Below, in pieces: positions 1-64,000 of a stretch of DNA of 64,000 bases (position 1 is its first letter; each line of letters opens with the position of its first letter). The DNA lies in the NCBI GenBank assembly GCA_907163375.1, contig CAJQUW010005278.1, positions 1 through 64,000 of the forward strand. The letters run 5' to 3'. The position numbers were made by a program, and so were the translations under genes. The DNA is from Prostheceraeus crozeri. Its lineage: Eukaryota; Platyhelminthes; Polycladida; Euryleptidae. The notes beneath the pieces were generated by a model that searched no databases, was not told the DNA's origin, and saw nothing but the letters and a program-made list of their open reading frames with translations.

Positions 1-1
1 A

Positions 2-445
2 CATGCCATATCTCTTTTCAACAGTATTGAGCCCCATCTCAATGTAAATGATAGAGGAGAAATCATTACAGATGAAAATAAAGTGATTGATGCTTCACGT
101 TATGAAGACTTGATTCAGTATGCGACACGTAGAAAGCGCCGTCAGGGCTATGTTCCACCTGGTTGGTCATACTTTCTTAAACTATTGAAAAAGCATAATG
201 TGCCAAAATTTGCTTTGAATAATGAGACATTGAAAGAACTTGATTCAACAGTGGCTACTACTCCAATGCTTCAGACGATGAAAATGCCAACAAATTGGTT
301 TAAGACGTCACCTGCTACATCCCCTCCCACACTCACTAAGCAAACAAGAGGAAGAACTCGACGTAGATCTACATCGCCACTAAAACTGGTAAAAGGAAAA
401 CGTAAAACAGCTCCTCCCAGGAAATACATGTTCTCAGACTATTAA
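2..445 (+). CDS. Small basic protein of a Polinton-like element (5' end outside window)
   Basis: The frame is open from base 2 and ends with TAA at 443-445, so the true start lies left of the window; the first internal candidate start is only a GTG at 83. The visible 147 residues have a central part with a PPGW motif and, at the C-terminus, a run of Lys/Arg/Thr/Ser (RGRTRRRS, KGKRK). I recognise it only loosely as a small conserved protein that often sits beside the integrase in such elements; the basic tail suggests nucleic acid binding (inference). The next start codon, at 447, follows after one base. Confidence 0.6.
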   Translation, partial: HAISLFNSIEPHLNVNDRGEIITDENKVIDASRYEDLIQYATRRKRRQGYVPPGWSYFLKLLKKHNVPKFALNNETLKELDSTVATTPMLQTMKMPTNWFKTSPATSPPTLTKQTRGRTRRRSTSPLKLVKGKRKTAPPRKYMFSDY

Positions 446-446
446 T

Positions 447-662
447 ATGAAGCAGATGTGTTGCTTGCCATGTAATGAGCCGCCAGAGGTGAATGTCGTT
501 GTCACTTGCACTTGCTGCGCCAGCTCTCATAATGAAACCCCTAAGCAATGTGAACACGATCGCAAAACCGCTAAAGCTAAATGCTGCAGTTGTTGTAAAT
601 GTAGAAAGGCAAGAAAACAAAAAGATGAGAAGGAGGAAAAAGAGTCAGTCGTCATCGACTGA
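447..662 (+). CDS. Cysteine-rich small protein
   Basis: The 71-residue ORF starts one base after the preceding stop (TAA t ATG). It has 13 cysteines, many as CC or CxC pairs (MCCLPC, CTCC, CCSCCKC), then a highly charged Lys/Glu tail. Clustered Cys suggests metal binding, but no known finger pattern is matched. It overlaps the start of the integrase in another frame (625-662). It could be a chance ORF, but the Cys clustering and tight junction argue for a gene. Function unknown. Confidence 0.45.
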   Translation: MKQMCCLPCNEPPEVNVVVTCTCCASSHNETPKQCEHDRKTAKAKCCSCCKCRKARKQKDEKEEKESVVID

Positions 663-1712
663 ACGTTTGAAGTCAATCTATTATGATGTAAAACATCCGG
701 CAGGATTTGCATCTATCAAGAAATTATCAAAAGCGAGTGGTCTTCCACAATCACAAGTGAAACGATGGCTAAAGGGTCAGGCTACCTATACACTCCACAA
801 ACAAGCGAAAAGAAGTACCGCACCCGCCATTATATTGTTCATGACATCGATGAACAGTGGCAAGCAGATTTGTGCGATGTTGCCTCCATTTCAAAACATA
901 ACTCGGGCAATAATTTTATTTTAACCGTCATTGATATTTTCTCGCGTTATGCGTGGGCTCAACCTTTAAAAACTAAAGAAGGGAAAGGAGTAGCAAAAGC
1001 ATTCCAAACAATTTTTCGAGAAGGTCGCATTCCAAAAAGAATTCAGAGTGATCAAGGAAAAGAGTTTGAAAATCAGCATGTGACAAGATTATTTGAGAGG
1101 CATGACATTGAGTTGTTTAGTGTAAAGAGCGCTTATAAAGCTGCACTCGTTGAACGTTTTAATCGCACATTAAAAAATCGCTTGTGGCGACATTTTACTG
1201 CCAACTTGACACAAAATTGGACAAAGGTTCTACAAGATACACTCCATGCCTACAATCACTCTATCCATCGTTCTATTGGACTCAGACCAGTAGATGTAAA
1301 TGCTGACAATGTAGATAAAGTGCGCGAATCATTCCAACGTAAACGCACTCATGTGAAAAGTGATGTGAAAATTGGCGATAAAGTTCGTATCTCAAAAGTG
1401 AAAAGTGTTTTTGCTAAAGGGTACCTTCCGAATTGGACAGAGGAGGTATTTACAGTATCAAGGATTGATCAAATAGACTCTCCAACCACCTACAAGTTGA
1501 AAGATTACGATAATGAAGAAATTGAGGGTAGCTTTTACCGCGATGAGATTGAGGTAGTCATTGAAAGTGAAACATATTTGGTAGAGAAAATCATTCGATG
1601 TAAAAAACGGCAAGGTGAAGAATGGTGTCTTGTTAAATGGAGTGGTTATCCTTCAAGTATGAACTCTTGGATGCGTCGTGCCGACATCTTTCATCTAAGT
1701 GATCGACAGTGA
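625..1712 (+). pseudogene. Polinton-type DDE integrase with chromodomain, frame broken near 810
   Basis: This is a retroviral-type (rve) integrase that would insert the element into host DNA. The N-terminal part (625 to about 810: basic start, then YYDVKHPAG and VKRWLKGQ, an HTH-like segment) is in one frame; the catalytic core (765-1712 ORF) is in the -1 frame, so the two halves are not one continuous ORF. In the core, catalytic residues are visible in QADLCDV, QSDQGKEF and ALVERFNR, with 33 residues between the second Asp and the Glu. An SH3-like segment (GDKVRISK) follows, and a C-terminal chromodomain-like segment is marked by YLVEKI and LVKWSGYPS. The break lies in the A-rich run near 805-812. 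No good slippery heptamer is seen, so mutation or a sequence error is more likely than programmed shifting. The core remains intact. Confidence 0.85.
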
Positions 1713-1715
1713 TTC

Positions 1716-1722
1716 ATGCAAA
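1716..1722 (+). promoter_or_regulatory. ATGCAAA motif upstream of the core-like gene
   Basis: One of four ATGCAAA sequences found in the short spacers of this element (also 5228, 6654, and 4877 on the minus strand). It resembles the octamer site of POU factors (ATGCAAAT). A regulatory role is inferred only from its repeated position. Confidence 0.3.
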
Positions 1723-1753
1723 GTTGTAACTAACAATGTTTAGGGTTTGAGCT

Positions 1754-2209
1754 ATGAATCCAACTGCCTCATTTTATTCACGACCCTCCTATGTAAGTGG
1801 TGGAGGACAAATTTACATCGGTGCTCGCCGCCAACGTGGAGGTAGCATACTTGGTGCACTGAAATCTGTTGTAGCACCTCTCATATCCAATGTCGGTAGA
1901 TCTTTAAAACGAAATGTTTTAAGTAATGCCGTTGGCTTTGCTGGTGATGTTGCTAGTGATCTTTCCAGAGGTAGAAGTTTTAAGAGCAGTTTGTTGAATC
2001 GTGGAAAGGAACGCGGTTTAAAAACATTGAAGCAGACCTTTGCTGGTGTTACTCAAGGAAAGAAATCACCTAAACGAATGAAAAAAGGAAGGAGGAAACA
2101 TCGCGGAGCTGGTAAGGTGCGATCTTCAGTCAAAAGGCATTCACGCAAACGTCGCAGAGGCTCTAATCATTCATCAGGCGCTAAACGACGACGCTGCTAT
2201 AACTTCTAA
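1754..2209 (+). CDS. Basic core-like / membrane-active virion protein
   Basis: A 151-residue protein with two parts. The first half has a Gly-rich start (YVSGGGQ, RGGSILGALK) and an amphipathic stretch at roughly residues 33-75 (SVVAPLIS, NAVGFAGDVASD). The last third is extremely basic (KKGRRKHRG, SRKRRRG, KRRRCYNF). Adenovirus-type core and cement proteins show this mix, and the second element has a similar gene at 37309 before its capsid gene. DNA condensation and capsid-interior location are inferred. It ends two bases before the capsid-like gene. Confidence 0.6.
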   Translation: MNPTASFYSRPSYVSGGGQIYIGARRQRGGSILGALKSVVAPLISNVGRSLKRNVLSNAVGFAGDVASDLSRGRSFKSSLLNRGKERGLKTLKQTFAGVTQGKKSPKRMKKGRRKHRGAGKVRSSVKRHSRKRRRGSNHSSGAKRRRCYNF

Positions 2210-2211
2210 TC

Positions 2212-3489
2212 ATGGAGTGTAAAACTTCCGGTTTTTGTTTATTCGATCAACAAGCCATACAGACAGATATTCTTAGTTCAAGTATTGTAGATTATCATCC
2301 TCGAACAGCTGAGAATGCTGGCCCCATTGAATTTGTTATTCCTGGTGGTAGTGATGACTACATAGATTTGAGTTATGCGATGCTTGATTTGAGGTTTAGA
2401 ATTCAGCAAGCAGATGGAACTGCTATTGACGATACACATAAAGTTGGACTGAACAATTTACCATTGACTACATTACTTCGTGATGTTTCTCTAACGATTG
2501 GAGAGCAGCAGGTGGAAGGTGGTCAAAGCGATTATCCCTATAAATCATATTTCAATCATGTATCACAGTTTCATCCAGCAGCACAAAAAAGTCATATGGA
2601 AGCCATGGGATGGTACAGAGATGAAGCAGGAAAATTTGATGTTGAAACAAACAGTGGCTTTGTAAAGCGATCTGCTATGATTAAAGATAGTAGAGTATGT
2701 CAGCTATATGGTCCGCTGAATTTAGACTTCTTTAGACAGTCAAAGTTTTTACTGTGTAATACCAGCATGCGACTCAAGCTGACATTGAATAAGCCTGAAT
2801 TTGCGCTAAATGCATTTGCTAAAGTTGACAATTTTAGAATTCATGTGGAAGATATTGCACTTTACATTTGTCGAGTAGTACCGAATCCAAGTGTCATTAG
2901 TGGGCATGCTGAAGGCCTTAACCGCCAAAATGCCATTTACCCCGTTCAGCATACAAAGCTTCTCACCTTTACAATTCCGAAAGATCAAAAGAGTTTCATG
3001 AAAGATGGCCTCTTTCCATCGGAAGCACCGAAGCTCCTCATGGTGGCAATGGTTGAAAATGATGCATTTAATGGTAATATAAAGAAGAATCCTTTCAATT
3101 TTAAACACAATCAGTTAAGTGAAATTGCTTTACGTGTAAATGGTGTGAGTCATCCTGGTCCACCCTACAAACCAGATTTTGCTTCGGATCAATTTATGCG
3201 CAGTTATGTTGATTTTATGGATGTTTTTGGCTTTTACAATACGGATGACACCAACGGACTGACTATGAAAGAGTTTAAGAGTGGATATACTATTTATGCA
3301 TTTGATTTGACTGCTGACAGCGATATTAGTGCACCCTATCGTCAAGCGAACGTGCCTCATAATATTCGTTTGGATTTGACGTTCAAAAGAACACTACCTG
3401 AGACGATCAATGTATTAATTTATGCAGTCTTCGATTCAAATATTGAAATTACAAAGTATCGTGACGTGATTCTTCAGTATAATCGTTAA
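2212..3489 (+). CDS. Major capsid (hexon-like) protein candidate
   Basis: A 425-residue soluble, beta-rich protein without signal peptide or TM segments. Its position between a core-like gene and the adenain-type protease is where such elements carry the double jelly-roll capsid protein. N-terminal landmarks are DDYIDLSYAMLDLRFRI, then VGLNNLPLTTLLRDVS and DYPYKSYF, a pattern I know from a family widespread in invertebrate genomes near F54H12-type integrases. It is shorter than classical Polinton capsid proteins (about 600 residues), so the fold assignment is inference. The start lies 2 nt after the upstream stop; its own stop overlaps the next start (TAATG). The frame is intact. Confidence 0.7.
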   Translation: MECKTSGFCLFDQQAIQTDILSSSIVDYHPRTAENAGPIEFVIPGGSDDYIDLSYAMLDLRFRIQQADGTAIDDTHKVGLNNLPLTTLLRDVSLTIGEQQVEGGQSDYPYKSYFNHVSQFHPAAQKSHMEAMGWYRDEAGKFDVETNSGFVKRSAMIKDSRVCQLYGPLNLDFFRQSKFLLCNTSMRLKLTLNKPEFALNAFAKVDNFRIHVEDIALYICRVVPNPSVISGHAEGLNRQNAIYPVQHTKLLTFTIPKDQKSFMKDGLFPSEAPKLLMVAMVENDAFNGNIKKNPFNFKHNQLSEIALRVNGVSHPGPPYKPDFASDQFMRSYVDFMDVFGFYNTDDTNGLTMKEFKSGYTIYAFDLTADSDISAPYRQANVPHNIRLDLTFKRTLPETINVLIYAVFDSNIEITKYRDVILQYNR

Positions 3490-3950
3490 TGAGTTGGCTG
3501 ACTGCTGACGATATTAAGACTAAAGTGCAGCGTAATGCAGACGAAGCGACGTTGAAAGCTTTCGATAATGTCTATTCACTCGATACCTTACCACCTGCAG
3601 TAAATCACTATCCCATCTTTATTGTGCTAAACACTCATTCACAGAATTTAGGCGGTGAGCATTGGAAAGCGATCTTTATTGGAGAAGACCGACGTGGTGA
3701 ACTATTTGACTCTCTTGCTCAACCTCCAAATATACCAACACAGCAGTGGTTGAGAAAACATACGCGTCAATATCAGCGAAATGAACGCATACTACAACAT
3801 CCACTTTCATCAACGTGTGGTGCTTTTGTACTGTACTTCATCTTAAGACGTTTACATGTATCTCGATTTGCATCTGTTATTCAAAACTTTTCATGTAATC
3901 CATCCTCTAATGAAAAAATGATTTGTAAGTTCTATCATGATTTGAAATAA
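3489..3950 (+). CDS. Adenain-like cysteine protease (virion maturation)
   Basis: A 153-residue C5/adenain-type protease expected to trim capsid and core proteins during assembly. Catalytic residues can be placed: His58 (GGEHWKA), Asp74 (ELFDSL), Gln103 (ILQHP) and Cys110 (STCGAF). The 7-residue Gln-Cys spacing matches adenain, and Asp replaces the usual Glu as in many relatives. The start codon overlaps the capsid gene stop by one base (TAATG), suggesting translation by termination-reinitiation from a shared mRNA. The stop codon is embedded in AAATAAAAAC, which may serve as the polyadenylation signal. Intact. Confidence 0.88.
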   Translation: MSWLTADDIKTKVQRNADEATLKAFDNVYSLDTLPPAVNHYPIFIVLNTHSQNLGGEHWKAIFIGEDRRGELFDSLAQPPNIPTQQWLRKHTRQYQRNERILQHPLSSTCGAFVLYFILRRLHVSRFASVIQNFSCNPSSNEKMICKFYHDLK

Positions 3951-3984
3951 AAACATCATGTTGGAAAAATTGTTTTTTATTTTA
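3946..3984. terminator. Shared convergent 3' end / polyadenylation region
   Basis: Only 31 bp separate the protease stop (3950) from the stop of the reverse-strand gene (3982). The stretch has AATAAA on the plus strand at its start and AATAAA on the minus strand (TTTATT near 3973), so both transcripts could be cleaved here. Confidence 0.5.
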
Positions 3985-4842
3985 CAATCGCTGGGTACGT
4001 ACATACTCAATGAGATAGTCTAGGATCATATTTGCTTGTACATGAGATTTTAGTCCAGTAATGATCACTTTACTATTATGAAAGATTGCCACATGCACAG
4101 GTAACCAACAACTAATGAGAGCTGCAGGAAAAAGTTCGGGTTCATAACACAAACTGTAACTGCTGGTACGAATCTTCAAAAATGATAGACTGTCACTCAA
4201 TTGAGTAGATATCACCATATTGTCCACAGTCAGATTCGACATCACACACCTCTCCCTCTTCCATATCCGACGTAGTAGTCTTTGTAGCTCTAAGCGCATT
4301 GACTGCGCCGATGAATGAGAAAGGGCGCGAGAATCTGTACAGTCCCATTTGGGAAGAGTTGAAGATTCCGTGAATTGTTCATCTTCACCACTAACATTTG
4401 AGGACGACCCGGGTAATACTTGCTGTTTGGAAGCTGTTGGTGTAATGTTGTGAGATCGATTTTGGTGTAGAGTCTGAAGCGACGGAGAATGTTGACGATG
4501 GTGTAGCGATGGCGCTTCATGATGAAAGAATGAGTAAATTGAGCGATGTACCTTCCTTTTATACTTTTCCCAACTACCTTGATGAAATGTGAAGTTAGTA
4601 TGAAGTTGGGAATGATAGAGTTGAATTCGCCGATTGTTGACGCGCAACCAGATGCGATTTCCAATACGTGAATGTCTTTTCATATAGAAGTATTTTAAAT
4701 CCTTCATGATATGATGTAGAGATTGAAAATGGCGATAAGATAAAGCAAACTCTCTTCTCACATTTCCAGTTGAATCTTTGAAATAGACGTTTCGATCATG
4801 ATCCGTTTCAATACGTTGTAGGGAATCTAATTTCCAACTCAT
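3982..4842 (-). CDS. Two-part DNA-binding protein candidate: PC4-like N-terminus and TBP-like C-terminal repeat
   Basis: 286 residues. Residues 201-286 read like one repeat of the TATA-binding protein: YEPELFP at 233-239, then VAIFHNSKVIITG at 251-263 and LKS. Both positions that in TBP hold DNA-kinking phenylalanines are Phe (F238 and F254). TBP normally has two such repeats; here only one is present, so a dimer or partner would be needed. Residues 1-106 match the neighbouring 4865-5221 gene and have beta-hairpin then helix pieces (NVYFKDS, FALSYRHFQSL) that recall the PC4 ssDNA-binding fold, a weaker idea. A Ser/His/Gln-rich linker of about 90 residues joins them. A role in transcribing the element is inferred. 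Confidence 0.7.
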   Translation of the reverse strand: MSWKLDSLQRIETDHDRNVYFKDSTGNVRREFALSYRHFQSLHHIMKDLKYFYMKRHSRIGNRIWLRVNNRRIQLYHSQLHTNFTFHQGSWEKYKRKVHRSIYSFFHHEAPSLHHRQHSPSLQTLHQNRSHNITPTASKQQVLPGSSSNVSGEDEQFTESSTLPKWDCTDSRALSHSSAQSMRLELQRLLRRIWKRERCVMSNLTVDNMVISTQLSDSLSFLKIRTSSYSLCYEPELFPAALISCWLPVHVAIFHNSKVIITGLKSHVQANMILDYLIEYVRTQRL

Positions 4843-4864
4843 GGTGCGTGATAGTCATGTCTGA

Positions 4865-5221
4865 TTAAGATTTGCATAGTAGGGCGATGAACTCACGACG
4901 AATAAATGTCATGATGGAGCGATGTATGTATCTTCTATACTTCTCCCAATTGTATTTGCGAAATGAGAAACAGTTTGCGGAATGAGAATGGTAGATTTGA
5001 ATTTCATTTCTGTAATGTTGAAGCCAAACTTGATCACCCAGGGAGATGAATCTTAATGTTTCAAAATATTCCAAATCCCTCATGATATCATTGAGGTTGA
5101 CAAATTGTCGCCATGTTAATGTAATTCCTCTTGATGTATGACCATGAGAATTTTTGAAATGTACGTTTCCATCACGATCAACTCTGATATATTGTAGAGA
5201 GTCCAAAATCCAAGTCTTCAT
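4865..5221 (-). CDS. Paralogue of the N-terminal domain of the TBP-like gene
   Basis: 118 residues from the ATG at 5221 (an alternative start is 5233; the inner one aligns with the neighbour). It matches residues 1-106 of the downstream gene along its length: LDSLQ, GNVHFKNS, ITLTWRQF, IMRDLEYF, SWEKY/NWEKY and HRSI. The pattern, a short beta-strand run then a Trp/Tyr-containing helix, seems to occur twice within the protein, which fits a tandem PC4-like or Whirly-like fold (inference). It lacks the TBP-like part. 22 bp lie between its stop and the next start. A local gene duplication is the simplest origin. Confidence 0.6.
   Translation of the reverse strand: MKTWILDSLQYIRVDRDGNVHFKNSHGHTSRGITLTWRQFVNLNDIMRDLEYFETLRFISLGDQVWLQHYRNEIQIYHSHSANCFSFRKYNWEKYRRYIHRSIMTFIRREFIALLCKS
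4871..4877 (-). promoter_or_regulatory. ATGCAAA(T) motif upstream of the TBP-like gene
   Basis: Read on the minus strand this is ATGCAAAT, an exact octamer site, 35 bases before the start at 4842. See 1716 for its relatives. Confidence 0.3.
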
Positions 5222-5256
5222 GATGTTATGCAAAGTTGCAGATTAGCAATATAAAA
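5222..5256. promoter_or_regulatory. 35-bp divergent promoter between two start codons
   Basis: The reverse-strand start (5221) and forward start (5257) are separated by only 35 bp, containing ATGCAAAGTTG (5228-5238), which recurs at 1716-1726, and an AATATAAAAATG start context. Regulation of both genes must use this stretch or lie within coding sequence. Confidence 0.45.
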
Positions 5257-6654
5257 ATGTCGTTTTATCATATTTTGCTTAGCAATGCGGCTACAAAGAG
5301 ATTTACTAGTAATCGAGCCGCACTCTTTTCTACTCCCATTGATCATGCACAACAGCTAAATGGAAATTGGGAAGTGGGTGTCACTCAACTTGTTTATAGC
5401 AACTGTGTCTATACTTTTGATCATGAGGTGATGACTATTAATATGAGACGTACAGCTGCTTACCAATGTGAAAAGGGCTGCCGAGTATACATTCCACAGT
5501 GGCCAAAGAAAGATCTCTTATCATGTAAAAAGTTTATATATGATTTCTTGAATAAAGCGTGTAAACATATTGCCCAATTTACTCCACACAATGATGATTA
5601 TACTTATATACATCATGTAGTTGAGAAAGATTGGATTGTTGGTTTAAGTCCAAGTTTAAGAAATGATTTAGGCTACCTCGCTAGCGCCTTAACAAGCTAT
5701 GATAATTTTAACGTTAATTACCACATAAGTGGTCATAAACAGTTAATATATCGAGAGGAAGCTTATTATGTAGATCTTATTCCAAGAAATGAGAAGACGT
5801 TGGTAAAGAAGATTGTGATTAAGCCAAGAAAGACAAACATGACTCCTGAAACATTATTGAAGAAATTTAATTATCTCCTTCGAGTTGATGGTAAACAAGT
5901 GGCAACATTGACTTATATTAAATCATCTAATCATATTGCAATAAGTAAATTAAATGATGATGATCTAGTATTAATTTGTTCAAAAGATTTTCATCAGTTC
6001 TTGCGACATCATTCTGCAGCTGTTCATGGAAAATTTAATATGCAACATTTACCATGTGAAAGGTCAAATCAATTTGATACAGAATGGACCGTATCTTTAT
6101 ACAGAAAGTGTGTAGAGCCTTTCGGTGGTATCTTACATGATACAAGAGTGCTGATGCCTCGCATCATTACTTCAGTTAAATTGGTTGTAGATTATTTAAA
6201 TGAAGTGATTAATGACCAACATATTTCATTTTCTGAAAAAGAAGGTACTTTGTCTCTCACTATAAGTGGAAAAGGTATTGAACTAATTATGGATAAAACT
6301 CTAATGGACATTTTGGGTTTTGACCAAAATATCTTTAAAAGTGGTACTGTAACCAAAGCTAGCGCAGACATGTCGCTATCGCGTCGTATTAACTATTTTC
6401 AGATATATTCCAATATTGGTGAAGATGTACGTGTGGGAGATGTTGAAGCTCCATTGCTAGCAATGATACCATACCAGCCAAAGAGCTGCAGTATTTTATC
6501 TGAGCATACTTTCAAGAAAGTGCATTATACAAAGCTGAAATCAAACTACATCCCACAAATTGATATTGCCATTTATGACGATGCTGGTGCGTTGATTCCT
6601 TTTCATAAAGATGCTGTGACAAGTATCACACTCCATTTCCGAATGAAGAGTTAA
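5257..6654 (+). CDS. Large virion protein candidate, paralogue A (minor capsid/penton-like)
   Basis: 465 residues from the ATG at 5257; the longer ORF starts at a non-ATG codon. N-terminal LNGNWEVGVTQLVYSN is the family hallmark, shared with the next gene (LEGEWEVGVSSICYDS) and with the broken gene at 26811 in the other element. A conserved C-terminal end has ILGFDQ, then PKSCSILSEH, and a last beta segment ending HFRMKS. Mid-protein WTVSLYRK matches WWVDIYGD of the neighbour. No TM segments. It lies among capsid genes and probably is a virion vertex or fibre-associated protein (inference). Intact. Confidence 0.6.
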   Translation: MSFYHILLSNAATKRFTSNRAALFSTPIDHAQQLNGNWEVGVTQLVYSNCVYTFDHEVMTINMRRTAAYQCEKGCRVYIPQWPKKDLLSCKKFIYDFLNKACKHIAQFTPHNDDYTYIHHVVEKDWIVGLSPSLRNDLGYLASALTSYDNFNVNYHISGHKQLIYREEAYYVDLIPRNEKTLVKKIVIKPRKTNMTPETLLKKFNYLLRVDGKQVATLTYIKSSNHIAISKLNDDDLVLICSKDFHQFLRHHSAAVHGKFNMQHLPCERSNQFDTEWTVSLYRKCVEPFGGILHDTRVLMPRIITSVKLVVDYLNEVINDQHISFSEKEGTLSLTISGKGIELIMDKTLMDILGFDQNIFKSGTVTKASADMSLSRRINYFQIYSNIGEDVRVGDVEAPLLAMIPYQPKSCSILSEHTFKKVHYTKLKSNYIPQIDIAIYDDAGALIPFHKDAVTSITLHFRMKS

Positions 6655-6660
6655 TGCAAA
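6654..6660 (+). promoter_or_regulatory. ATGCAAA motif between the two paralogues
   Basis: Overlaps the stop codon of the preceding gene and lies about 35 bases before the likely start of the next at 6694. Fourth member of the spacer motif set. Confidence 0.25.
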
Positions 6661-6693
6661 CGTATGCTAATATATTTTTCCAATGTGAATAAT

Positions 6694-8214
6694 ATGGAAA
6701 GTGAAAATAAGGACTCGTTTCTAATCTACTTGCCCAGTAATGCTTCTATGAATAAATTTCCCAAAAATAAACCATCAGACTATCGAGTAGAATTAAATCG
6801 CCCACTGCATTTAGAAGGTGAATGGGAGGTTGGCGTTTCTAGTATTTGCTATGATAGCAATATTCAGAATGTGAATGATTTGGAAGAAATGATATTGACT
6901 CCTCGCACCCATGATGGAATAACGATGAATAATGCATTTCAGTTCCCATACAATTTAACATCAGATGGAAAGTGGAACTATGAATGGATTCAGATAAAAT
7001 CAGATTCTTATGAGCCATTTGGGAATGAGAAAATTATTAAGGCATTCAACAGTGGTAATACTTCCATCATGAAGAATAAAAATCAGAAAGCTTATGAGTT
7101 TACTATCTATCATTGGAGTGGGAGACAGTTCCTCCGCTTTCATTCTTTTACTAAAGGTCTTACGCTGAGGTTGGATAGTGAATTCTATCCGCATCTCGGT
7201 TTTGGTCATGGACTACATCTAACGTCAATTGCTACTGCAAATGTTAGAAAAGTTTATTCAAATCGAATCAACAAATTTCATTATAGATTTAAAATATTTG
7301 ATGAAGATGTTGTAGAATGCGAAGAACGCATCATTTTGAAAAAGCGTGGTGTTCAACCTTTATCACTTATTGAGTTAGTAAAACGATGGAATGAGACTGT
7401 GGATAAGAAGTATGGAGAGAAAATTATGGCGGACAAAAATAAGTTGGTTATTCAGAAATATAATGACAAACTTACAGTTTATTTCTCTCCAACCTTGCGT
7501 CATTTTGTAAGACATTATACACCTATTATTGGAAGCGGTGTGGTGTATGCTTCTCATGAATATCACACTAAAGCTGATTCAGTTAATGATGAATGGTGGG
7601 TGGACATCTATGGCGATCGCATCAAGAAAATTTACCAGTCTTATGAAGAATCTAAAGTTGCTATCAATATAATGCCGCGTCTATATCATACAGTTGAAAG
7701 CTTCATTCATGTAGTAAATCCTTATATACAACAGAATTTGAAGCATGTGATGAAAAGTAAATATGATGTAAAGACACACCACATTTCGTTTTCAATTGAA
7801 AATCAACGCGTTGTTCTGAGACTGGGTGATGACATTCAATGTCAATTGAGTAAAAATTTGAAAAAACTCTTTGGATTTTCAATGCTACAAACTGTGTTTG
7901 CTGCTGCGCATACGATTGGTATAGAAACACCAATGACACTTGATAAACATGAACAGCACCTTTACATTCAAAGTGATTTGATTCTACCTATTTCTGTTGG
8001 TGAGAAAAAAGAATACATTTTACGTGATTTCATTCATGATAAAGACGCTTCATATGGAATAGTCGAGAAGATGTTTGAATCTATTTTCTATCATCCCGTC
8101 GTCAAACAAACTATACCCTCTATTGCTATCAAAATTACCAATGGTTTACAAGAGTGCATCCATGTGAAAGATACTAAATCCCTCATAACGTTAGTGTTTC
8201 GGAAAACAAAGTGA
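6694..8214 (+). CDS. Large virion protein candidate, paralogue B (minor capsid/penton-like)
   Basis: 506 residues from the ATG at 6694; an upstream in-frame ATG at 6664 would add 10 residues, but the family alignment starts at MESENKDSFLIYLPSN. It follows its paralogue in tandem with about 40 bp between. Shared landmarks are LPSNASMNKF, LEGEWEVGVSSICYDS, DEWWVDIYGD, KLFGF and a final ITLVFRKTK. Divergence is high, so the duplication is old. Two copies imply distinct structural roles, for example a hetero-oligomeric vertex (inference). Intact, no TM segments. Confidence 0.6.
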   Translation: MESENKDSFLIYLPSNASMNKFPKNKPSDYRVELNRPLHLEGEWEVGVSSICYDSNIQNVNDLEEMILTPRTHDGITMNNAFQFPYNLTSDGKWNYEWIQIKSDSYEPFGNEKIIKAFNSGNTSIMKNKNQKAYEFTIYHWSGRQFLRFHSFTKGLTLRLDSEFYPHLGFGHGLHLTSIATANVRKVYSNRINKFHYRFKIFDEDVVECEERIILKKRGVQPLSLIELVKRWNETVDKKYGEKIMADKNKLVIQKYNDKLTVYFSPTLRHFVRHYTPIIGSGVVYASHEYHTKADSVNDEWWVDIYGDRIKKIYQSYEESKVAINIMPRLYHTVESFIHVVNPYIQQNLKHVMKSKYDVKTHHISFSIENQRVVLRLGDDIQCQLSKNLKKLFGFSMLQTVFAAAHTIGIETPMTLDKHEQHLYIQSDLILPISVGEKKEYILRDFIHDKDASYGIVEKMFESIFYHPVVKQTIPSIAIKITNGLQECIHVKDTKSLITLVFRKTK

Positions 8215-8519
8215 AGTCTTTATACAACATTTATTGAAATATGTACATGAATGTGAAGGAATAGACTTTATACAACATCCACTGAAAATATATACATGAG
8301 CGCACTTCAATAAACATTGTTATATACAAAAAGTCTTTTTACTTCGTGAAGGGTGGAAATATACAGGGATAGGAAAAATGTCTTTCAGTGGAAAAGTCAT
8401 CACATGGGGAATGTACAGATGTGGACACATATTCACAAGGAAAAAACAATCTCATGCGATACATAAAACAACAATGTTTATCTACAGAAATCAACATCAA
8501 AATACTAAGTTAAGGATGA
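8215..8519. other. Convergent intergenic spacer, no gene
   Basis: Between two convergent genes. It holds AATAAA at 8309-8314 (plus), TTTATT at 8230 (minus-strand signal) and an imperfect direct repeat around ATAGACTTTATACAACAT (near 8218 and 8262). Confidence 0.5.
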
Positions 8520-11500
8520 TTATGCTAAGACGTCTCCTGAATGTGGTAGTGTGAGTTTAATTCTTTTGGGTGGTGGTATGTTTGTGTCAGGATGTCCATG
8601 TGGAAGAGATATGTTGTGTTCTAGCCAGCACCTCTTATCCTCCCATGCTGAAAGCGCCCGTTTCCTAAAAGTATGAGTTTTGATCTCATGCGACTTAGAT
8701 TTTAAGATTGTCATATTGACAAACGTTATATTTTTATTTCTATAGGCTTTCCTGAAATTCTTATGTTTCATGTTAGAGACCAATGATCTTGATATGCCTT
8801 TAGCGCGCTTAATGCTATCATCACTATCCTTTAATTTCATAGAATACATTTTAGGGCGGAGGAGAATCATTTCAGCTATCTCCTTCCCTGCTGTCTCATC
8901 CTTAAAGCAGCCAAGTTTTGCCTTATTTTTGATGGAGTATAGTGGATGATTAGCAGGATAATTTGATGTATCAAAATATCTTTCTAAAGATTTTCCTACT
9001 TCATTAAAATTTAAATCTTTTTGAGTGGTAATACCTAAAAAGAAACTATCTGTGTCACCACCCAACAAACGAACCTCTTTTACGAGAGGACACGGTTTTA
9101 GTATTTTATAGAAGAGTTGATACATTTCAAGCTTGGAGTAATCTAGAACAGCTTGACCAATATAGATGGGTTTGCACAACTCAACTTCAGATTTCATCAT
9201 TTTAATACCTACAAGATCCTCATCGATTATGTCTCTATCGATGAATAGAGGTGATGAGGTCAATTTGTGATACTTTTGATCATCATTAACTAGTTTGTAG
9301 TTTACGCGCTTTCTAACATCCTCCATCGTCTTACCAAATAGACTGTTGTTCTTATATTTATAAAAATCTTTTTCAAAATTATTTTGGGCTAGTGCACGTT
9401 TCTGACTGTTACTATCTATGTAGGGTTTGAGGAAGGCTTTCTGTCTAAATTTAATAATGCGGTGAACTCTTTTTAAAATCATGCCCATTTCTAAATAAAA
9501 TTTTAAGATGCTAAAGTGGACTAGATAGTTTTCCTTATCATATTGAGTGAGTAAAAGTTTGCGGCAAGGCTTATACTTGGGTTGTCCACATGATTCTAAA
9601 TCTTTATGAAATTGTTTCATAAAGTCGGAAAACATATCTTTACTCACTTCACCTGATTCGGGTGCGAGTGGAAAATCTACGGTTTTATGTTTAATATTAT
9701 TTGGATAGATTAGATCTATCTCAAAATAATATCCCCAATCACCTTCATCTGGAATTGCTAGTATGTTGGAAGGGTTGGAGAAATGTTGAATTTCACTATC
9801 ATCTAACCAGCTAAACTCAGAGTGAGGTAGCGGTTTGGATAATGAACTACCATACAAATTATTTTGGTCATAATACTTCAGATGAGTCTGGTCATTGCCT
9901 ACTATTTTTGATTTTAACCTATGTTTATTTACAAATGTGAGACCACCGCGAATTCCTCGCTCAAATAAATTATACATCTCTGGATCTTGTAAGAGATGAA
10001 TGGTCTCACCAGTCATTTTAAAAGCAGACTTAAATGACATGGCTGGCAGACTGACAAAGTGGACGGGATCTAACTTATCTTCTTCTAATGCCACTCGTCG
10101 AAACTCCTGAAATACATCAGCCAGCAAAAATACATCTAACTTAAGGTAGGCAATCATATATTCACCAAATGTATGGCAGTCAAATTTTATCCATGCATCT
10201 TGTGCATGATCATAATCTTCGGTCTTACATTCTGCGCCGGTCAAATCATTTTTAAATTTATCTATGGGCGGAAGAGAAGTCTCGCCGAGTTTACTAATTG
10301 CATCAAAATATGCATATGGAAAGACTCCTTTCCGTGTGATGACTTCATCGGTTAGATTTGGATATTGTTTCTTAAGATTTTGTGTTAGTGGAAGAGACTT
10401 TAGATTTTGCACGAGAGAGGCCAGTGATGCAGTCATAAATTGGTAGGAATCTAAAAATTTTATATCAAAATAGACCGTCTTATTTTCTTTAGTTTTATCG
10501 ACAGGCACTTTTGCTGTCATGGCCATAAACTTCTCTCTCGTTTGTGCTATTACATCAAGCTTCCACTCTTTCATTTGACCTAAACCTCCTTTTATTATCA
10601 TATGGCTGTCGTAGCCCTTGAAATTATGGAAAATGACGGGTAATGTACGCCGCTTCATCCTCAGCGAAAAATTACATTTTGAACAGAGTGCGTTTCTAAA
10701 TTTACCAGTGATGTGGTCATGGTCGCGCACTTTCTTAATCTTATCATCGTCAAATGTTTTCCTACATTTGGGGCAAACGTTGCAACTATCAAATTTTGCT
10801 TGATCATCTGCTGTCATATGCAATGATCTGCGATAGAGTTCACCATCATACTTTTGTTGAAATTTTACAGCCTGTTCGAGGAATTGTAGGAATTGGTAAA
10901 TACAATCCTCACCTTGCCAGACGTGCATTTTATTTTTTCTATTTTGGAAATGGTCATGCCATACTTCATAGCAGGAAATGGCTGCTGGTCGATGGATGTT
11001 ATCATCGATATAACATTCGATGTCAGCATAGATGACACGAAGAGGACTTAGTTCATCGCCATTCTCTCTATATGAAAACTCCTTATCTTTGGGCATGCGT
11101 TCCATTTGCAGTTTACCTCGCTTACACCACTCATAATGAGTTTCAAATTTGTTTTTACTCCTAAAGTTCCGAATGCATCTGTCACAGTAATAAATCTCTG
11201 ATGAGGTAGAATTTCTTAAGTGGTGGTATAAGCGAGAGATTTTGGGAATGCCGCAGTAGTGCCATTCCTCACTATCATCCTGTCTTACTAATAAAAGGTT
11301 GACAACATGGTCATAACAACTCGAACGCGAGTTGTAGCGCACACCCTTCAATCCCTTTTCCCAAACATGGAGAACTATTTTAATGTTGTTCAATTTTTCA
11401 AATTTTTCTATATCTTTAATTTTCATATCGTCACTATTACAGTCATCGAAGTTTAATTCATTCTCCCACTGCCTATAGCTATATGTACGATTTCGATTCG

Positions 11501-12494
11501 CATTGATGTCATTATAGTGGAGAATGGAGAGGACAGCATATTTAAAACATTGCGATTCGCAATCGACATTGATGACTGCTGTTTTGTTTTTTATATTTTT
11601 TGGAAGTTTAAAGGAGCCTCGACCACTATGATTTCCTAATAAACTGATTTTAAATAAGGCGGACTCAATGCCGTCAAAAATGAGACCGCTATCGCGCTCG
11701 TTAAATTTATCAATATTTAATTTTAATCCTTGGATGTGAAAATTTATCCAAGACTCATAGTCTACAACCTCGGTTGCAGGAGAGGAGGGTATGTGAAACT
11801 CTAACCTCTCTATTATTTGTCCAGTATGGTGGTCGATTTTTACATATTTTATTTTAAGATAGATGAGCGCCTTCATCCTAAAATTGTCTAAATTGTTGAA
11901 GAGCGCTTCTATCAATGATGAATTTTGATGAAACCATTCCTCAAAGTTAGTAATGGTTTCTGAGGAGTCCATCTGGTAGTTCCTCACTAAATTATTTATG
12001 GACACCTCAGTGAGTCGGATAGAGGAGGTACCGTTGGTGTAGGTATCGTTCGTGTGTGTATGTTGAAGTCTGTGCGAAGATAGTTCAAAACGTGTCTCGA
12101 AAGACTGAATGCATAAATCGCAAGAAAAGGAGACATCGTTAACAGAATCATCCCTACCTTCGGAGATTGATGCCGGCTTAGGTCGACAAACACCTCGCTT
12201 GATGTGTCGGGTGAGATCCCATTTCCTCGTGAAGATGTGCCCACAGTCAGCACATTCCCACTCGTTGCCATATCGCGACAGTTCTGAGCTGGAACTCGCA
12301 TCACCTGAAAGAGAAATCATTCTATCATCTCTGTTCAAGCCTCAGTGTAGTGTTACAACCTACCTTGACTCAATAACTCTAAACTTTCCTCGAGAAGAGA
12401 GGGCGTTGGTGATGAAGTTGATGCCTGAAATTGAGGAAGATGCTATTAGTTACACGTTTGAGGGAGATGAGAGAGGAAATCTTTAACTTACCAT
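8520..12494 (-). CDS. polB: Protein-primed family B DNA polymerase, three exons
   Basis: The replicative polymerase of the element. The main exon runs 12304-8520; upstream are exon 2 (12424-12364) and a start exon holding just ATG (12494-12492). Introns are 12491-12425 (67 nt, GTAAGT..TTTCAG) and 12363-12305 (59 nt, GTAGGT..TTTCAG), and reading phase is kept (1282 codons). Numbering the unspliced ORF: two C2H2 fingers (29-51, 73-93), a conserved CFKYAVLSILH domain (264-274), a third finger (385-405), ExoI DIE (439), an HNH/EndoVII-like Cys-HDH insert (522-556), ExoII NFKGYDSH (572), ExoIII YLKLD (731), motif A YDQNNLYG (823), motif B KNNSLFG (996), motif C GDTDS (1094) and KGISRS (1180). All catalytic motifs are intact. 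The unspliced frame also has an ATG at 12338. Confidence 0.92.
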
Positions 12495-12598
12495 TTTAAT
12501 GAAATATGATCAGACAGAATAATAGTCAAAGAGAGAGATCGTGCGTTCGTCACTTGTATGATTCACAGATTAAATGAAATGACATGAATGTCACTTTG

Positions 12599-12606
12599 CT
12601 TATATA
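12599..12606 (-). promoter_or_regulatory. TATA box of the polymerase gene
   Basis: TATATAAG on the minus strand, about 105 bases before the ATG exon at 12494. The 12495-12719 spacer also has to serve the divergent gene at 12720. Confidence 0.5.
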
Positions 12607-12719
12607 CTTTCATTCTCTTCATTCATTGGATGTTCATTCTGATTGGCTGCTTGTGTATACTTTAGAATTAGAAAAATGTTAAAGTTATCATTATTCAAAG
12701 TCAGCATTTCAAAGACAAC

Positions 12720-13157
12720 ATGACAAGTCCTCCAACAACACCAAATACCGCATTGGAGTTCTCCTCTCCATGCACATCAGCAAAGGTGCTCGTTACACCA
12801 AATGCACCAAGAAAGGCGAAGGTGGAGAAGACATACAATCTGGACAATATACGAAAGTTATCATTATCGGAGGATGATGAAGAGGAGTTGCCCGACCTAA
12901 CAGGCATACGGTGGAAATATTTACAATATGATGCCGAAGGGGTGATGGAGATGACCAGCAAGTCGCACTTGCATCAAATATGGGAGTGGCACACCCCTAA
13001 CTCCCAACCGCGAACCGAGGCGGAGTGGGCGTACATTGAGAAAGTGAGGGACGCTGCAGAAGAACGTTTAAAGCAGCTCAACTGTTTTTGTGATCTATGT
13101 GAAGTCAGACTCTGGGACGATATTGACGATGAAGACCTTTTAAAATACATGCCATAA
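12720..13157 (+). CDS. Unrecognised accessory protein, 145 aa
   Basis: The Thr/Pro/Ser-rich N-terminus is followed by an acidic patch (SEDDEEELPDL), a Trp-rich middle (GIRWKYLQYD, IWEWH) and a helical segment ending in a Cys pair (CFCDLC) and acidic tail. Divergently arranged with the polymerase gene. The stop codon is followed at once by AATAAATG, a good polyadenylation signal. No family recognised; acidic patches and Trp-rich segments would fit a regulator or virion accessory, which is a guess. Intact. Confidence 0.65.
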   Translation: MTSPPTTPNTALEFSSPCTSAKVLVTPNAPRKAKVEKTYNLDNIRKLSLSEDDEEELPDLTGIRWKYLQYDAEGVMEMTSKSHLHQIWEWHTPNSQPRTEAEWAYIEKVRDAAEERLKQLNCFCDLCEVRLWDDIDDEDLLKYMP

Positions 13158-13357
13158 TAAATGTTTATTTCGTATTATCTTTGCTTTCATACTGACTTAC
13201 TTGAATGGGGCTTTAGTGAATAATTTAACCATGTATACTTTTTCATTTGGAAATAGTAGCACGCTTAGTTTAACTTGCAAATCTTATAACATTTCATATG
13301 GGTGATAATGGTAGATGAAATAGTGTTAAATAAAATTAAGATAGCTTACATGATTCT

Positions 13358-13885
13358 GGGATAGCAATCGACTGCGATCCATGTGTAAAGAGCTTGTTAG
13401 ACTATGGAAGAGAGAAGTGTGTTATGTTGCGTGTGGCGCGTGAGTGTCCTCCCTTTCATTCCATTCATCAATTCGTCTCATTGATAGAGATAGGTAGAAC
13501 TCATGTCTCTCATAACGTATGCAATGGAAAGTTTTAGGCAACCTTCGACAGTTGGCTAAATGTCGCCCTGGCGCGAATGCATACTACGTTGAGACAGAGG
13601 CAATCACTTGCAAACATGACGCAGAGAGGTTTAACAAGATTGACCATTGCCGAATGTCCCTTGCGGTATACATAGCTACGGGTTTCACCGCCGCCCTTTA
13701 CAGGAACGCCCGTCGAAAGGAAGTATTACACCGAACTTCATTTGCAACGTTCAAGTTGACTGATAGCAGATTCAACTTAATGATAGTATTCGCCAGTCCG
13801 AAGACTGCCCAGGGCAAACCGCGTGGAGGTTCTATCATGTCTTGCCCCATGGTGGCCCTTAAGAGAGCCAATGGTTCGTTCTCGG
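13358..13885. repeat. Repeat module R, copy 1
   Basis: 528 bp nearly identical to 14255-14783 (offset 897), starting GGGATAGCAATCGACTGC. On the minus strand it lies directly downstream of the stop codon of the 13910-14161 gene (24 bp gap), so it acts as, or contains, that gene's 3' region. The plus-strand ORF inside (13519) looks non-coding. Confidence 0.85.
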
Positions 13886-13909
13886 TGTCAATGGTGTCAA
13901 TTAAGTTGA

Positions 13910-14161
13910 CTATTGGCTGGAATAGTCAATGGGTATGACGGTTAGGTTGTCATAGACCCTATACCGCCTAGTTCGTGCTGGTGCATCTGGCACCTTTCGG
14001 ATGCGAGTGGTATTCGGAGTCCACACCTCATCCGTCCAAATGATCCTCTTGATCTTCCCCTTCTTCTCATCCTCATCCCACTCGTCGAGGATGACGAACT
14101 CGGGAATGGCGTTGTCTTCATCGATGAAGACGGGAATGTTGTCGGCAGATGTGGCTTCCAT
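13910..14161 (-). CDS. Small acidic accessory protein, 83 aa
   Basis: Starts at the ATG at 14161, about 40 bases after a TATA box. Composition is acidic in the middle (VILDEWDEDEKKG) with a basic, Arg-rich C-terminal third (ARTRRYRVYD). No family recognised. It is one of three minus-strand genes that each end just before a copy of repeat R, suggesting a cassette-like array. Confidence 0.6.
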   Translation of the reverse strand: MEATSADNIPVFIDEDNAIPEFVILDEWDEDEKKGKIKRIIWTDEVWTPNTTRIRKVPDAPARTRRYRVYDNLTVIPIDYSSQ

Positions 14162-14201
14162 CGTGACTTCAAATTGAATGAGAAGCACTACAATCTTCTG
14201 G

Positions 14202-14209
14202 CTTATATA
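14202..14209 (-). promoter_or_regulatory. TATA box of the 83-aa gene
   Basis: TATATAAG on the minus strand, about 40 bases upstream of the ATG at 14161. Confidence 0.55.
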
Positions 14210-14254
14210 GGGTTTTCAACAATGAATTGCTCAACAGCGAATCAGAATGCTTCA

Positions 14255-14783
14255 GGGATAGCAATCGACTGCGATCCATGTGTAAAGAGCTTGTTAGACT
14301 ACGGAAGAGAGAAGTGTGTTATGTTGCGTGTGGCGCGTGAGTATCCTCCCTTTCATTCCATTCATCAATTCGTCTCATTGATAGAGACAGGTAGAACTCA
14401 TGGCTCTCATAACGTATGCAATGGAAAGTTTTAGGCAACCTTCGACAGTTGGCTAAATGTCGCCCTGGCGCGAATGCATACTACGTTGAGACAGAGGCAA
14501 TCACTTGCAAACATGACGCAGAGAGGTTTAACAAGATTGACCATTGCCGAATGTCCCTTGCGGTATACATAGCTACGGGTTTCACCGCCGCCCTTTACAG
14601 GAACGCCCGTCGAAAGGAAGTATTACACCGAACTTCATTTGCAACGTTCAAGTTGACTGATAGCAGATTCAACTTAATGATAGTATTCGCCAGTCCGAAG
14701 ACTGCCCAGGGCAAACCGCGAGGAGGTTCTATCATGTCTTGCCCCATGGTGGCCCTTAAGAGAGCCGATGGTTCATTCTCGGG
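14255..14783. repeat. Repeat module R, copy 2
   Basis: Second full copy, a few substitutions from copy 1. It ends 12 bp before the stop codon of the 14796-15062 gene. Same orientation as copy 1. Confidence 0.85.
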
Positions 14784-14795
14784 AGTAACGTCATC

Positions 14796-15062
14796 TTACA
14801 CCCTACCAATTCTGCTAAGAGAGTCAAAGACTCTCTCTTTGGTAGCACTGTCGACTTCCACACTAACTGGTACATGGCTAAAAAGTGGAATGTAGCGCCA
14901 TTCCGTTGGATTGACAGCAGTTGCTGTCATCGGATTGCCAATCCGAGCAAGATTATTAAAAACTCTGTCTTGCTCCTCTATTCTAGCAAATTCATTAAAT
15001 AAATTTCGCGGCCTTAACTGCGGTCCGCGAGGAGAGTTGACTGCAGCGTTAGGTGTCTCCAT
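14796..15062 (-). CDS. Small accessory protein with an internal repeat, 88 aa
   Basis: Begins METPNAAVNSPRGPQLRPRN. A short motif is repeated: DRVFNNLARIG near residue 32 and ERVFDSLSRIG at the C-terminus. The TATA box is near 15100 and repeat R copy 2 lies downstream. No family recognised. The duplicated helix-like motif may be an interaction peptide (guess). Confidence 0.6.
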   Translation of the reverse strand: METPNAAVNSPRGPQLRPRNLFNEFARIEEQDRVFNNLARIGNPMTATAVNPTEWRYIPLFSHVPVSVEVDSATKERVFDSLSRIGRV

Positions 15063-15093
15063 GATTGAAATGAAATGAAATGAGAGGTAGTGG

Positions 15094-15101
15094 TTTATAT
15101 A
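15094..15101 (-). promoter_or_regulatory. TATA box of the 88-aa gene
   Basis: TATATAAA on the minus strand, about 32 bases before the ATG at 15062, an ideal spacing for a short-leader mRNA. Confidence 0.55.
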
Positions 15102-15116
15102 CCCCTCTAATGTGAC

Positions 15117-15260
15117 GCAACGTTCAAGTTGACTGATAGCAGATTCAACTTAATGATAGTATTCGCCAGTCCGAAGACTGCCCAGGGCAAACCGCGTGGA
15201 GGTTCTATCATGTCTTGCCCCTAGGTGGCCCTTAAGAGAGCCGATGGTTCATTCTCGGGA
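15117..15260. repeat. Repeat module R, copy 3 (truncated)
   Basis: 144 bp matching only one end of copies 1 and 2 (from GCAACGTTCAAGTTGACTG to TTCATTCTCGGGA). It ends 20 bp from the stop codon of the spliced gene at 15281, so the gene-proximal end of R is the part kept. Confidence 0.8.
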
Positions 15261-15280
15261 TAATTGAAGGACTATGGGAC

Positions 15281-16616
15281 TCAAGCTTGCCGCTTCGCCT
15301 CCGGCTCGTTGACGGAAGCAGGTGGGCGCTTCTCTTTGATATCTGTAAAGAAAGAAGTTGTTAGTTATTATCTTGAACTCTAAGTTACTTGTTTTAAACT
15401 TACAGATCTTCTCAGGACGTGGCTCGAACAGGAATCCTGTGATCGCCTCCTTGTGGTCGAATGTAAAGTGAAGGCATTCGATACCTTTTTTAGCCCTGCT
15501 ATAACACATCTCGTCTCTGCCACGTTCACAGAGGAGCGGTCTTGCGGGCACACGTCCTTTCTTGTCAAGGGGAATGTGGAGGCGACTTGATCGTCGAGTA
15601 CTGCTACTCATCACTTGCTGGTGCAGCTCCTGATTAGTCGCCACCACCTTCCCCAACTGCTTTCGCAGCCCTTCCACCTCCTCCCTCATCTTTCTTAACT
15701 CCTTCTCCTGACTCTCTCTCTCGATGAGGAGCTGCTCTTCTTTAGCCTTACTAGCGAGGTGCGAGAACCTCTCGCGATCGAGCTCTCCTTCTTTCTCAAA
15801 AAGACTAGCTTGAGTCTTCTTGAGCTCCTGAGTGACTCGCGAGAGGTTCTCGGAACTCGCTTTATAGAAGAAACAGTCCCTCTTCCACACCTCCAACTCA
15901 TTCTTCAGCTTGTCATAGTTATCAACCAGTGGTGGGCGCATAATGAAGTTGCGACATTGAGCCGCAATCCCACCACTGCTTGATAACTTAGCCGGCTGCA
16001 CCTCGCTATCGAGGTCAACGTCCCTCACCGCCTCTACCTCGCTATCGAGGTAGACACTCTCGACTAGGTCAACCTTCGTCGAGCCTTTATCCTCCTCCTC
16101 TTCCTCACTGTCGCTGCTACTTGTAGCCGACTCATCGCTAGAGGAGGAGGAGGAGGATTTACTCGACTTCGGAGAAGACTCAATCGGAGTGGGTGAGAGA
16201 GCCTTTGCTGGCACGCTAGAAGATGGAGCCTCTGCTGACGTGATAGACTCGACAGCAGACTGAGTCTCTAGAATCGGGGTGGGCGAGAGAGCCTTTGCTG
16301 GTGCACAAGATGAGGGAGGCTTTGCTGACGTGATAGCCTCGATAGCACACTGAGTCTCCAGAGCTTTCAACTCTGAGCTGAAGAGACTTTGCTTCGCCTC
16401 CTCAGTCAGCTCTGGTTGACTGCAGCTGCTGTGCTTCGCATGCCACTCCGGTAGCGTCTCGACAAGGCGAGATGCATTATGGCTGCTACAAAAGTATCGA
16501 ATGCCCCCTACCATTCGCTTATGTGCACAAGAATGCTTCTTAAAGGCATCGCTACGAAAAATCTTTGAACAGACGCAAAGCTTAAAAGCCGTCTTTGCAT
16601 TGTTGTAGTTAACCAT
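15281..16616 (-). CDS. Spliced coiled-coil accessory protein with Cys/His-rich N-terminus, 424 aa
   Basis: Exon 1 is 16616-15404 and exon 2 15342-15281, joined over a 61-nt intron (15403-15343, GTAAGT..TTTACAG); the two exons sum to 425 codons, whereas the unspliced frame runs into unrelated sequence. Start chosen at MVNYNN, since the longer ORF adds a hydrophobic leader lacking support. Residues 10-65 are rich in Cys/His (LCVCSKIF, KKHSCAHK). A repeated segment follows (ALSPTPI twice), then Ser and acidic runs, a coiled coil over about residues 240-345, and a basic end. No family recognised; it could be a scaffold or chromatin-binding protein (guess). Confidence 0.7.
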
Positions 16617-16688
16617 TTTCTGAAGTGAAAAGGGGAAAACAATGATTATAATTCCGTAAACGTTTGATAGCAAACGATTGATTCCTAG

Positions 16689-16696
16689 TTTATAAA
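16689..16696 (-). promoter_or_regulatory. TATA box of the coiled-coil gene
   Basis: TATAAA on the minus strand, about 75 bases before the start at 16616. Confidence 0.45.
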
Positions 16697-17281
16697 AACG
16701 GAAAAGAATGATTTTACACTTAGTGAGGAATGATAGATTTGAGTGTAGTGAGTGGCACTAGATCCCGTCGACAGCCCGAAGGCCTTGTACTGATCACTAG
16801 GGAAGTGAGAGATCTTCCCCGATACCCGCTCTTTACAGCTGAAGACATCATTGTCACTGCCCCGAAATGGTAACAGGAACGCCGAGTCAAAGGTAGTGAT
16901 CAGTAGCTGGGATCCAACCCCTCAAAGCTGCCTTAGACTTAGTTACATTTCAAATCTGATAGCAGATTTGAACTCAGCATACTTGAAAACCTTAGTCTAC
17001 ATGTTAAAACTTTGAAAAAACTGAAAATTAAGAATTTTTAAAAAATTCCGCATTTTACTACTCATACTACTTTTAAAAAATTTTATCAGTAGTAAAGACA
17101 CTATCAAACTCTATCACACAAACTTTGAAGTAAGAAGATAGCTTGCCTACTTCAAAAGATAGAGTCCTTTGCAACCCGATATCGGGAGCTCAGAGCGACG
17201 ACCGTCGCTTACCTCGTCTTTCGATGAAGTGATCAGACTTGCGTTGTCGGGGGTTTATATATGCTCGGAAGAAAACTTAAA
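16697..17281. other. No gene seen
   Basis: Probable right-hand part of the first element. It contains TGATAGCAGATTTGAACT near 16958, resembling a phrase in module R (TGATAGCAGATTCAACTT), and a TATATA near 17252. The right end of the element could not be placed, because the left TIR is outside the window. Confidence 0.4.
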
Positions 17282-17422
17282 ATGGCTCTATCTCCGAAAG
17301 TATTCATCGTAGCGACATGCGGTTTGTTGCAAACGATTTGTCTCATCATTCTCTATCATATGACACCTCAACCATTCTCATATGACCACGGGAAGTTGGT
17401 GTGTCAGCACATGACCATGTAA
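17282..17422 (+). CDS. Possible small membrane peptide, 46 aa
   Basis: A short ORF about 30 bases after a TTTATATA sequence (near 17250). One hydrophobic stretch covers about residues 7-24 (VFIVATCGLLQTICLIIL). The spacing to the TATA box is like that of the accessory genes to the left, which is the main reason to list it. It may be chance. Confidence 0.25.
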   Translation: MALSPKVFIVATCGLLQTICLIILYHMTPQPFSYDHGKLVCQHMTM

Positions 17423-17439
17423 CATGCCACAAGTGAAAA

Positions 17440-18770
17440 AATTCCTAAGTGTGGGAGCTCCAGTGTGGTGAAAATTTTGAAAAATTTAAAACTTCCGAAT
17501 TTTGACCTGGGACCTTTACCAAAACATTTTTCATCAAATTTCGCTGACATCCCCCCCCCTCTGGACAGCTTGCTTCGATCTTGGCTTCTAGTGGACGGAT
17601 TTTGTCGAGTGAGGTGTCATTTGAAAGCTAAGAGTGAGACAAATTCACTGAAACAAACGGCTTGTTCCTATCTGTCTTCGTTTACATGTGAGACGCCATT
17701 TAAGATTTTAGGTCGGAGCTCACCTGAAAAAATCCTAAGTGTCAGAGTGACTTTGTATGGGAAAAATTAAAAATTTTCCAAAGTGTGGAATTTCGACCTG
17801 GGACCTTTACCAAAGTTTGTTTCATCAAATTTCGCTGACCCCCCCCCTTTGTTCTAACTTTGGTTCTAGTGGACGGATTTTGTTCGTTCGAGTTGCATTG
17901 GAAAGAGGATGAAACACTGCTCGACCGTATTTTTCGTTGCGAGTCAATCGGAGCAGCCGTTCAAAAGTTAGAGCGGTTACAAGATTTTAGGTCGGAGCTC
18001 ACCTGAAAAAATCCTAAGTGTCAGAGTGACTTTGTATGGGAAAAATTAAAAATTTTCCAAAGTGTGGAATTTCGACCTGGGACCTTTACCAAAGTTTGTT
18101 TCATCAAATTTCGCTGACCCCCCCCTTTGTTCTAACTTTGGTTCTAGTGGACGGATTTTGTTCGTTCGAGTTGCATTGGAAAGAGGATGAAACACTGCTC
18201 GACCGCATTTTTCGTTGCGAGTCAATCGGAGCAGCCGTTCAAAAGTTAGAGCGGTTACAAGATTTTAGGTCGGAGCTCACTCTGACACTTAGGATTTTTT
18301 CAGGTGAGCTCCGACCTAAAATCTTGTAACCGCTCTAACTTTTGAACGGCTGCTCCGATTGACTCGCAACGAAAAATGCGGTCGAGCAGTGTTTCATCCT
18401 CTTTCCAATGCAACTCGAACGAACAAAATCCGTCCACTAGAACCAAAGTTAGAACAAAGGGGGGGGGTCAGCGAAATTTGATGAAACAAACTTTGGTAAA
18501 GGTCCCAGGTCGAAATTCCACACTTTGGAAAATTTTTAATTTTTCCCATACAAAGTCACTCTGACACTTAGGATTTTTTCAGGTGATCTCCGACCTAAAA
18601 TCTTAAATGGCGTCTCACATGTAAACGAAGACAGATAGGAACAAGCCGTTTGTTTCAGTGAATTTGTCTCACTCTTAGCTTTCAAATGACACCTCACTCG
18701 ACAAAATCCGTCCACTAGAAGCCAAGATCGAAGCAAGCTGTCCAGAGGGGGGGGGACGTCAGCGAAAAAT
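17440..18770. repeat. Tandem units followed by their inverted copies (long hairpin)
   Basis: Three related direct units of about 275 bp (from about 17440, 17712 and 17990), each with GACCTGGGACCTTTACCAAA, a C-run and TAGTGGACGGATTTTGT. From 18303 the same units follow in reverse complement (18303-18580, then 18580-18760). The centre is 18282-18302. Arms next to the centre are almost perfect. ORFs here (17465, 18036, 18376, 18536) are by-products of the repeat. Confidence 0.9.
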
Positions 18771-19130
18771 TTTTATCTCCGATTGCTTTCAAATTCACCA
18801 TACAGATGCAGAATTTCACGCTGAATCCGAATCTGGCCTCCGTTTTCACATCCGAGGCTTCGTTTGGACACTACACACCAAAACATCCCACAGTTTAACC
18901 AAGACAACCTAGACGGTCGCCCAGGTCAACCTAGACGGTCGCCCAAGTCCACCAGGCGGTCGGACACAGACACCCGAGGCTCACACACTGTCGGTCCAGA
19001 GGGGGGGGGACGTCAGCGGAACCTCGCCGGCACATCACGACACTGGCGGACCAGAGGGGGGGGACTCAGCCACGACGGCGGCCATCTTGCGCTATCTGGT
19101 GTTCGCCGTTTTCTTACTACTTAGGCGTAA
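18771..19130. repeat. GC-rich short tandem repeats and G-runs
   Basis: A 22-bp unit around CAACCTAGACGGTCGCCC is repeated at 18905-18965, and CAGAGGGGGGGGAC recurs near 18740, 18998 and 19050, the first being the arm end of the hairpin. No gene. Confidence 0.65.
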
Positions 19131-19620
19131 CTGAATGATGGTGAAACATAGGGCCTATAAGTTGCAATTATATATAAATTTGTAGCATAAAAACAAATTC
19201 AAAAGTGACAGCAATTTAAATTGAGTTAATGAAAGAAATCTCATTGTTATCCATATCACTGTCATTGTATAATCACTTAATTATCATTCCAACTCTTCAA
19301 TGATGCATTTTATATAAATCAGCAATGAAGTATGGAAGACTTTTTGAACGCAAGGTAGATACTCAACATACTTGATTCTATATCAAGCTCTTCCGAAAAT
19401 TTAGCACAGGCGTTATTCAATGCATGACATAAAATCGTTCCAAAACAATTTTGGAAATAGCCACAAAATTCTTTGAAATCATCTAATGGCATGAGGTCTC
19501 CCGTTCAATCTTAACAGCCGCTAACTTTGGACAAAAGAATCTTGTATGCAAATTTCGTTGTATGCCCATTATAAAATTTGAATGATTGCAACAAATACTA
19601 TATGGAAACATGGAAATATA
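19131..19620. other. No gene seen
   Basis: AT-rich single-copy-like sequence without convincing ORFs or repeats. Confidence 0.5.
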
Positions 19621-19624
19621 TTTA

Positions 19625-20290
19625 TAGTCCCGCCAGGACGAGCCTCTGCATGGAACGAGACACAGAATGTTATATACCCTATAACTACTACGAAAATGCG
19701 CGCCTTCCGAGTTCTAGCGTGTTTCTTTGATCTACAGACAAGATCAAGGAAATAGACATGTTAATTGAAGGAAAATTTTCGTCCAATATGTCTGCTTGGT
19801 GTGCTTGCTCCGACTATGCGAGCTTGCGGTATGGCATTTCTTCTATTGCGTTCTAATCCCGTGCTAAGAACAAATTCTATATGCGATATTTGCAAGAGTG
19901 GTTATAGATGCTCAAGGCTTGAGCTGAAATTTGATCAAAATTTCATGTTTACCTTCCTAAGATGCTTGTTGAATCCAAATTTGTTTGGTTTTGGTATGCC
20001 AAGGTAGATGATTACATGACTTCATGACCTGAAGATATATCATGCCACAAACTAGGCTAGCGTTTGAGTTAATACATCTCGCATAGTCAGGGCAAACACA
20101 CCAAACCGACATTTCGGTCGAAAACTTCGATTTTCCTTCAATTAGCATGTCCTTTTTCTTTGAACTTGTCTGCATATCAAAGGAACACGTTAGAACTCGG
20201 CAGGCGCGCATTTTCGTAGTAGTCATAGGGTTTAGAACATTCGTTGAAAGTCCAATCTTCGGTCTCGTTCCATGCAAAAGCCTGTCCTGG
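19625..20290. repeat. Diverged inverted duplication of an exon-like segment
   Basis: About 170 bp at 19625-19800 recurs inverted at 20105-20290 (shared: TGGAACGAGAC, ACTACGAAAATGCGCGCC, TAATTGAAGGAAAAT). Both copies can be read as PY-YYENARLPSS-VFL followed by a stop. It may be two decayed copies of a coding exon, or TIRs of an unknown element. Confidence 0.65.
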
Positions 20291-20422
20291 CTGAGGGACT
20301 ATTTCTATCTTTACATAGTATTTGCTATAATCATTATCATGTCCAAAAATGTCCGAGAAATAGGCATAAAGGAGCAAATAAGTATGAATAACAAGGAGGA
20401 AATAAAAAATTATGAATAGCAA
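20177..20422 (-). pseudogene. Possible exon of a type II membrane protein
   Basis: An 81-residue ORF starts with a strong hydrophobic segment (MLFIIFYFLLVIHTYLLLYAYF), like a signal anchor, then a luminal-looking stem containing AFAWNETEDW and YDYYENARLP. The last part is the copy that is duplicated in inverted form at 19.7 kb. Glycosyltransferases begin this way, but nothing diagnostic is visible. It could be a gene fragment captured by a repeat. Confidence 0.25.
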
Positions 20423-21214
20423 AATGTTTCTATAATTACTGACTACTGTACTGTCCGACCTCGATGAAAATCTACGTAGTCTAGGTCGAGGTTATTATGA
20501 TTTCGGTGAATGTGGGAGGAACTAAATTTAGAAATTCAAAAAGCGCATATTAAATGTCCGCCGAATTGCCTTGTGCAAAGCAGCTACTACCTATACTGAA
20601 AACTTGCAAAGTGGTTAGAACTGCTAAAATTAACAAAGTCGATATTCTAAGCTTACAAATGAGCTTGAAACGTTGCATCTCATCAGAGAGTGCATTTTGC
20701 TACATCATAACTTGACGCAACTGTAGCATCATCAGTAGACAGGAAAATTCTTTTTTCTAGTACGAATTGCACGTATTCCAAACTAAGTGGTGTCTAACTG
20801 TGTATCAGACTAAGTTTTATTTTGTTATAATCTCAAATGCATTTGAGTACCCTTTTTAAGAATTGATCATCCTTTTTCAGAGGCAATGAGAAAACTCCAA
20901 TACAAAAATGGAAATGCCAGATCAAGGTCCTTGTGGGGAACTGGCTATAACAAGCCCCCAGAAGACTCTCTCTCGGAGCAGGGTTGAGCTGCCGGACGTA
21001 GAGGGTGACGTGAAAGACGATCAAGTGCCTGAGTAAAGACATTTGATAATGTGTGCATATATATGTGTTCGAATAGAATCGTTTGTGTGATGGTTTGTTT
21101 TTTGCATTCCGGAATATCGCTTTCTGATTTTCATAGTTGCATATAGCTGTGGGTAAGTTGGACTGTGTATTGATTGAGGTGGACTTTCGCCAATAAGGGC
21201 TGATAAAATGTAAC
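20423..21214. other. No gene seen
   Basis: No supported ORF. A small hairpin (GACCTCG..GGTCGAGG) lies near 20458-20493. Confidence 0.45.
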
Positions 21215-21550
21215 GTAGCGCCAGTGTAGCAGTTGGTAGCAACTAGTAGCAATTAGTAGCAACTACGTAGCGTCGCCGTAGCACTACGTGGCATCCAGTA
21301 GCACTACGTGGCATCCAGTAGCAGATACGTAGGTAGAGTAGCACAAGGTTCTGCTACGTAGCATACCAGTAGCAATTGGTTCTTCAGCGTAGCGGTAGGT
21401 TGCATTGTAAAGTCAATTCAGTAGCGGCAACGTTTCAATTGGTAGCAACAAGTAGCACCATGCTACGTAGCAGGAACTTGGCCTATGCCGCCATTTTTAT
21501 TGGTTTCTGCTGCGCATTTCTGCTACTCCCCCGCTACGTAGCAGATACGT
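21215..21550. repeat. GTAGC-rich simple repeat region
   Basis: Dense GTAGCAA/CTACGTAGC words on both strands, with one 20-bp unit (GTAGCACTACGTGGCATCCA) in two exact tandem copies near 21279-21318. The ORF through it (21376) is low-complexity. Confidence 0.75.
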
Positions 21551-22192
21551 ACTTTGTTAGCCGGGATGCCACTCATTCATCATTTATTGTGGATATGGCT
21601 ATAGGTGTCCATAAAGTATAGGATGTGTCGTGGCCGGGTGTATGTACTGTACAGTGCGTTCGACATTTTCTAGTTCAGTTTAACTTTCATTCATTCAATT
21701 GGAAGTTGACTATTCAACTTTATAGACGATATACTCCAAACTCGCTAATAACTTAATAACGCTCGTTGCCCCAAATGCGGATAAACTGAATGAAATGAGG
21801 AAAAGATGGATGGGCCCCTAAATGAGAACCAAGTTGATCAGAAAAGCTGACGTGATGATAAAGGGAGAGGTCATGGCTAAATGGCGATTTTTTCAAGACT
21901 TATTAACACACACTTCTAGACTTACGAACGAAGCTACAAAAATAGACACAAATAGACATAATAATTTTTTGATCTGAAATTGCGGAAAAAGCAAACTTAG
22001 ACCAATTTATTCAGACAATTGAAGTTTATTTATCAGAATATTTCTAAATATCACGGCTTACAGAGATAAATGCACATGAGTAACTTGATTTTTAATTATG
22101 AAGCATGCACTCATTTGAGAGTGCGCTCAAATACAGCCGATGTCGGGTAAACCTGTTCTCGGAGACAGAATGATCTCAAAATTCAACTATCG
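21551..22192. other. No gene seen
   Basis: No supported ORF or repeat. Confidence 0.4.
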
Positions 22193-23285
22193 CCCTGTGT
22201 AAAAAATGCATCGGTCCATTAATGGCCCATTGCCGTCGCATTGGGTGAGTGTCGATGGTGGACGTCACTGCCGGCTGACAGGTGGCAAGGTGATGGTAAA
22301 ATTTTCTCCCTCTCCTAATTGAAAGAAAGGTCTGTACATCAGTCAAAATTACGTAAGAATCCTCTTCACATCTGTGTTCACACACCTCTCCACTAGAGTA
22401 AATAACTTCGTCAATCGCCTGTCAAACTAATGATAGAGATACAACCGGCCTTCATTCAATGAGTCACATAACAGAGGATGGGAGCGGAGAGAAACTGTAT
22501 ACTGCATCCAGGCGTCATTCATTTGCTCCCGGTCTATCGTGCGTGTTTTCACTTTCATCAGTCAGCTCAGCACCAGCGTTAATACATGTAGCTACATCGT
22601 TCTGTGGTCTTAAGCATGAATTTTCAAAGCTTTTAACGACACCTCCAGTTATTCATTCGTGTTTTGGAGATTTAGAGGATTCTGTCGTATTTCGACGTTC
22701 ACAACCAATTTTCGTATTATACCGGCGCTTTTTTCATTTTGGAAATAGTTCTCCATCTTCATCGCTACACGTTTTGATTCACATCTTTCCGACTCATCGA
22801 CCTATAGTCTCTCCATCTTCGCTGAAAACCATTAAGTTGATGTGATTGATATTATTGCCGAAAATTCATTTGAAGTGATTTCATAATGTGATAAAATATT
22901 AGACCTACATACCGCTGCAGTCGAATAATCGAATAAAGCAAGGTGAATCTCCGAAAGAGGATTGGAAAACATGGAAATTATAATGTGAGTTTTTTAAGGA
23001 CATGTTCAGTGGTCAATTGCGTCATACTACAATTAGATCTGCGTAATTTTAAAAATCGGACATGTAACATGTAATTCGTGTACTCGCTATAGCTCGCAAA
23101 TGTGGTAATCGGAAAAAACACTGTCCATCTATTGTATCTTCTGAAGTATTTTTACATTTATCGTTAAATTTATCACTTAAGAAATTTCTTACCATAATTT
23201 GTGTACCGGAATTATGTAACACAGTATGTAATTGAATTACTAGAATTTGTGTACAGTATGTTAACAAATCTCTTAAATAATAAAT
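22193..23285. repeat. Dispersed repeat family X, copy 1
   Basis: Core 22193-22950 (about 760 bp, from CCCTGTGTAAAAAATGC to AAGGTGAATCT) is nearly identical to cores at 44726-45487 (inverted) and 46341-47102. The stretch 22951-23285 is shared with copy 2 only. All three cores contain an identical 128-residue ORF (22459-22845 here), whose coding status is doubtful. Confidence 0.85.
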
Positions 23286-23964
23286 TTTAGCTATAAATGT
23301 AAAAATACTTCGGAAGATACAATAGATGGACAGAAATGTTTTTCCGATTACTGCATTTGCAAACTATATCGATAAAATATAGACGCAAAATATAAAAAAC
23401 TTTTTCGAATGTTGGAACGTAAATGTTTCAAACTCCAAAAGTCAGTATACTTGAATCTAAAAGATAAAACACCAAAGTTGTTGAAATCATGTCTTTTGCA
23501 TCAATTCACATGTCAGGTTGATCCTGATGCCCAATAGGCAAAAAGACGATTTCACCAACGAATAAGTGAATACATAAAAGGTAACACGGCAGTAAGCACT
23601 CACTTAAGTAGATGTACTGCATGTAGCAATAGAATACACCAGGGCTGTGGAGCCGATGCGTTATCTCATCGGCTCCGGCTCCACAACACTGATGTGAAAG
23701 GCTCCGGCTCGGCTCCGGCTCCGACTTCAAATTCAGGTTCTATCTATGCTGGTTATCCTGGATCCGTTGAACGGTCATTTGGATAATGGTGTGGCCTTTA
23801 GAGGCTTGCTACAATCATCAAATTAGTTTTCATCAAAAAGCAACGACTTAAGTTAATAATAAAAATGTCAATAGCCGAATGATAAATAACATATTTGTCA
23901 TATATTTTTGCATGAATTGACTATCTCTGAAAGATAAAATAAAGTTATACCCGACAAACAAAGA
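23286..23964. other. No gene; GGCTCCGGCTCC-type simple repeat at 23640-23735
   Basis: The Gly/Ser-type simple repeat is preceded by CCAGGGCTGTGGAGCC, the same phrase found at 45777, so the two are members of one dispersed repeat. Otherwise empty. Confidence 0.5.
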
Positions 23965-24690
23965 CAATCCGCGGATTTCCGTCGGAATTCCGACGGAAGT
24001 CCGTAAGATCCGCGGACTTCCGACGGAAGCAGTGGCGGCTCGTCCATTTGGGCAGGTGGGGCACTGCCCCACCTATTGAAATGTTGTCTAACTTAAATAA
24101 CCAGCAACATCAGTAGTAGACTCCATTTCTTGATCATAAATTTCAACTAAACTTCATGTACATCTATTCCATTTGCGCGACAGTGACGCTAGCAGAATCC
24201 ATCAATCGTTTTCAAGACTGATGGGCGCGCCCAAGCATCGAGATTGAGATGACGTGAGAGTGGTTCATTTCACGATCTGAGCGAATAGACAGAATTAACA
24301 CGCGATGAATGCGTCACAAAATGGGCACTCGAGAGGGAGCCCTAACGTTTCTGATTGGTTAACCGTCAATGCAAAGACAATGCATTGCGATTCCCTTTTT
24401 ACTAAGTGAGGTGATGTGAGGTTAGCACCAGCGATCAGTCCATGAATCAACCTGAATGATAGACAAAATGTTGCTTCAACCGTGTAACTAAATGCAGTGA
24501 CATAGACTTACACATGTATAGCATGTTGCTAACATATTCTTCGCTTTTCATTTATAAAATAAGATCCTTTTAGACTAGATTTTTGATTATGTAAAAATTT
24601 CATGCTTATGCCCCACCTGGACCAAATGTCACGAGCCGCCACTGGACGGAAGGCCGACGGAAGTCCGCGGATCTTACGGACTAGAAACAT
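23965..24690. repeat. Palindromic TCCGCGGA/CCGACGGAAG repeat split by an insertion
   Basis: GTCCGTAAGATCCGCGGACTT left of the hAT-like element and AAGTCCGCGGATCTTACGGAC right of it form inverted arms; additional CGTCGGAATTCCGACGG palindromes lie at 23975-23998. Confidence 0.7.
24030..24644. mobile_element. Non-autonomous hAT-like element, 615 bp
   Basis: Ends are inverted: CAGTGGCGGCTCGT at the left and ACGAGCCGCCACTG at the right, with further match TTTGG..CAGGTGGGGCA. It is flanked by an exact 8-bp target duplication GACGGAAG (24022-24029, 24645-24652). CAGTG ends and 8-bp duplications are typical of hAT. No transposase inside. Confidence 0.9.
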
Positions 24691-24926
24691 GCTGTTGTAA
24701 AAATCAACGTGGGTAATTGCGATGTCATAGTCGCAAACTTCGTCAGCAAGTCAACATTGTAATTTGCCTTCTGGTTTTTTCGCATTGAAATATACCCTTT
24801 GAATTTTGAAGTCAAAGGAAATTCATTGTGAATGAGATACCTTTAGAATAATAAGGCGCTACTAGAAGTGGGTGGGTCGCTTATTGCTATAGCCATGCGA
24901 GGACTTGTAGTCAGGTCATTCGTGTC

Positions 24927-25150
24927 AGTAATGGGAAGAAGACCGTTCCAGGACAACGAAAAATTGAGAAAAATTAGTATTTTTAAAAACGTCTAAATTC
25001 ATGAATTTAAACCATTTTTCAGGTTTTTAAGACCTAAATTCATGAATTTAGTCCATTTATAAAGTACCATTTTTTGAAAAATTTGGTATTTTTAAAAACG
25101 TCTAAATTCATGAATTTTATCCATTTTTCAGGTTTTTAAAATATGAGATA
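24927..25150. repeat. Left terminal inverted repeat
   Basis: Starts AGTAATGGG, includes ACCGTTCCAGGACA, then internal direct repeats of TTTTTAAAAACGTCTAAATTCATGAATTT (in part). The inverted similarity to 43.5-44.29 kb continues into the start of the adjacent gene. Confidence 0.85.
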
Positions 25151-25200
25151 TCTAAAATTATGCGTCTAAGAATATTTCTTTAAAAATGTAAGAAACAAAA

Positions 25201-25845
25201 ATGGAAGGAACCGCAAGAATATATCCTTCGTTATCACAATTAAAAACAAGTGAAATGGACATTGAAAAAATTTACATTGAAAAACATAAAGATAGAGTAC
25301 GTTATATGAAAAGTAAGGAAACGCAATTATTATTAAGATTAGAGCATTATGATAAATTAAGAAAGAGATGGTCTAAAGTTAAGAATGTTACACAAGGAAT
25401 TGGCATATTCTTAACAATAAGTTTAGGTGCTTTGACAATTGTTATATCTTCTGGTGTTCTAGTAATTTCAGTAGTTGCTACTGCTTTAACAGGTACGGGT
25501 GTTTTTACAACTTCACTTATTACAATGTTAGATAAATCTTTAATAACTAAGAAACGAAAATCATTGAAAACTAAGCATTTACATATTAAAGAAGTCTATG
25601 ACAAATTACATTACTACTTTCAAAGAGTATGTGATGATAATGTTATTACGCTAGATGAGATTAAAAAATTTGATCAAATAGGTAATGAAGAAAATCAAAT
25701 ATCATTTCAATTACAGTCAGAAAAAGTTGATGACAAGAATAAACAGGATGGCAAAATTTCTAATGAAGAAAATGATAAATTTTTTTTAGAAGAGCTAAAA
25801 ACTTTAAGCGAAAATTTAAGCAAAACTTTATTAAACAAAACTTAA
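25201..25845 (+). CDS. Two-TM membrane protein of the element, 214 aa
   Basis: A basic N-terminal third with a heptad-like helix, two adjacent hydrophobic segments at about residues 70-110 (IFLTISLGALTIVISSG; VLVISVVATALTGTG), then a charged helical tail. This architecture suggests a hairpin membrane protein. The N-terminal part (MEGTARIYPSLSQLK) reappears truncated near the right TIR (43499-43702), so the gene start lies within the long TIR. No enzyme motif. Intact here. The start is preceded by AACAAAAATGG. Confidence 0.6.
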   Translation: MEGTARIYPSLSQLKTSEMDIEKIYIEKHKDRVRYMKSKETQLLLRLEHYDKLRKRWSKVKNVTQGIGIFLTISLGALTIVISSGVLVISVVATALTGTGVFTTSLITMLDKSLITKKRKSLKTKHLHIKEVYDKLHYYFQRVCDDNVITLDEIKKFDQIGNEENQISFQLQSEKVDDKNKQDGKISNEENDKFFLEELKTLSENLSKTLLNKT

Positions 25846-25951
25846 AACGAAAAGATGTCAGACGCCAAAGCAATAAAAAAATAATTTGTTCAGTAAAATG
25901 TTTTTGTTGCATTCTAATGGTACCACAAAATTCAAATATTATATTTTAAAA

Positions 25952-26134
25952 ATGGATAAAATTAGAGCTGATAATTTTAAAAGAATTAAACAATTGGAAG
26001 AGTTAATAAAACAAAGAAATATTATGAAAGAAAATCATCTTCAGCATAGAATGATAAAAGCCGGTATTCAATCTGATATGTTTGAAAAAATGCAGCAAAC
26101 CGAGCAAAAAAAACTGATTTTGAGAAAACTATGA
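25952..26134 (+). CDS. Small helical protein, about 60 aa
   Basis: Start chosen at MDKIRADNF (25952), since the upstream part of the ORF reads like untranslated AT-rich leader. Lys/Glu/Gln-rich and probably one long helix or coiled coil (KRIKQLEELIKQRN). It overlaps the next start by 4 bases. Function unknown. Confidence 0.45.
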   Translation: MDKIRADNFKRIKQLEELIKQRNIMKENHLQHRMIKAGIQSDMFEKMQQTEQKKLILRKL

Positions 26135-26769
26135 AACCATTTAAAACTCTTGAAAAAGAACTTACAAATAATGATAAACAAATTAATATAACAGATCCAG
26201 AACACAAAACTATATTAGATGACTGTGGTTTACCAGAATCAAACATTAATAAGAAATTACCAAAATCTATGCAATTTGAACATTCTATTTCATTTATAGA
26301 TGGAAAAACAATACCTAGATTTTATCTCGGACAAAAAGAAATATTTCCACAACCTTTTCGAGGTTTAATTTTTTCACCAGATAAATATCCTTTTAATTTA
26401 GATAGAAATTTTGTTGATCTTTTAAGAGGAGCAGATTTAAATAATTATGCTGTAGAAGATCTCATAAAATATATAGCTATGTTAGATAGAGTTGGTGCAG
26501 CAAAATCTCTTAAACGTTATAAACAATAAGAAAATTTATTATCAACGGGAGCTAAAGTAGGAAAAGGTTTTAAAACAGAAGTAACTGTATTTTTACCAGA
26601 TGATCCACAAGAATTACTAAATAGATTAAATATTTTAATATCGGCAATAAAAGAAGGACATAATTCTAGTTTCAATGAAATTCATGCCATATTGAAAAGA
26701 CTGTTAGAAAAGAAGATTCTAAATGAAGAGGATTATAAAAGTATAGCTGAAATATGTTGTTGTTTTTAA
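26131..26769 (+). pseudogene. Unrecognised element protein, interrupted by one in-frame stop
   Basis: 132 codons up to a TAA at 26527-26529, then the same frame stays open to 26769 with a coherent helical protein (VTVFLPDDPQELLNRL, ILNEEDYKSI). The two halves make a protein of about 212 residues with one nonsense codon. N-terminal landmarks are ILDDCGLPES and FSPDKYPFNLD. No family named with confidence. The even quality on both sides of the stop says the mutation is recent. Confidence 0.55.
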
Positions 26770-26810
26770 TTTTTTATAAAAAAAAATTTATTCAAAATTT
26801 AAACTAAAAA

Positions 26811-27599
26811 ATGTGTTCAGCAGATTTAGACAAAATTAATAATCATTTAGAAAATCTAACAGAGATTTTGGGTTCATCAAAATTTAGTACGACGTTAAAA
26901 ATTATAACAACTACTTCATCACACACTTGTAATTTAGAACCCATTCTACATTTGGAACAAAATAAAAATTATCAAATTGCATTGACTAGTTTCTCCACAT
27001 TTAACACTATTCAAAACGTTATCAAAGATGTGAATGACCAATTCAGATATTCTACTGATAAAGGTAAAACATGGAAAATACTAACTTTTCTTCCTGGTTC
27101 TTACGAAGTTGAATCAATATCAAATGATATTAAGAGACATTTAGGTATACCATTTATAGATGAGAAACAACTACATTTTGCAGTTGAACCGGCAGTTAAT
27201 AAATTTTCTCTTACTTTAGACGAAAATCATCAAGTTGATTTTAATCATGATAGATCATTGTCAAAGCTATTAGGATTTAATAAACAAACCTATAATCAAG
27301 GTTATCATTTAGGTGAGAAGATTCCAAAAATAACTGAAATAAATTCAATTGCTGTACATTGTGACATTATTGAAGGATGATATATAAATGGTAAATTGTC
27401 AAATTTAATATTCAGTTTTCCAGCTTTTACTCTACCTATTGGTTATAAATTAAATGTATTTCCCCAAACATTAATATATTTCCCTATTACAAGAAAAACT
27501 ATTAACAGTATTAACATTAGAATCACTGATGAGAAAGGACAAGAAATAAATTTTGGAGGTGAAGAGATTATGATAGATCTTTTGGTTAGAGAAGTTTAA
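26811..27599 (+). pseudogene. Penton/minor-capsid-like protein with one in-frame stop
   Basis: 189 codons to a TGA at 27378-27380, then open in the same frame to 27599 (IKPRK-like end replaced here by FPITRKTINSINIRITDE and NFGGEEI). N-terminal PILHLEQNKNYQIALTSF corresponds to the WEVGV region of the two large genes at 5257 and 6694, and KLLGF to their ILGF/LFGF, so this is a shorter homologue of about 262 residues. The start follows ACTAAAAAATG. Structural role inferred from the family. Confidence 0.7.
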
Positions 27600-27646
27600 T
27601 TTTCTTCTTCTTCTTTAAAAATAAAAATAAATTGTTTTTATTAAAA

Positions 27647-28413
27647 ATGAGTGAATTTCCCCTATTAAATAAAAAAAACTCAAATTTAATCATCATCCAA
27701 ATTTATCTAATAAAGTTTTGTCAGTTATTTGTCGAAGATCAGGATGTGGAAAAACATATTTATTATTTAAAATTTTAGCGACTCCAAATTTTTTGGATTA
27801 GAACAATCTTATAATTTATACAACAACAGCAGAGCAACCCGTCTATCAATTTTTAAAATATGGATTTGAAAATAATCTTAAAAAGACAGCAATTGCTTCA
27901 TTATTCAAAGAATATGAAAAATCTGAAGATGAAGAAGAAGTAAGTTCGTGGTGTGAAGAAGCAGCAAAAAATAATCAGTTAGTAGAATCCAATAAAAATA
28001 AGCATATAAAGATACAATTAATAGACGATAGTGGTAATATGCAAGATCCTAGTAAACTAGATAAAACAACGACACATTGTGTAATTTTTGATGATTATGT
28101 TAATGATAGAAATCAGTCAGTTCAGAGAAATTATTTCACAAGAGGTAGACATAATAACTGTAGTGTATTTTATTTAACACAAAGTATGTATTCATTAGAT
28201 GGAAGTGTTATTAGAAATAATGCAAATATATTTATACTATTTGAAATAAATGCAAGAAACGTAAGTGATTTGTTAAGAGATTTATGTATAAGAGATAAAG
28301 ATAAATTTAAACAATCGTGTAACAATGCTTGGTCAAAAGATTATGGCTTCATTACAATTAATATTGATAAAAAAATTCATGATAGAGTTATAGAAAATAT
28401 TTTCGCGGAGTGA
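27647..28413 (+). pseudogene. FtsK/A32-type genome packaging ATPase, broken
   Basis: A P-loop is visible (CRRSGCGKT, near 27730-27756) and a Walker B candidate HCVIFDDYV (near 28077). Downstream QRNYFTRGRH and FYLTQSMY fit the sensor region of viral packaging ATPases. The ATG at 27647 is in another frame, so a shift occurred in the A-run near 27672-27680, and a TAG (27799-27801) interrupts the frame shortly after the P-loop. Only the last 124 codons form an uninterrupted ORF. It would pump DNA into the capsid in a functional copy. Confidence 0.8.
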
Positions 28414-28463
28414 TCGAATAATATATTTTTTTCTGGACGGATTTAAATAATAATAAATAAACT

Positions 28464-31400
28464 TTAAAAAGGTAAAGTAGTTATTCCATCAGGTAAATTT
28501 TTTCTTTTATCATCAAATGGATCTAGTGCTAATTTATGTTCCTCTTTTAAATACATTTTATGTTTCTTTGAATTAAGTCTATAATTACATGAGGTTTTTA
28601 TTTCATTATTAGATAATGCATTCTTATAATCTTGAAATGTTATTTGGTTATCCACTGATGCCTTTGAAATTCCTTTTAATGTTTTATGTGTTTTAATATT
28701 ATTAGTTGTGTTATAACAATAACATTTAGATTTTAAAAATATAGCTTCTGTTATGAAATCTTCATTTCCTTCTAATTCATCTTTTACTTTACATAAATCA
28801 GAAGGATGAATGATATCTTTTATTTTATTAATTTTTTCATCAAGTGAAGAATTATATGGTATTGTTAATTCTAAGAAAACGGAATCCGTATCTGTAAAGT
28901 GCAATTTATAGTTTTGCCATAAGCAGGTGCTAAATAATCATATATAAATTTATACATAAATAGTTTAGCTAATTCTAATATAGTGAATCCAATAAAATTA
29001 AACTTATCATGTTTTACGCTGATTCGACGTAAATGTACAGCACATAGATTATCACTAAATCTAGTAGTTCTTTTATATGTAGGTTTCCTTGTTAAATTTT
29101 GAAACCTATCTTTATCATAAACTATTTCAATATTTTGTCTATTACGCACATTTTCTAAAGTCTTGCCATAAAATGCATTATTCATTAATTTAAAGAATAC
29201 GTTTCCAAAATCATCTTTATTTCCTTTAGCTATTTTACGCTTTTCAATATTGAACTCTATATAATTTTTTAACCACCTAGATTTTTTAAACACTAGTTTT
29301 CGATGTATTTTAGTGAGAATCATTCCATGTTCTAAATACCAATCTAGCATTCTTCCTTCAACAACATACTTTCCTTTATTACTTTGTGTTAACATAAGTT
29401 TTTTGTTGGTCTGTATTTCTTAGGAATTAAAGATTTTTGATAATCTGAAAAATCTTTTATATTGGGAATTTTGTTTTCGGGACAGAATGGATAATATTTT
29501 GTTGCGCCTTTTATATAATCAGGGTATACTAAATCAACGTCATAAATATAAACATGATTATAATTTCCATCATATGTAGGTTCGTATTCAAGAATATTAC
29601 ACCATGACATTTCACCTGTTGGTAATTCTTGTATCATGCAAGAAGAATATAAGCTATTAAAATCATAATATAACAAATAGTTTTCTCTCATGAATTCATC
29701 AACTGGTGCTTGACTCTCTTCATTTGATATAAGTCCTTCTATATTTTGATTAAACAATTCTATAAACTGATCGCTTTCTTCTGGAGATAAAGGTTTATAT
29801 ATTCCATAATCATCAGGATTTACTTTTTTATTGTAACACTGTACATAACGATTACCTAAAAATGATGAAGCACCACCTCTAATACCAGATTCAAAAAATA
29901 ATAATTTATCATATGTATTTTCTTTATAATGTTTAAGTTTAACACCAGCATGTTTTAATCCTGCTAACCATGTTAAACCTGGTGTAGAATAACAATAACA
30001 TGGATCTATTCCGTAATATTCTAAACACATGTCACGAAAGTTTTCAAAAAGATCAGTAAGTATTAATACATCTATCTGAAGATATTTCATTGTATAATCA
30101 TACATTGTTCTACAATTTAACTCTCTCCAATTTTTTTCAGCTTCTGCATAGTCTTCTTCGGATAATTGTGATTGTTTTAATGTTGATTTAAATTTATTTA
30201 TTGGAGGAAGTTTTTGTTCTTTCATTATTTCATTTATTCTATTTATCTATCCAGTTAAATATTCATACGGAAATATGCCTTTTAAAGGTTCTAAATTACA
30301 TTTATTTAATATTTTACATTGTCCAGGTTTGAAAGTTTTTCCCATAACATCTAATGAATAAGGAGTAAAAAATCTAAATGCATCTAAAATTCTAATACAA
30401 CCTAATTGCATTGAAAAAATTCTTCTTCTTGTTTACATAGTACATTTATTTGTTGTTGTTGTAATTTTTCAGATGAAAATAAATCTCTCATTACTAAATG
30501 GAAATCATATTTAGAACCATTGTAGAAATATAAGGGAACAAAGTTATATTTAAATTTATTAGCATTAAGATTACAAGAATTATGTGCTTCACCTCTATAT
30601 AATCCATTTAGATGATCATGATCTTTTACTTTATCAAGATATCTACCTCTGCCAGTTTTATAATTATTTGTAAATTCTTTTCCACAGTAATAACATTTTG
30701 TGTCATCAATAAAATGATATTTTTCTTCATCCGTTAATGGAAGCATTGGTATATTTGTTTCAAGCAATTGTGAAAAACGTCCTTGTAATTCTTCTACTTT
30801 CTTTGTAAACATTTCTGAACTATCTTCACCATAGTATTGATAATATTCTGATTTAAATAATTCAGGATAATTTGAATGAATGTACATTCCCCAACATAAT
30901 GGTTTTTGTTCAAATAAATATTTTTCTTTACTTTGATCAGGTGCACTTTTTTCATATTTACCATTATCAGAATTTTGTGTTATGTTAACATTATATGCTT
31001 CGAAATCACAATAAATAGTAAAGGTTCTTTATTTTTTCAAATAATGTCTATTATATATTAAATAATCTTCTTTAGGAAAAGTATTTTCAACTGCTTCATT
31101 TTGTTGGCAATTCTCCAAATGTCTATTCATTTCTTCTTTGGTTCTAAAGCTCGTCATACATTGGAGACAGGGAAAATTAGCATTATCTGATGTTTTTGTA
31201 AATATAGAAACATCTTTACACAATATAAAATGACCCTGATAATATAATATATTCGCTTGTGCTGATTGTTTCGTTTGTTTTAATTTTTCAAATTTATCTT
31301 GATATATTTCATGTGTTAAATCGATATATCTTGTAAGATCATATACAGTTTGATAATTTTTCTGCTTAATTATTTCTAACTGTTGTTCATATTTTTTATT

Positions 31401-32840
31401 ATATTGTTCTTTATATTGTTGTTGACAGTTTTTAAAACATTCATTTATTTTTTGATTGGGCCATTTTCTTCATTATTTAATTCTTCATTTAATCTTTGAA
31501 TCGTTTCTATCTTATTTTGATATTTATGGAGATATTCTTGTAGTAACATTTTTGATTGTTGAAAATAATCTATTTTACATTTTGATAAAATTTTATTTAA
31601 ATTTTGTAGTTTTTATTGATATTCTAAAGATAAAGATGAATAATTGGAATCATAATCATAATTAAAATTTCGTCCTTTATAATTATTATGATTAATCATT
31701 ATTGGTGATAATGTTTTAACAATTTCAAATTTTTCAGTACATATTTCATTTCCTTGGTAAAAAATATTATGATGCATGTAATTTCCTCTATCATTATATA
31801 CTATTTCTGATTGACATAAATTTTTGTTATTCAAATAAAATTTTTTTGAATCTGAGTAAAATGGAGTAATATCACCAATAGAAACATAATTCGCATTTAA
31901 TTCAAAAACATTTACTTCTATTAAATTTTTATTTTTTTATGAAACTTTATTAACTTATTGTAATCATATGGAAATTCATCTAAGCCGGCAGAGAGATCAA
32001 ATTCATTTATGTATTCTTCTTTATTATAGTGACTTAGTCTTTCTTTGTGATATTCTGTAGGATGTAAATGTGCTATAATACTGAACAGAAAACAACGTTC
32101 ATCTTCATTTTTTATGTTGATTATTTGTGGTGAACTGAAAGGTAAAGGAACATAACTACCACCAGTATTATTTTTATATTTATGAATTATTATTTTCTCA
32201 AAATTTTCTCCTCTTATTATCACAAATCTGCAACGAGATTCACGTAACTGGGCTTCAATTATACAATTTTCTAATTTATTTATCATCGATTCAAATATGG
32301 GTTGTATATCATTTACATTATGAATTTCTTGTGAATTTGTAAAATGTCCTTGTATTATTTCTTCAGGATTTCCATCAGGTCCATTCTTTGTATAAAGTAC
32401 TTCTACATTCATATAACATTTGAAAGATTTCTTAAATATTTTTAAAAAGTTTGTTAATACATCATAAAAAGTTTCATCGGTTTCATTATGTTCAACAGAC
32501 TCATCAAATAAATATTTTATATCTGTTACAACTTCATCAAATTCATCTATTTCGTTAAATTCATCAGTATCACTAAATAAATATCTTCCATCTGGTACAT
32601 GTTCATCTTCACTATTAAAAACTTTTTTATATTCCGAATGTGAATAATCATCAAATATTTTTTTAACTTTTATATCAGTAGGTAATTTTTCTAGATAGTT
32701 TTTATAATTATTTAATTTTAATATATTTCCTTCATCAACTCAATCTACATATTGTAAATGCAATTTACTTTGTAAATGAGATTGATAACTTCTTTTTGTT
32801 TGCAACTTCCTTTACATAAGACACAATAAAACTTTTCCAT
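28464..32840 (-). pseudogene. polB: Protein-primed family B DNA polymerase, multiply broken
   Basis: Fragments in order from the 5' end: a C2H2-like start near 32840, acidic stretch, then 32412-31921 with the CFLFSIIAHLHP domain also seen in the first element, a C2H2 finger at 31223-31029 (CLQCMTSF), an EndoVII-like Cys/HDH segment at 30887-30402 (VKDHDHLNG), ExoIII and motif A at 30225-29389 (YLQIDVL; YDFNSLYSS), motif B at 29395-28871 (MNNAFYGKT) and motif C at 28904-28464 (FTDTDS). Motif residues survive, but at least five shifts or stops separate them. Domain order matches the intact gene at 8520-12494. No introns are evident. Confidence 0.88.
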
Positions 32841-33258
32841 TTTTTGTTTTTTAAAGAAAAAATTTGTGTTTTAATTTTAGATGTAAACATTCTAATATGA
32901 AGGTCTTGAGAGTTATTATACAAGGTGTTTCAAAAGTAGGCTAACAGTTGATTTTGCCCTAGGAAATCTATGTTGACCGTTCTATTGGCGATTTACACCT
33001 GAATCAGTCGATGGATATCCATGATCAGTCCAACATGAGCCATAGACTTCGAAGTAATTGCTACTATCATTTAGAAGTCTATGCAGTAGCATTCCATTGG
33101 CAAAGGAATTTTGAAATCTATCATGGACAAGATATAGCACCAATCTGACATTACGTACATGGATATGTTCAATTAATTTGATTTGAATCAAACACTGTTA
33201 GTTTGACTTGAAGTGAATTAAACAAGCTTGAAGCTTTTTTGAATTTGCTGCTTCTGTC

Positions 33259-34323
33259 ATGTCAGGTCATCTAAAAGATGATCAGAGAAAATGGATTTTG
33301 AAATCCTTTTGGAATAACAAGAATGCTGAAAAGGTGCGAATGGATTGGAGAGATGCCTTTCACAGCAATCCTCCATCAAGATTTGCTATTTATCGCATTC
33401 GAGATAAATTTGAAAAGACCGGTTCGGTAGAGAATGCACCGAAGTCAGGACGCCCTCGATCAGTTTCAATAACATCAAACGAGGAGCTAGTGGCCCAAAC
33501 ATTTGTTCAAAGTCCGAAGAAGTCAACAAGAAGAGCCTCATTGGAGTTGGACATTTCTCTAAGCTCTACTTGGAGACTGATGAGGAAAGTTGAGTTGAAA
33601 CCATACCGACCCAGACTGTTGCAGCACCTTCTACCGGATGATGCTGAACGACGCTTGCAGTTTGCTGTGCTCATGTTGTCGGAAATTCGGGAGAACCCAG
33701 ATTTGCTTGACAAGATAGTTTGGTCTGACGAAGCCAGTTTCAAACTATCAGGTCACGTAAATAGACATAACTGTGTCTACTGGTTCCCTGAAAATCCGCA
33801 CATGGTATGAACAAATGAGCTGAACCAGCCTGGCTTAACCGTCTGGGCCGGTATGTCAAGCAACGGTGTGATTCGGCCAGTATTTTTTGAAAGAACTGTG
33901 ACGGCTGAGGTGTACCTTCAAATGCTCCAATCCTTTGCGATTCCTGAGATGCAGTCATTGAACAAATTCAATGAGCTGTGCTTTCAGCAGGATGGTGCAC
34001 CAGCGCATTTTGCAGTGAGTGTCAGAAGCTATCTGAATGACACTTTTCCAGGAAAGTGGATCGGGAGATGTGGTAGCATCCTTTGGCCTCCTCGCTCTCC
34101 CGATCTAACTCCGATGGACTTTTTCTTTTGGGACGTTGTAAAGGAGAAAGTGTACGGACGAAAACCTCACACACTTTCTCAACTCCGCTCCTACATCACA
34201 GATGCCTGTCAAGAGATCAGTGATGACAGGAACTTATGCAGAACTGTGTGCCACAGTGTGGCCGAAAGACTACAAGAATGTGCCGATGTCCATGGTGGAC
34301 ATTTTGAGCATTTGCGTTCGTGA
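33259..34323 (+). pseudogene. Mariner-like transposase with one in-frame stop
   Basis: 354 codons with a single TGA at 33808-33810. The N-terminal HTH region (KWILKSFWNN; SGRPRSVS) is followed by the catalytic core: first Asp in VWSDEASF, second in QQDGAPAHF, third in PPRSPDLTPMDFFFW, with 36 residues between the second and third Asp. This D-D-36-D spacing and the FFFWD pattern are shared with the element at 50.4 kb. It would be inactive as it stands, unless the TGA is read through. Confidence 0.88.
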
Positions 34324-34401
34324 ATTTTTGCAACTTTAAGTTGATTAATTTTTTGATATGTTGAATAAGCCTTGGTTATTCATTTGTTCATTTTTCTGTT
34401 A

Positions 34402-34694
34402 GGAAACCAAGCAAACAAAATGGTAGTTGTTTTAATGTTAATACCTTTATTAATTTCAGCCTCCTCTAGGCCATCGTCAGAAGCTTCTGACGATGGTCTA
34501 AGAGGAGGCTGGAATTAACAAAGGTGAAGGACATTTGGATGTCAGCTGTTCTTCCTTCTTCGCCTCCCTGTCTTGTGTTGACGACAGCGTCTTCGTGCAC
34601 CAGGCTGAGGGGCGCGGAGGACATTCGAATGTCAGCTGTTCTTCCTTCTCCGCAGTAACACTGAAACAACTACTATCTTGTTTACATGGTTTCC
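34402..34694. mobile_element. MITE inside the mariner-like element, 293 bp
   Basis: Imperfect inverted ends of about 31 bp starting GGAAACCA and ending TGGTTTCC, with TA at 34400-34401 and 34695-34696. The inside carries a strong hairpin (CAGCCTCCTCTAGG..AGAGGAGGCTG, 34459-34512) and a direct repeat around ATGTCAGCTGTTCTTCCTTC. Confidence 0.85.
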
Positions 34695-35107
34695 TAATAA
34701 TTTTTTTTTGATAGATGTTGGATAGTTATTCGACTTCTCATGATCGGTATAGATTCAAATTGGGTTGTAGTGAAATATGTAGGCATGAAAACACTGGAGA
34801 TCATGAGATATTTTAATATGATTTACGCGATGTCAAAGAGTATTGAATTTTTGCCCCTTACGAATACAAGGCATATTAGCTATCTGTGGCATCGTGAAAA
34901 AGATTATTATGACATAGCTTATTAATCTATAGCATTAAGACATAGCTTTTCAAGGCCAATTTCTACTGTTAGCCTACTTTTGAAACACCTTGTATATTAT
35001 TATTTCACGTTCTTTAGTTATTTTATTTTCTTTATCATATAAAGTCTTATCAAAAGATAATTTAAATTTATTATCACTAACTATTGATTCTTCATCAACA
35101 TCATAAA

Positions 35108-36276
35108 TTACACTTTTGGTATAGGATCCCATTCTCTTATTGAAATATCTAACTCTAGATTATATTTATTATTTGATAATAATATAATAGAGAAAAATAT
35201 TGGTCTTTGATCTCTTTTGGAAAATTTAATAACACCACCATAATCTGAATCATTTTTAGTTTTTATTAAAGATGATAAAATTTTAAATTGATTAGATGTA
35301 AATCCTAATTTAAATTTTGTAGACCCGACACATAGTTGTCTAATAGTATCTTCAACTATTCCATCATTATTATTTTCAATTGTAAGAAAATGAAATTTAG
35401 ATGAATTTTGATTATATGTAGTATTAATATCATGTTGAGATCTACATTTTTCTTCACTTAAAGTTTCATAATCTTTTTTACCATTTACACCTTTTTCAGA
35501 TATTTCAGAATCTTCATCATTATTATTATAAGATTCTTCAAAATTATTATCATCAGATTCTTTAAAATTATTATGTTTATGATTATGGTCATTGTTAATA
35601 GTATAAGGTGTTGTCCACATATAAATTTTTTCTTGTTGTGCCAAACCATTTATATAAGATTTTAATAAATTAATATTTAAATTTGAATATAATCCTATAT
35701 AAGTATCATTATCATATCTTTGAGGCATTTCTACCATTTCTCTTTTATAAACAGTATCTCTATAATATACTTGACATAATAATTCTTCATTATGTTTTTT
35801 GCTCTCTATATGAATATTGTATTGGTTATGTTCATCAACAAATAATCTAATTTTTTCTTTCGAAAAAGATTTTAATTTTTTTACTAATTCCGTAACATTG
35901 ATGTAATTGATAATTTTTGTTTCTATCCAATCAGTATTACTAATTGGTAACACTGCTCTAATAAATCCGTAAACATTATTATGACCTATTATAACCATGT
36001 TTTCTTTATTCAAATACGCAACATCATCATATTTACTAACAATAGCCATAAATTTAATAAATGGATCACCTGGAAATATACAATAGTTGGTTTCTATAGA
36101 AGGTAAACCTTCTGTTCTTTAAATATTTCGGCTTGTAATCCAAACAAAAGATTAACATCTATACATGGATTATTATTGTTATCAAAACATTTATTTTCAA
36201 ATCCCGATGATCTCATCGAATAAGAAGAACAGGATGATACGAGCGAATATAATTTTTTTACATTTGCTTTTTCCAT
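35108..36276 (-). pseudogene. Unrecognised acidic element protein with one frameshift
   Basis: The start is at 36276 (MEKANVKKLYS, preceded by A-rich sequence) and the first 60 codons end in a stop at 36094, but the shifted frame is open from there through 36049 to 35108 (PGDPFIKFMAIVSK..), making about 390 residues with one shift near 36115. The middle is Asn/Asp/Glu-rich low complexity (NNNDEDSEISEKG), while the flanks are beta-rich. A sliding-clamp-like processivity factor is one possible reading, without a diagnostic motif. Divergent from the fibre-like gene. Confidence 0.45.
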
Positions 36277-36322
36277 TTTTTTATTTTTATTAGAAAAAAA
36301 ATTTTTTTTTTATTGTTAGACA

Positions 36323-37143
36323 ATGATGTTACCAAGTGTTGTTGGAGGTGCATATATCCCGAATAATTGTGAATCAGAAATAGAAATAGAAAATTATATC
36401 ATGAAAACTGGAGACGTTTTATCTGGTCCATTGCATCTTTCTATTCTTCCGCAACAAAATACAGAGTTGACAAATAAACAATATGTTGATACACAAATCA
36501 ATGACTTAAAAGAAAAATATATAAACGATGTTTTGGTTCCACTGATGAATGAATTAAAGTTGCATAAACTTAATGACAAATCATTAAACGAAAAATTATT
36601 AAAACTTGATAAAAAGGATAGAGAGCTAGAAGCAGATATAGCAAAACTTTTTAAAAAGATTTCAGAACAATCAAAAATTTTAATATTACTTTCCTTAAAT
36701 TTAAAATCTGCAGTCATTAAAAATAAACATCAGATAAAAATGTTAAAAGAACAATTAGTGAAATAGAAAAACTTCCTGAAAGAATTAAAAAAAATTTAAA
36801 GCAGTTACAAGCTACATTCCAAAAAAGTGTTGATGAATTAAGTTCTAAAATTACTCAACAAATGAAAAAGATGATTAGAATAATAAATGAAGTAAACTCA
36901 CTTAATCAAAAAGTTGATAAAATGAAAAATCTTAAAATCAATTTAGAAAATGAATTAAAGAAAAATTTACAAGAAAACTCTAAAGAAAATAAAGAACAGT
37001 TAGATGCCGTTAAAAGACAATTAGATGTTCTTAAAATTAAGTTAAATGCACTTAAAACGGCGTTGAAGATTAATCAGCAGAAAATGCAAGTTAATAGAAA
37101 AGAAATTAAAGTACATCACACGCTGCTTGACGCAATAGATTAA
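36323..37143 (+). pseudogene. Fibre-like coiled-coil protein, frameshifted
   Basis: The first ORF (36323-36766) has MKTGDVLSGPLHLS and then TNKQYVDTQIND, a head-to-stalk motif well known from trimeric phage tail fibres, followed by a long coiled coil. The frame breaks near 36740-36766, and the coiled coil continues in the next frame (36767-37143: LKQLQATFQK, NSLNQKVDKM, QLDVLKIKLN) to a TAA; after it the frame is open again to 37206. Total about 270 residues. A receptor-binding or spike fibre of the particle is inferred. A gene divergent to it starts 46 bp upstream. Confidence 0.6.
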
Positions 37144-37208
37144 GTGCAACAGTCAATTAATAAAGTTATCACGAAGTTGTTGTCCATTCACAAACGTAAA
37201 TCTTGATA

Positions 37209-37251
37209 GAACCAAAGGTTCTGAGGCTTTAGCCGATCGGACCAAAGGTCC
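37209..37251. repeat. Double mini-hairpin 1
   Basis: GAACC-AAA-GGTTC (37209-37221) and GGACC-AAA-GGTCC (37239-37251), GC-rich perfect 5-bp stems with 3-base loops in very AT-rich surroundings. Confidence 0.7.
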
Positions 37252-37308
37252 TCAGGTTACTAACCAATCGTAAATATTTTTCCCAAAAGTCAAATTTAAT
37301 CCTAAAAA

Positions 37309-37839
37309 ATGCCTATAATTTATAAACACAATCTTAAACATTTTGCTTCAAATCAAAGAATTGCTCATGAACCACGTATGAATCCTGTATATCATTATGA
37401 TAATAGAGAAACAGTTCACACGGAAGGAGCTGGCATCTTCTCTGGTATTGGAAGTATCGTTAACTTAATTAAAAATAATAAAGATTTGATTACATCTGCT
37501 GCAAAAGGAGCAGCTGCTATAGGTAGTACAGCTAGTGGAATATCAAATGCTGTCAAGTCTCAAAACGAATTAAAACAACTAGAAGCTATTCGTAAACTTA
37601 GGAATGATTCCGAAGAACTAAAAAATTTAAAAAAACTTTCAGAGGAAACAAAAAATAAAATTGCTAACATAGCTGTTGGGGAAACCTTGAGGAGCGGAGC
37701 TCCGTCTGATAGTAAACATAAGAAGAAATCAGGCGTAGCCGTAAAACGTTCAATTGAAGAAATAAGAGGAAATGGCGTGAGCAGCAACCTTCGGTTTAAC
37801 CAGCAAAGCTGTAGCGGAGCTGGTCTAGCAAAATTCTAA
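37309..37839 (+). CDS. Core-like / membrane-active virion protein, 176 aa
   Basis: Starts after CCTAAAAAATG. It contains a Gly/Ala/Ile-rich amphipathic region (GAGIFSGIGSIVNLI, AAKGAAAIGSTASGI) and a Lys/Arg/Ser-rich second half (KHKKKSGVAVKRS). Size, composition and place just before the capsid gene match the 1754-2209 gene of the first element. Adenovirus protein VI/core-type function inferred. The C-terminal quarter is crossed by mini-hairpins at 37691 and 37786-37811, so that tail may be insertion-derived. Confidence 0.6.
   Translation: MPIIYKHNLKHFASNQRIAHEPRMNPVYHYDNRETVHTEGAGIFSGIGSIVNLIKNNKDLITSAAKGAAAIGSTASGISNAVKSQNELKQLEAIRKLRNDSEELKNLKKLSEETKNKIANIAVGETLRSGAPSDSKHKKKSGVAVKRSIEEIRGNGVSSNLRFNQQSCSGAGLAKF
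37691..37811. repeat. Mini-hairpins 2 and 3
   Basis: GGAGC-GGA-GCTCC (37691-37703), then the pair AACC-TTC-GGTT (37786-37796) and CAGC-AAA-GCTG (37801-37811), lying in the coding region. Confidence 0.65.
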
Positions 37840-37992
37840 AATTATGTTTTTTAGTAAAATTTTTTTTAGTAAATTTTTTTTAGCAAAATTTTCTTAGCAA
37901 AATTTTTTTAGTAAAATTTTTTTAGTAAAATTATTTTAGCAGAATTTTTTCTGTGTGTGAGAAAAAAAAATGTCAAATTATTTTTTATAAAA
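37840..37992. repeat. AT-rich tandem repeat before the capsid gene
   Basis: Five or more copies of a TTTTTTTAGTAAAA-type unit. It may be the promoter/leader of the next gene. Confidence 0.7.
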
Positions 37993-39326
37993 ATGTCTTC
38001 GCTTATCGAAAATAAATTTAGATTAGACGATCCTCCGTTCGTCAGTTGCAATCAAAAAAAGAATGACTATATAAGAATTGCTATGAATCCCGGATCTTCC
38101 AGTAGAGTAAATACTGGAGGTGATTTAATTTTTGAAGTTGATAATCAGCAGAGTTATATATATCTACCTGATTAATTTTTACACTGTGAATATTCTTTGT
38201 ATAGTGATGCCAATTTTACAACACCATTACCAGAAACCGATAATATTGCACTAGAGAATAATTTCTTTCCAAGATTATTTACACAAATGCGTTTAGATGT
38301 TGCAACTCAAAATATAGAAACAATAAGTGATTCTCCAGGTGTAATTGATACAATGCTTAGATTTGTAACAATTGGTGAAAATAATAAAAAGTATGAAATC
38401 GAAGGTTTGTTTCCTGATACTAATGATGGTATAATTGTTGATGATTTAACTCACGCTGGAACAGATGCAGCAGGAATTGCGAAAGATGTAGAAAATATTG
38501 CAAATCATTTCAATAAAACAAACAATAGTGCATATAAAGAAAGACGTGAATTTAGCAAGAAAAGTAAACCGACAGTAAATTGGTCATTGTCTCCATCATT
38601 CGGTTATTTAGATTATGATAAAATATCATATCAATTAAAATTTAAATTAATAATTCATCGTACAGCAAATAATGAATTGATCTTTTTTGGTAAGACTGGA
38701 AAAAAAGCATATTTAAAAATTGATAGACTTGAATGGTGGATAAAACATATTACTCCTAGTTTAGAGATTGAAACAGCTATTGCAAAAAGATTAAATACTA
38801 ACAAACCAATTCCAGTAAATTTTCTAAAGCGTACTGCTAGTTCAGTAACTTTTTCCGAACAAAGATTTAACTGGCATTTTACTAGAACTGCGAATACTCC
38901 AAGATATTTATTACTAACATTTCAAAGAAATAATTCTCCAAGTTTTGATAAGAACAACAATCTTTTTCATATTAATACAATTCGAAGTTTACAAGTTTCA
39001 TTAAATCAAACCCGATATCCAATTGATCCATTAAGATTCGATGATACCAATAATCAATTTATGGAAGGATATGTTTCTTATAGAAGTCTTTGTATAGAAT
39101 TTGGAGTTGAACCACAATTAACTCCTGGAGATTGGAGACATTTATATCCTGTTTTCTGTTTCGATTTAAGTGCACAATCTGAAGATATTATCAAGACTGG
39201 TTGTGATGTAACAATTAATATTGAAAAAAAGATTCCACAACTTCATTGATAGCTTATGGTTTATTGCTAGAAGATGTAAAATATTCTATTGAAATTCTTA
39301 ATGGAAAGATGGCTAGGATAGGCTAA
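37993..39326 (+). pseudogene. Major capsid (double jelly-roll-like) protein, broken
   Basis: Start ATG at 37993 after TATAAAAATG. An in-frame TAA at 38173-38175 interrupts after 60 codons; the frame then runs to 39249, and a last shift near 39247 is needed to reach the end at 39326 (tail IAYGLLLEDVKY). The full length is about 444 residues. Landmarks include VNWSLSPSFGYLDYD, RFNWHFTRTANTPRYLLL and a final FDLSAQSEDIIKTG, a pattern I know from capsid-like proteins of invertebrate elements. It is downstream of the core-like gene as in the first element. Confidence 0.75.
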
Positions 39327-39342
39327 AGCCCAAGACTTCGTC
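39321..39342. repeat. Double mini-hairpin 4
   Basis: GGC-TAAA-GCC (39321-39330) and GAC-TTC-GTC (39334-39342), at the very end of the capsid pseudogene. Confidence 0.5.
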
Positions 39343-39492
39343 GATTAATTAATTTTTTTTCATAACTTAAAATTTTGATAACTAGAATAGATTAAAAATT
39401 TTTGATAACTTAAAATTTTTTCGTAACTAGAATAGATTTAAAATTTTTGGTAACTTAAGAATTTTTGATAACTTAAAATTTTTTTACTAAAA
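39343..39492. repeat. AT-rich spacer with repeated GATAACTTAAAATTTTT
   Basis: About four copies of this 17-bp word, and two of AACTAGAATAGATT, before the next start. No gene. Confidence 0.7.
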
Positions 39493-39974
39493 ATGTCGCA
39501 AGCAAAAAGTAATAATAATAAAACTGTTGAATTAAAATTACGTAATATTGTTGACAAAAATACCCCTAAAACTATTACGATTAACAAAAAAAAGTATTAC
39601 ATAAGTAAACCAATGATAGAGAATATTCAATTACAAGAAGAAAAGAATGGCGGGATTCTCCCATTAATTCCACTAATAATAGGTGGTATAGCAGCAGCAG
39701 GAAGTGTTGCAGGTGGGACAGCTGGTATTGAACAAGCAGTAAATAAAAATAAATTAGAGAAGGCAGCATTAGAAAAACAAAAACGTCATAATAGAGAGTT
39801 AGAGAAAGTTGCTAGAGGGCATGGAGTAGTAGATAATTTTATTAGTAAATTAAATTTAGTTGATGAAGGAAAACGAGTTCTTAAAATATTCTCCGCAATG
39901 TTGATGATTTAATTGAAATTAAAGAAACTAAAGATGGTTCTGGAATATATCTAAGTCCTAGTAAGATAAGGTAA
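39493..39974 (+). pseudogene. Minor virion membrane protein candidate, frameshifted near its end
   Basis: The 139-codon ORF starts after CTAAAAATG. A basic start, then one Gly/Ala/Ile-rich hydrophobic segment (ILPLIPLIIGGIAAAGSVAGG, in part) and a Lys/Glu helix. Near 39893 the frame must shift to reach the coherent acidic tail VDDLIEIKETKDGSGI, which ends at 39974. Total about 158 residues. Position before the PLA2 gene and a hydrophobic Gly-rich helix suggest a membrane-lytic or capsid-lining role (inference). Confidence 0.55.
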
Positions 39975-40013
39975 AACATTTATTTTATCTTTAAAATTTT
40001 TTTATCTTTAAAA

Positions 40014-41321
40014 ATGAATTCTACAAATTCCGAAAATTTAATTAAATTAAAAATTGCTAATTTAGATTTATTGAATTATCTATTAAACAAAAATAAAAAC
40101 TCAAACTGTCAGCATACTGGAGGTGACATACAAAAAACATTAGAAAACTTTCCTGGATTTATTTGGAGTAAATATTCGAAAGAATAACATCTTCCCGGTC
40201 ATTCATATACTGGTCCAGGAACTCGATTAGATATAAGACTAGATGAGAACAATAATCCGAAACCAGGTGAAGAACCAATAAATAGAGTAGATGCCGCAGC
40301 TTACAGGCATGATTTAGCTTATCGAAATCATGATCTAAGTTCTCGACATGCAGCTGATAAGAAGATGATTCAAGAATTAGATAGTATTCAAAATCCTACA
40401 TTTAGAGAAAAAATTGAAAGAATGTTTGTTAAGAAAGCTTTACAAGCTAAAATATTATTCGGACAGGGTTTAAATGAAACGACAGCAAAGCTGTCTGAGA
40501 GCAACGCTCGAACCTACGCGTCTGAAATTCATAGGGAATACAGAAGGCCTAAATATTTATTGAAAGTAAAAGTATTTAATAAAGATGATATTTGGAGTGC
40601 TGATCTTATTCATATGCCGAATGAAAAAGATTATAAATACGCATTGACCGTTATAGATTTATATACACGATACGCTTGGGTAAAGCCTTTAAAAAATAAA
40701 AGTGGTCTGTCAGTTAAATATGCGTTTGAAGAAATCTTTAAAGAAAGTAAGAGAAAGCCAAAAAAATTGTTTGTTGATAAAGGGTCGGAATTTTATAACC
40801 GAAACGTTCAGCCACTATTTGAAACTGTTTATTCAACTGAAAATGCAGGGAAGGCCGTAGTGATAGAAAGATTCAATCGGACGTTAAAAAATAAATTATT
40901 CAAGAAATTTACTGAGCAAAGAAATCAGAAATGGTTGAAGATATTACCAGGAATTGTAGAAGAGTACAATAATAAAGTTCATTCTGGTATTGAAGAAACC
41001 CCAAAGAATGCTTCTGACGACCCTGATTTAATACGAAAGAAAATATTCGAGAATAATTATTCGAACGAAAATAATAATTTGAATGAGAGTAATCCGAATT
41101 TACAGAAACGTAAGCCGAAATTTAAAATTGGAGATAGAGTTAGAATATTTAAATATAAGAATAAATTTGAAAAAGGCTTCGTCGGATACTGGACTAAAGA
41201 AATATTTGAAGTTTGTAAAATAAACCAAACTTATCCGATTACTTATGAAATCAAAGATTTAGATAATGAAGATATCAGAGGCCGTTTTTATCAAAATGAA
41301 TTACAACGAACTGATTTTTAA
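40014..41321 (+). pseudogene. Parvovirus-type PLA2 domain fused in frame to a DDE integrase; one in-frame stop
   Basis: ATG at 40014 after TTTAAAAATG. A TAA at 40185-40187 interrupts it; thereafter one frame runs to 41321. The first part has the Ca-binding loop YTGPGTRLD and catalytic AAYRHDLAYRNHD of VP1-type phospholipase A2, normally used to breach endosomal membranes. It continues without a stop into a retroviral-type integrase: first Asp in WSADLIHM, second in FVDKGSEF, Glu in VVIERFNR, then an SH3-like FKIGDRVRI segment. There is no chromodomain. Between second Asp and Glu there are 29 residues against 33 in the other element, so four residues appear lost. The junction (about 40481-40509) consists of a double mini-hairpin. 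Confidence 0.8.
40481..40509. repeat. Double mini-hairpin 5 at the PLA2-integrase junction
   Basis: GACAGC-AAA-GCTGTC (40481-40495) and GAGC-AAC-GCTC (40499-40509), read through in frame. Confidence 0.7.
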
Positions 41322-41410
41322 TTATCATTATTATTATTATTATTATTATTGGAACTAACGTTTCGGGAATGAAATTTCCTTGTTAGGCGCAGCCATAGAA
41401 CCTACGGTTC
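41322..41410. repeat. ATT microsatellite and mini-hairpin between convergent genes
   Basis: An (ATT)n tract at about 41325-41350, then GAACC-TAC-GGTTC (41398-41410). Convergent 3' ends meet here. Confidence 0.6.
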
Positions 41411-41416
41411 GTTCAA

Positions 41417-41893
41417 TTATAACATAATATCAAGAAATGGAACTCCTTTTTGTAATTTAAATAAAACATAAAGACATAATTGACCACAGTAAGTAGTTCC
41501 CGGTTTTTGAATTTGAAATGTATTATAAATTCCATTGCCAAGTAATTTTTTGACTTCGTTTATAGGTGGAAGTCCATAAGAGTCGAACCAATAGTTCTCA
41601 GCCTCTGGGCGGTCGAAATAGTAATTATCTCGATTTTTATTAAAGATACCTGCAGACCAATGTACGCCTTTTTGGTCTGAAGTGTGAAGATTCGTTATGA
41701 AATTTATAGTTATTGATGGAACTTTGTTCCGGGAACTGAAGGTTCCTGTCGGCTTATTTTTTAAGAATTGTAATTCGGTTTTCATTAGAACATGAAAATT
41801 CTTTATTCCTAATTCATTTGCGATTTTCTTTAGGTCGAAATTTGTCGTGGTTTGCGTTCCATATAATTTAAAAAACTCATTTATGTTGCTCAT
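41417..41893 (-). CDS. Adenain-like cysteine protease, 158 aa
   Basis: Start chosen at MSNINEFF (41893); the longer ORF adds a leader with no family resemblance. The expected tetrad is visible: His78 (GVHWSAG), Asp104 (YWFDSYG), Gln129 and Cys136 (QKPGTTYCGQLC, 7-residue Gln-Cys spacing). Role as for the 3489 gene: maturation cleavage of virion proteins. The frame is intact, but a double mini-hairpin (41718-41746) is read through around residues 49-59. Convergent with the integrase gene. Confidence 0.85.
   Translation of the reverse strand: MSNINEFFKLYGTQTTTNFDLKKIANELGIKNFHVLMKTELQFLKNKPTGTFSSRNKVPSITINFITNLHTSDQKGVHWSAGIFNKNRDNYYFDRPEAENYWFDSYGLPPINEVKKLLGNGIYNTFQIQKPGTTYCGQLCLYVLFKLQKGVPFLDIML
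41718..41746. repeat. Double mini-hairpin 6 inside the protease gene
   Basis: GGAAC-TTT-GTTCC (41718-41730) and GGAAC-TGAAG-GTTCC (41732-41746), in frame with the protease. Confidence 0.7.
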
Positions 41894-41939
41894 TTTATAA
41901 TTAAAAAAATTTCTTATAGGGATCCCTAGAAGACAGAAG

Positions 41940-42056
41940 GGAGGGGGTATTGATTTCAAACTGTTCTCTAATGATGACTTTCCTTACTACTTAGTCAGAA
42001 GGGGGGTATTGATTTAAAACTGTTCTCTAATGATGACTTTCCTTACTACTTATTCG
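41940..42056. repeat. Tandem duplication of about 58 bp
   Basis: Two copies of a G-run followed by TATTGATTT-AAACTGTTCTCTAATGATGACTTTCCTTACTACTTA (in part), at about 41941 and 42000. Confidence 0.8.
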
Positions 42057-42641
42057 ATTTTGAAATGATTTAATTTAATATAAATTAAAACGTTACATTG
42101 TTACATTTTATTTTTATGAACTCTCATTAAGAGGATATTGTTTGTTTTATCTGTATTAAGACAATGGCAACATCTGTTACCACATTTCTCAAACCGCATG
42201 ATTGTTTTAGGGGATCATACGGGTTGTGCATTCATAACATGGCGTTAATAGCATAAAAGCAATCTATTAATTCATTCTCTGCTTTGAGGGAATATTCTGT
42301 TGTTATAGCAATCATTCAATACAATATCGCAGTATCGATAGTCGAGACCAATTGTCGAGCCAAAACCGCAACTTTTCTGGTTTTGGTCGGTAGTTTGGTT
42401 TTGGATCTGGCTCGCGTTATGGCCGATGAAATGATTTACAATGCGGTGCAATTTCCTCATTGTCATTCAAGTACATTTAATCATACGCGTCATGTCATAC
42501 CCGTATGTTGTCAAGCAAACTTCATACACCTACAATGCCGCTTTGCTTAGATCACCATTCATAATTTTCACTTGCTATTTAAACACGCACAATTCATAAA
42601 ACGTGACACATTACAATCTTAGTTTAAATCTTATCATCACA
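42057..42641. other. No gene seen; TATTTAAA near its right end
   Basis: Less AT-rich than the rest of the element. TATTTAAA at about 42579 may be a TATA box for the short ORF that follows. Confidence 0.4.
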
Positions 42642-42737
42642 ATGGTTGGATCTACTGAAAGATCTGTTCGATTGGAGACAAAGCGGAGAAGAATTCAGAA
42701 GTTAACAAGGGAAATCATACATCTGCAAGCAAAGTAA
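42642..42737 (+). CDS. Possible short basic peptide or first exon, 31 codons
   Basis: Begins MVGSTERSVRLETKRRR and continues as a basic helix, with a TATA-like site about 60 bases upstream. The codon before the stop overlaps a weak splice donor (AAAG|TAAAA is not a GT after AAG, so a true donor is doubtful). It lies just inside the inner TIR copy. Low support. Confidence 0.25.
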   Translation: MVGSTERSVRLETKRRRIQKLTREIIHLQAK

Positions 42738-42837
42738 AATATTCTTACACTTGGATATGAGAAGAATTTTTGAATACATCGGAGACCCGCACATCAATTA
42801 TAGGACATGATTTAAGAGAGAGAAAAAATTGTAATTC

Positions 42838-43357
42838 TCAAATTTGAAATTCTCAACTTTTATGATTTTCGGTGTCCTGGAACGGTCATGATTTTAAGGG
42901 TGAAATGTCATAATCACAAATTTGAGATTCTTAACTTTTATGATTTTTTCGGTGTCCTGGAACGGTCATGATTTAAGTGAGAAAATTGTAATTCACAAAT
43001 TTTGAGATTCTTAACTTTTCTGATTTTCGGTGTCCTGGAACGGTCATGATTTTAAGGGTGAAAATTGTAATTCTCAAATTTGAGATTTTGAAACATTTGA
43101 AAATTGGGTATTTTTAAAAACGCCCAAATTTATGAATTTAGGTCTTCATAACCTGAAAAAGGGTTCAAATTCATGAATTTATGTCGTTTTTAAAAATGCC
43201 ATTTTTTGAAAAAATGGTACTTTTTGAATGGACTAAATTCATGTATTTAGGTCTTAAAAACCTGAAAAAGGGTTCAAATTCATGAATTTATGTCGTCTTT
43301 AAAGATACTATTTTTTTGAATTTTATGGTGTCCTGGAACGGTCTTTTGCCCATTACT
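42838..43357. repeat. Internal copy of the right TIR, ending CCCATTACT
   Basis: Contains tandem units of about 80 bp marked by GGTGTCCTGGAACGGTCATG (42871, 42951, 43029) and a full terminus TCTTTTGCCCATTACT at 43342-43357. This is a second right-hand end 933 bp before the real one. Confidence 0.8.
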
Positions 43358-43374
43358 AGGGCCGCCAACTTGTG

Positions 43375-43458
43375 AACAAGTTATAAATCAAATTAACGAT
43401 GAACAAGCAGCACAACGGCAAGCAGCGCAACAGCAAGCAGTACAACAAAACATTAAGT
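43375..43458 (+). pseudogene. Gln/Ala-rich coding remnant
   Basis: An open stretch INDEQAAQRQAAQQQAVQQN ends in TGA at 43458; it has no start codon and lies between the two TIR copies. Origin unknown. Confidence 0.25.
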
Positions 43459-43498
43459 GAAAGTGTTAATGTTATTAGTTAGTACTAGTGAACATCCT

Positions 43499-43702
43499 TC
43501 ATCGCTTGTTCATAACATTATTTCTTTTCATATACCTAATTCTATCCTTGTGTTTTTCTTTATTCAATTCAGTTATTTTTAATTGAGATAACGAAGGGTG
43601 TATTCTCGTGGTTCCTTCCATTTTCGTCGTCGTCCCCGTCGAGGTTTCTTCCACTTTTGCTCCTTCCATTTCTGAGGTTTCTTCCACTTTTGTTTCATCC
43701 AT
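43499..43702 (-). pseudogene. Truncated second copy of the two-TM gene start
   Basis: Residues MEGTTRIHPSLSQLK and KHKDRIRYMKR match the start of the 25201 gene; an added N-terminal part repeats E/V/T-rich KVEETS. The frame ends after 67 codons, before the TM region. It is in the right place to be part of the long right TIR. Confidence 0.75.
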
Positions 43703-43739
43703 TTTTAAAGAAATATTTTTCCTCTAGACTTATTTTAAA

Positions 43740-44290
43740 TATGAATTAGAGGGTTCTTAACCTGGTTTATACATAAAAATGATTAAAAATTCATAAATTT
43801 AGGGATAATTGGGGCTCTTTTAACTACTCCTAAAATTACCAATTTTTCTGATGTTGTGTCCTGGAACGGTCATGATTCTGAGGAGAAAATAGTCATAATC
43901 TCAAATTTGAGATTCTTAACTTTTATGATTTTTCGGTGTCCTGGAACGGTCATGATTTTCAAGGTAAAAATTGTAATTCTCAAATTTGAGATTTTGAAAA
44001 ATTTGAAAAATTGGGTATTTTTAAAAATGCCTAAATTTATGAAATTAGATCTTCATAACCTGAAAAAATGACCAAAATTCTAAAATTTAGGCGTTTTTAA
44101 AAATACCAATTTTTCAAAAAATAGTACTTTTTAAATGGACTAAATTTATGAATTTAGGTCTTAAAAACCTGAAAAATGGTTAAAATTCTTTAATTCAAAC
44201 AAAAAACAGAAAGCTTGAATTTAGTCGTTTTTAAAAATACCAATCTTTCTGAATTTTTCGGTGTCCTGGAACGGTCTTCTTCCCATTACT
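43740..44290. repeat. Right terminal inverted repeat
   Basis: Ends CTTCTTCCCATTACT at 44290, inverse of the left end. It holds GGTGTCCTGGAACGGTC at about 43853, 43937 and 44260 and is longer than the left TIR because of these repeated units. Confidence 0.85.
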
Positions 44291-44389
44291 CGTGTGAGCG
44301 TGAAGAGTTATCCCTCCAATGAAAATTGATCAAATTGAATAATCGATTGTTTTGAAAAATGTAGGTGGGGGGACTGCACAAGAGCATAC

Positions 44390-45610
44390 AATATTATTAT
44401 ATACAAATTTATTATTTAAGAGATTTGTTAACATACTGTACACAAATTCTAGTAATTCAATTACATACTCTGTTACACAATTCCGGTATGTATAGATGCA
44501 TAGGTATGTATAGATGGACAGAAATGTTTTTTCCAATTACCACATTTGCGAGCTATAGCGAATACACGAATTACATGTTACATGTATGAAAAATGAATAT
44601 CATAAATTGTAGTTGTTTGATTTTTAAAATTACGCAGATCTAATTGTAGTATGACGCAATTGACCAGTGAACATGTCCTTAAAAAACTCACATTATAATT
44701 TCCATGTTTTCCAATCCTCTTTCGGAGATTCACCTTGCTTTATTCGATTATTCGACTGCAGCGGTATGTAGGTCTAATATTTTATCACATTTTGAAATCA
44801 CTTCAAATGAATTTTCGGCAATAATATCAATCACATCAACTTAATGGTTTTCAGCGAAGATGGAGAGACTATAGGTCGATGAGTCGGAAAGATGTGAATC
44901 AAAACGTGTAGCGATGAAGATGGAGAACTATTTCCAAAATGAAAAAAGCGCCGGTATAATACGAAAATTGGTTGTGAACGTCGAAATACGACAGAATCCT
45001 CTAAATCTCCAAAACACGAATGAATAACTGGAGGTGTCGTTAAAAGCTTTGAAAATTCATGCTTAAGACCACAGAACGATGTAGCTACATGTATTAACGC
45101 TGGTGCTGAGCTGACTGATGAAAGTGAAAACACGCACGATAGACCGGGAGCAAATGAATGACGCCTGGATGCAGTATACAGTTTCTCTCCGCTCCCATCC
45201 TCTGTTATGTGACTCATTGAATGAAGGTCAGTTGTATCATTAGTTTGGCAGGCGATTGACGAAGTTATTTACTCTAGTGGAGAGGTGTGTGAACACAGAT
45301 GTGAAGAGGATTCTTACGTAATTGTGACTGATGTACAGACCTTAGTCTTTCAATTAGGAGAGGGAGAAAGAGAGAAAATTTACCATCACCTTGCCATCTG
45401 TCAGCCGGCAGTGACGTCCACCATCGACACTCACCCAATGCGACGGCAATGGGCCATTAATGGACCGATGCATTTTTTTACACAGGGTTAAGGGTCTGTT
45501 CACTGGTCAATTGCGTCATACTACAATTGTATGCATATAATTTTAACAATCAAACAATAGCAATTTATGATATTCACTTCTCATACATGTAACGTGTAAT
45601 TCGTGTATTC
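44390..45610. repeat. Dispersed repeat family X, copy 2 (inverted), with 31-bp inverted flanks
   Basis: Core 44726-45487 is the reverse complement of 22193-22950; 44390-44725 matches 22951-23285. A perfect 31-bp inverted repeat (44642-44672 and 45498-45528, containing AATTGTAGTATGACGCAATT) brackets the core, so here it looks like a non-autonomous DNA transposon. Confidence 0.85.
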
Positions 45611-46340
45611 TACTGTAATTTTAGTAAAATATTTTCAGAAACACTGATTTTCCGCTATATCCTAATGCTCTATTCAATGCAGGTAATTTTTCATTTATTT
45701 TGATGGCTTCAATGATTTTAATAGAATTCTGAGTTATTTCTACCTTGATATTCAACTTCAAAGCAGTTGTGTATTCCAGGGCTGTGGAGCCGGAGCCGAT
45801 GGTTTTCGTCGGAGCCGGAGCCGATTTATCACAAAGGCTCCGGCTCCGATAGTTTGAGCTTTGATATAAATCTAGAATTTTGAAAGCTATTAATTGGCAT
45901 CATAAAAAAATTAAATCATTTGAAATCTAAAGATATGTCTTTTAAATATACCAATGATCTGTCCTCCACGATATCTTTCTTTGCAGTTGCCGCCTTCTTT
46001 TGTATTAGATGCATTATATTTACACACATGTGTAATATTTTTTTATTACATAAGTTTCGTAGGACTAATTTCCATAGCTTTTAGTGACAACGTATTCTCC
46101 AAAATCCATTAATTTGAAGACTTCTTATATGCATGCTAACTAGATGATTGTAGATTCCTAGAGACAAGTCGCCAGTCATTTATGTAGGCTACACATTTCC
46201 AGTTCAGTCAGCAAAGATAATATAGCTTATGCGCAATGTCTTAAATCTAATACGGTTACTATGTAGGTTACCATCTATCGGTATGGCTACTGGCAGAAGC
46301 TACTGGCATCTGTGACAATGCCAATTTCCTTAGATTGTAT
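45611..46340. other. No gene; GGAGCCGGAGCCGA simple repeat at 45777-45860
   Basis: The simple repeat is related to 23640-23735. The rest shows no ORF or repeat. Confidence 0.45.
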
Positions 46341-47102
46341 CCCTGTGTAAAAAAATGCATCGGTCCATTAATGGCCGATTGCCGTCGCATTAGGTGAGTG
46401 TCGATGGTGGACGTCACTGCCGGCTGACAGATGGCAAGGTGATGGTAAATTTTCTCTCTTTCTCCCTCTCCTAATTGAAAGACTAAGGTCTGTACATCAG
46501 TCACAATTACGTAAGAATCCTCTTCACATCTGTGTTCACACACCTCTCCACTAGAGTAAATAACTTCGTCAATCGCCTGCCAAACTAATGATACAACTGA
46601 CCTTCATTCAATGAGTCACATAACAGAGGATGGGAGCGGAGAGAAACTGTATACTGCATCCAGGCGTCATTCATTTGCTCCCGGTCTATCGTGCGTGTTT
46701 TCACTTTCATCAGTCAGCTCAGCACCAGCGTTAATACATGTAGCTACATCGTTCTGTGGTCTTAAGCATGAATTTTCAAAGCTTTTAACGACACCTCCAG
46801 TTATTCATTCGTGTTTTGGAGATTTAGAGGATTCTGTCGTATTTCGACGTTCACAACCAATTTTCGTATTATACCGGCGCTTTTTTCATTTTGGAAATAG
46901 TTCTCCATCTTCATCGCTACACGTTTTGATTCACATCTTTCCGACTCATCGACCTATAGTCTCTCCATCTTCGCTGAAAACCATTAAGTTGATGTGATTG
47001 ATATTATTGCCGAAAATTCATTTGAAGTGATTTCAAAATGTGATAAAATATTAGACCTACATACCGCTGCAGTCGAATAATCGAATAAAGCAAGGTGAAT
47101 CT
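46341..47102. repeat. Dispersed repeat family X, copy 3
   Basis: Same core as copies 1 and 2, with unrelated flanks on both sides, which defines the core borders CCCTGTGTAAA and GGTGAATCT. Confidence 0.85.
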
Positions 47103-48446
47103 TGATGGATGCTTTGATACATTCACCGGACTCAAAATTACACTTCCTTGAGGTTCGATCGGCATTTCCATTATTTCTCATTGGTTGTAAAGCGTCATGA
47201 AAATTAGTGCTCGACTGAGTGCATTGAAAGTTCGAGACTATCACTCTCTCGTCCTCTGGTGGAATTTAAAAGAACACTACTTGAATACATCCGTAATAAT
47301 TATTATACCTGATGTTACTATTTATATATTATGTATTTATTAACTATCATATATAATAAAATGCAATTATTATAGCATGGATATTATTGAGTTGTCTCAA
47401 TGCTGCAGGGGCAGGTTTTCATACAGGATTTGTTGTTGGCATATCAATGGCATTTAGGGCGACAGTTTGATGGCGCTATGTCGATGCAACGTCATTGGCC
47501 CGACATCGACGAATCAGTAACCATAACTGTGTCGACTCGACGTTGCTGGCCCGTCAACGTTTTTTTCACAGGGCGGTGCGATATCCGCGTACTTGATCTT
47601 ACCAAGATGGGCAGCGCATTGTGAATTTTCTTCAATCACTGCTGGAAGGTAGCCCGTCTTGGTTGGTGTGAAATCATCTCAATACCATAGCCATCCATCA
47701 GGCTAAGATTGATTATTTTGATACATGCATTTTACCTGAATTAGACCAGACACTTTTAGATATCATCTAGATTTTGACTTTTAACTCAAGGACTGAATTA
47801 GAGAGAAAACGAATAAGCAGCGAGGGCAGCGCTTCCCAATAACAGGACGTAACCTGAAAGTCGCTTGAGATTTAGGTTGCTATAATGAATTAGAAGTTAA
47901 AATCTCGAATTTTGTTGTTCGAATAGGCAAATCGCACTACTAGCCTGTTTGACGGCAGATTATTCCTTGCTTTACGTGTTTGACTATGCCTCTTATTAAA
48001 ATATCTGCTTTCAGGTTCTAATAGCATAAGACGATTGTGTAATATCTGCGTCAAATTAGGTTAAATGAGAAAGTTATTCCACGACGATAAAAATGCACTG
48101 TGCACTGAATTTTCTAACTTCAGTAGGCATACGCATCGAGACCGATCAATTCCAACCGAGAAATCGCATTCCGGAAACGCACTGTTATAATGCAAGTATC
48201 TTAAAGAAGTGTTCGAAAAGACCATATTATTCCACCATTTATAATATTCATCGACCACAAAAAGCTTCACTGACAAACCTTCCGCAAATGGAATTCACTC
48301 TTATCAAATCGATGCAATTCAACACGCACAATAACGAAAACAATAGGACAGTTATAAAAATGCAATAATAATAATACTATCAACAGCTAAATTGTTACGA
48401 AGAGCATAAAAAAAGTCAAACCCTATTGATATGAATGTGGCAAATA
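47103..48446. other. No gene seen
   Basis: Only short ORFs without family features. ACGTCATTGGCCCGACATCGACG and its neighbour GACGTTGCTGGCCCGTCAACG (47490-47560) are a loose repeat. Confidence 0.4.
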
Positions 48447-48608
48447 TCATAATTCTTCCCTCAATCCGCGAAATTCTGGAGGAAGTTCTTGACTTTGTTG
48501 TTGATTCTCATTTTCCTGGTTTTCTTCTTCATGTCGACGCAAATGGTCTTCAATCGCCATCAGTATTCGTTCATATCTTCGATAATATAGGTTCATTCGT
48601 TTTTGATC
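48447..48608 (-). CDS. Possible terminal exon, 53 codons
   Basis: On the minus strand TTGTCTTGCAG (acceptor) is followed at 48608 by an open frame reading NLYYRRYERILMAIEDHLRR, then a Glu/Gln/Asn-rich tail to TGA at 48447. The clean acceptor and biased composition make a 3' exon plausible, but no upstream exon was found in 48.6-50.4 kb. Product unknown. Confidence 0.3.
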   Translation of the reverse strand, partial: DQKRMNLYYRRYERILMAIEDHLRRHEEENQENENQQQSQELPPEFRGLREEL

Positions 48609-48660
48609 CTGCAAGACAAGTATTTGAAGAGAATGTAATGTATGTTAATAAAAATTAGTA

Positions 48661-50383
48661 ACTTCGGAAAAGTTTTTGTAAACGGTCCGAGTGACACATG
48701 TCATTTTATAATAGAAAATATTTCCTTCGATTTGCTAGAGACAATTAGGCCTACAATGCATCTAATACCAAGATGGCATCCAACTTTTACAAAGAATCAA
48801 CTTTGCATAACTAGTCTTAGCACAATGAATTGTCATTATTCGTCAACAGTTGGTAACTTACTTTCAGCAAGAGGATGGGTTAGAGAAAATGAAGGGCCAT
48901 TTGGGCGAAAAAAGCTTTATTTCCCACGTTTTTGAATTTGGATTTTCACACAGTGAATTATTTCTAATTATGACGATAAGATGGGTAAATAGTTATGTTA
49001 TAAATCTTTCTCTTTAAATATCGAATATCAGGAGTGGGCCGCCACATTTGGATGTGAAACATTTTGTCACACTCTGATATTTGAGATTTGTCACATTTTG
49101 TCATATGCCGATGGTTGTAAATGTCACATTTCGTCACATGCTAATGAAAACATGTGGCTAAATTTTGATAAATACCGCTGTGTAGAAAATTGACAGTCTT
49201 CAAATCTTTCCTGAATGTTGAACTTCTTTTAACCCGCTATTTACCTGAGTCGACCATACATTATTCTGACTGAGTAAGGTTAAATAATGAAGATGCGGTT
49301 CATCAGAAACTCATCTCAGACAAAAGAGCTATCATGAAAAAAAGTTTGTCTTCTTTTAATTAACATCTAGAAATGCTTTAATAAAGGACAAATTCGTTGC
49401 AGTCAAAAAACAAAAACAAAACAGAAACCACGGAAAAGGCAAAAAAAGCGCAGCGGTGGTCACTATTGTATCTAGCCCAAAAAACTCGAGCTTCGAATGC
49501 CATATTTTGCTCTATTGCAATATATCAAAGTTTCATACATAATATCCATCAACGGGAATAATTTCTTACTGCACACCAACTTAACGTTTTCAAGTACCAT
49601 TCCACTATAAATGCTACTTATCGATACTACTTATATAATATTGACATCATATATTGAAAAAATGTGCAAAATCAAAATTGGCCGTTTTATGCAACTTTAA
49701 CTATCGGTCACCTGATCAAATTTCTTCTACAAGTAATTGAGCATGTTTCTGAGTTTCAGCATCAATTTAGAGTCAAAGCTGGCATACAGAAAATAGCTAG
49801 CCCAGTTTGAAAACAGCCATTTTCGGCATTTTTGAAAAAAACACGATTTTTGAACGCCTGGTGTAGCTGTCTGTATTCTGTTTACCGCTTAAGATCACAG
49901 ATGTGAACCACACTGTTATACAGCACCAAAATTATCATAGTAATTACGGGTAACAATAATATAGAAAGTTGAGAGAAAAGTTTAAATTTTTTGTGTCTCT
50001 TCATGGACCCTATTTTTCACCATCTTTGGAGCCATGTAGCTCCGTTCTACATGCCAGTTACCCTTTGAAATTCATGCAAGAATTCCTTCATACCAAACTA
50101 ATGCTGCATACAAAGTTTGATTGAGTAACGAACATACAGAAAAAAGTTACAGCTGCGCAAAAATTCAAATTTTGAGATTTTCTAAAATTTGGAAAAAATC
50201 AAATTCCTAAAAAGCTCTAGATCCCGTTATATTCAAAATTGGAAGCTAATATTTCAGATTTGGTGTTTTCTAATGGACAGCAAACATACATCCAAGAATA
50301 AGCGAAATCGTAGACCAAGTGCCACAAAATGTTCCGAAAATTGGGTGAATCGTCGTGGAAAGGCCCATACATACGTGTATATA
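48661..50383. other. No gene seen
   Basis: GTCACATTTTGTCA-type words are repeated at 49050-49145. No supported ORF. Confidence 0.4.
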
Positions 50384-50385
50384 TA

Positions 50386-52165
50386 CAGAGTGATTCCGAT
50401 CTTGCCGTCACTTTTCAAGTAAGGACTACAGCTGTATCACATGTCTGGTTGTAGTGATGGTTCATGATTTATATACTACGTTTCATGGCCTTTCAGATCG
50501 TATATTATTTATTTTCTTGTGATCTGCATTTCTGCTAATACGAGCAATTGAAATTGTTTACCCATATTACAACTTTTTAAATCAATTTTAAGCACTTTTT
50601 TAATTTTTTTATTCCTAGTCTACTATTCATTTATTTTATCTTATTATTTAAGTTATTTTTTTTTCATTTGATTTCGAAAAACATTTCATATCCAAAGAAA
50701 CTTTATTATAAGTGACAGGTATGCAGTAACGCAAAATTAACTCACAGGAACTGTTCAAAGTGACCGCCACCATTCTCAGAGCACAACTCGCATCGGCACA
50801 AGAATGACCTGTACGAAGATCGCATCATCTCGACCTCCACGCTATCGAGTAAGCTCGTAAGTCTTTCTTGTAAAGCTTCAAGAGTACGAGGACGTGGATC
50901 TCTGTATAGTTTGTCACGAATATAGCCCCAAAGCCAGAAATCGTTTACTGCTAAATCAGGGCTTCTTGCTGGCCAGTGTATCGGCCCACCACGAACAATC
51001 CACAGGTTCTTCAGCTTGACGTTCAGCAGACAACGAACAGAATTGGCATAATGTGCAGGTGCACCATCCTGCTGATAAAATTGACGTCGATTTCGGTTTC
51101 ACTTAGTAGCGGCACAACTTTGTCTTCAAGGATAGACTGGTAGCGCTGTCCATTCATTGTTTCTTTTTGCACATGGTAAGTGATGCCGTGGTGTGGTGAT
51201 ATCATTGCCCAGCAAGTGATGGAAGCAGACTTTAATGGTTTCACGATAACAGCGTGAGGATTTTCTTCCGCGTAGATGAAGGCGTTGTGAAGGTTCACAG
51301 ATCCATTCAAGTGAAACGTTGCTTCATCGGAGAAAACGATATTTCCAACGAAATTACTGTCGCGCTGTTAATGTTGAAGGATAAGGTTAGAAAACTGGAG
51401 TCTTTGAACTTTATCGTCGTCCGAGATCTCTTGCACGCGGGTAAACTTCCAAGCTCTCAAACCTTCATCTTTCAACATGCTGTTCACCGACGATTGTGGA
51501 ACGCTGCAGAGCTGAGCTGCCTTTCGTTGCGAAAGTGTTGGATCATCACCACAGGCCTCGACTATTTTGTCTCGTTTGTCGTCGGAAAGCCGTCGATCTG
51601 AATGGTCACCGACTCTTGCATTTTCGGTGAGAGATAGCGAGGTTTTAAAACGCTTTGCCCACCCAATTAAGGTTGAGCGTGGTGGAGCTTCTTTCTTAAA
51701 ATCTACACGAAATCGTCGCCTTGCATCTTCAGGATATGAAGAGATGGTATCGGCCACGGCCGTCGCAATTTCTTCATTTGTGAAGCCAGGATAGCTCATT
51801 GCTGTCAAGTGTTGATAGTAAATAAATTTCAGCCAGTTTAATACCGTCTACACTGAAAAGTCAATCTCAATTAACTTTGCATGGTGTCGGTCAAAGCAAG
51901 CAATTATTAGATATCTATGCTGAATGCGGCTGGTGATATTGATTGTTTGCGATGTTCCTGTCATAGATATTGATTTAAAAAGTTGTAATATGGGTAAACA
52001 ATTTCAATTGCTCGTATCAGCAGAAATGCAGATCACAAGTAAATAATATACGATTTGAAAGGCCATGAAACGTGGTATATAAATCATGAACCATCACTGC
52101 AACCAGACATGTGATACAGCTGTAGTCCTTACTTGAAAAGTGACGGAAAGATCGGAATCACCCTG
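50386..52165 (-). mobile_element. Mariner-like element with 195-bp TIRs
   Basis: Ends CAGAGTGATTCCGATCTT and AAGATCGGAATCACCCTG (one or two differences), flanked by TA (50384-50385, 52166-52167). Inverted similarity extends about 195 bp inwards on both sides, unusually long for mariner. Confidence 0.9.
50742..51808 (-). pseudogene. Mariner-like transposase, one stop and one frameshift
   Basis: Starts at MTAMSYPGFTNEEI (51808). The HTH region (TLSQRKAAQLCSVPQSSV) is followed by an in-frame TAA at 51368-51370, then the core with the first Asp in VFSDEATFHLNG. A one-base shift near 51085 precedes the second Asp (QQDGAPAHY); the third is in WPARSPDLAVNDFWLWG, again 36 residues on. The end GGGHFEQFL is at 50742. 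It is a different lineage from the 33259 copy but the same catalytic spacing class. Confidence 0.85.
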
Positions 52166-52444
52166 TATAATAAGTTTTACTTCTGTAGCTTTGTGGCAAA
52201 TATATCATTTTACCTTGAAAAGTCGAGATACTCGACGAAATGCATTGGCAAGGCTTTTGAGTCAACCTGTTTTTGCTTTTAGATTCTCTGGGTTTTTCTT
52301 AGGGTCGTTCAAAAAAAAAAATCGAAAGTTGGGGTGCACGTCGCTATGCATTCCTTTTGGTAAGAAAATTGTACATGTAAAGTTTTAACTTGATTGGTCA
52401 AGGTTTAGGGTCGTTCAAGGAGATCAAAGTGAGGTCAAATGTGC

Positions 52445-52765
52445 AAAAGTTGCTAAAAATAGCCCATGACGTCATCACATGACCTTTTTGACCTTGCAAA
52501 ATGATAGATTAGGGTCACATTTCTATCTGTCAGTAATACATTATATTGCTCCAAAATGCTTGGTTTTATCGCAAAATAGCATTTAAGGTCCGAAAATCAT
52601 GCCTTCGGATGGGTCACGTGATCAATGCAATGGAATGTCATTAGAGCATAAAATGTCAATTTGTGATGAAACCAAGCATTTTAGAGTCATGTGACAGCTA
52701 TCTATCATATGTCATGAAGTCAAAAAGGTCATTTGATGACGTCAGAGGCTATTTTTAGCTCAAAT
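52445..52765. repeat. Imperfect palindromic (MITE-like) repeat
   Basis: GCTAAAAATAGCC..TGACGTCATC..ATGACCTTTTTGACCT on the left matches inverted AGGTCATTTGATGACGTCAGAGGCTATTTTTAGC on the right, with arms of about 140 bp around 52600. Confidence 0.7.
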
Positions 52766-52769
52766 TTCG

Positions 52770-54140
52770 ATGTTTTATTCATATTATTTGATAATGCCTT
52801 CAAGTATGAGGCAGAACAAGCATACAAACTTGTCTAAACTAGGCATCGGCGAATTTAAAAGACGAATAAGCCATGATAGATGTTTATCAGTTAATAGGCC
52901 CTTGTACTGACAGCTTTGATTAGAATTTTATTTAATTCCATCTGAACTTTTAGGAGTCAAATACAATTTTAAGTTGTTTTTAACCACCCTACTACAGAAT
53001 GAGAAATTTTAGACATGAATTAGGGTCATCCATTCAGTCTAAGTGCATACTTGTAGTGGTAGAGCAAAATTCTTTAAATAATTTTATCGATGCTTTTCGA
53101 AGATTGCATTACGATATACAATTAGAAGACAAAATCAACTTTAGAGCAGGCAACTAACAGAAGATGTTGTAATGCACAGATACAAAGTACATTAGGAATG
53201 TAAAGCACGCAAAACAAAATAGCTTTCTTCTTGCGAATAGAGAAACTGCGATAGTGGTCGGCAAACAGGAATTGCTCCTGATTCTCGATGTTCGTGTTGG
53301 TTCAAAGTACAAGACTCGACAGCAGACCGGAGATGAACAGCCTATCTCCCATGCAATTCATTCCCTCCTCGAAGTTTTCTGCAGAAGGAGGCATGCCTTC
53401 ATAGGTAGATCACCTTGGTCATCCATCGGACAGAGCACGGTCTCGTGAAGCCTGAACCTCGCACAGCCGCCTTGTTGCACGTGACAAATAGTAGAAAGCG
53501 GTTATATTTAGGCCTACTTATCTATTAGGAAGCATACTCCACTGCGTACACCTTTGACGCTCACCGTCTTATCAAAAGACGGGCAATTACTTGATCCTTC
53601 ATTTTCAACTGATCAAAGATAGCAACCACTAACATGACAATTGCAGCTCCAGTTCCTGCAGTCAATTTCTAATCGCCAAAAATATGTTCTAGCTCACCTA
53701 GTGCTGAGACGTCCTTTCCATTGATGATGATGGGAAGACGCTCCTGTACTTCACTGTAAGGGAGGGTAGGTTCTTCCTATTCAAGTAACTGACGTGACTA
53801 TCAAATGAGACGCAGTTGTTGACGTTGCTCCTTAAGCCTAGAGGTTACTTGGGCTCGCTTCACCGAAGACTGACTCAGGACGATAGTACACAGTGGTTGT
53901 CTCAAAGCTTCTGCCAAATCAGTTGTGATGAACATAGCTCTCCATGTGGTAGTTCCACTTCGGTCCAAAAGTTGGCCGCTGCAGGGAAACTTTGATTCTC
54001 GGAAATGTCGCTACGTCGGAGGATGTCGATGGGAGAATGAGAGGCCCCCATTAGCCTTGTACTTGGAAGTATTATCAATTTATATGAATAAAACATCTAA
54101 ATTTGAGCTAAAAATAGCCAAAAATAGAAAAAATTTCATA
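52770..54140. other. No gene seen
   Basis: Several short ORFs on both strands without recognisable features. Confidence 0.4.
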
Positions 54141-54141
54141 G

Positions 54142-54241
<100 letters not shown>

Positions 54242-54388
54242 TAAATGAAAATGTCCAAAGCGAATGCGATGATAAAATAAGATAAGAAGACCAGAGGTTT
54301 CCAAATTAAATGTACTAAATTAAAACAAGGAAACCAAGAAAATAAAACAACTAGCATAGCAAAACAAAAATTCAACGATGATATCATT

Positions 54389-54916
54389 TTGAATTTTGTG
54401 CAAACATTTAATCCGAATAACCCAAGCATCTTCAACCAGGTCATATCTCCAGCAGTGAATTCCCTTTCAGTATGTAAAAGCTTTAAAGATAAAAAAGTAA
54501 GAAGAACTTTTCGACAACCCAAACCCCTTTTACGTATCCTTAGCAGAAATAACCGCTGCACGATCACTGGTGTTCATAAATGTGAGGAGCCTCTTTGTAA
54601 GTGCTGTGACATTCTTATGACAGGAAAGAGTACAACGTTTAAAGTCGGTGACACTAACAGTGTCTTCGACATAAGATCTAACATGTCTTGTTTGTCAACT
54701 AATGTCATCTACAAGTTAACATGTACAGGGTGTAACGAATACTACATCGGACAAACCGGAGACAGCCTTATTCACCGAATGACGGTGCACCGACAACAAG
54801 TTCTTGATGCCAGGTATTCCATCCTACCTGTAAGTAAACACGTGACCAGATGTGCAAAGGACAACGATATCAAGTTCCTAGTGCTACCTTTTTATAAGAT
54901 GCACCCACTTTCATGA
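54389..54916 (+). pseudogene. Penelope-like retroelement fragment: GIY-YIG endonuclease end
   Basis: The C-terminal part of a PLE. A Cys cluster (KCEEPLCKCCDIL) is followed by the GIY-YIG core NVIYKLTCTGCNEYYIGQTG with the downstream Arg and His (HRMTVHR). The reverse transcriptase that should precede it is missing; the fragment begins abruptly after the TA microsatellite. The frame is cut by a TGA at 54914-54916 but stays open for about 30 more codons. 5'-truncated insertions are usual for this class. Confidence 0.8.
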
Positions 54917-54959
54917 AATCAGACAGGGAGAGGGTTGAATCTGATTTCATCTAAAGATA

Positions 54960-57736
54960 TCAACCGACACTCAATGCCTCTCATTGATTTTGAATTTTGT
55001 GTATGATTTTAGTACATGTTTAATTACTATGTATCCTCCCTCCTCCCTCATTTCATTCCCCAGTCCCCTTGAGAAGTCAGCTAGATGCTGAAACTAGTCG
55101 GGGAATACATTTATATATATATATATATAACCAGTTGTAACTCGCGCCCCACCAAAAAATACACTTTTACATATTCGCCTAGTGAAAGCGATTGACTGAA
55201 ATTCAACGCGGTTTGTGACTTGAAGCTGATGAACAGTTGCTTCAAGTATGTTTTTGCTGTATTTCTAATGGCTATTGACCTCACCAGCATGTGGAAATGA
55301 GAAAAAACCCCATTTTCCACTTTTCCATGTGACAAGTGTTAGCACTCCCCAATGCTTCCGGGGATTGTTTGACAGTCTTTCCATCTTAATTTATAGCAAA
55401 ATGACATTTCCTAAGCTTTATTGAAGTCTTAAGATTCAATGTAGAAAAATACATATTTAGGAAAATATAATTAAAGTCGAAGTTTTGTAGTTGTGCAGGG
55501 CCTATGGGGTGCTATGACCACAACTTCATATTGAAGTGAGTGTTTGATTGAGAAAGTTTGGATCGATGAATTTTCAAGCAATTTTTTGCATACCACCTTA
55601 TTTTTGGTCATAAATCTCGAATCTGTCCTCAGTTTTTCCAAAATCGGTCATTAAGTAGGTCACCCAGATGACCTACTTTGACATGCAAACCTTGTTTGCG
55701 GATATCCGTTCTCATTCAGCATCATTTACCACTTTCATGAGCATCCACATATGATTTTGATGTGAACATGTATATGACATAAACATTTGCTTGATTGAAG
55801 GCCAATAAGTAGGCCAACCAGATGACCTACTTTTATCCAAAAACTGTCTTTATCCTTAATTGTCGGATATTTCATATCACCAAGTATCATTGACCTCCTT
55901 GATGGGCGTAAAGCATGATTTTAAGAAAAGAAAGCTCCTAGAATATTTTTTTGCATGCTTGGAAGTCAAGAAGCAAGCCGAACACTCATGTTGTTTTGCT
56001 CACAAAAACTTATCATGTAGTCCGTCATCGCTTGACGCTGTTGATGCTGCAGATTTTGTTGTTCATTAGCTGCGACATTGTGTATTGGTCTCATTTTGTA
56101 CCATATTAAAGTCTCGGCCGTGTATAATGGTCCTCATCATGCAAAAACCTTGAAATGCAAATGAATGACGGAATTTCTTGAATTCTAGGATTTATTGTTG
56201 GACAACACAACCACAGATCCATAATATGTCACGAACAGCTCACACTAGAGATGTACAAAGCACAAAGCATAAAGATTCTATCTTTTTATGGAACAATACT
56301 CTCTCTACACCGAAAATATGAAAATCTTTTCATGATTAAAGAACATTGTGTGAATTGTTTTACTGTACACAGGAATTGGAATGAACGTGTTTCAAAAAAT
56401 GTTTTAACAGCTGGCTGCTAAATACTTCATGATAGTCTGAGTCTTCTGCCTTTTGGACAAGGTCGAAATTACTTGACACTGTTATCCTCATCATCCAAGA
56501 CGTCGTTAAGAAAAATGTCATGAATGAGAAAATCTTACATTCCATCGAATTTCGCATTTCAAGTGTTATTTCATGAAACCTCGTTTTCATTAATACTTCA
56601 CATCGATTGAAACATTTCTTGGCTGTTATAGTCTTCGTAATGAATAGAAGACAAAACGATGTCATAAGTAATTGCGAGGCCATTCGCCGATTCTTTTCGG
56701 GCAACACTTCGGGACGCGTACATGAAAGAAAATTAAAGTCATTATATACAGATAAAGTGAATAAAGTCAAAGAGTAAAAGTCACTGCCACGGGAGTGCGA
56801 GCGTCAACACTGTTTGCTTCTGAACGCATAAAACCGGCCGCAATGATGCTATCATTGTCGCTTCGAGAAATGGCAGCAACATTGGGTGGCGTGCACGAAC
56901 CAGCTGCTTGAAGAAGGAGTTCTTCTGGTTGGCGCGATCGAATGATGTGCACGTCATCGTGTGTTACTTCACAATTTCATAGATTTGTTAGCAAAATTCG
57001 TTCGCCATAATGCTAGCTCTGCGACACTTTAGCATGAATAATGCTTATAAACATCAAGTCGAGGTCGAATATGTTGGATAATGAGTTGATTGACTAGTTC
57101 GATGAATTTAATTAGCAGTGGCTATTACACCGGCTTAGACCTAGAAAATTAAATCCATGTCCATTACCATGCCTCCTATTTCTGCGGTATAAAAATCACT
57201 CAGTTTAACTAGAAACATGAATCAGAGTGTGTCTTGACTCTCCTTGTGCGGTTGAGCCTTGGACATTCTTCGTCTTCTACATATCATGAAAAATCCAGTG
57301 ACATCCTTAGCAGAGCTAGCTTGTTTCCAAGCTCCCATCGAATCAAGATATGTAATATTCCAGAAACTCAATATACCGGAATCATCGTGCTTAGTTGTGA
57401 TTGTTTTCATCTTGTTACTTATTTCAGAGGCAGCAGCATTACTGGCTTAGCTGGTGTAGTAGCCGGAAGACCAAAATAATGGCTGCTACGCTGGTGTGAT
57501 TGCCACGGCCATATATTGTCTTTTGCAAAGTGTATTTCAAAAAAGTGACTTGACTGTCGAAGTCCATTGCAGCCTGATTAATAGTAGGAACCACGTAGCA
57601 GTGTCCTGAATCCATCAAAGATATCCTCAGTTCAAACATTTGATCGTAGTGGGGCTCTCGAAGGGCATCGGGCATACAGTGGCAGCGCATCTGATCGATG
57701 CCCGGTTGTCATGTTGGACTCACCTGCAGCTTCCCT
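54960..57736. other. No convincing gene; two copies of a short palindrome
   Basis: AAGTAGGTCACCCAGATGACCTACTT near 55654 and a near copy (AAGTAGGCCAACCAGATGACCTAC in part) near 55806. Minus-strand ORFs at 56360-56952 have no family features. Confidence 0.45.
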
Positions 57737-57995
57737 CCCGCTATCAAATATTATTTTGTTGAACGTTTGTACAAGGCTCAAAAGTAGGCATGGGTCAAGT
57801 GATGCTCTCATAGAACATTTCCTGAAATCTTTTTGGCGTTGTCTATTGGATTCGCCACGCAGTAGGCCTATTGATTTTCCTGATAGTCAAACTTTTTCTA
57901 TCGAAGAACTATTGCTGCATGTCTCTCATCGAAACAATGCTATATCAAGCACTTAAATGTGTTGATTGTGCTAAATTTCGATGCTGCTAGGTGCA
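57737..57995 (+). repeat. Direct repeat, copy 1
   Basis: About 250 bp (GCTATCAAATATTATTTTGTTG.. to GATGCTGCTAGGTGCAGAAA in part), about 96% like 58271-58530. Confidence 0.85.
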
Positions 57996-58059
57996 GAAAT
58001 CGATTGCTGTAAATTGTTATGAAAAAATGTTTAGACAGGCCTAATGCTTTGATAATGGG

Positions 58060-58266
58060 TTAAGAATTAGTGAAACCGTTACTCTCATGAATCAATTGAT
58101 GTCTTTCATCCCTCGCATGCTCGATTGGTGAGAGATCAGGAGAACGAAACGGCCACGAGAGGTCCCGGTTCTCAATTCCGGATTTCACAACCGCTGTTTC
58201 CATCTGGTGTGCTGGTGTGGTCGGGCAGGACACATCCTTCCAAAAAAAGCTGATGCCTTCCCTCAC
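58060..58266 (-). pseudogene. Tc1-like transposase remnant
   Basis: Contains WPFRSPDLSPIEHARDE, the terminal catalytic block of Tc1-type DD34E transposases. The rest is missing. It lies between the two direct repeats. Confidence 0.7.
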
Positions 58267-58270
58267 CGCT

Positions 58271-58530
58271 ATCCGCTATCAAAAAGTATTTTGAACGTTA
58301 GGACAAGGCTCAAAAGTAGGCATGGGTCAAGTGATGCTCTCATAGAACATTTCCTGAAATCTTTTTGGCGTTGTCTATTGGTTTCGCCACGCGGTAGGCC
58401 TATTGATTTTCCTGATAGTCAAACTTTTTCTATCGAAGAACTATTGCTGCATTACTTTCATCAAAACGATGCAATATCAAGCACTTAAATGTGTTGATTG
58501 TGCTAAATTTCGATGCTGCTAGGCGCAGAA
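58271..58530 (+). repeat. Direct repeat, copy 2
   Basis: Second copy, 534 bp downstream of the first. Confidence 0.85.
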
Positions 58531-59722
58531 AGTTTTCCAAAGTGTGTTATTCTAAATGTTTTAATGACATGCATTTTCTTTATTTCCAAACTAAAGTGGA
58601 TCTAAATTGAAAGCACTTTTTCATGAATCCAGTTTTAGATACAAATGGAATCATCGGATAAAGCGTGTTCAGGTGATGCATTGTTCCGATCTTTGGTTGA
58701 TAGCTTGTATTTTGGAGTTTGCTTATCTATAGGCCTACAATTTGAGAAGTTTCTGAAGTTCATGAAGTTTACAGTTGATCAATTTTCTTTTGTGACGTTC
58801 TTGTTGATGGTAGTGTTCAACCGTTAATCGTTATACATAGAGGCCTACATATTCATCCTAAACCTTTCGAAGAAGTATTAATTAAATTAGCCTTACAAAC
58901 CATGTGCGGTGTATCAAGTCAACACAGTATAAACATAGAATATCAGAGTGTGAAAAGAGAGAAAAATTTCATTAATGTGCTATTGAAGATAGAGTTACTG
59001 TCAGTATGTGAATTTTTCGATGTAAATAACATTAACAGGTTTACATTTTAATTGATAAATCCAAATTAGTAAGAGGCCCAGAGCAAAACAATAGAATTTA
59101 ATTAACTTGCATATTTAATCAACTTGCATAATCAGCATGCAAATACAAAATCATGTGATCAGTAATCGCGATGCTATATTATTACTTGACACAATTTGTC
59201 TGTTCTGATGGACGGAAATACTAAGCTAGGTAATTTCAATATCAATCACTGCTCTGATGATAAGCAATTCCCATTAAAGCACGCTTAAGTAAAATCTCAC
59301 TTTTCAATTGGCTTGATTGCTAAACTTGTTTCGATTATTTATGAAATCATAAATGAGGTTTAAGAAATTGAAATACTTGACATGTTCACTTCGTGTTTCA
59401 CTTGCGGAATCAATTGCATGATTTGCTGATTGCATGATTTGCTTCTGTTTGGCACCTTTCATAGTTTTACGTATCAAGAGTATGTTAAAATGTTGGACGC
59501 TGTCCTGGATTGTCAGATGCTTTAATGCAATGGATTAGTGAATCACGATGCTCTTGTTACTTGACGCAATTTATTTTATTTTTTAGACTTGAAACGCAAG
59601 TACATCGGCACACGAGCCGACTCGTATGGAGTGAAACTCCAGAGAATTGCAACAGAAAGTAAAATATAGAAAGATAAATGAATTCACTTAATTGGTTGTA
59701 TCAAGCACATATTTTCTTTCAG
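58531..59722. other. No firm gene; possible upstream exon near 59587-59655
   Basis: TTTTTTAG at about 59587 followed by an open stretch to GAAA|GTAAAA could be a leader exon of the gene that follows. Otherwise empty. Confidence 0.3.
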
Positions 59723-62700
59723 CATCACAGAAGACAGAATCGCGCTCCAGAAATGGCAAAGAAGCTGTTTATAAAAAGGACTGTAACCTCCTGTCCTCAA
59801 TGCGGAGCTGATGTCTCAAGCCGACACTTCAAGCGCCACCTGAGAACCCACTACAAGGGTACTGAAGTGGACCTCATTGCCGCCAGCAGCTACAAAAGCG
59901 CTGCACCGCTCCAGGAATGCAAAATTTGCAAAAAAATGGTGGTCTTTATGGTCTTTATTAAGCACTGAAGTTTTCCGGAAATAAAAAATTTTCATGTTTT
60001 GAAATGTTGATGCTCCTGCATTTTTATAGTAGGACTATGACTTAATGTACAAACCTAGTTGTATCGCTGAAATGCCTACTCAAAGTCATATGATTGAAGC
60101 GAGATTCTAAGCAGTTGTATAATCTGTTTGCTTGAATTATGAAGGGCGCATACAGAAATAAGAGAGGCCCACACATCTTATGGTTTTATCTATCGTCATT
60201 GCAATGTTTAGATCAAACATGTCGTAATAACGTCTTGAGGTGCCACGTTTTCTTGTGTGTCTATATGAATTCCGTCATTTTTGTTTTATATTCACGGAGG
60301 TATCCTTTTAGGTTACCAACATCAGAATGCATTTCCGCCGAATGCATCCCAACGTAAAGAAGGCTGAAAAGTCGACTAAAAAGGAAACTCTGATCGTAAG
60401 TTCCTATATTTTTTAGAACAACATCAACTACTATGAAATTTCTTATGAGAACATACTACAGTCCGTTTCATAAAAAGTGGATCATCCTAAAATTTGACTA
60501 AATAAAACACAAGTATGATACAGAAAGCATTTTTCATGTTATTTCATGTTCCTAATATATTTAAATGTCCTTATATAATCTGATAAGCTATGATACAGTA
60601 ACGGTTCTTAAGAAGCTAATATTTTGTGGCCCTACCCTTATTGTCAATGACATTACCAATTCGTCTAGGCATTGATTCGATGATATCGTTGATTTTTGAC
60701 TGATCTAACTTTCTCAGCTCTCTTTTTAACAGTGACGTAAGTTGTGATACGCCATCTGTAGGTAGCAGTGACCGACGAACGTTACGTTTTAGAATACTCC
60801 ATACATTTTCTATGGGATTCAGATCAGGAGAACGAGCTGGCCAAGATAATGTCCTAAGCCCTAATTGAGACTTGCATAAGTTGACTCTACTACTCCTGTG
60901 ACACGTAGCATTATCATCCATAAATAACCAAGTCGATGGATCACCAAGTTGATCTGTCATTTGACCAATGTTCATTCGTAAAACATTCACATAGCGTTCA
61001 GAATTCATGGTTCCTTGCTGTATGTGAAGTCTTCTACGAATAGTGGACTTAGAAATAGACGAGTCTAGTGCAACCATCTCAGTTAACGAGAGACTTGGAT
61101 CAACTTTAACAAATCTCAAAATTAGGCGGTCTCTACGTTTGGATGTTTTGCGTGGACGGCCAGAATCCTCTTTACGACAGAGTCGAAAATCATCATTATG
61201 CCATCGATGCACATTTGTGTAAGGGACATTTAGTCGCTTGCTTATAGCTCGCAAAGAAAACTCTAGTTCTACCAAGGCTGACACTTTGCCTTTTGTGAAT
61301 GCGATCTCGTTATTGTTCATTTGTGCTTTGTATTGTTTTCAACCGGTAAGAGATAGACTTCTAGCTGAAAGCAATCAGGAGTGCTGCCAACACCACCGCA
61401 ACGAAGTCAGGAAGCTATGGAACATGAAGTCCAGTTAATCACATGTAGCAGTTACATTATTGTTGATGAATAATGGTGCTATACTGGCTCTGATTGACCG
61501 ATTTTCTTTATTTTTGTTTTGCTTGATAGCTTTTGGCTTGTAGAACAACATATTACATAACAAAGGAAACAAATGTAATTTTATAAGAGTGAGGTATGTA
61601 TGATTTTGTGTAACATTGCTAAATGAAGATCAAATTATCTACTACTTTTTTATCTATAACAGGAAAACAACTCAATATTCATGCTTGAAATTTCCAACAA
61701 TGATATTAGTAAGCACAACTGACATATCTTCCAAATTTCAGAGAAATTCGTTCAAGTTTAGCGGAGTTAGACAAAGTTGAAGTTAAGGCGATGTTTAAGG
61801 GTGATCCAGTTTTTATGAAACAATCTGTACTTAGGTATGCTTGTTCCAGGCATTATCGTGAAAGGTGTGCTTCGCTAGCATTGGTGATCCTTCTGCCGCG
61901 TTAGTACTTTAGGACTGGGTTCGATTCCCAGCTGGCAAGCCATTTTCCATCATGGTGCCAGGAACAAGCACATAGAAATATATTTTCGACCTCATGAAAG
62001 ACAGAGGCATTGAATTCTGTTATACAATGTAGCATTATCCATTTCATTTCAGAATGATCCCTTGAGAGATGAGCGGGTTCTCCGTTTGAGGGAGAAATTT
62101 AGCTTGTCAGGGGAGGAAAAAGTTGGCAATTACCCCAAAACTCAAGAAGTGATACGCTTTCAGGAGAAGATGACTAACTGTTTGGAATACGCCCTGACGC
62201 ATTACAAGGGCTTAAAAGCGGACGCGGAGTCAATGAAGGCTTTGGTGTACTTCTTCGTAAGAACACATAATGCTGTAAGTAAAGGCAAAGCATCTGTCAC
62301 AGCTTCCTTTATTGATTACCGCATATCAAATACGCTTCCAGCTTTCCTGATGCAGCCCATATTACATTAGTACTGCAATACGAAGTGCTGTGAGTGTCAA
62401 ATTGACAACGTTAGCATCTATGTTGTCGACCAAGTCAGAGTACTGTACAAGCTAATGATGATTTCAATGCAGTTTACATGTTATTATGATGCTTTTTCGT
62501 AAGTCTCGATGCTATTGAGAATTGTTAATAGAGAAGTAATATTGATGAGGATATTGAAATTTCTTGATGAATTAAGGTATCTAGCTGTTGGCACTGGATT
62601 ATCATCATTCAATATTGTCATCAAGTATTTGATTAACAAAATCTCTTCCTTTCTAGGAGTTTTAGAAATGCTGAGCTTTGTTTCGCAACCTTGATTGATA

Positions 62701-63805
62701 AAAGTGAAGAGCATGCATCACCAATTTATATTATTTGACTGCAACCGGTGTGAAATGTAAATAACATGCTGCTGTACTTTTTCAGATTTCATCGGTTTTG
62801 GGAAAAAATGCCCCTCTTAATATAATGTTGGACACTGATGTTTTTCAACATTATATTCTGGAAAGGCCAAATGTTGCGGACTCGACAAAGAGCAATGAAT
62901 GCTCTCAATTTTGCACTATATGTAAGCAACTGGATTCTGTCAAATTCCATTATGCAGTCATGGATTTTAGGCAGGAGTGTACAATAATATACAATAAAAA
63001 TGTAATTTAAATTTGAAAAATCAATTCAATTATAGAAATTGTACTAAGAATTGAATGCAATGATTATTAACGCTAAGTTCTTGGTGCTATTTAATAACTT
63101 TCATAAAATAGCTTTCACGTCTTTCTTAAGGTGATATTCTCATCTGGATAAAGACAAAGTTGCCCAACAGCGAGTATATCAACCTAATGAGCGATCCTGT
63201 GGAGGAAGAAATTATGCATCGCGCCGCCCAAGTCAAGAAGGCAAGAGTGAAGTACACACGCTCTGTTAGCAGCACACATGTGAGTACGACGATACTTAAT
63301 CACGATGCTTAAATTATCATGTAGTCAATTATAATTTAAGGAATAAAGGCATTTTCTGTTGTGCAATAAGATAGTCAACGATACATGTCACATTCGCATG
63401 TCAAATATTTGATTTCCTGCATGGCTCTCTATTCTTTGTAGTATAGTGATGGCATATAATGTGTGACCACATTTACAGTTACTGAAGGGTGATTTTGTGA
63501 ATCGTATGTATCACGTGCATTTTTTTGATGTGAAAAAGTAGGATGGCGATAAATGCTCCCACAGGAAGGACAGCTTGATACTGATACTTGTACATGTAAT
63601 TACTAGCCGGCATATTCTTGTAGATTCTTTTATTCTATATTATGTAGGCTGCATGTGTGTGCGTGCTGTTATCTGATTATCCATCGTTCAACAGGCCGAA
63701 AAACAAATTGAGAAGGCAAAAAAAATTCCATCTAAAGCAGATGTGACAAAACTGTTGAAGGCTTCCAAGAAAGCATTTTACAAAAGGAAGTCGTTCGAAT
63801 CGTAA
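59723..63805 (+). CDS. Host gene with zinc-finger-like N-terminus, six exons
   Basis: Exons 59723-59938 (ATG at 59753), 60312-60395, 62053-62274, 62786-62921, 63131-63279 and 63695-63805. All acceptors end in AG after pyrimidine tracts; donors are GTGGTC (weak), GTAAGT, GTAAGT, GTAAGC and GTGAGT, and every junction keeps phase (0,0,0,1,0). The first exon has CPQCGADVSSRHFKRHLRTH, a C2H2-like finger; a second begins CKICKKM at the exon 1 end and finishes with HFRRMH in exon 2. The rest is Lys/Glu-rich and helical (QVKKARVKY, KLLKASKKAFYKRK). The stop is TAA at 63803-63805, unless the donor GTAAAT at 63802 continues the gene. No family recognised. The first donor is the weakest point. Confidence 0.6.
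60459..61827 (-). mobile_element. Tc1-like element in an intron of the host gene
   Basis: Inverted ends CAGTCCGTTTCATAAAAAGT and (reverse) CAGATTGTTTCATAAAAACT, with TA at 60457-60458 and 61828-61829; 1369 bp. It sits between exons 2 and 3. Confidence 0.85.
60616..61320 (-). pseudogene. Tc1-type transposase with internal deletion, 234 aa
   Basis: Two N-terminal HTH segments (LRAISKRLNVPYTNVHRW; SGRPRKTSKR; SISKSTIRRRL) lead directly into GTMNSERYVNVL, skipping the part that normally carries the first catalytic Asp (about 100 residues fewer than the usual 340). The later residues are present: Asp in LFMDDNATCH and Glu in SPDLNPIENVW, with 34 residues between (DD34E). The deletion is in frame but leaves the enzyme inactive. 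Confidence 0.88.
61838..61968. repeat. Small inverted-ended repeat with a tRNA B-box-like sequence
   Basis: TGCTTGTTCCAGGCA (about 61838) and TGCCAGGAACAAGCA (about 61953) are inverted. Between them GGGTTCGATTCCCAGC (about 61917) matches a tRNA T-arm/B box. No convincing acceptor or A box, so a SINE-like remnant rather than a tRNA gene. Confidence 0.45.
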
Positions 63806-64000
63806 ATGCACCTATTATTTCTTGTATTTATTGATCTAGCAATATCTTATGTCACCTATTTTTAACTTGGCGCAGTTCCTGATTTTACATTTTTGAGACT
63901 ATTATGAGTCATGCTAATACGTCATGCCGGTTCATTGATCAATTCCCCAACCTATTATCATGTAAATGGAAAGTTCATCTTGTTGTCCTGGATGTTACTC
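63806..64000. other. No gene seen
   Basis: AT-rich sequence after the last visible exon. Confidence 0.4.

Follow-up and report, generated by a model that had tools for sequence, protein, structure and literature searches.

A TATA-binding-protein-like gene in Polinton-type elements of the flatworm Prostheceraeus crozeri

Polintons (Mavericks) carry an rve integrase, a DNA polymerase B of the protein-primed type, a protease and an ATPase between long terminal inverted repeats (TIRs), make a 6-bp target site duplication, and are regarded as relatives of many eukaryotic DNA viruses. How do they turn on their capsid and replication genes in the nucleus? To our knowledge, this is an open question.

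TATA-binding proteins (TBPs) are already known from viruses. According to the accessible part of PMC7221094, two glutamates of the TBP stirrup contact TFIIB; these are often absent from viral TBPs (one of the two shows a conservation of about 40%), and nearly all TBP-bearing viruses, poxviruses excepted, also have a TFIIB. White spot syndrome virus was considered as a precedent and rejected, as its IE1, in the text available, is shown only to work with the host TBP. No Polinton-borne TBP was found in the literature searched, most subscription papers lying outside it; the TBPs named near Polintons, in the portions of those papers available, belong to giant viruses or mirusvirus-like regions. 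Neither TATA nor TBP occurs in the main text of the related PMC11071296, PMC11071308, PMC12721341 and PMC10120064. Within that literature, a TBP in a Polinton is a new aspect.

The DNA analyzed here, the window, is a stretch of 64,000 nucleotides at the start of contig C4388, in a genome of 2.05 Gb in 14,165 contigs. We propose, with a probability of roughly two in three, that it contains a copy of a Polinton/Maverick whose complete two-lobe TBP directs host TFIIB and RNA polymerase II to the promoters of the element itself. The part of this proposal that is based on sequence comprises both repeats, the predicted fold, purifying selection in lineage I, a single group in an unrooted tree, linkage to element genes in three lineages, and the ends of one copy.

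Two TBP repeats and an overlapping gene

A sequence-only reading had described a 286-aa ORF in the window as a gene of a Polinton-type element ending in a single TBP repeat. The motifs that it named at the C-terminus (YEPELFP, VAIFHNSKVIITG and LKS) are all present, as are the two phenylalanines, residues 238 and 254, with a spacing of 16. The corresponding frame of the plus strand is full of stops. In a Pfam profile search, residues 204-280 match TBP (PF00352) with E=6.7e-7 and 29.5 bits, against a curated gathering cut-off of 22.9 bits. The best PDB match is M. jannaschii TBP (2z8u, E=1.5e-11). The PDB list has 36 distinct sequences: 35 TBPs or TBP fusions, one of which bears only the name ECU04_1440 protein, and a sulfotransferase, a non-TBP protein, at E=0.9. 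The match to TBP is far above chance level. Moreover, the predicted structure of the element TBP agrees with the TBP saddle fold. With both a profile match and a predicted fold of this kind, the proposal of a TBP-like C-terminus, and of a TBP-like gene in a Polinton-type element, is upheld.

Seven relatives turned up in a protein search, and they fall into two kinds. The proteins P0001-P0003 (216-222 aa) have their first ~175 residues in common with the 286-aa ORF, beyond which they follow a different frame and end in an acidic tail with YSIE or CSIE as its last residues; we call their gene gene A. The proteins P0004-P0007 (177-202 aa) form the second kind, TBP proteins in which both repeats are present. 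In the window, the first repeat lies on 76 residues (window:4293-4520:-) in a different frame from the 286-aa ORF, and on its own it scores as TBP over residues 6-64 (Pfam, E=9.6e-8, 32.2 bits). The features of this region are as follows:

3982-4842, minus strand: 286-aa ORF (ORF list).
3982..4520, minus strand: TBP gene, frame-disrupted in the window copy and ~181 codons in uninterrupted copies; position and length match the open 181-aa gene of locus L002 and others, and both halves match Pfam TBP.
4329..4505, minus strand: first TBP repeat, in the frame starting at 4520 (Pfam TBP).
4003..4233, minus strand: second TBP repeat (residues 204-280 of the 286-aa ORF), holding YEPELFP and both phenylalanines (Pfam TBP, PDB TBP).
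4196..4842 (low end approximate), minus strand: gene A, the upstream overlapping gene, 216 aa in uninterrupted copies (P0001-P0003; tblastn of P0002 on the window).
4865..5221, minus strand: 118-aa paralogue of the gene A N-terminal domain (43% identity to P0002).

Elsewhere in the same genome, at L002, an uninterrupted 181-aa TBP gene (75.9 bits against Pfam TBP) overlaps a 216-aa gene A by 329 nt. By sequence comparison, the 286-aa ORF is a chimera of the start of gene A and the end of the TBP gene, because both frames are disrupted in the overlap, near 4.3 kb of the window. The start of gene A supplies the first part of the ORF; the C-terminal tail of gene A and TBP occupy the same stretch in different frames. 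The two repeats are thus not in one chain in the window, and the single repeat seen there is a by-product of this copy's broken frame. Gene A and the TBP gene of the window copy are disrupted and presumably dead. Sequences were used as found, with no reading frame mended.

Could the family nevertheless make a TBP of one repeat that functions by dimerizing? The 286-aa ORF has one repeat only. The first repeat, which is in the other frame in the window, is in the same frame in other copies, and two TBP stretches per chain occur in P0004-P0007, in L002 and in both proteins from other lineages. The uninterrupted two-repeat copies refute the single-repeat TBP for the family, and we give it next to no weight. 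The earlier proposal of a one-repeat protein that must dimerize or pair with a host factor falls with it, while the TBP-like gene itself stands. Judged from their sequences, the uninterrupted element copies encode a complete TBP gene.

For gene A, the predicted structure resembles, weakly, a PUR/Whirly/PC4-like fold. Profile comparison with the PDB gave no match up to E=10, Foldseek gave none for the model at E<=0.001, and PADLOC gave none for P0002. With the 118-aa gene, the element has two domains of the gene A N-terminal type in tandem.

Copies, lineages and selection

A genome search with P0005 yielded 11,747 first-look candidates; of the best 150, which were scored, 147 had no internal stop. 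In a genome search with the Pfam TBP profile, the host TBP ranked first (L029, 123.7 bits; a further exon is in L031). A TBP-like gene fragment (L030) came next, and most of the matches after it were element copies. The L030 fragment is a piece of a host TBP-like gene (64.8 bits), perhaps a TBPL1-type paralogue. From the top of the ranked lists, 49 loci were fetched over the TBP gene, representing 48 copies (L008 and L021 are the same copy). An open frame with both repeat signatures was found at 31 of the 49 loci (30 copies), one of which, L047, ends early.

The element TBPs fall into lineages that differ in identity to P0005: mostly 64-70% in lineage I, 42-47% in lineage II where a single match spans the gene, and 40-43% in lineage III, with L037 more distant at 36.5%. 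An unrooted tree of 21 rows places the nine element TBPs in a single group (support 100/100), whose branch measures 2.08 changes per column. Within this group, P0004-P0006 join lineage I (97/91), and P0007, which comes from a public contig, joins lineages II and III (83/79). Relatives in IMG/VR were sought with the TBP profile A1, the 425-aa protein described below, the polymerase-like ORF and the host TBP, and none was confirmed. A search with a mixed TBP alignment found nine contigs whose TBPs lie on the M. jannaschii side, weakly (90/94, drawn open), apart from the element group; they are therefore uninformative on the origin of the element TBP. At L068, L070 and L069 (contigs C5587, C7595 and C12493), several TBP copies occur within a few kb in direct and head-to-head orientation; these arrays are rearranged or palindromic element pieces, either biological or from assembly.

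Is the reading frame of the TBP gene maintained? Counts of pN/pS, which took open frames only, gave 0.29 for TBP in the part outside the gene A overlap among lineage I copies (23 loci, 21 distinct sequences), while the wrong frames of that part gave 1.2 and 0.92. In the overlap (21 distinct sequences), the values are 0.21 in the TBP frame, 1.11 in the gene A frame and 2.02 in the third frame, so that TBP is the constrained frame there. These ratios indicate that TBP is under purifying selection among lineage I copies. Within lineage II, four loci showed no constraint, with pN/pS of 0.65 in the overlap and 0.80 in the free part. Between lineages, pN/pS is 0.46-0.70 at a pS of 0.59-0.74, near saturation.

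The host has a TBP gene of its own (L029, L031), and a fragment or pseudogene of it might have been inserted in an element by chance. However, only 33-40 of 143-147 residues of the element TBPs are identical to the host TBP (23-27%), which itself shares 130 of 150 residues with the human TBP core. The grouping of the element TBPs at 100/100, their position beside element genes in three lineages and the purifying selection in lineage I likewise speak against a host fragment. On the Pfam and PDB scores, the low identity to the host and the tree grouping, a host fragment or chance match was rejected, and its probability is negligible.

Polinton context and candidate promoters

The TBP gene lies among genes of the following kinds:

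765..1712, plus strand: rve integrase with chromodomain (Pfam rve 6.8e-11, Chromo 5.6e-7).
2212..3489, plus strand: 425-aa protein, capsid candidate by position only; a similar protein (by eye) adjoins TBP in lineage III.
3489..3950, plus strand: Ulp1/adenain-like cysteine protease, weak match (Pfam Peptidase_C48 19.4 bits, cut-off 20.7; Peptidase_C5 E=0.048).
5257..6654, plus strand: 465-aa element protein; a similar protein (by eye) adjoins TBP in lineage III.
6664..8214, plus strand: 516-aa element protein (ORF list).
8520..12320, minus strand: 1266-aa ORF with an Endonuclease VII stretch and zinc fingers (Pfam Endonuclease_7 5.7e-7; zf-C2H2 below its cut-off).

The 425-aa protein has no Pfam match. 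The 465-aa gene and the 118-aa gene are divergent, with 35 nt between them. The 1266-aa ORF, a putative family B DNA polymerase by its motifs DTDS and NSLFGK, has no polymerase match in Pfam or in the PDB. By eye, the integrase frame of the window copy is apparently split across two overlapping ORFs (window 493-1712), a further sign that this copy is degraded.

The ends of the window copy, the right end included, were not found. A second copy, on contig C13380, spans 22,281 bp (232,687-254,967). Its TIRs match over 622 columns at 88% and begin AGTAGTAAGTAAATC, and GAGTTA flanks it on both sides as a 6-bp target duplication. The TBP gene of this copy (L003) has an open frame; none was found for gene A. 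In the part that corresponds to sequence beyond the left of the window's contig start, the copy has an ORF with a Walker-type motif (by eye) and AAA matches below cut-off, a candidate ATPase. Linkage of TBP to Polinton genes in three lineages, together with Polinton-type ends in one copy, points to a Polinton/Maverick as the carrier of the TBP gene.

Repeats occur in two further parts of the window. Positions 17470-18890 hold dense direct and inverted repeats, among them an inverted repeat with 491-nt arms at 99%, and partially resemble the C13380 copy in its right terminal repeat region. In 13350-15260, a 300-nt segment occurs twice (98%) and a 144-nt segment three times; these segments hold duplicated small ORFs, with TTATATA sites close by.

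The sequence-only reading had pointed to TATA-like sites at 12599, 14202 and 15094; these exist, as TTATATA. A candidate promoter of the TBP gene itself lies inside gene A:

4556..4563, minus strand: TATAAAAG, located 36-43 nt ahead of the TBP start codon; an Inr-like TCATT has its A 32 nt further downstream.

This is the single occurrence of TATAAAAG in positions 1-19000 of the window. Among 43 rows with a repeat-1 anchor (42 copies), it precedes TBP in 35 (by hand count 24/29 rows in lineage I, 9/11 in II and 2/3 in III), and TCA[T/G] with its A 32 nt from the first T is found in 31, a recurrence to be read with the common ancestry of the lineages and with TCA[T/G] at a fixed place being not rare. 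The site coincides with the Y-K-R codons of gene A, for which TAT AAA AGG would arise by chance at ~0.055 per lineage. The TATAAAAG and Inr-like sites are likely the core promoter of the TBP gene, as judged from position and recurrence. The 90 nt upstream of the polymerase-like gene and of the 425-aa gene lack TATAAA. The 425-aa gene does have a TATAAC shortly before it, and at the 465-aa gene ATATAAAA directly adjoins the start codon. The heptamer ATGCAAA occurs at window 1716, 4871, 5228 and 6654, on the right strand 29-40 nt before several element genes, as seen in lineage I. As a common promoter motif it was dropped, with 23 occurrences found against 24.7 expected in the window; in lineage III it is absent before the gene checked.

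Proposed role and comparison with known TBPs

Which of the contacts made by TBP would the element protein keep? Residue roles at the DNA are those usually assigned to TBP, in agreement with the accessible part of PMC12529657. In an alignment of nine element proteins with the host TBP, the second phenylalanine of the N-lobe and both of the C-lobe are kept in all nine, and the first wedge phenylalanine of the N-lobe is replaced by proline, within GRP[QH]M, again in all nine. Three of the usual four minor-groove phenylalanines are thus kept. The asparagine of repeat 2 is kept in 9/9 and that of repeat 1 in all eight rows that reach it (the L040 row ends short). The stirrup glutamate pair is kept in every protein, as YEPE in six (the lineage I-type P0004-P0006, L001 and L002, plus P0007) and as YETE in three (L033, L040 and L053). 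When 20 ORFs from the window and C13380 copies were scanned with Pfam, none matched TFIIB.

We infer the following course of events. Host machinery would transcribe the TBP gene early, from its own TATA/Inr-like promoter inside gene A. The TBP would fold into a saddle, bind promoter DNA and bend it by means of three of the four phenylalanine wedges, and would recruit host TFIIB through the kept glutamate pair (YEPE or YETE); host RNA polymerase II would thereby be brought to element promoters. Assistance may come from gene A, which is perhaps a PUR/PC4-like binder of single-stranded DNA. Given the low identity to the host TBP and the branch length reported above, the partners of the element TBP may have changed.

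The same residues bear on two other roles. The TFIIB glutamates are kept while the DNA saddle is altered, as might be expected of a TBP fold turned against the host, sequestering TFIIB or occupying host TATA boxes and so silencing or redirecting the cell. The viral TBPs treated in the available portions of PMC7221094 and PMC12529657 point instead to service at viral promoters, with the former leaving room for effects on host genes, and we regard an anti-host role as unlikely. Alternatively, the fold may have been repurposed for a job outside transcription, such as origin binding, DNA packaging or integration targeting: the TBP sits among replication and capsid-side genes and adjoins a possible single-strand DNA binder. 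Such a role would not need the three wedge phenylalanines and the TFIIB glutamates, which are kept, and it appears improbable.

Promoter selection for the host polymerase, the reading we prefer, would be a concrete answer to how Polinton genes are activated: the element would bring its own promoter selector and rely less on the host. If true, this would be a viral-type TBP that, unlike many known ones, keeps the contact with host TFIIB, and its variants are numerous enough to study how TBP lobes change. More tentatively, and with some doubt, we suggest a wider picture: a transposon of the animal nucleus that is equipped with a stand-alone general transcription factor. This factor, a minimal and asymmetric TBP, would work at element-specific promoters with host TFIIB and RNA polymerase II. 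This would amount to a second TBP system, present in very many copies, its TATA/Inr promoter hidden in an overlapping gene.

How does the element compare with known systems? Like Polintons/Mavericks and adintoviruses, it has an integrase gene, candidate protease, ATPase-like and polymerase-like genes and, in the C13380 copy, TIRs and a 6-bp target duplication. With the cellular TBPs of eukaryotes and archaea (PF00352), its TBP has in common two repeats per chain, the predicted TBP fold, an aligned asparagine per repeat, three of four wedge phenylalanines and the TFIIB glutamates; unlike them, it is encoded by a transposon, overlaps another gene and has one wedge phenylalanine replaced by proline. 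The TBP-like proteins of giant viruses and poxviruses, as far as PMC7221094 was accessible, are likewise two-lobe TBPs from DNA virus-like genomes, whereas the element TBP keeps the TFIIB glutamates and comes with no TFIIB among the 20 ORFs scanned. Mirusviruses, in the available text of PMC10132985, are a group of eukaryotic DNA viruses in which TBP is likewise common (59% of genomes), but they have genomes of up to >400 kb and HK97-fold capsids and are not Polintons. KSHV ORF24, the herpesvirus late TBP mimic, is, in the accessible part of PMC12529657, also a TBP-fold protein of an animal virus and puts host RNA polymerase II on viral promoters. ORF24 has four phenylalanines, lacks the TFIIB glutamates, carries an extra C-terminal DNA-binding domain and acts as one of six viral activators, whereas the element TBP is a bare TBP of 181 aa.
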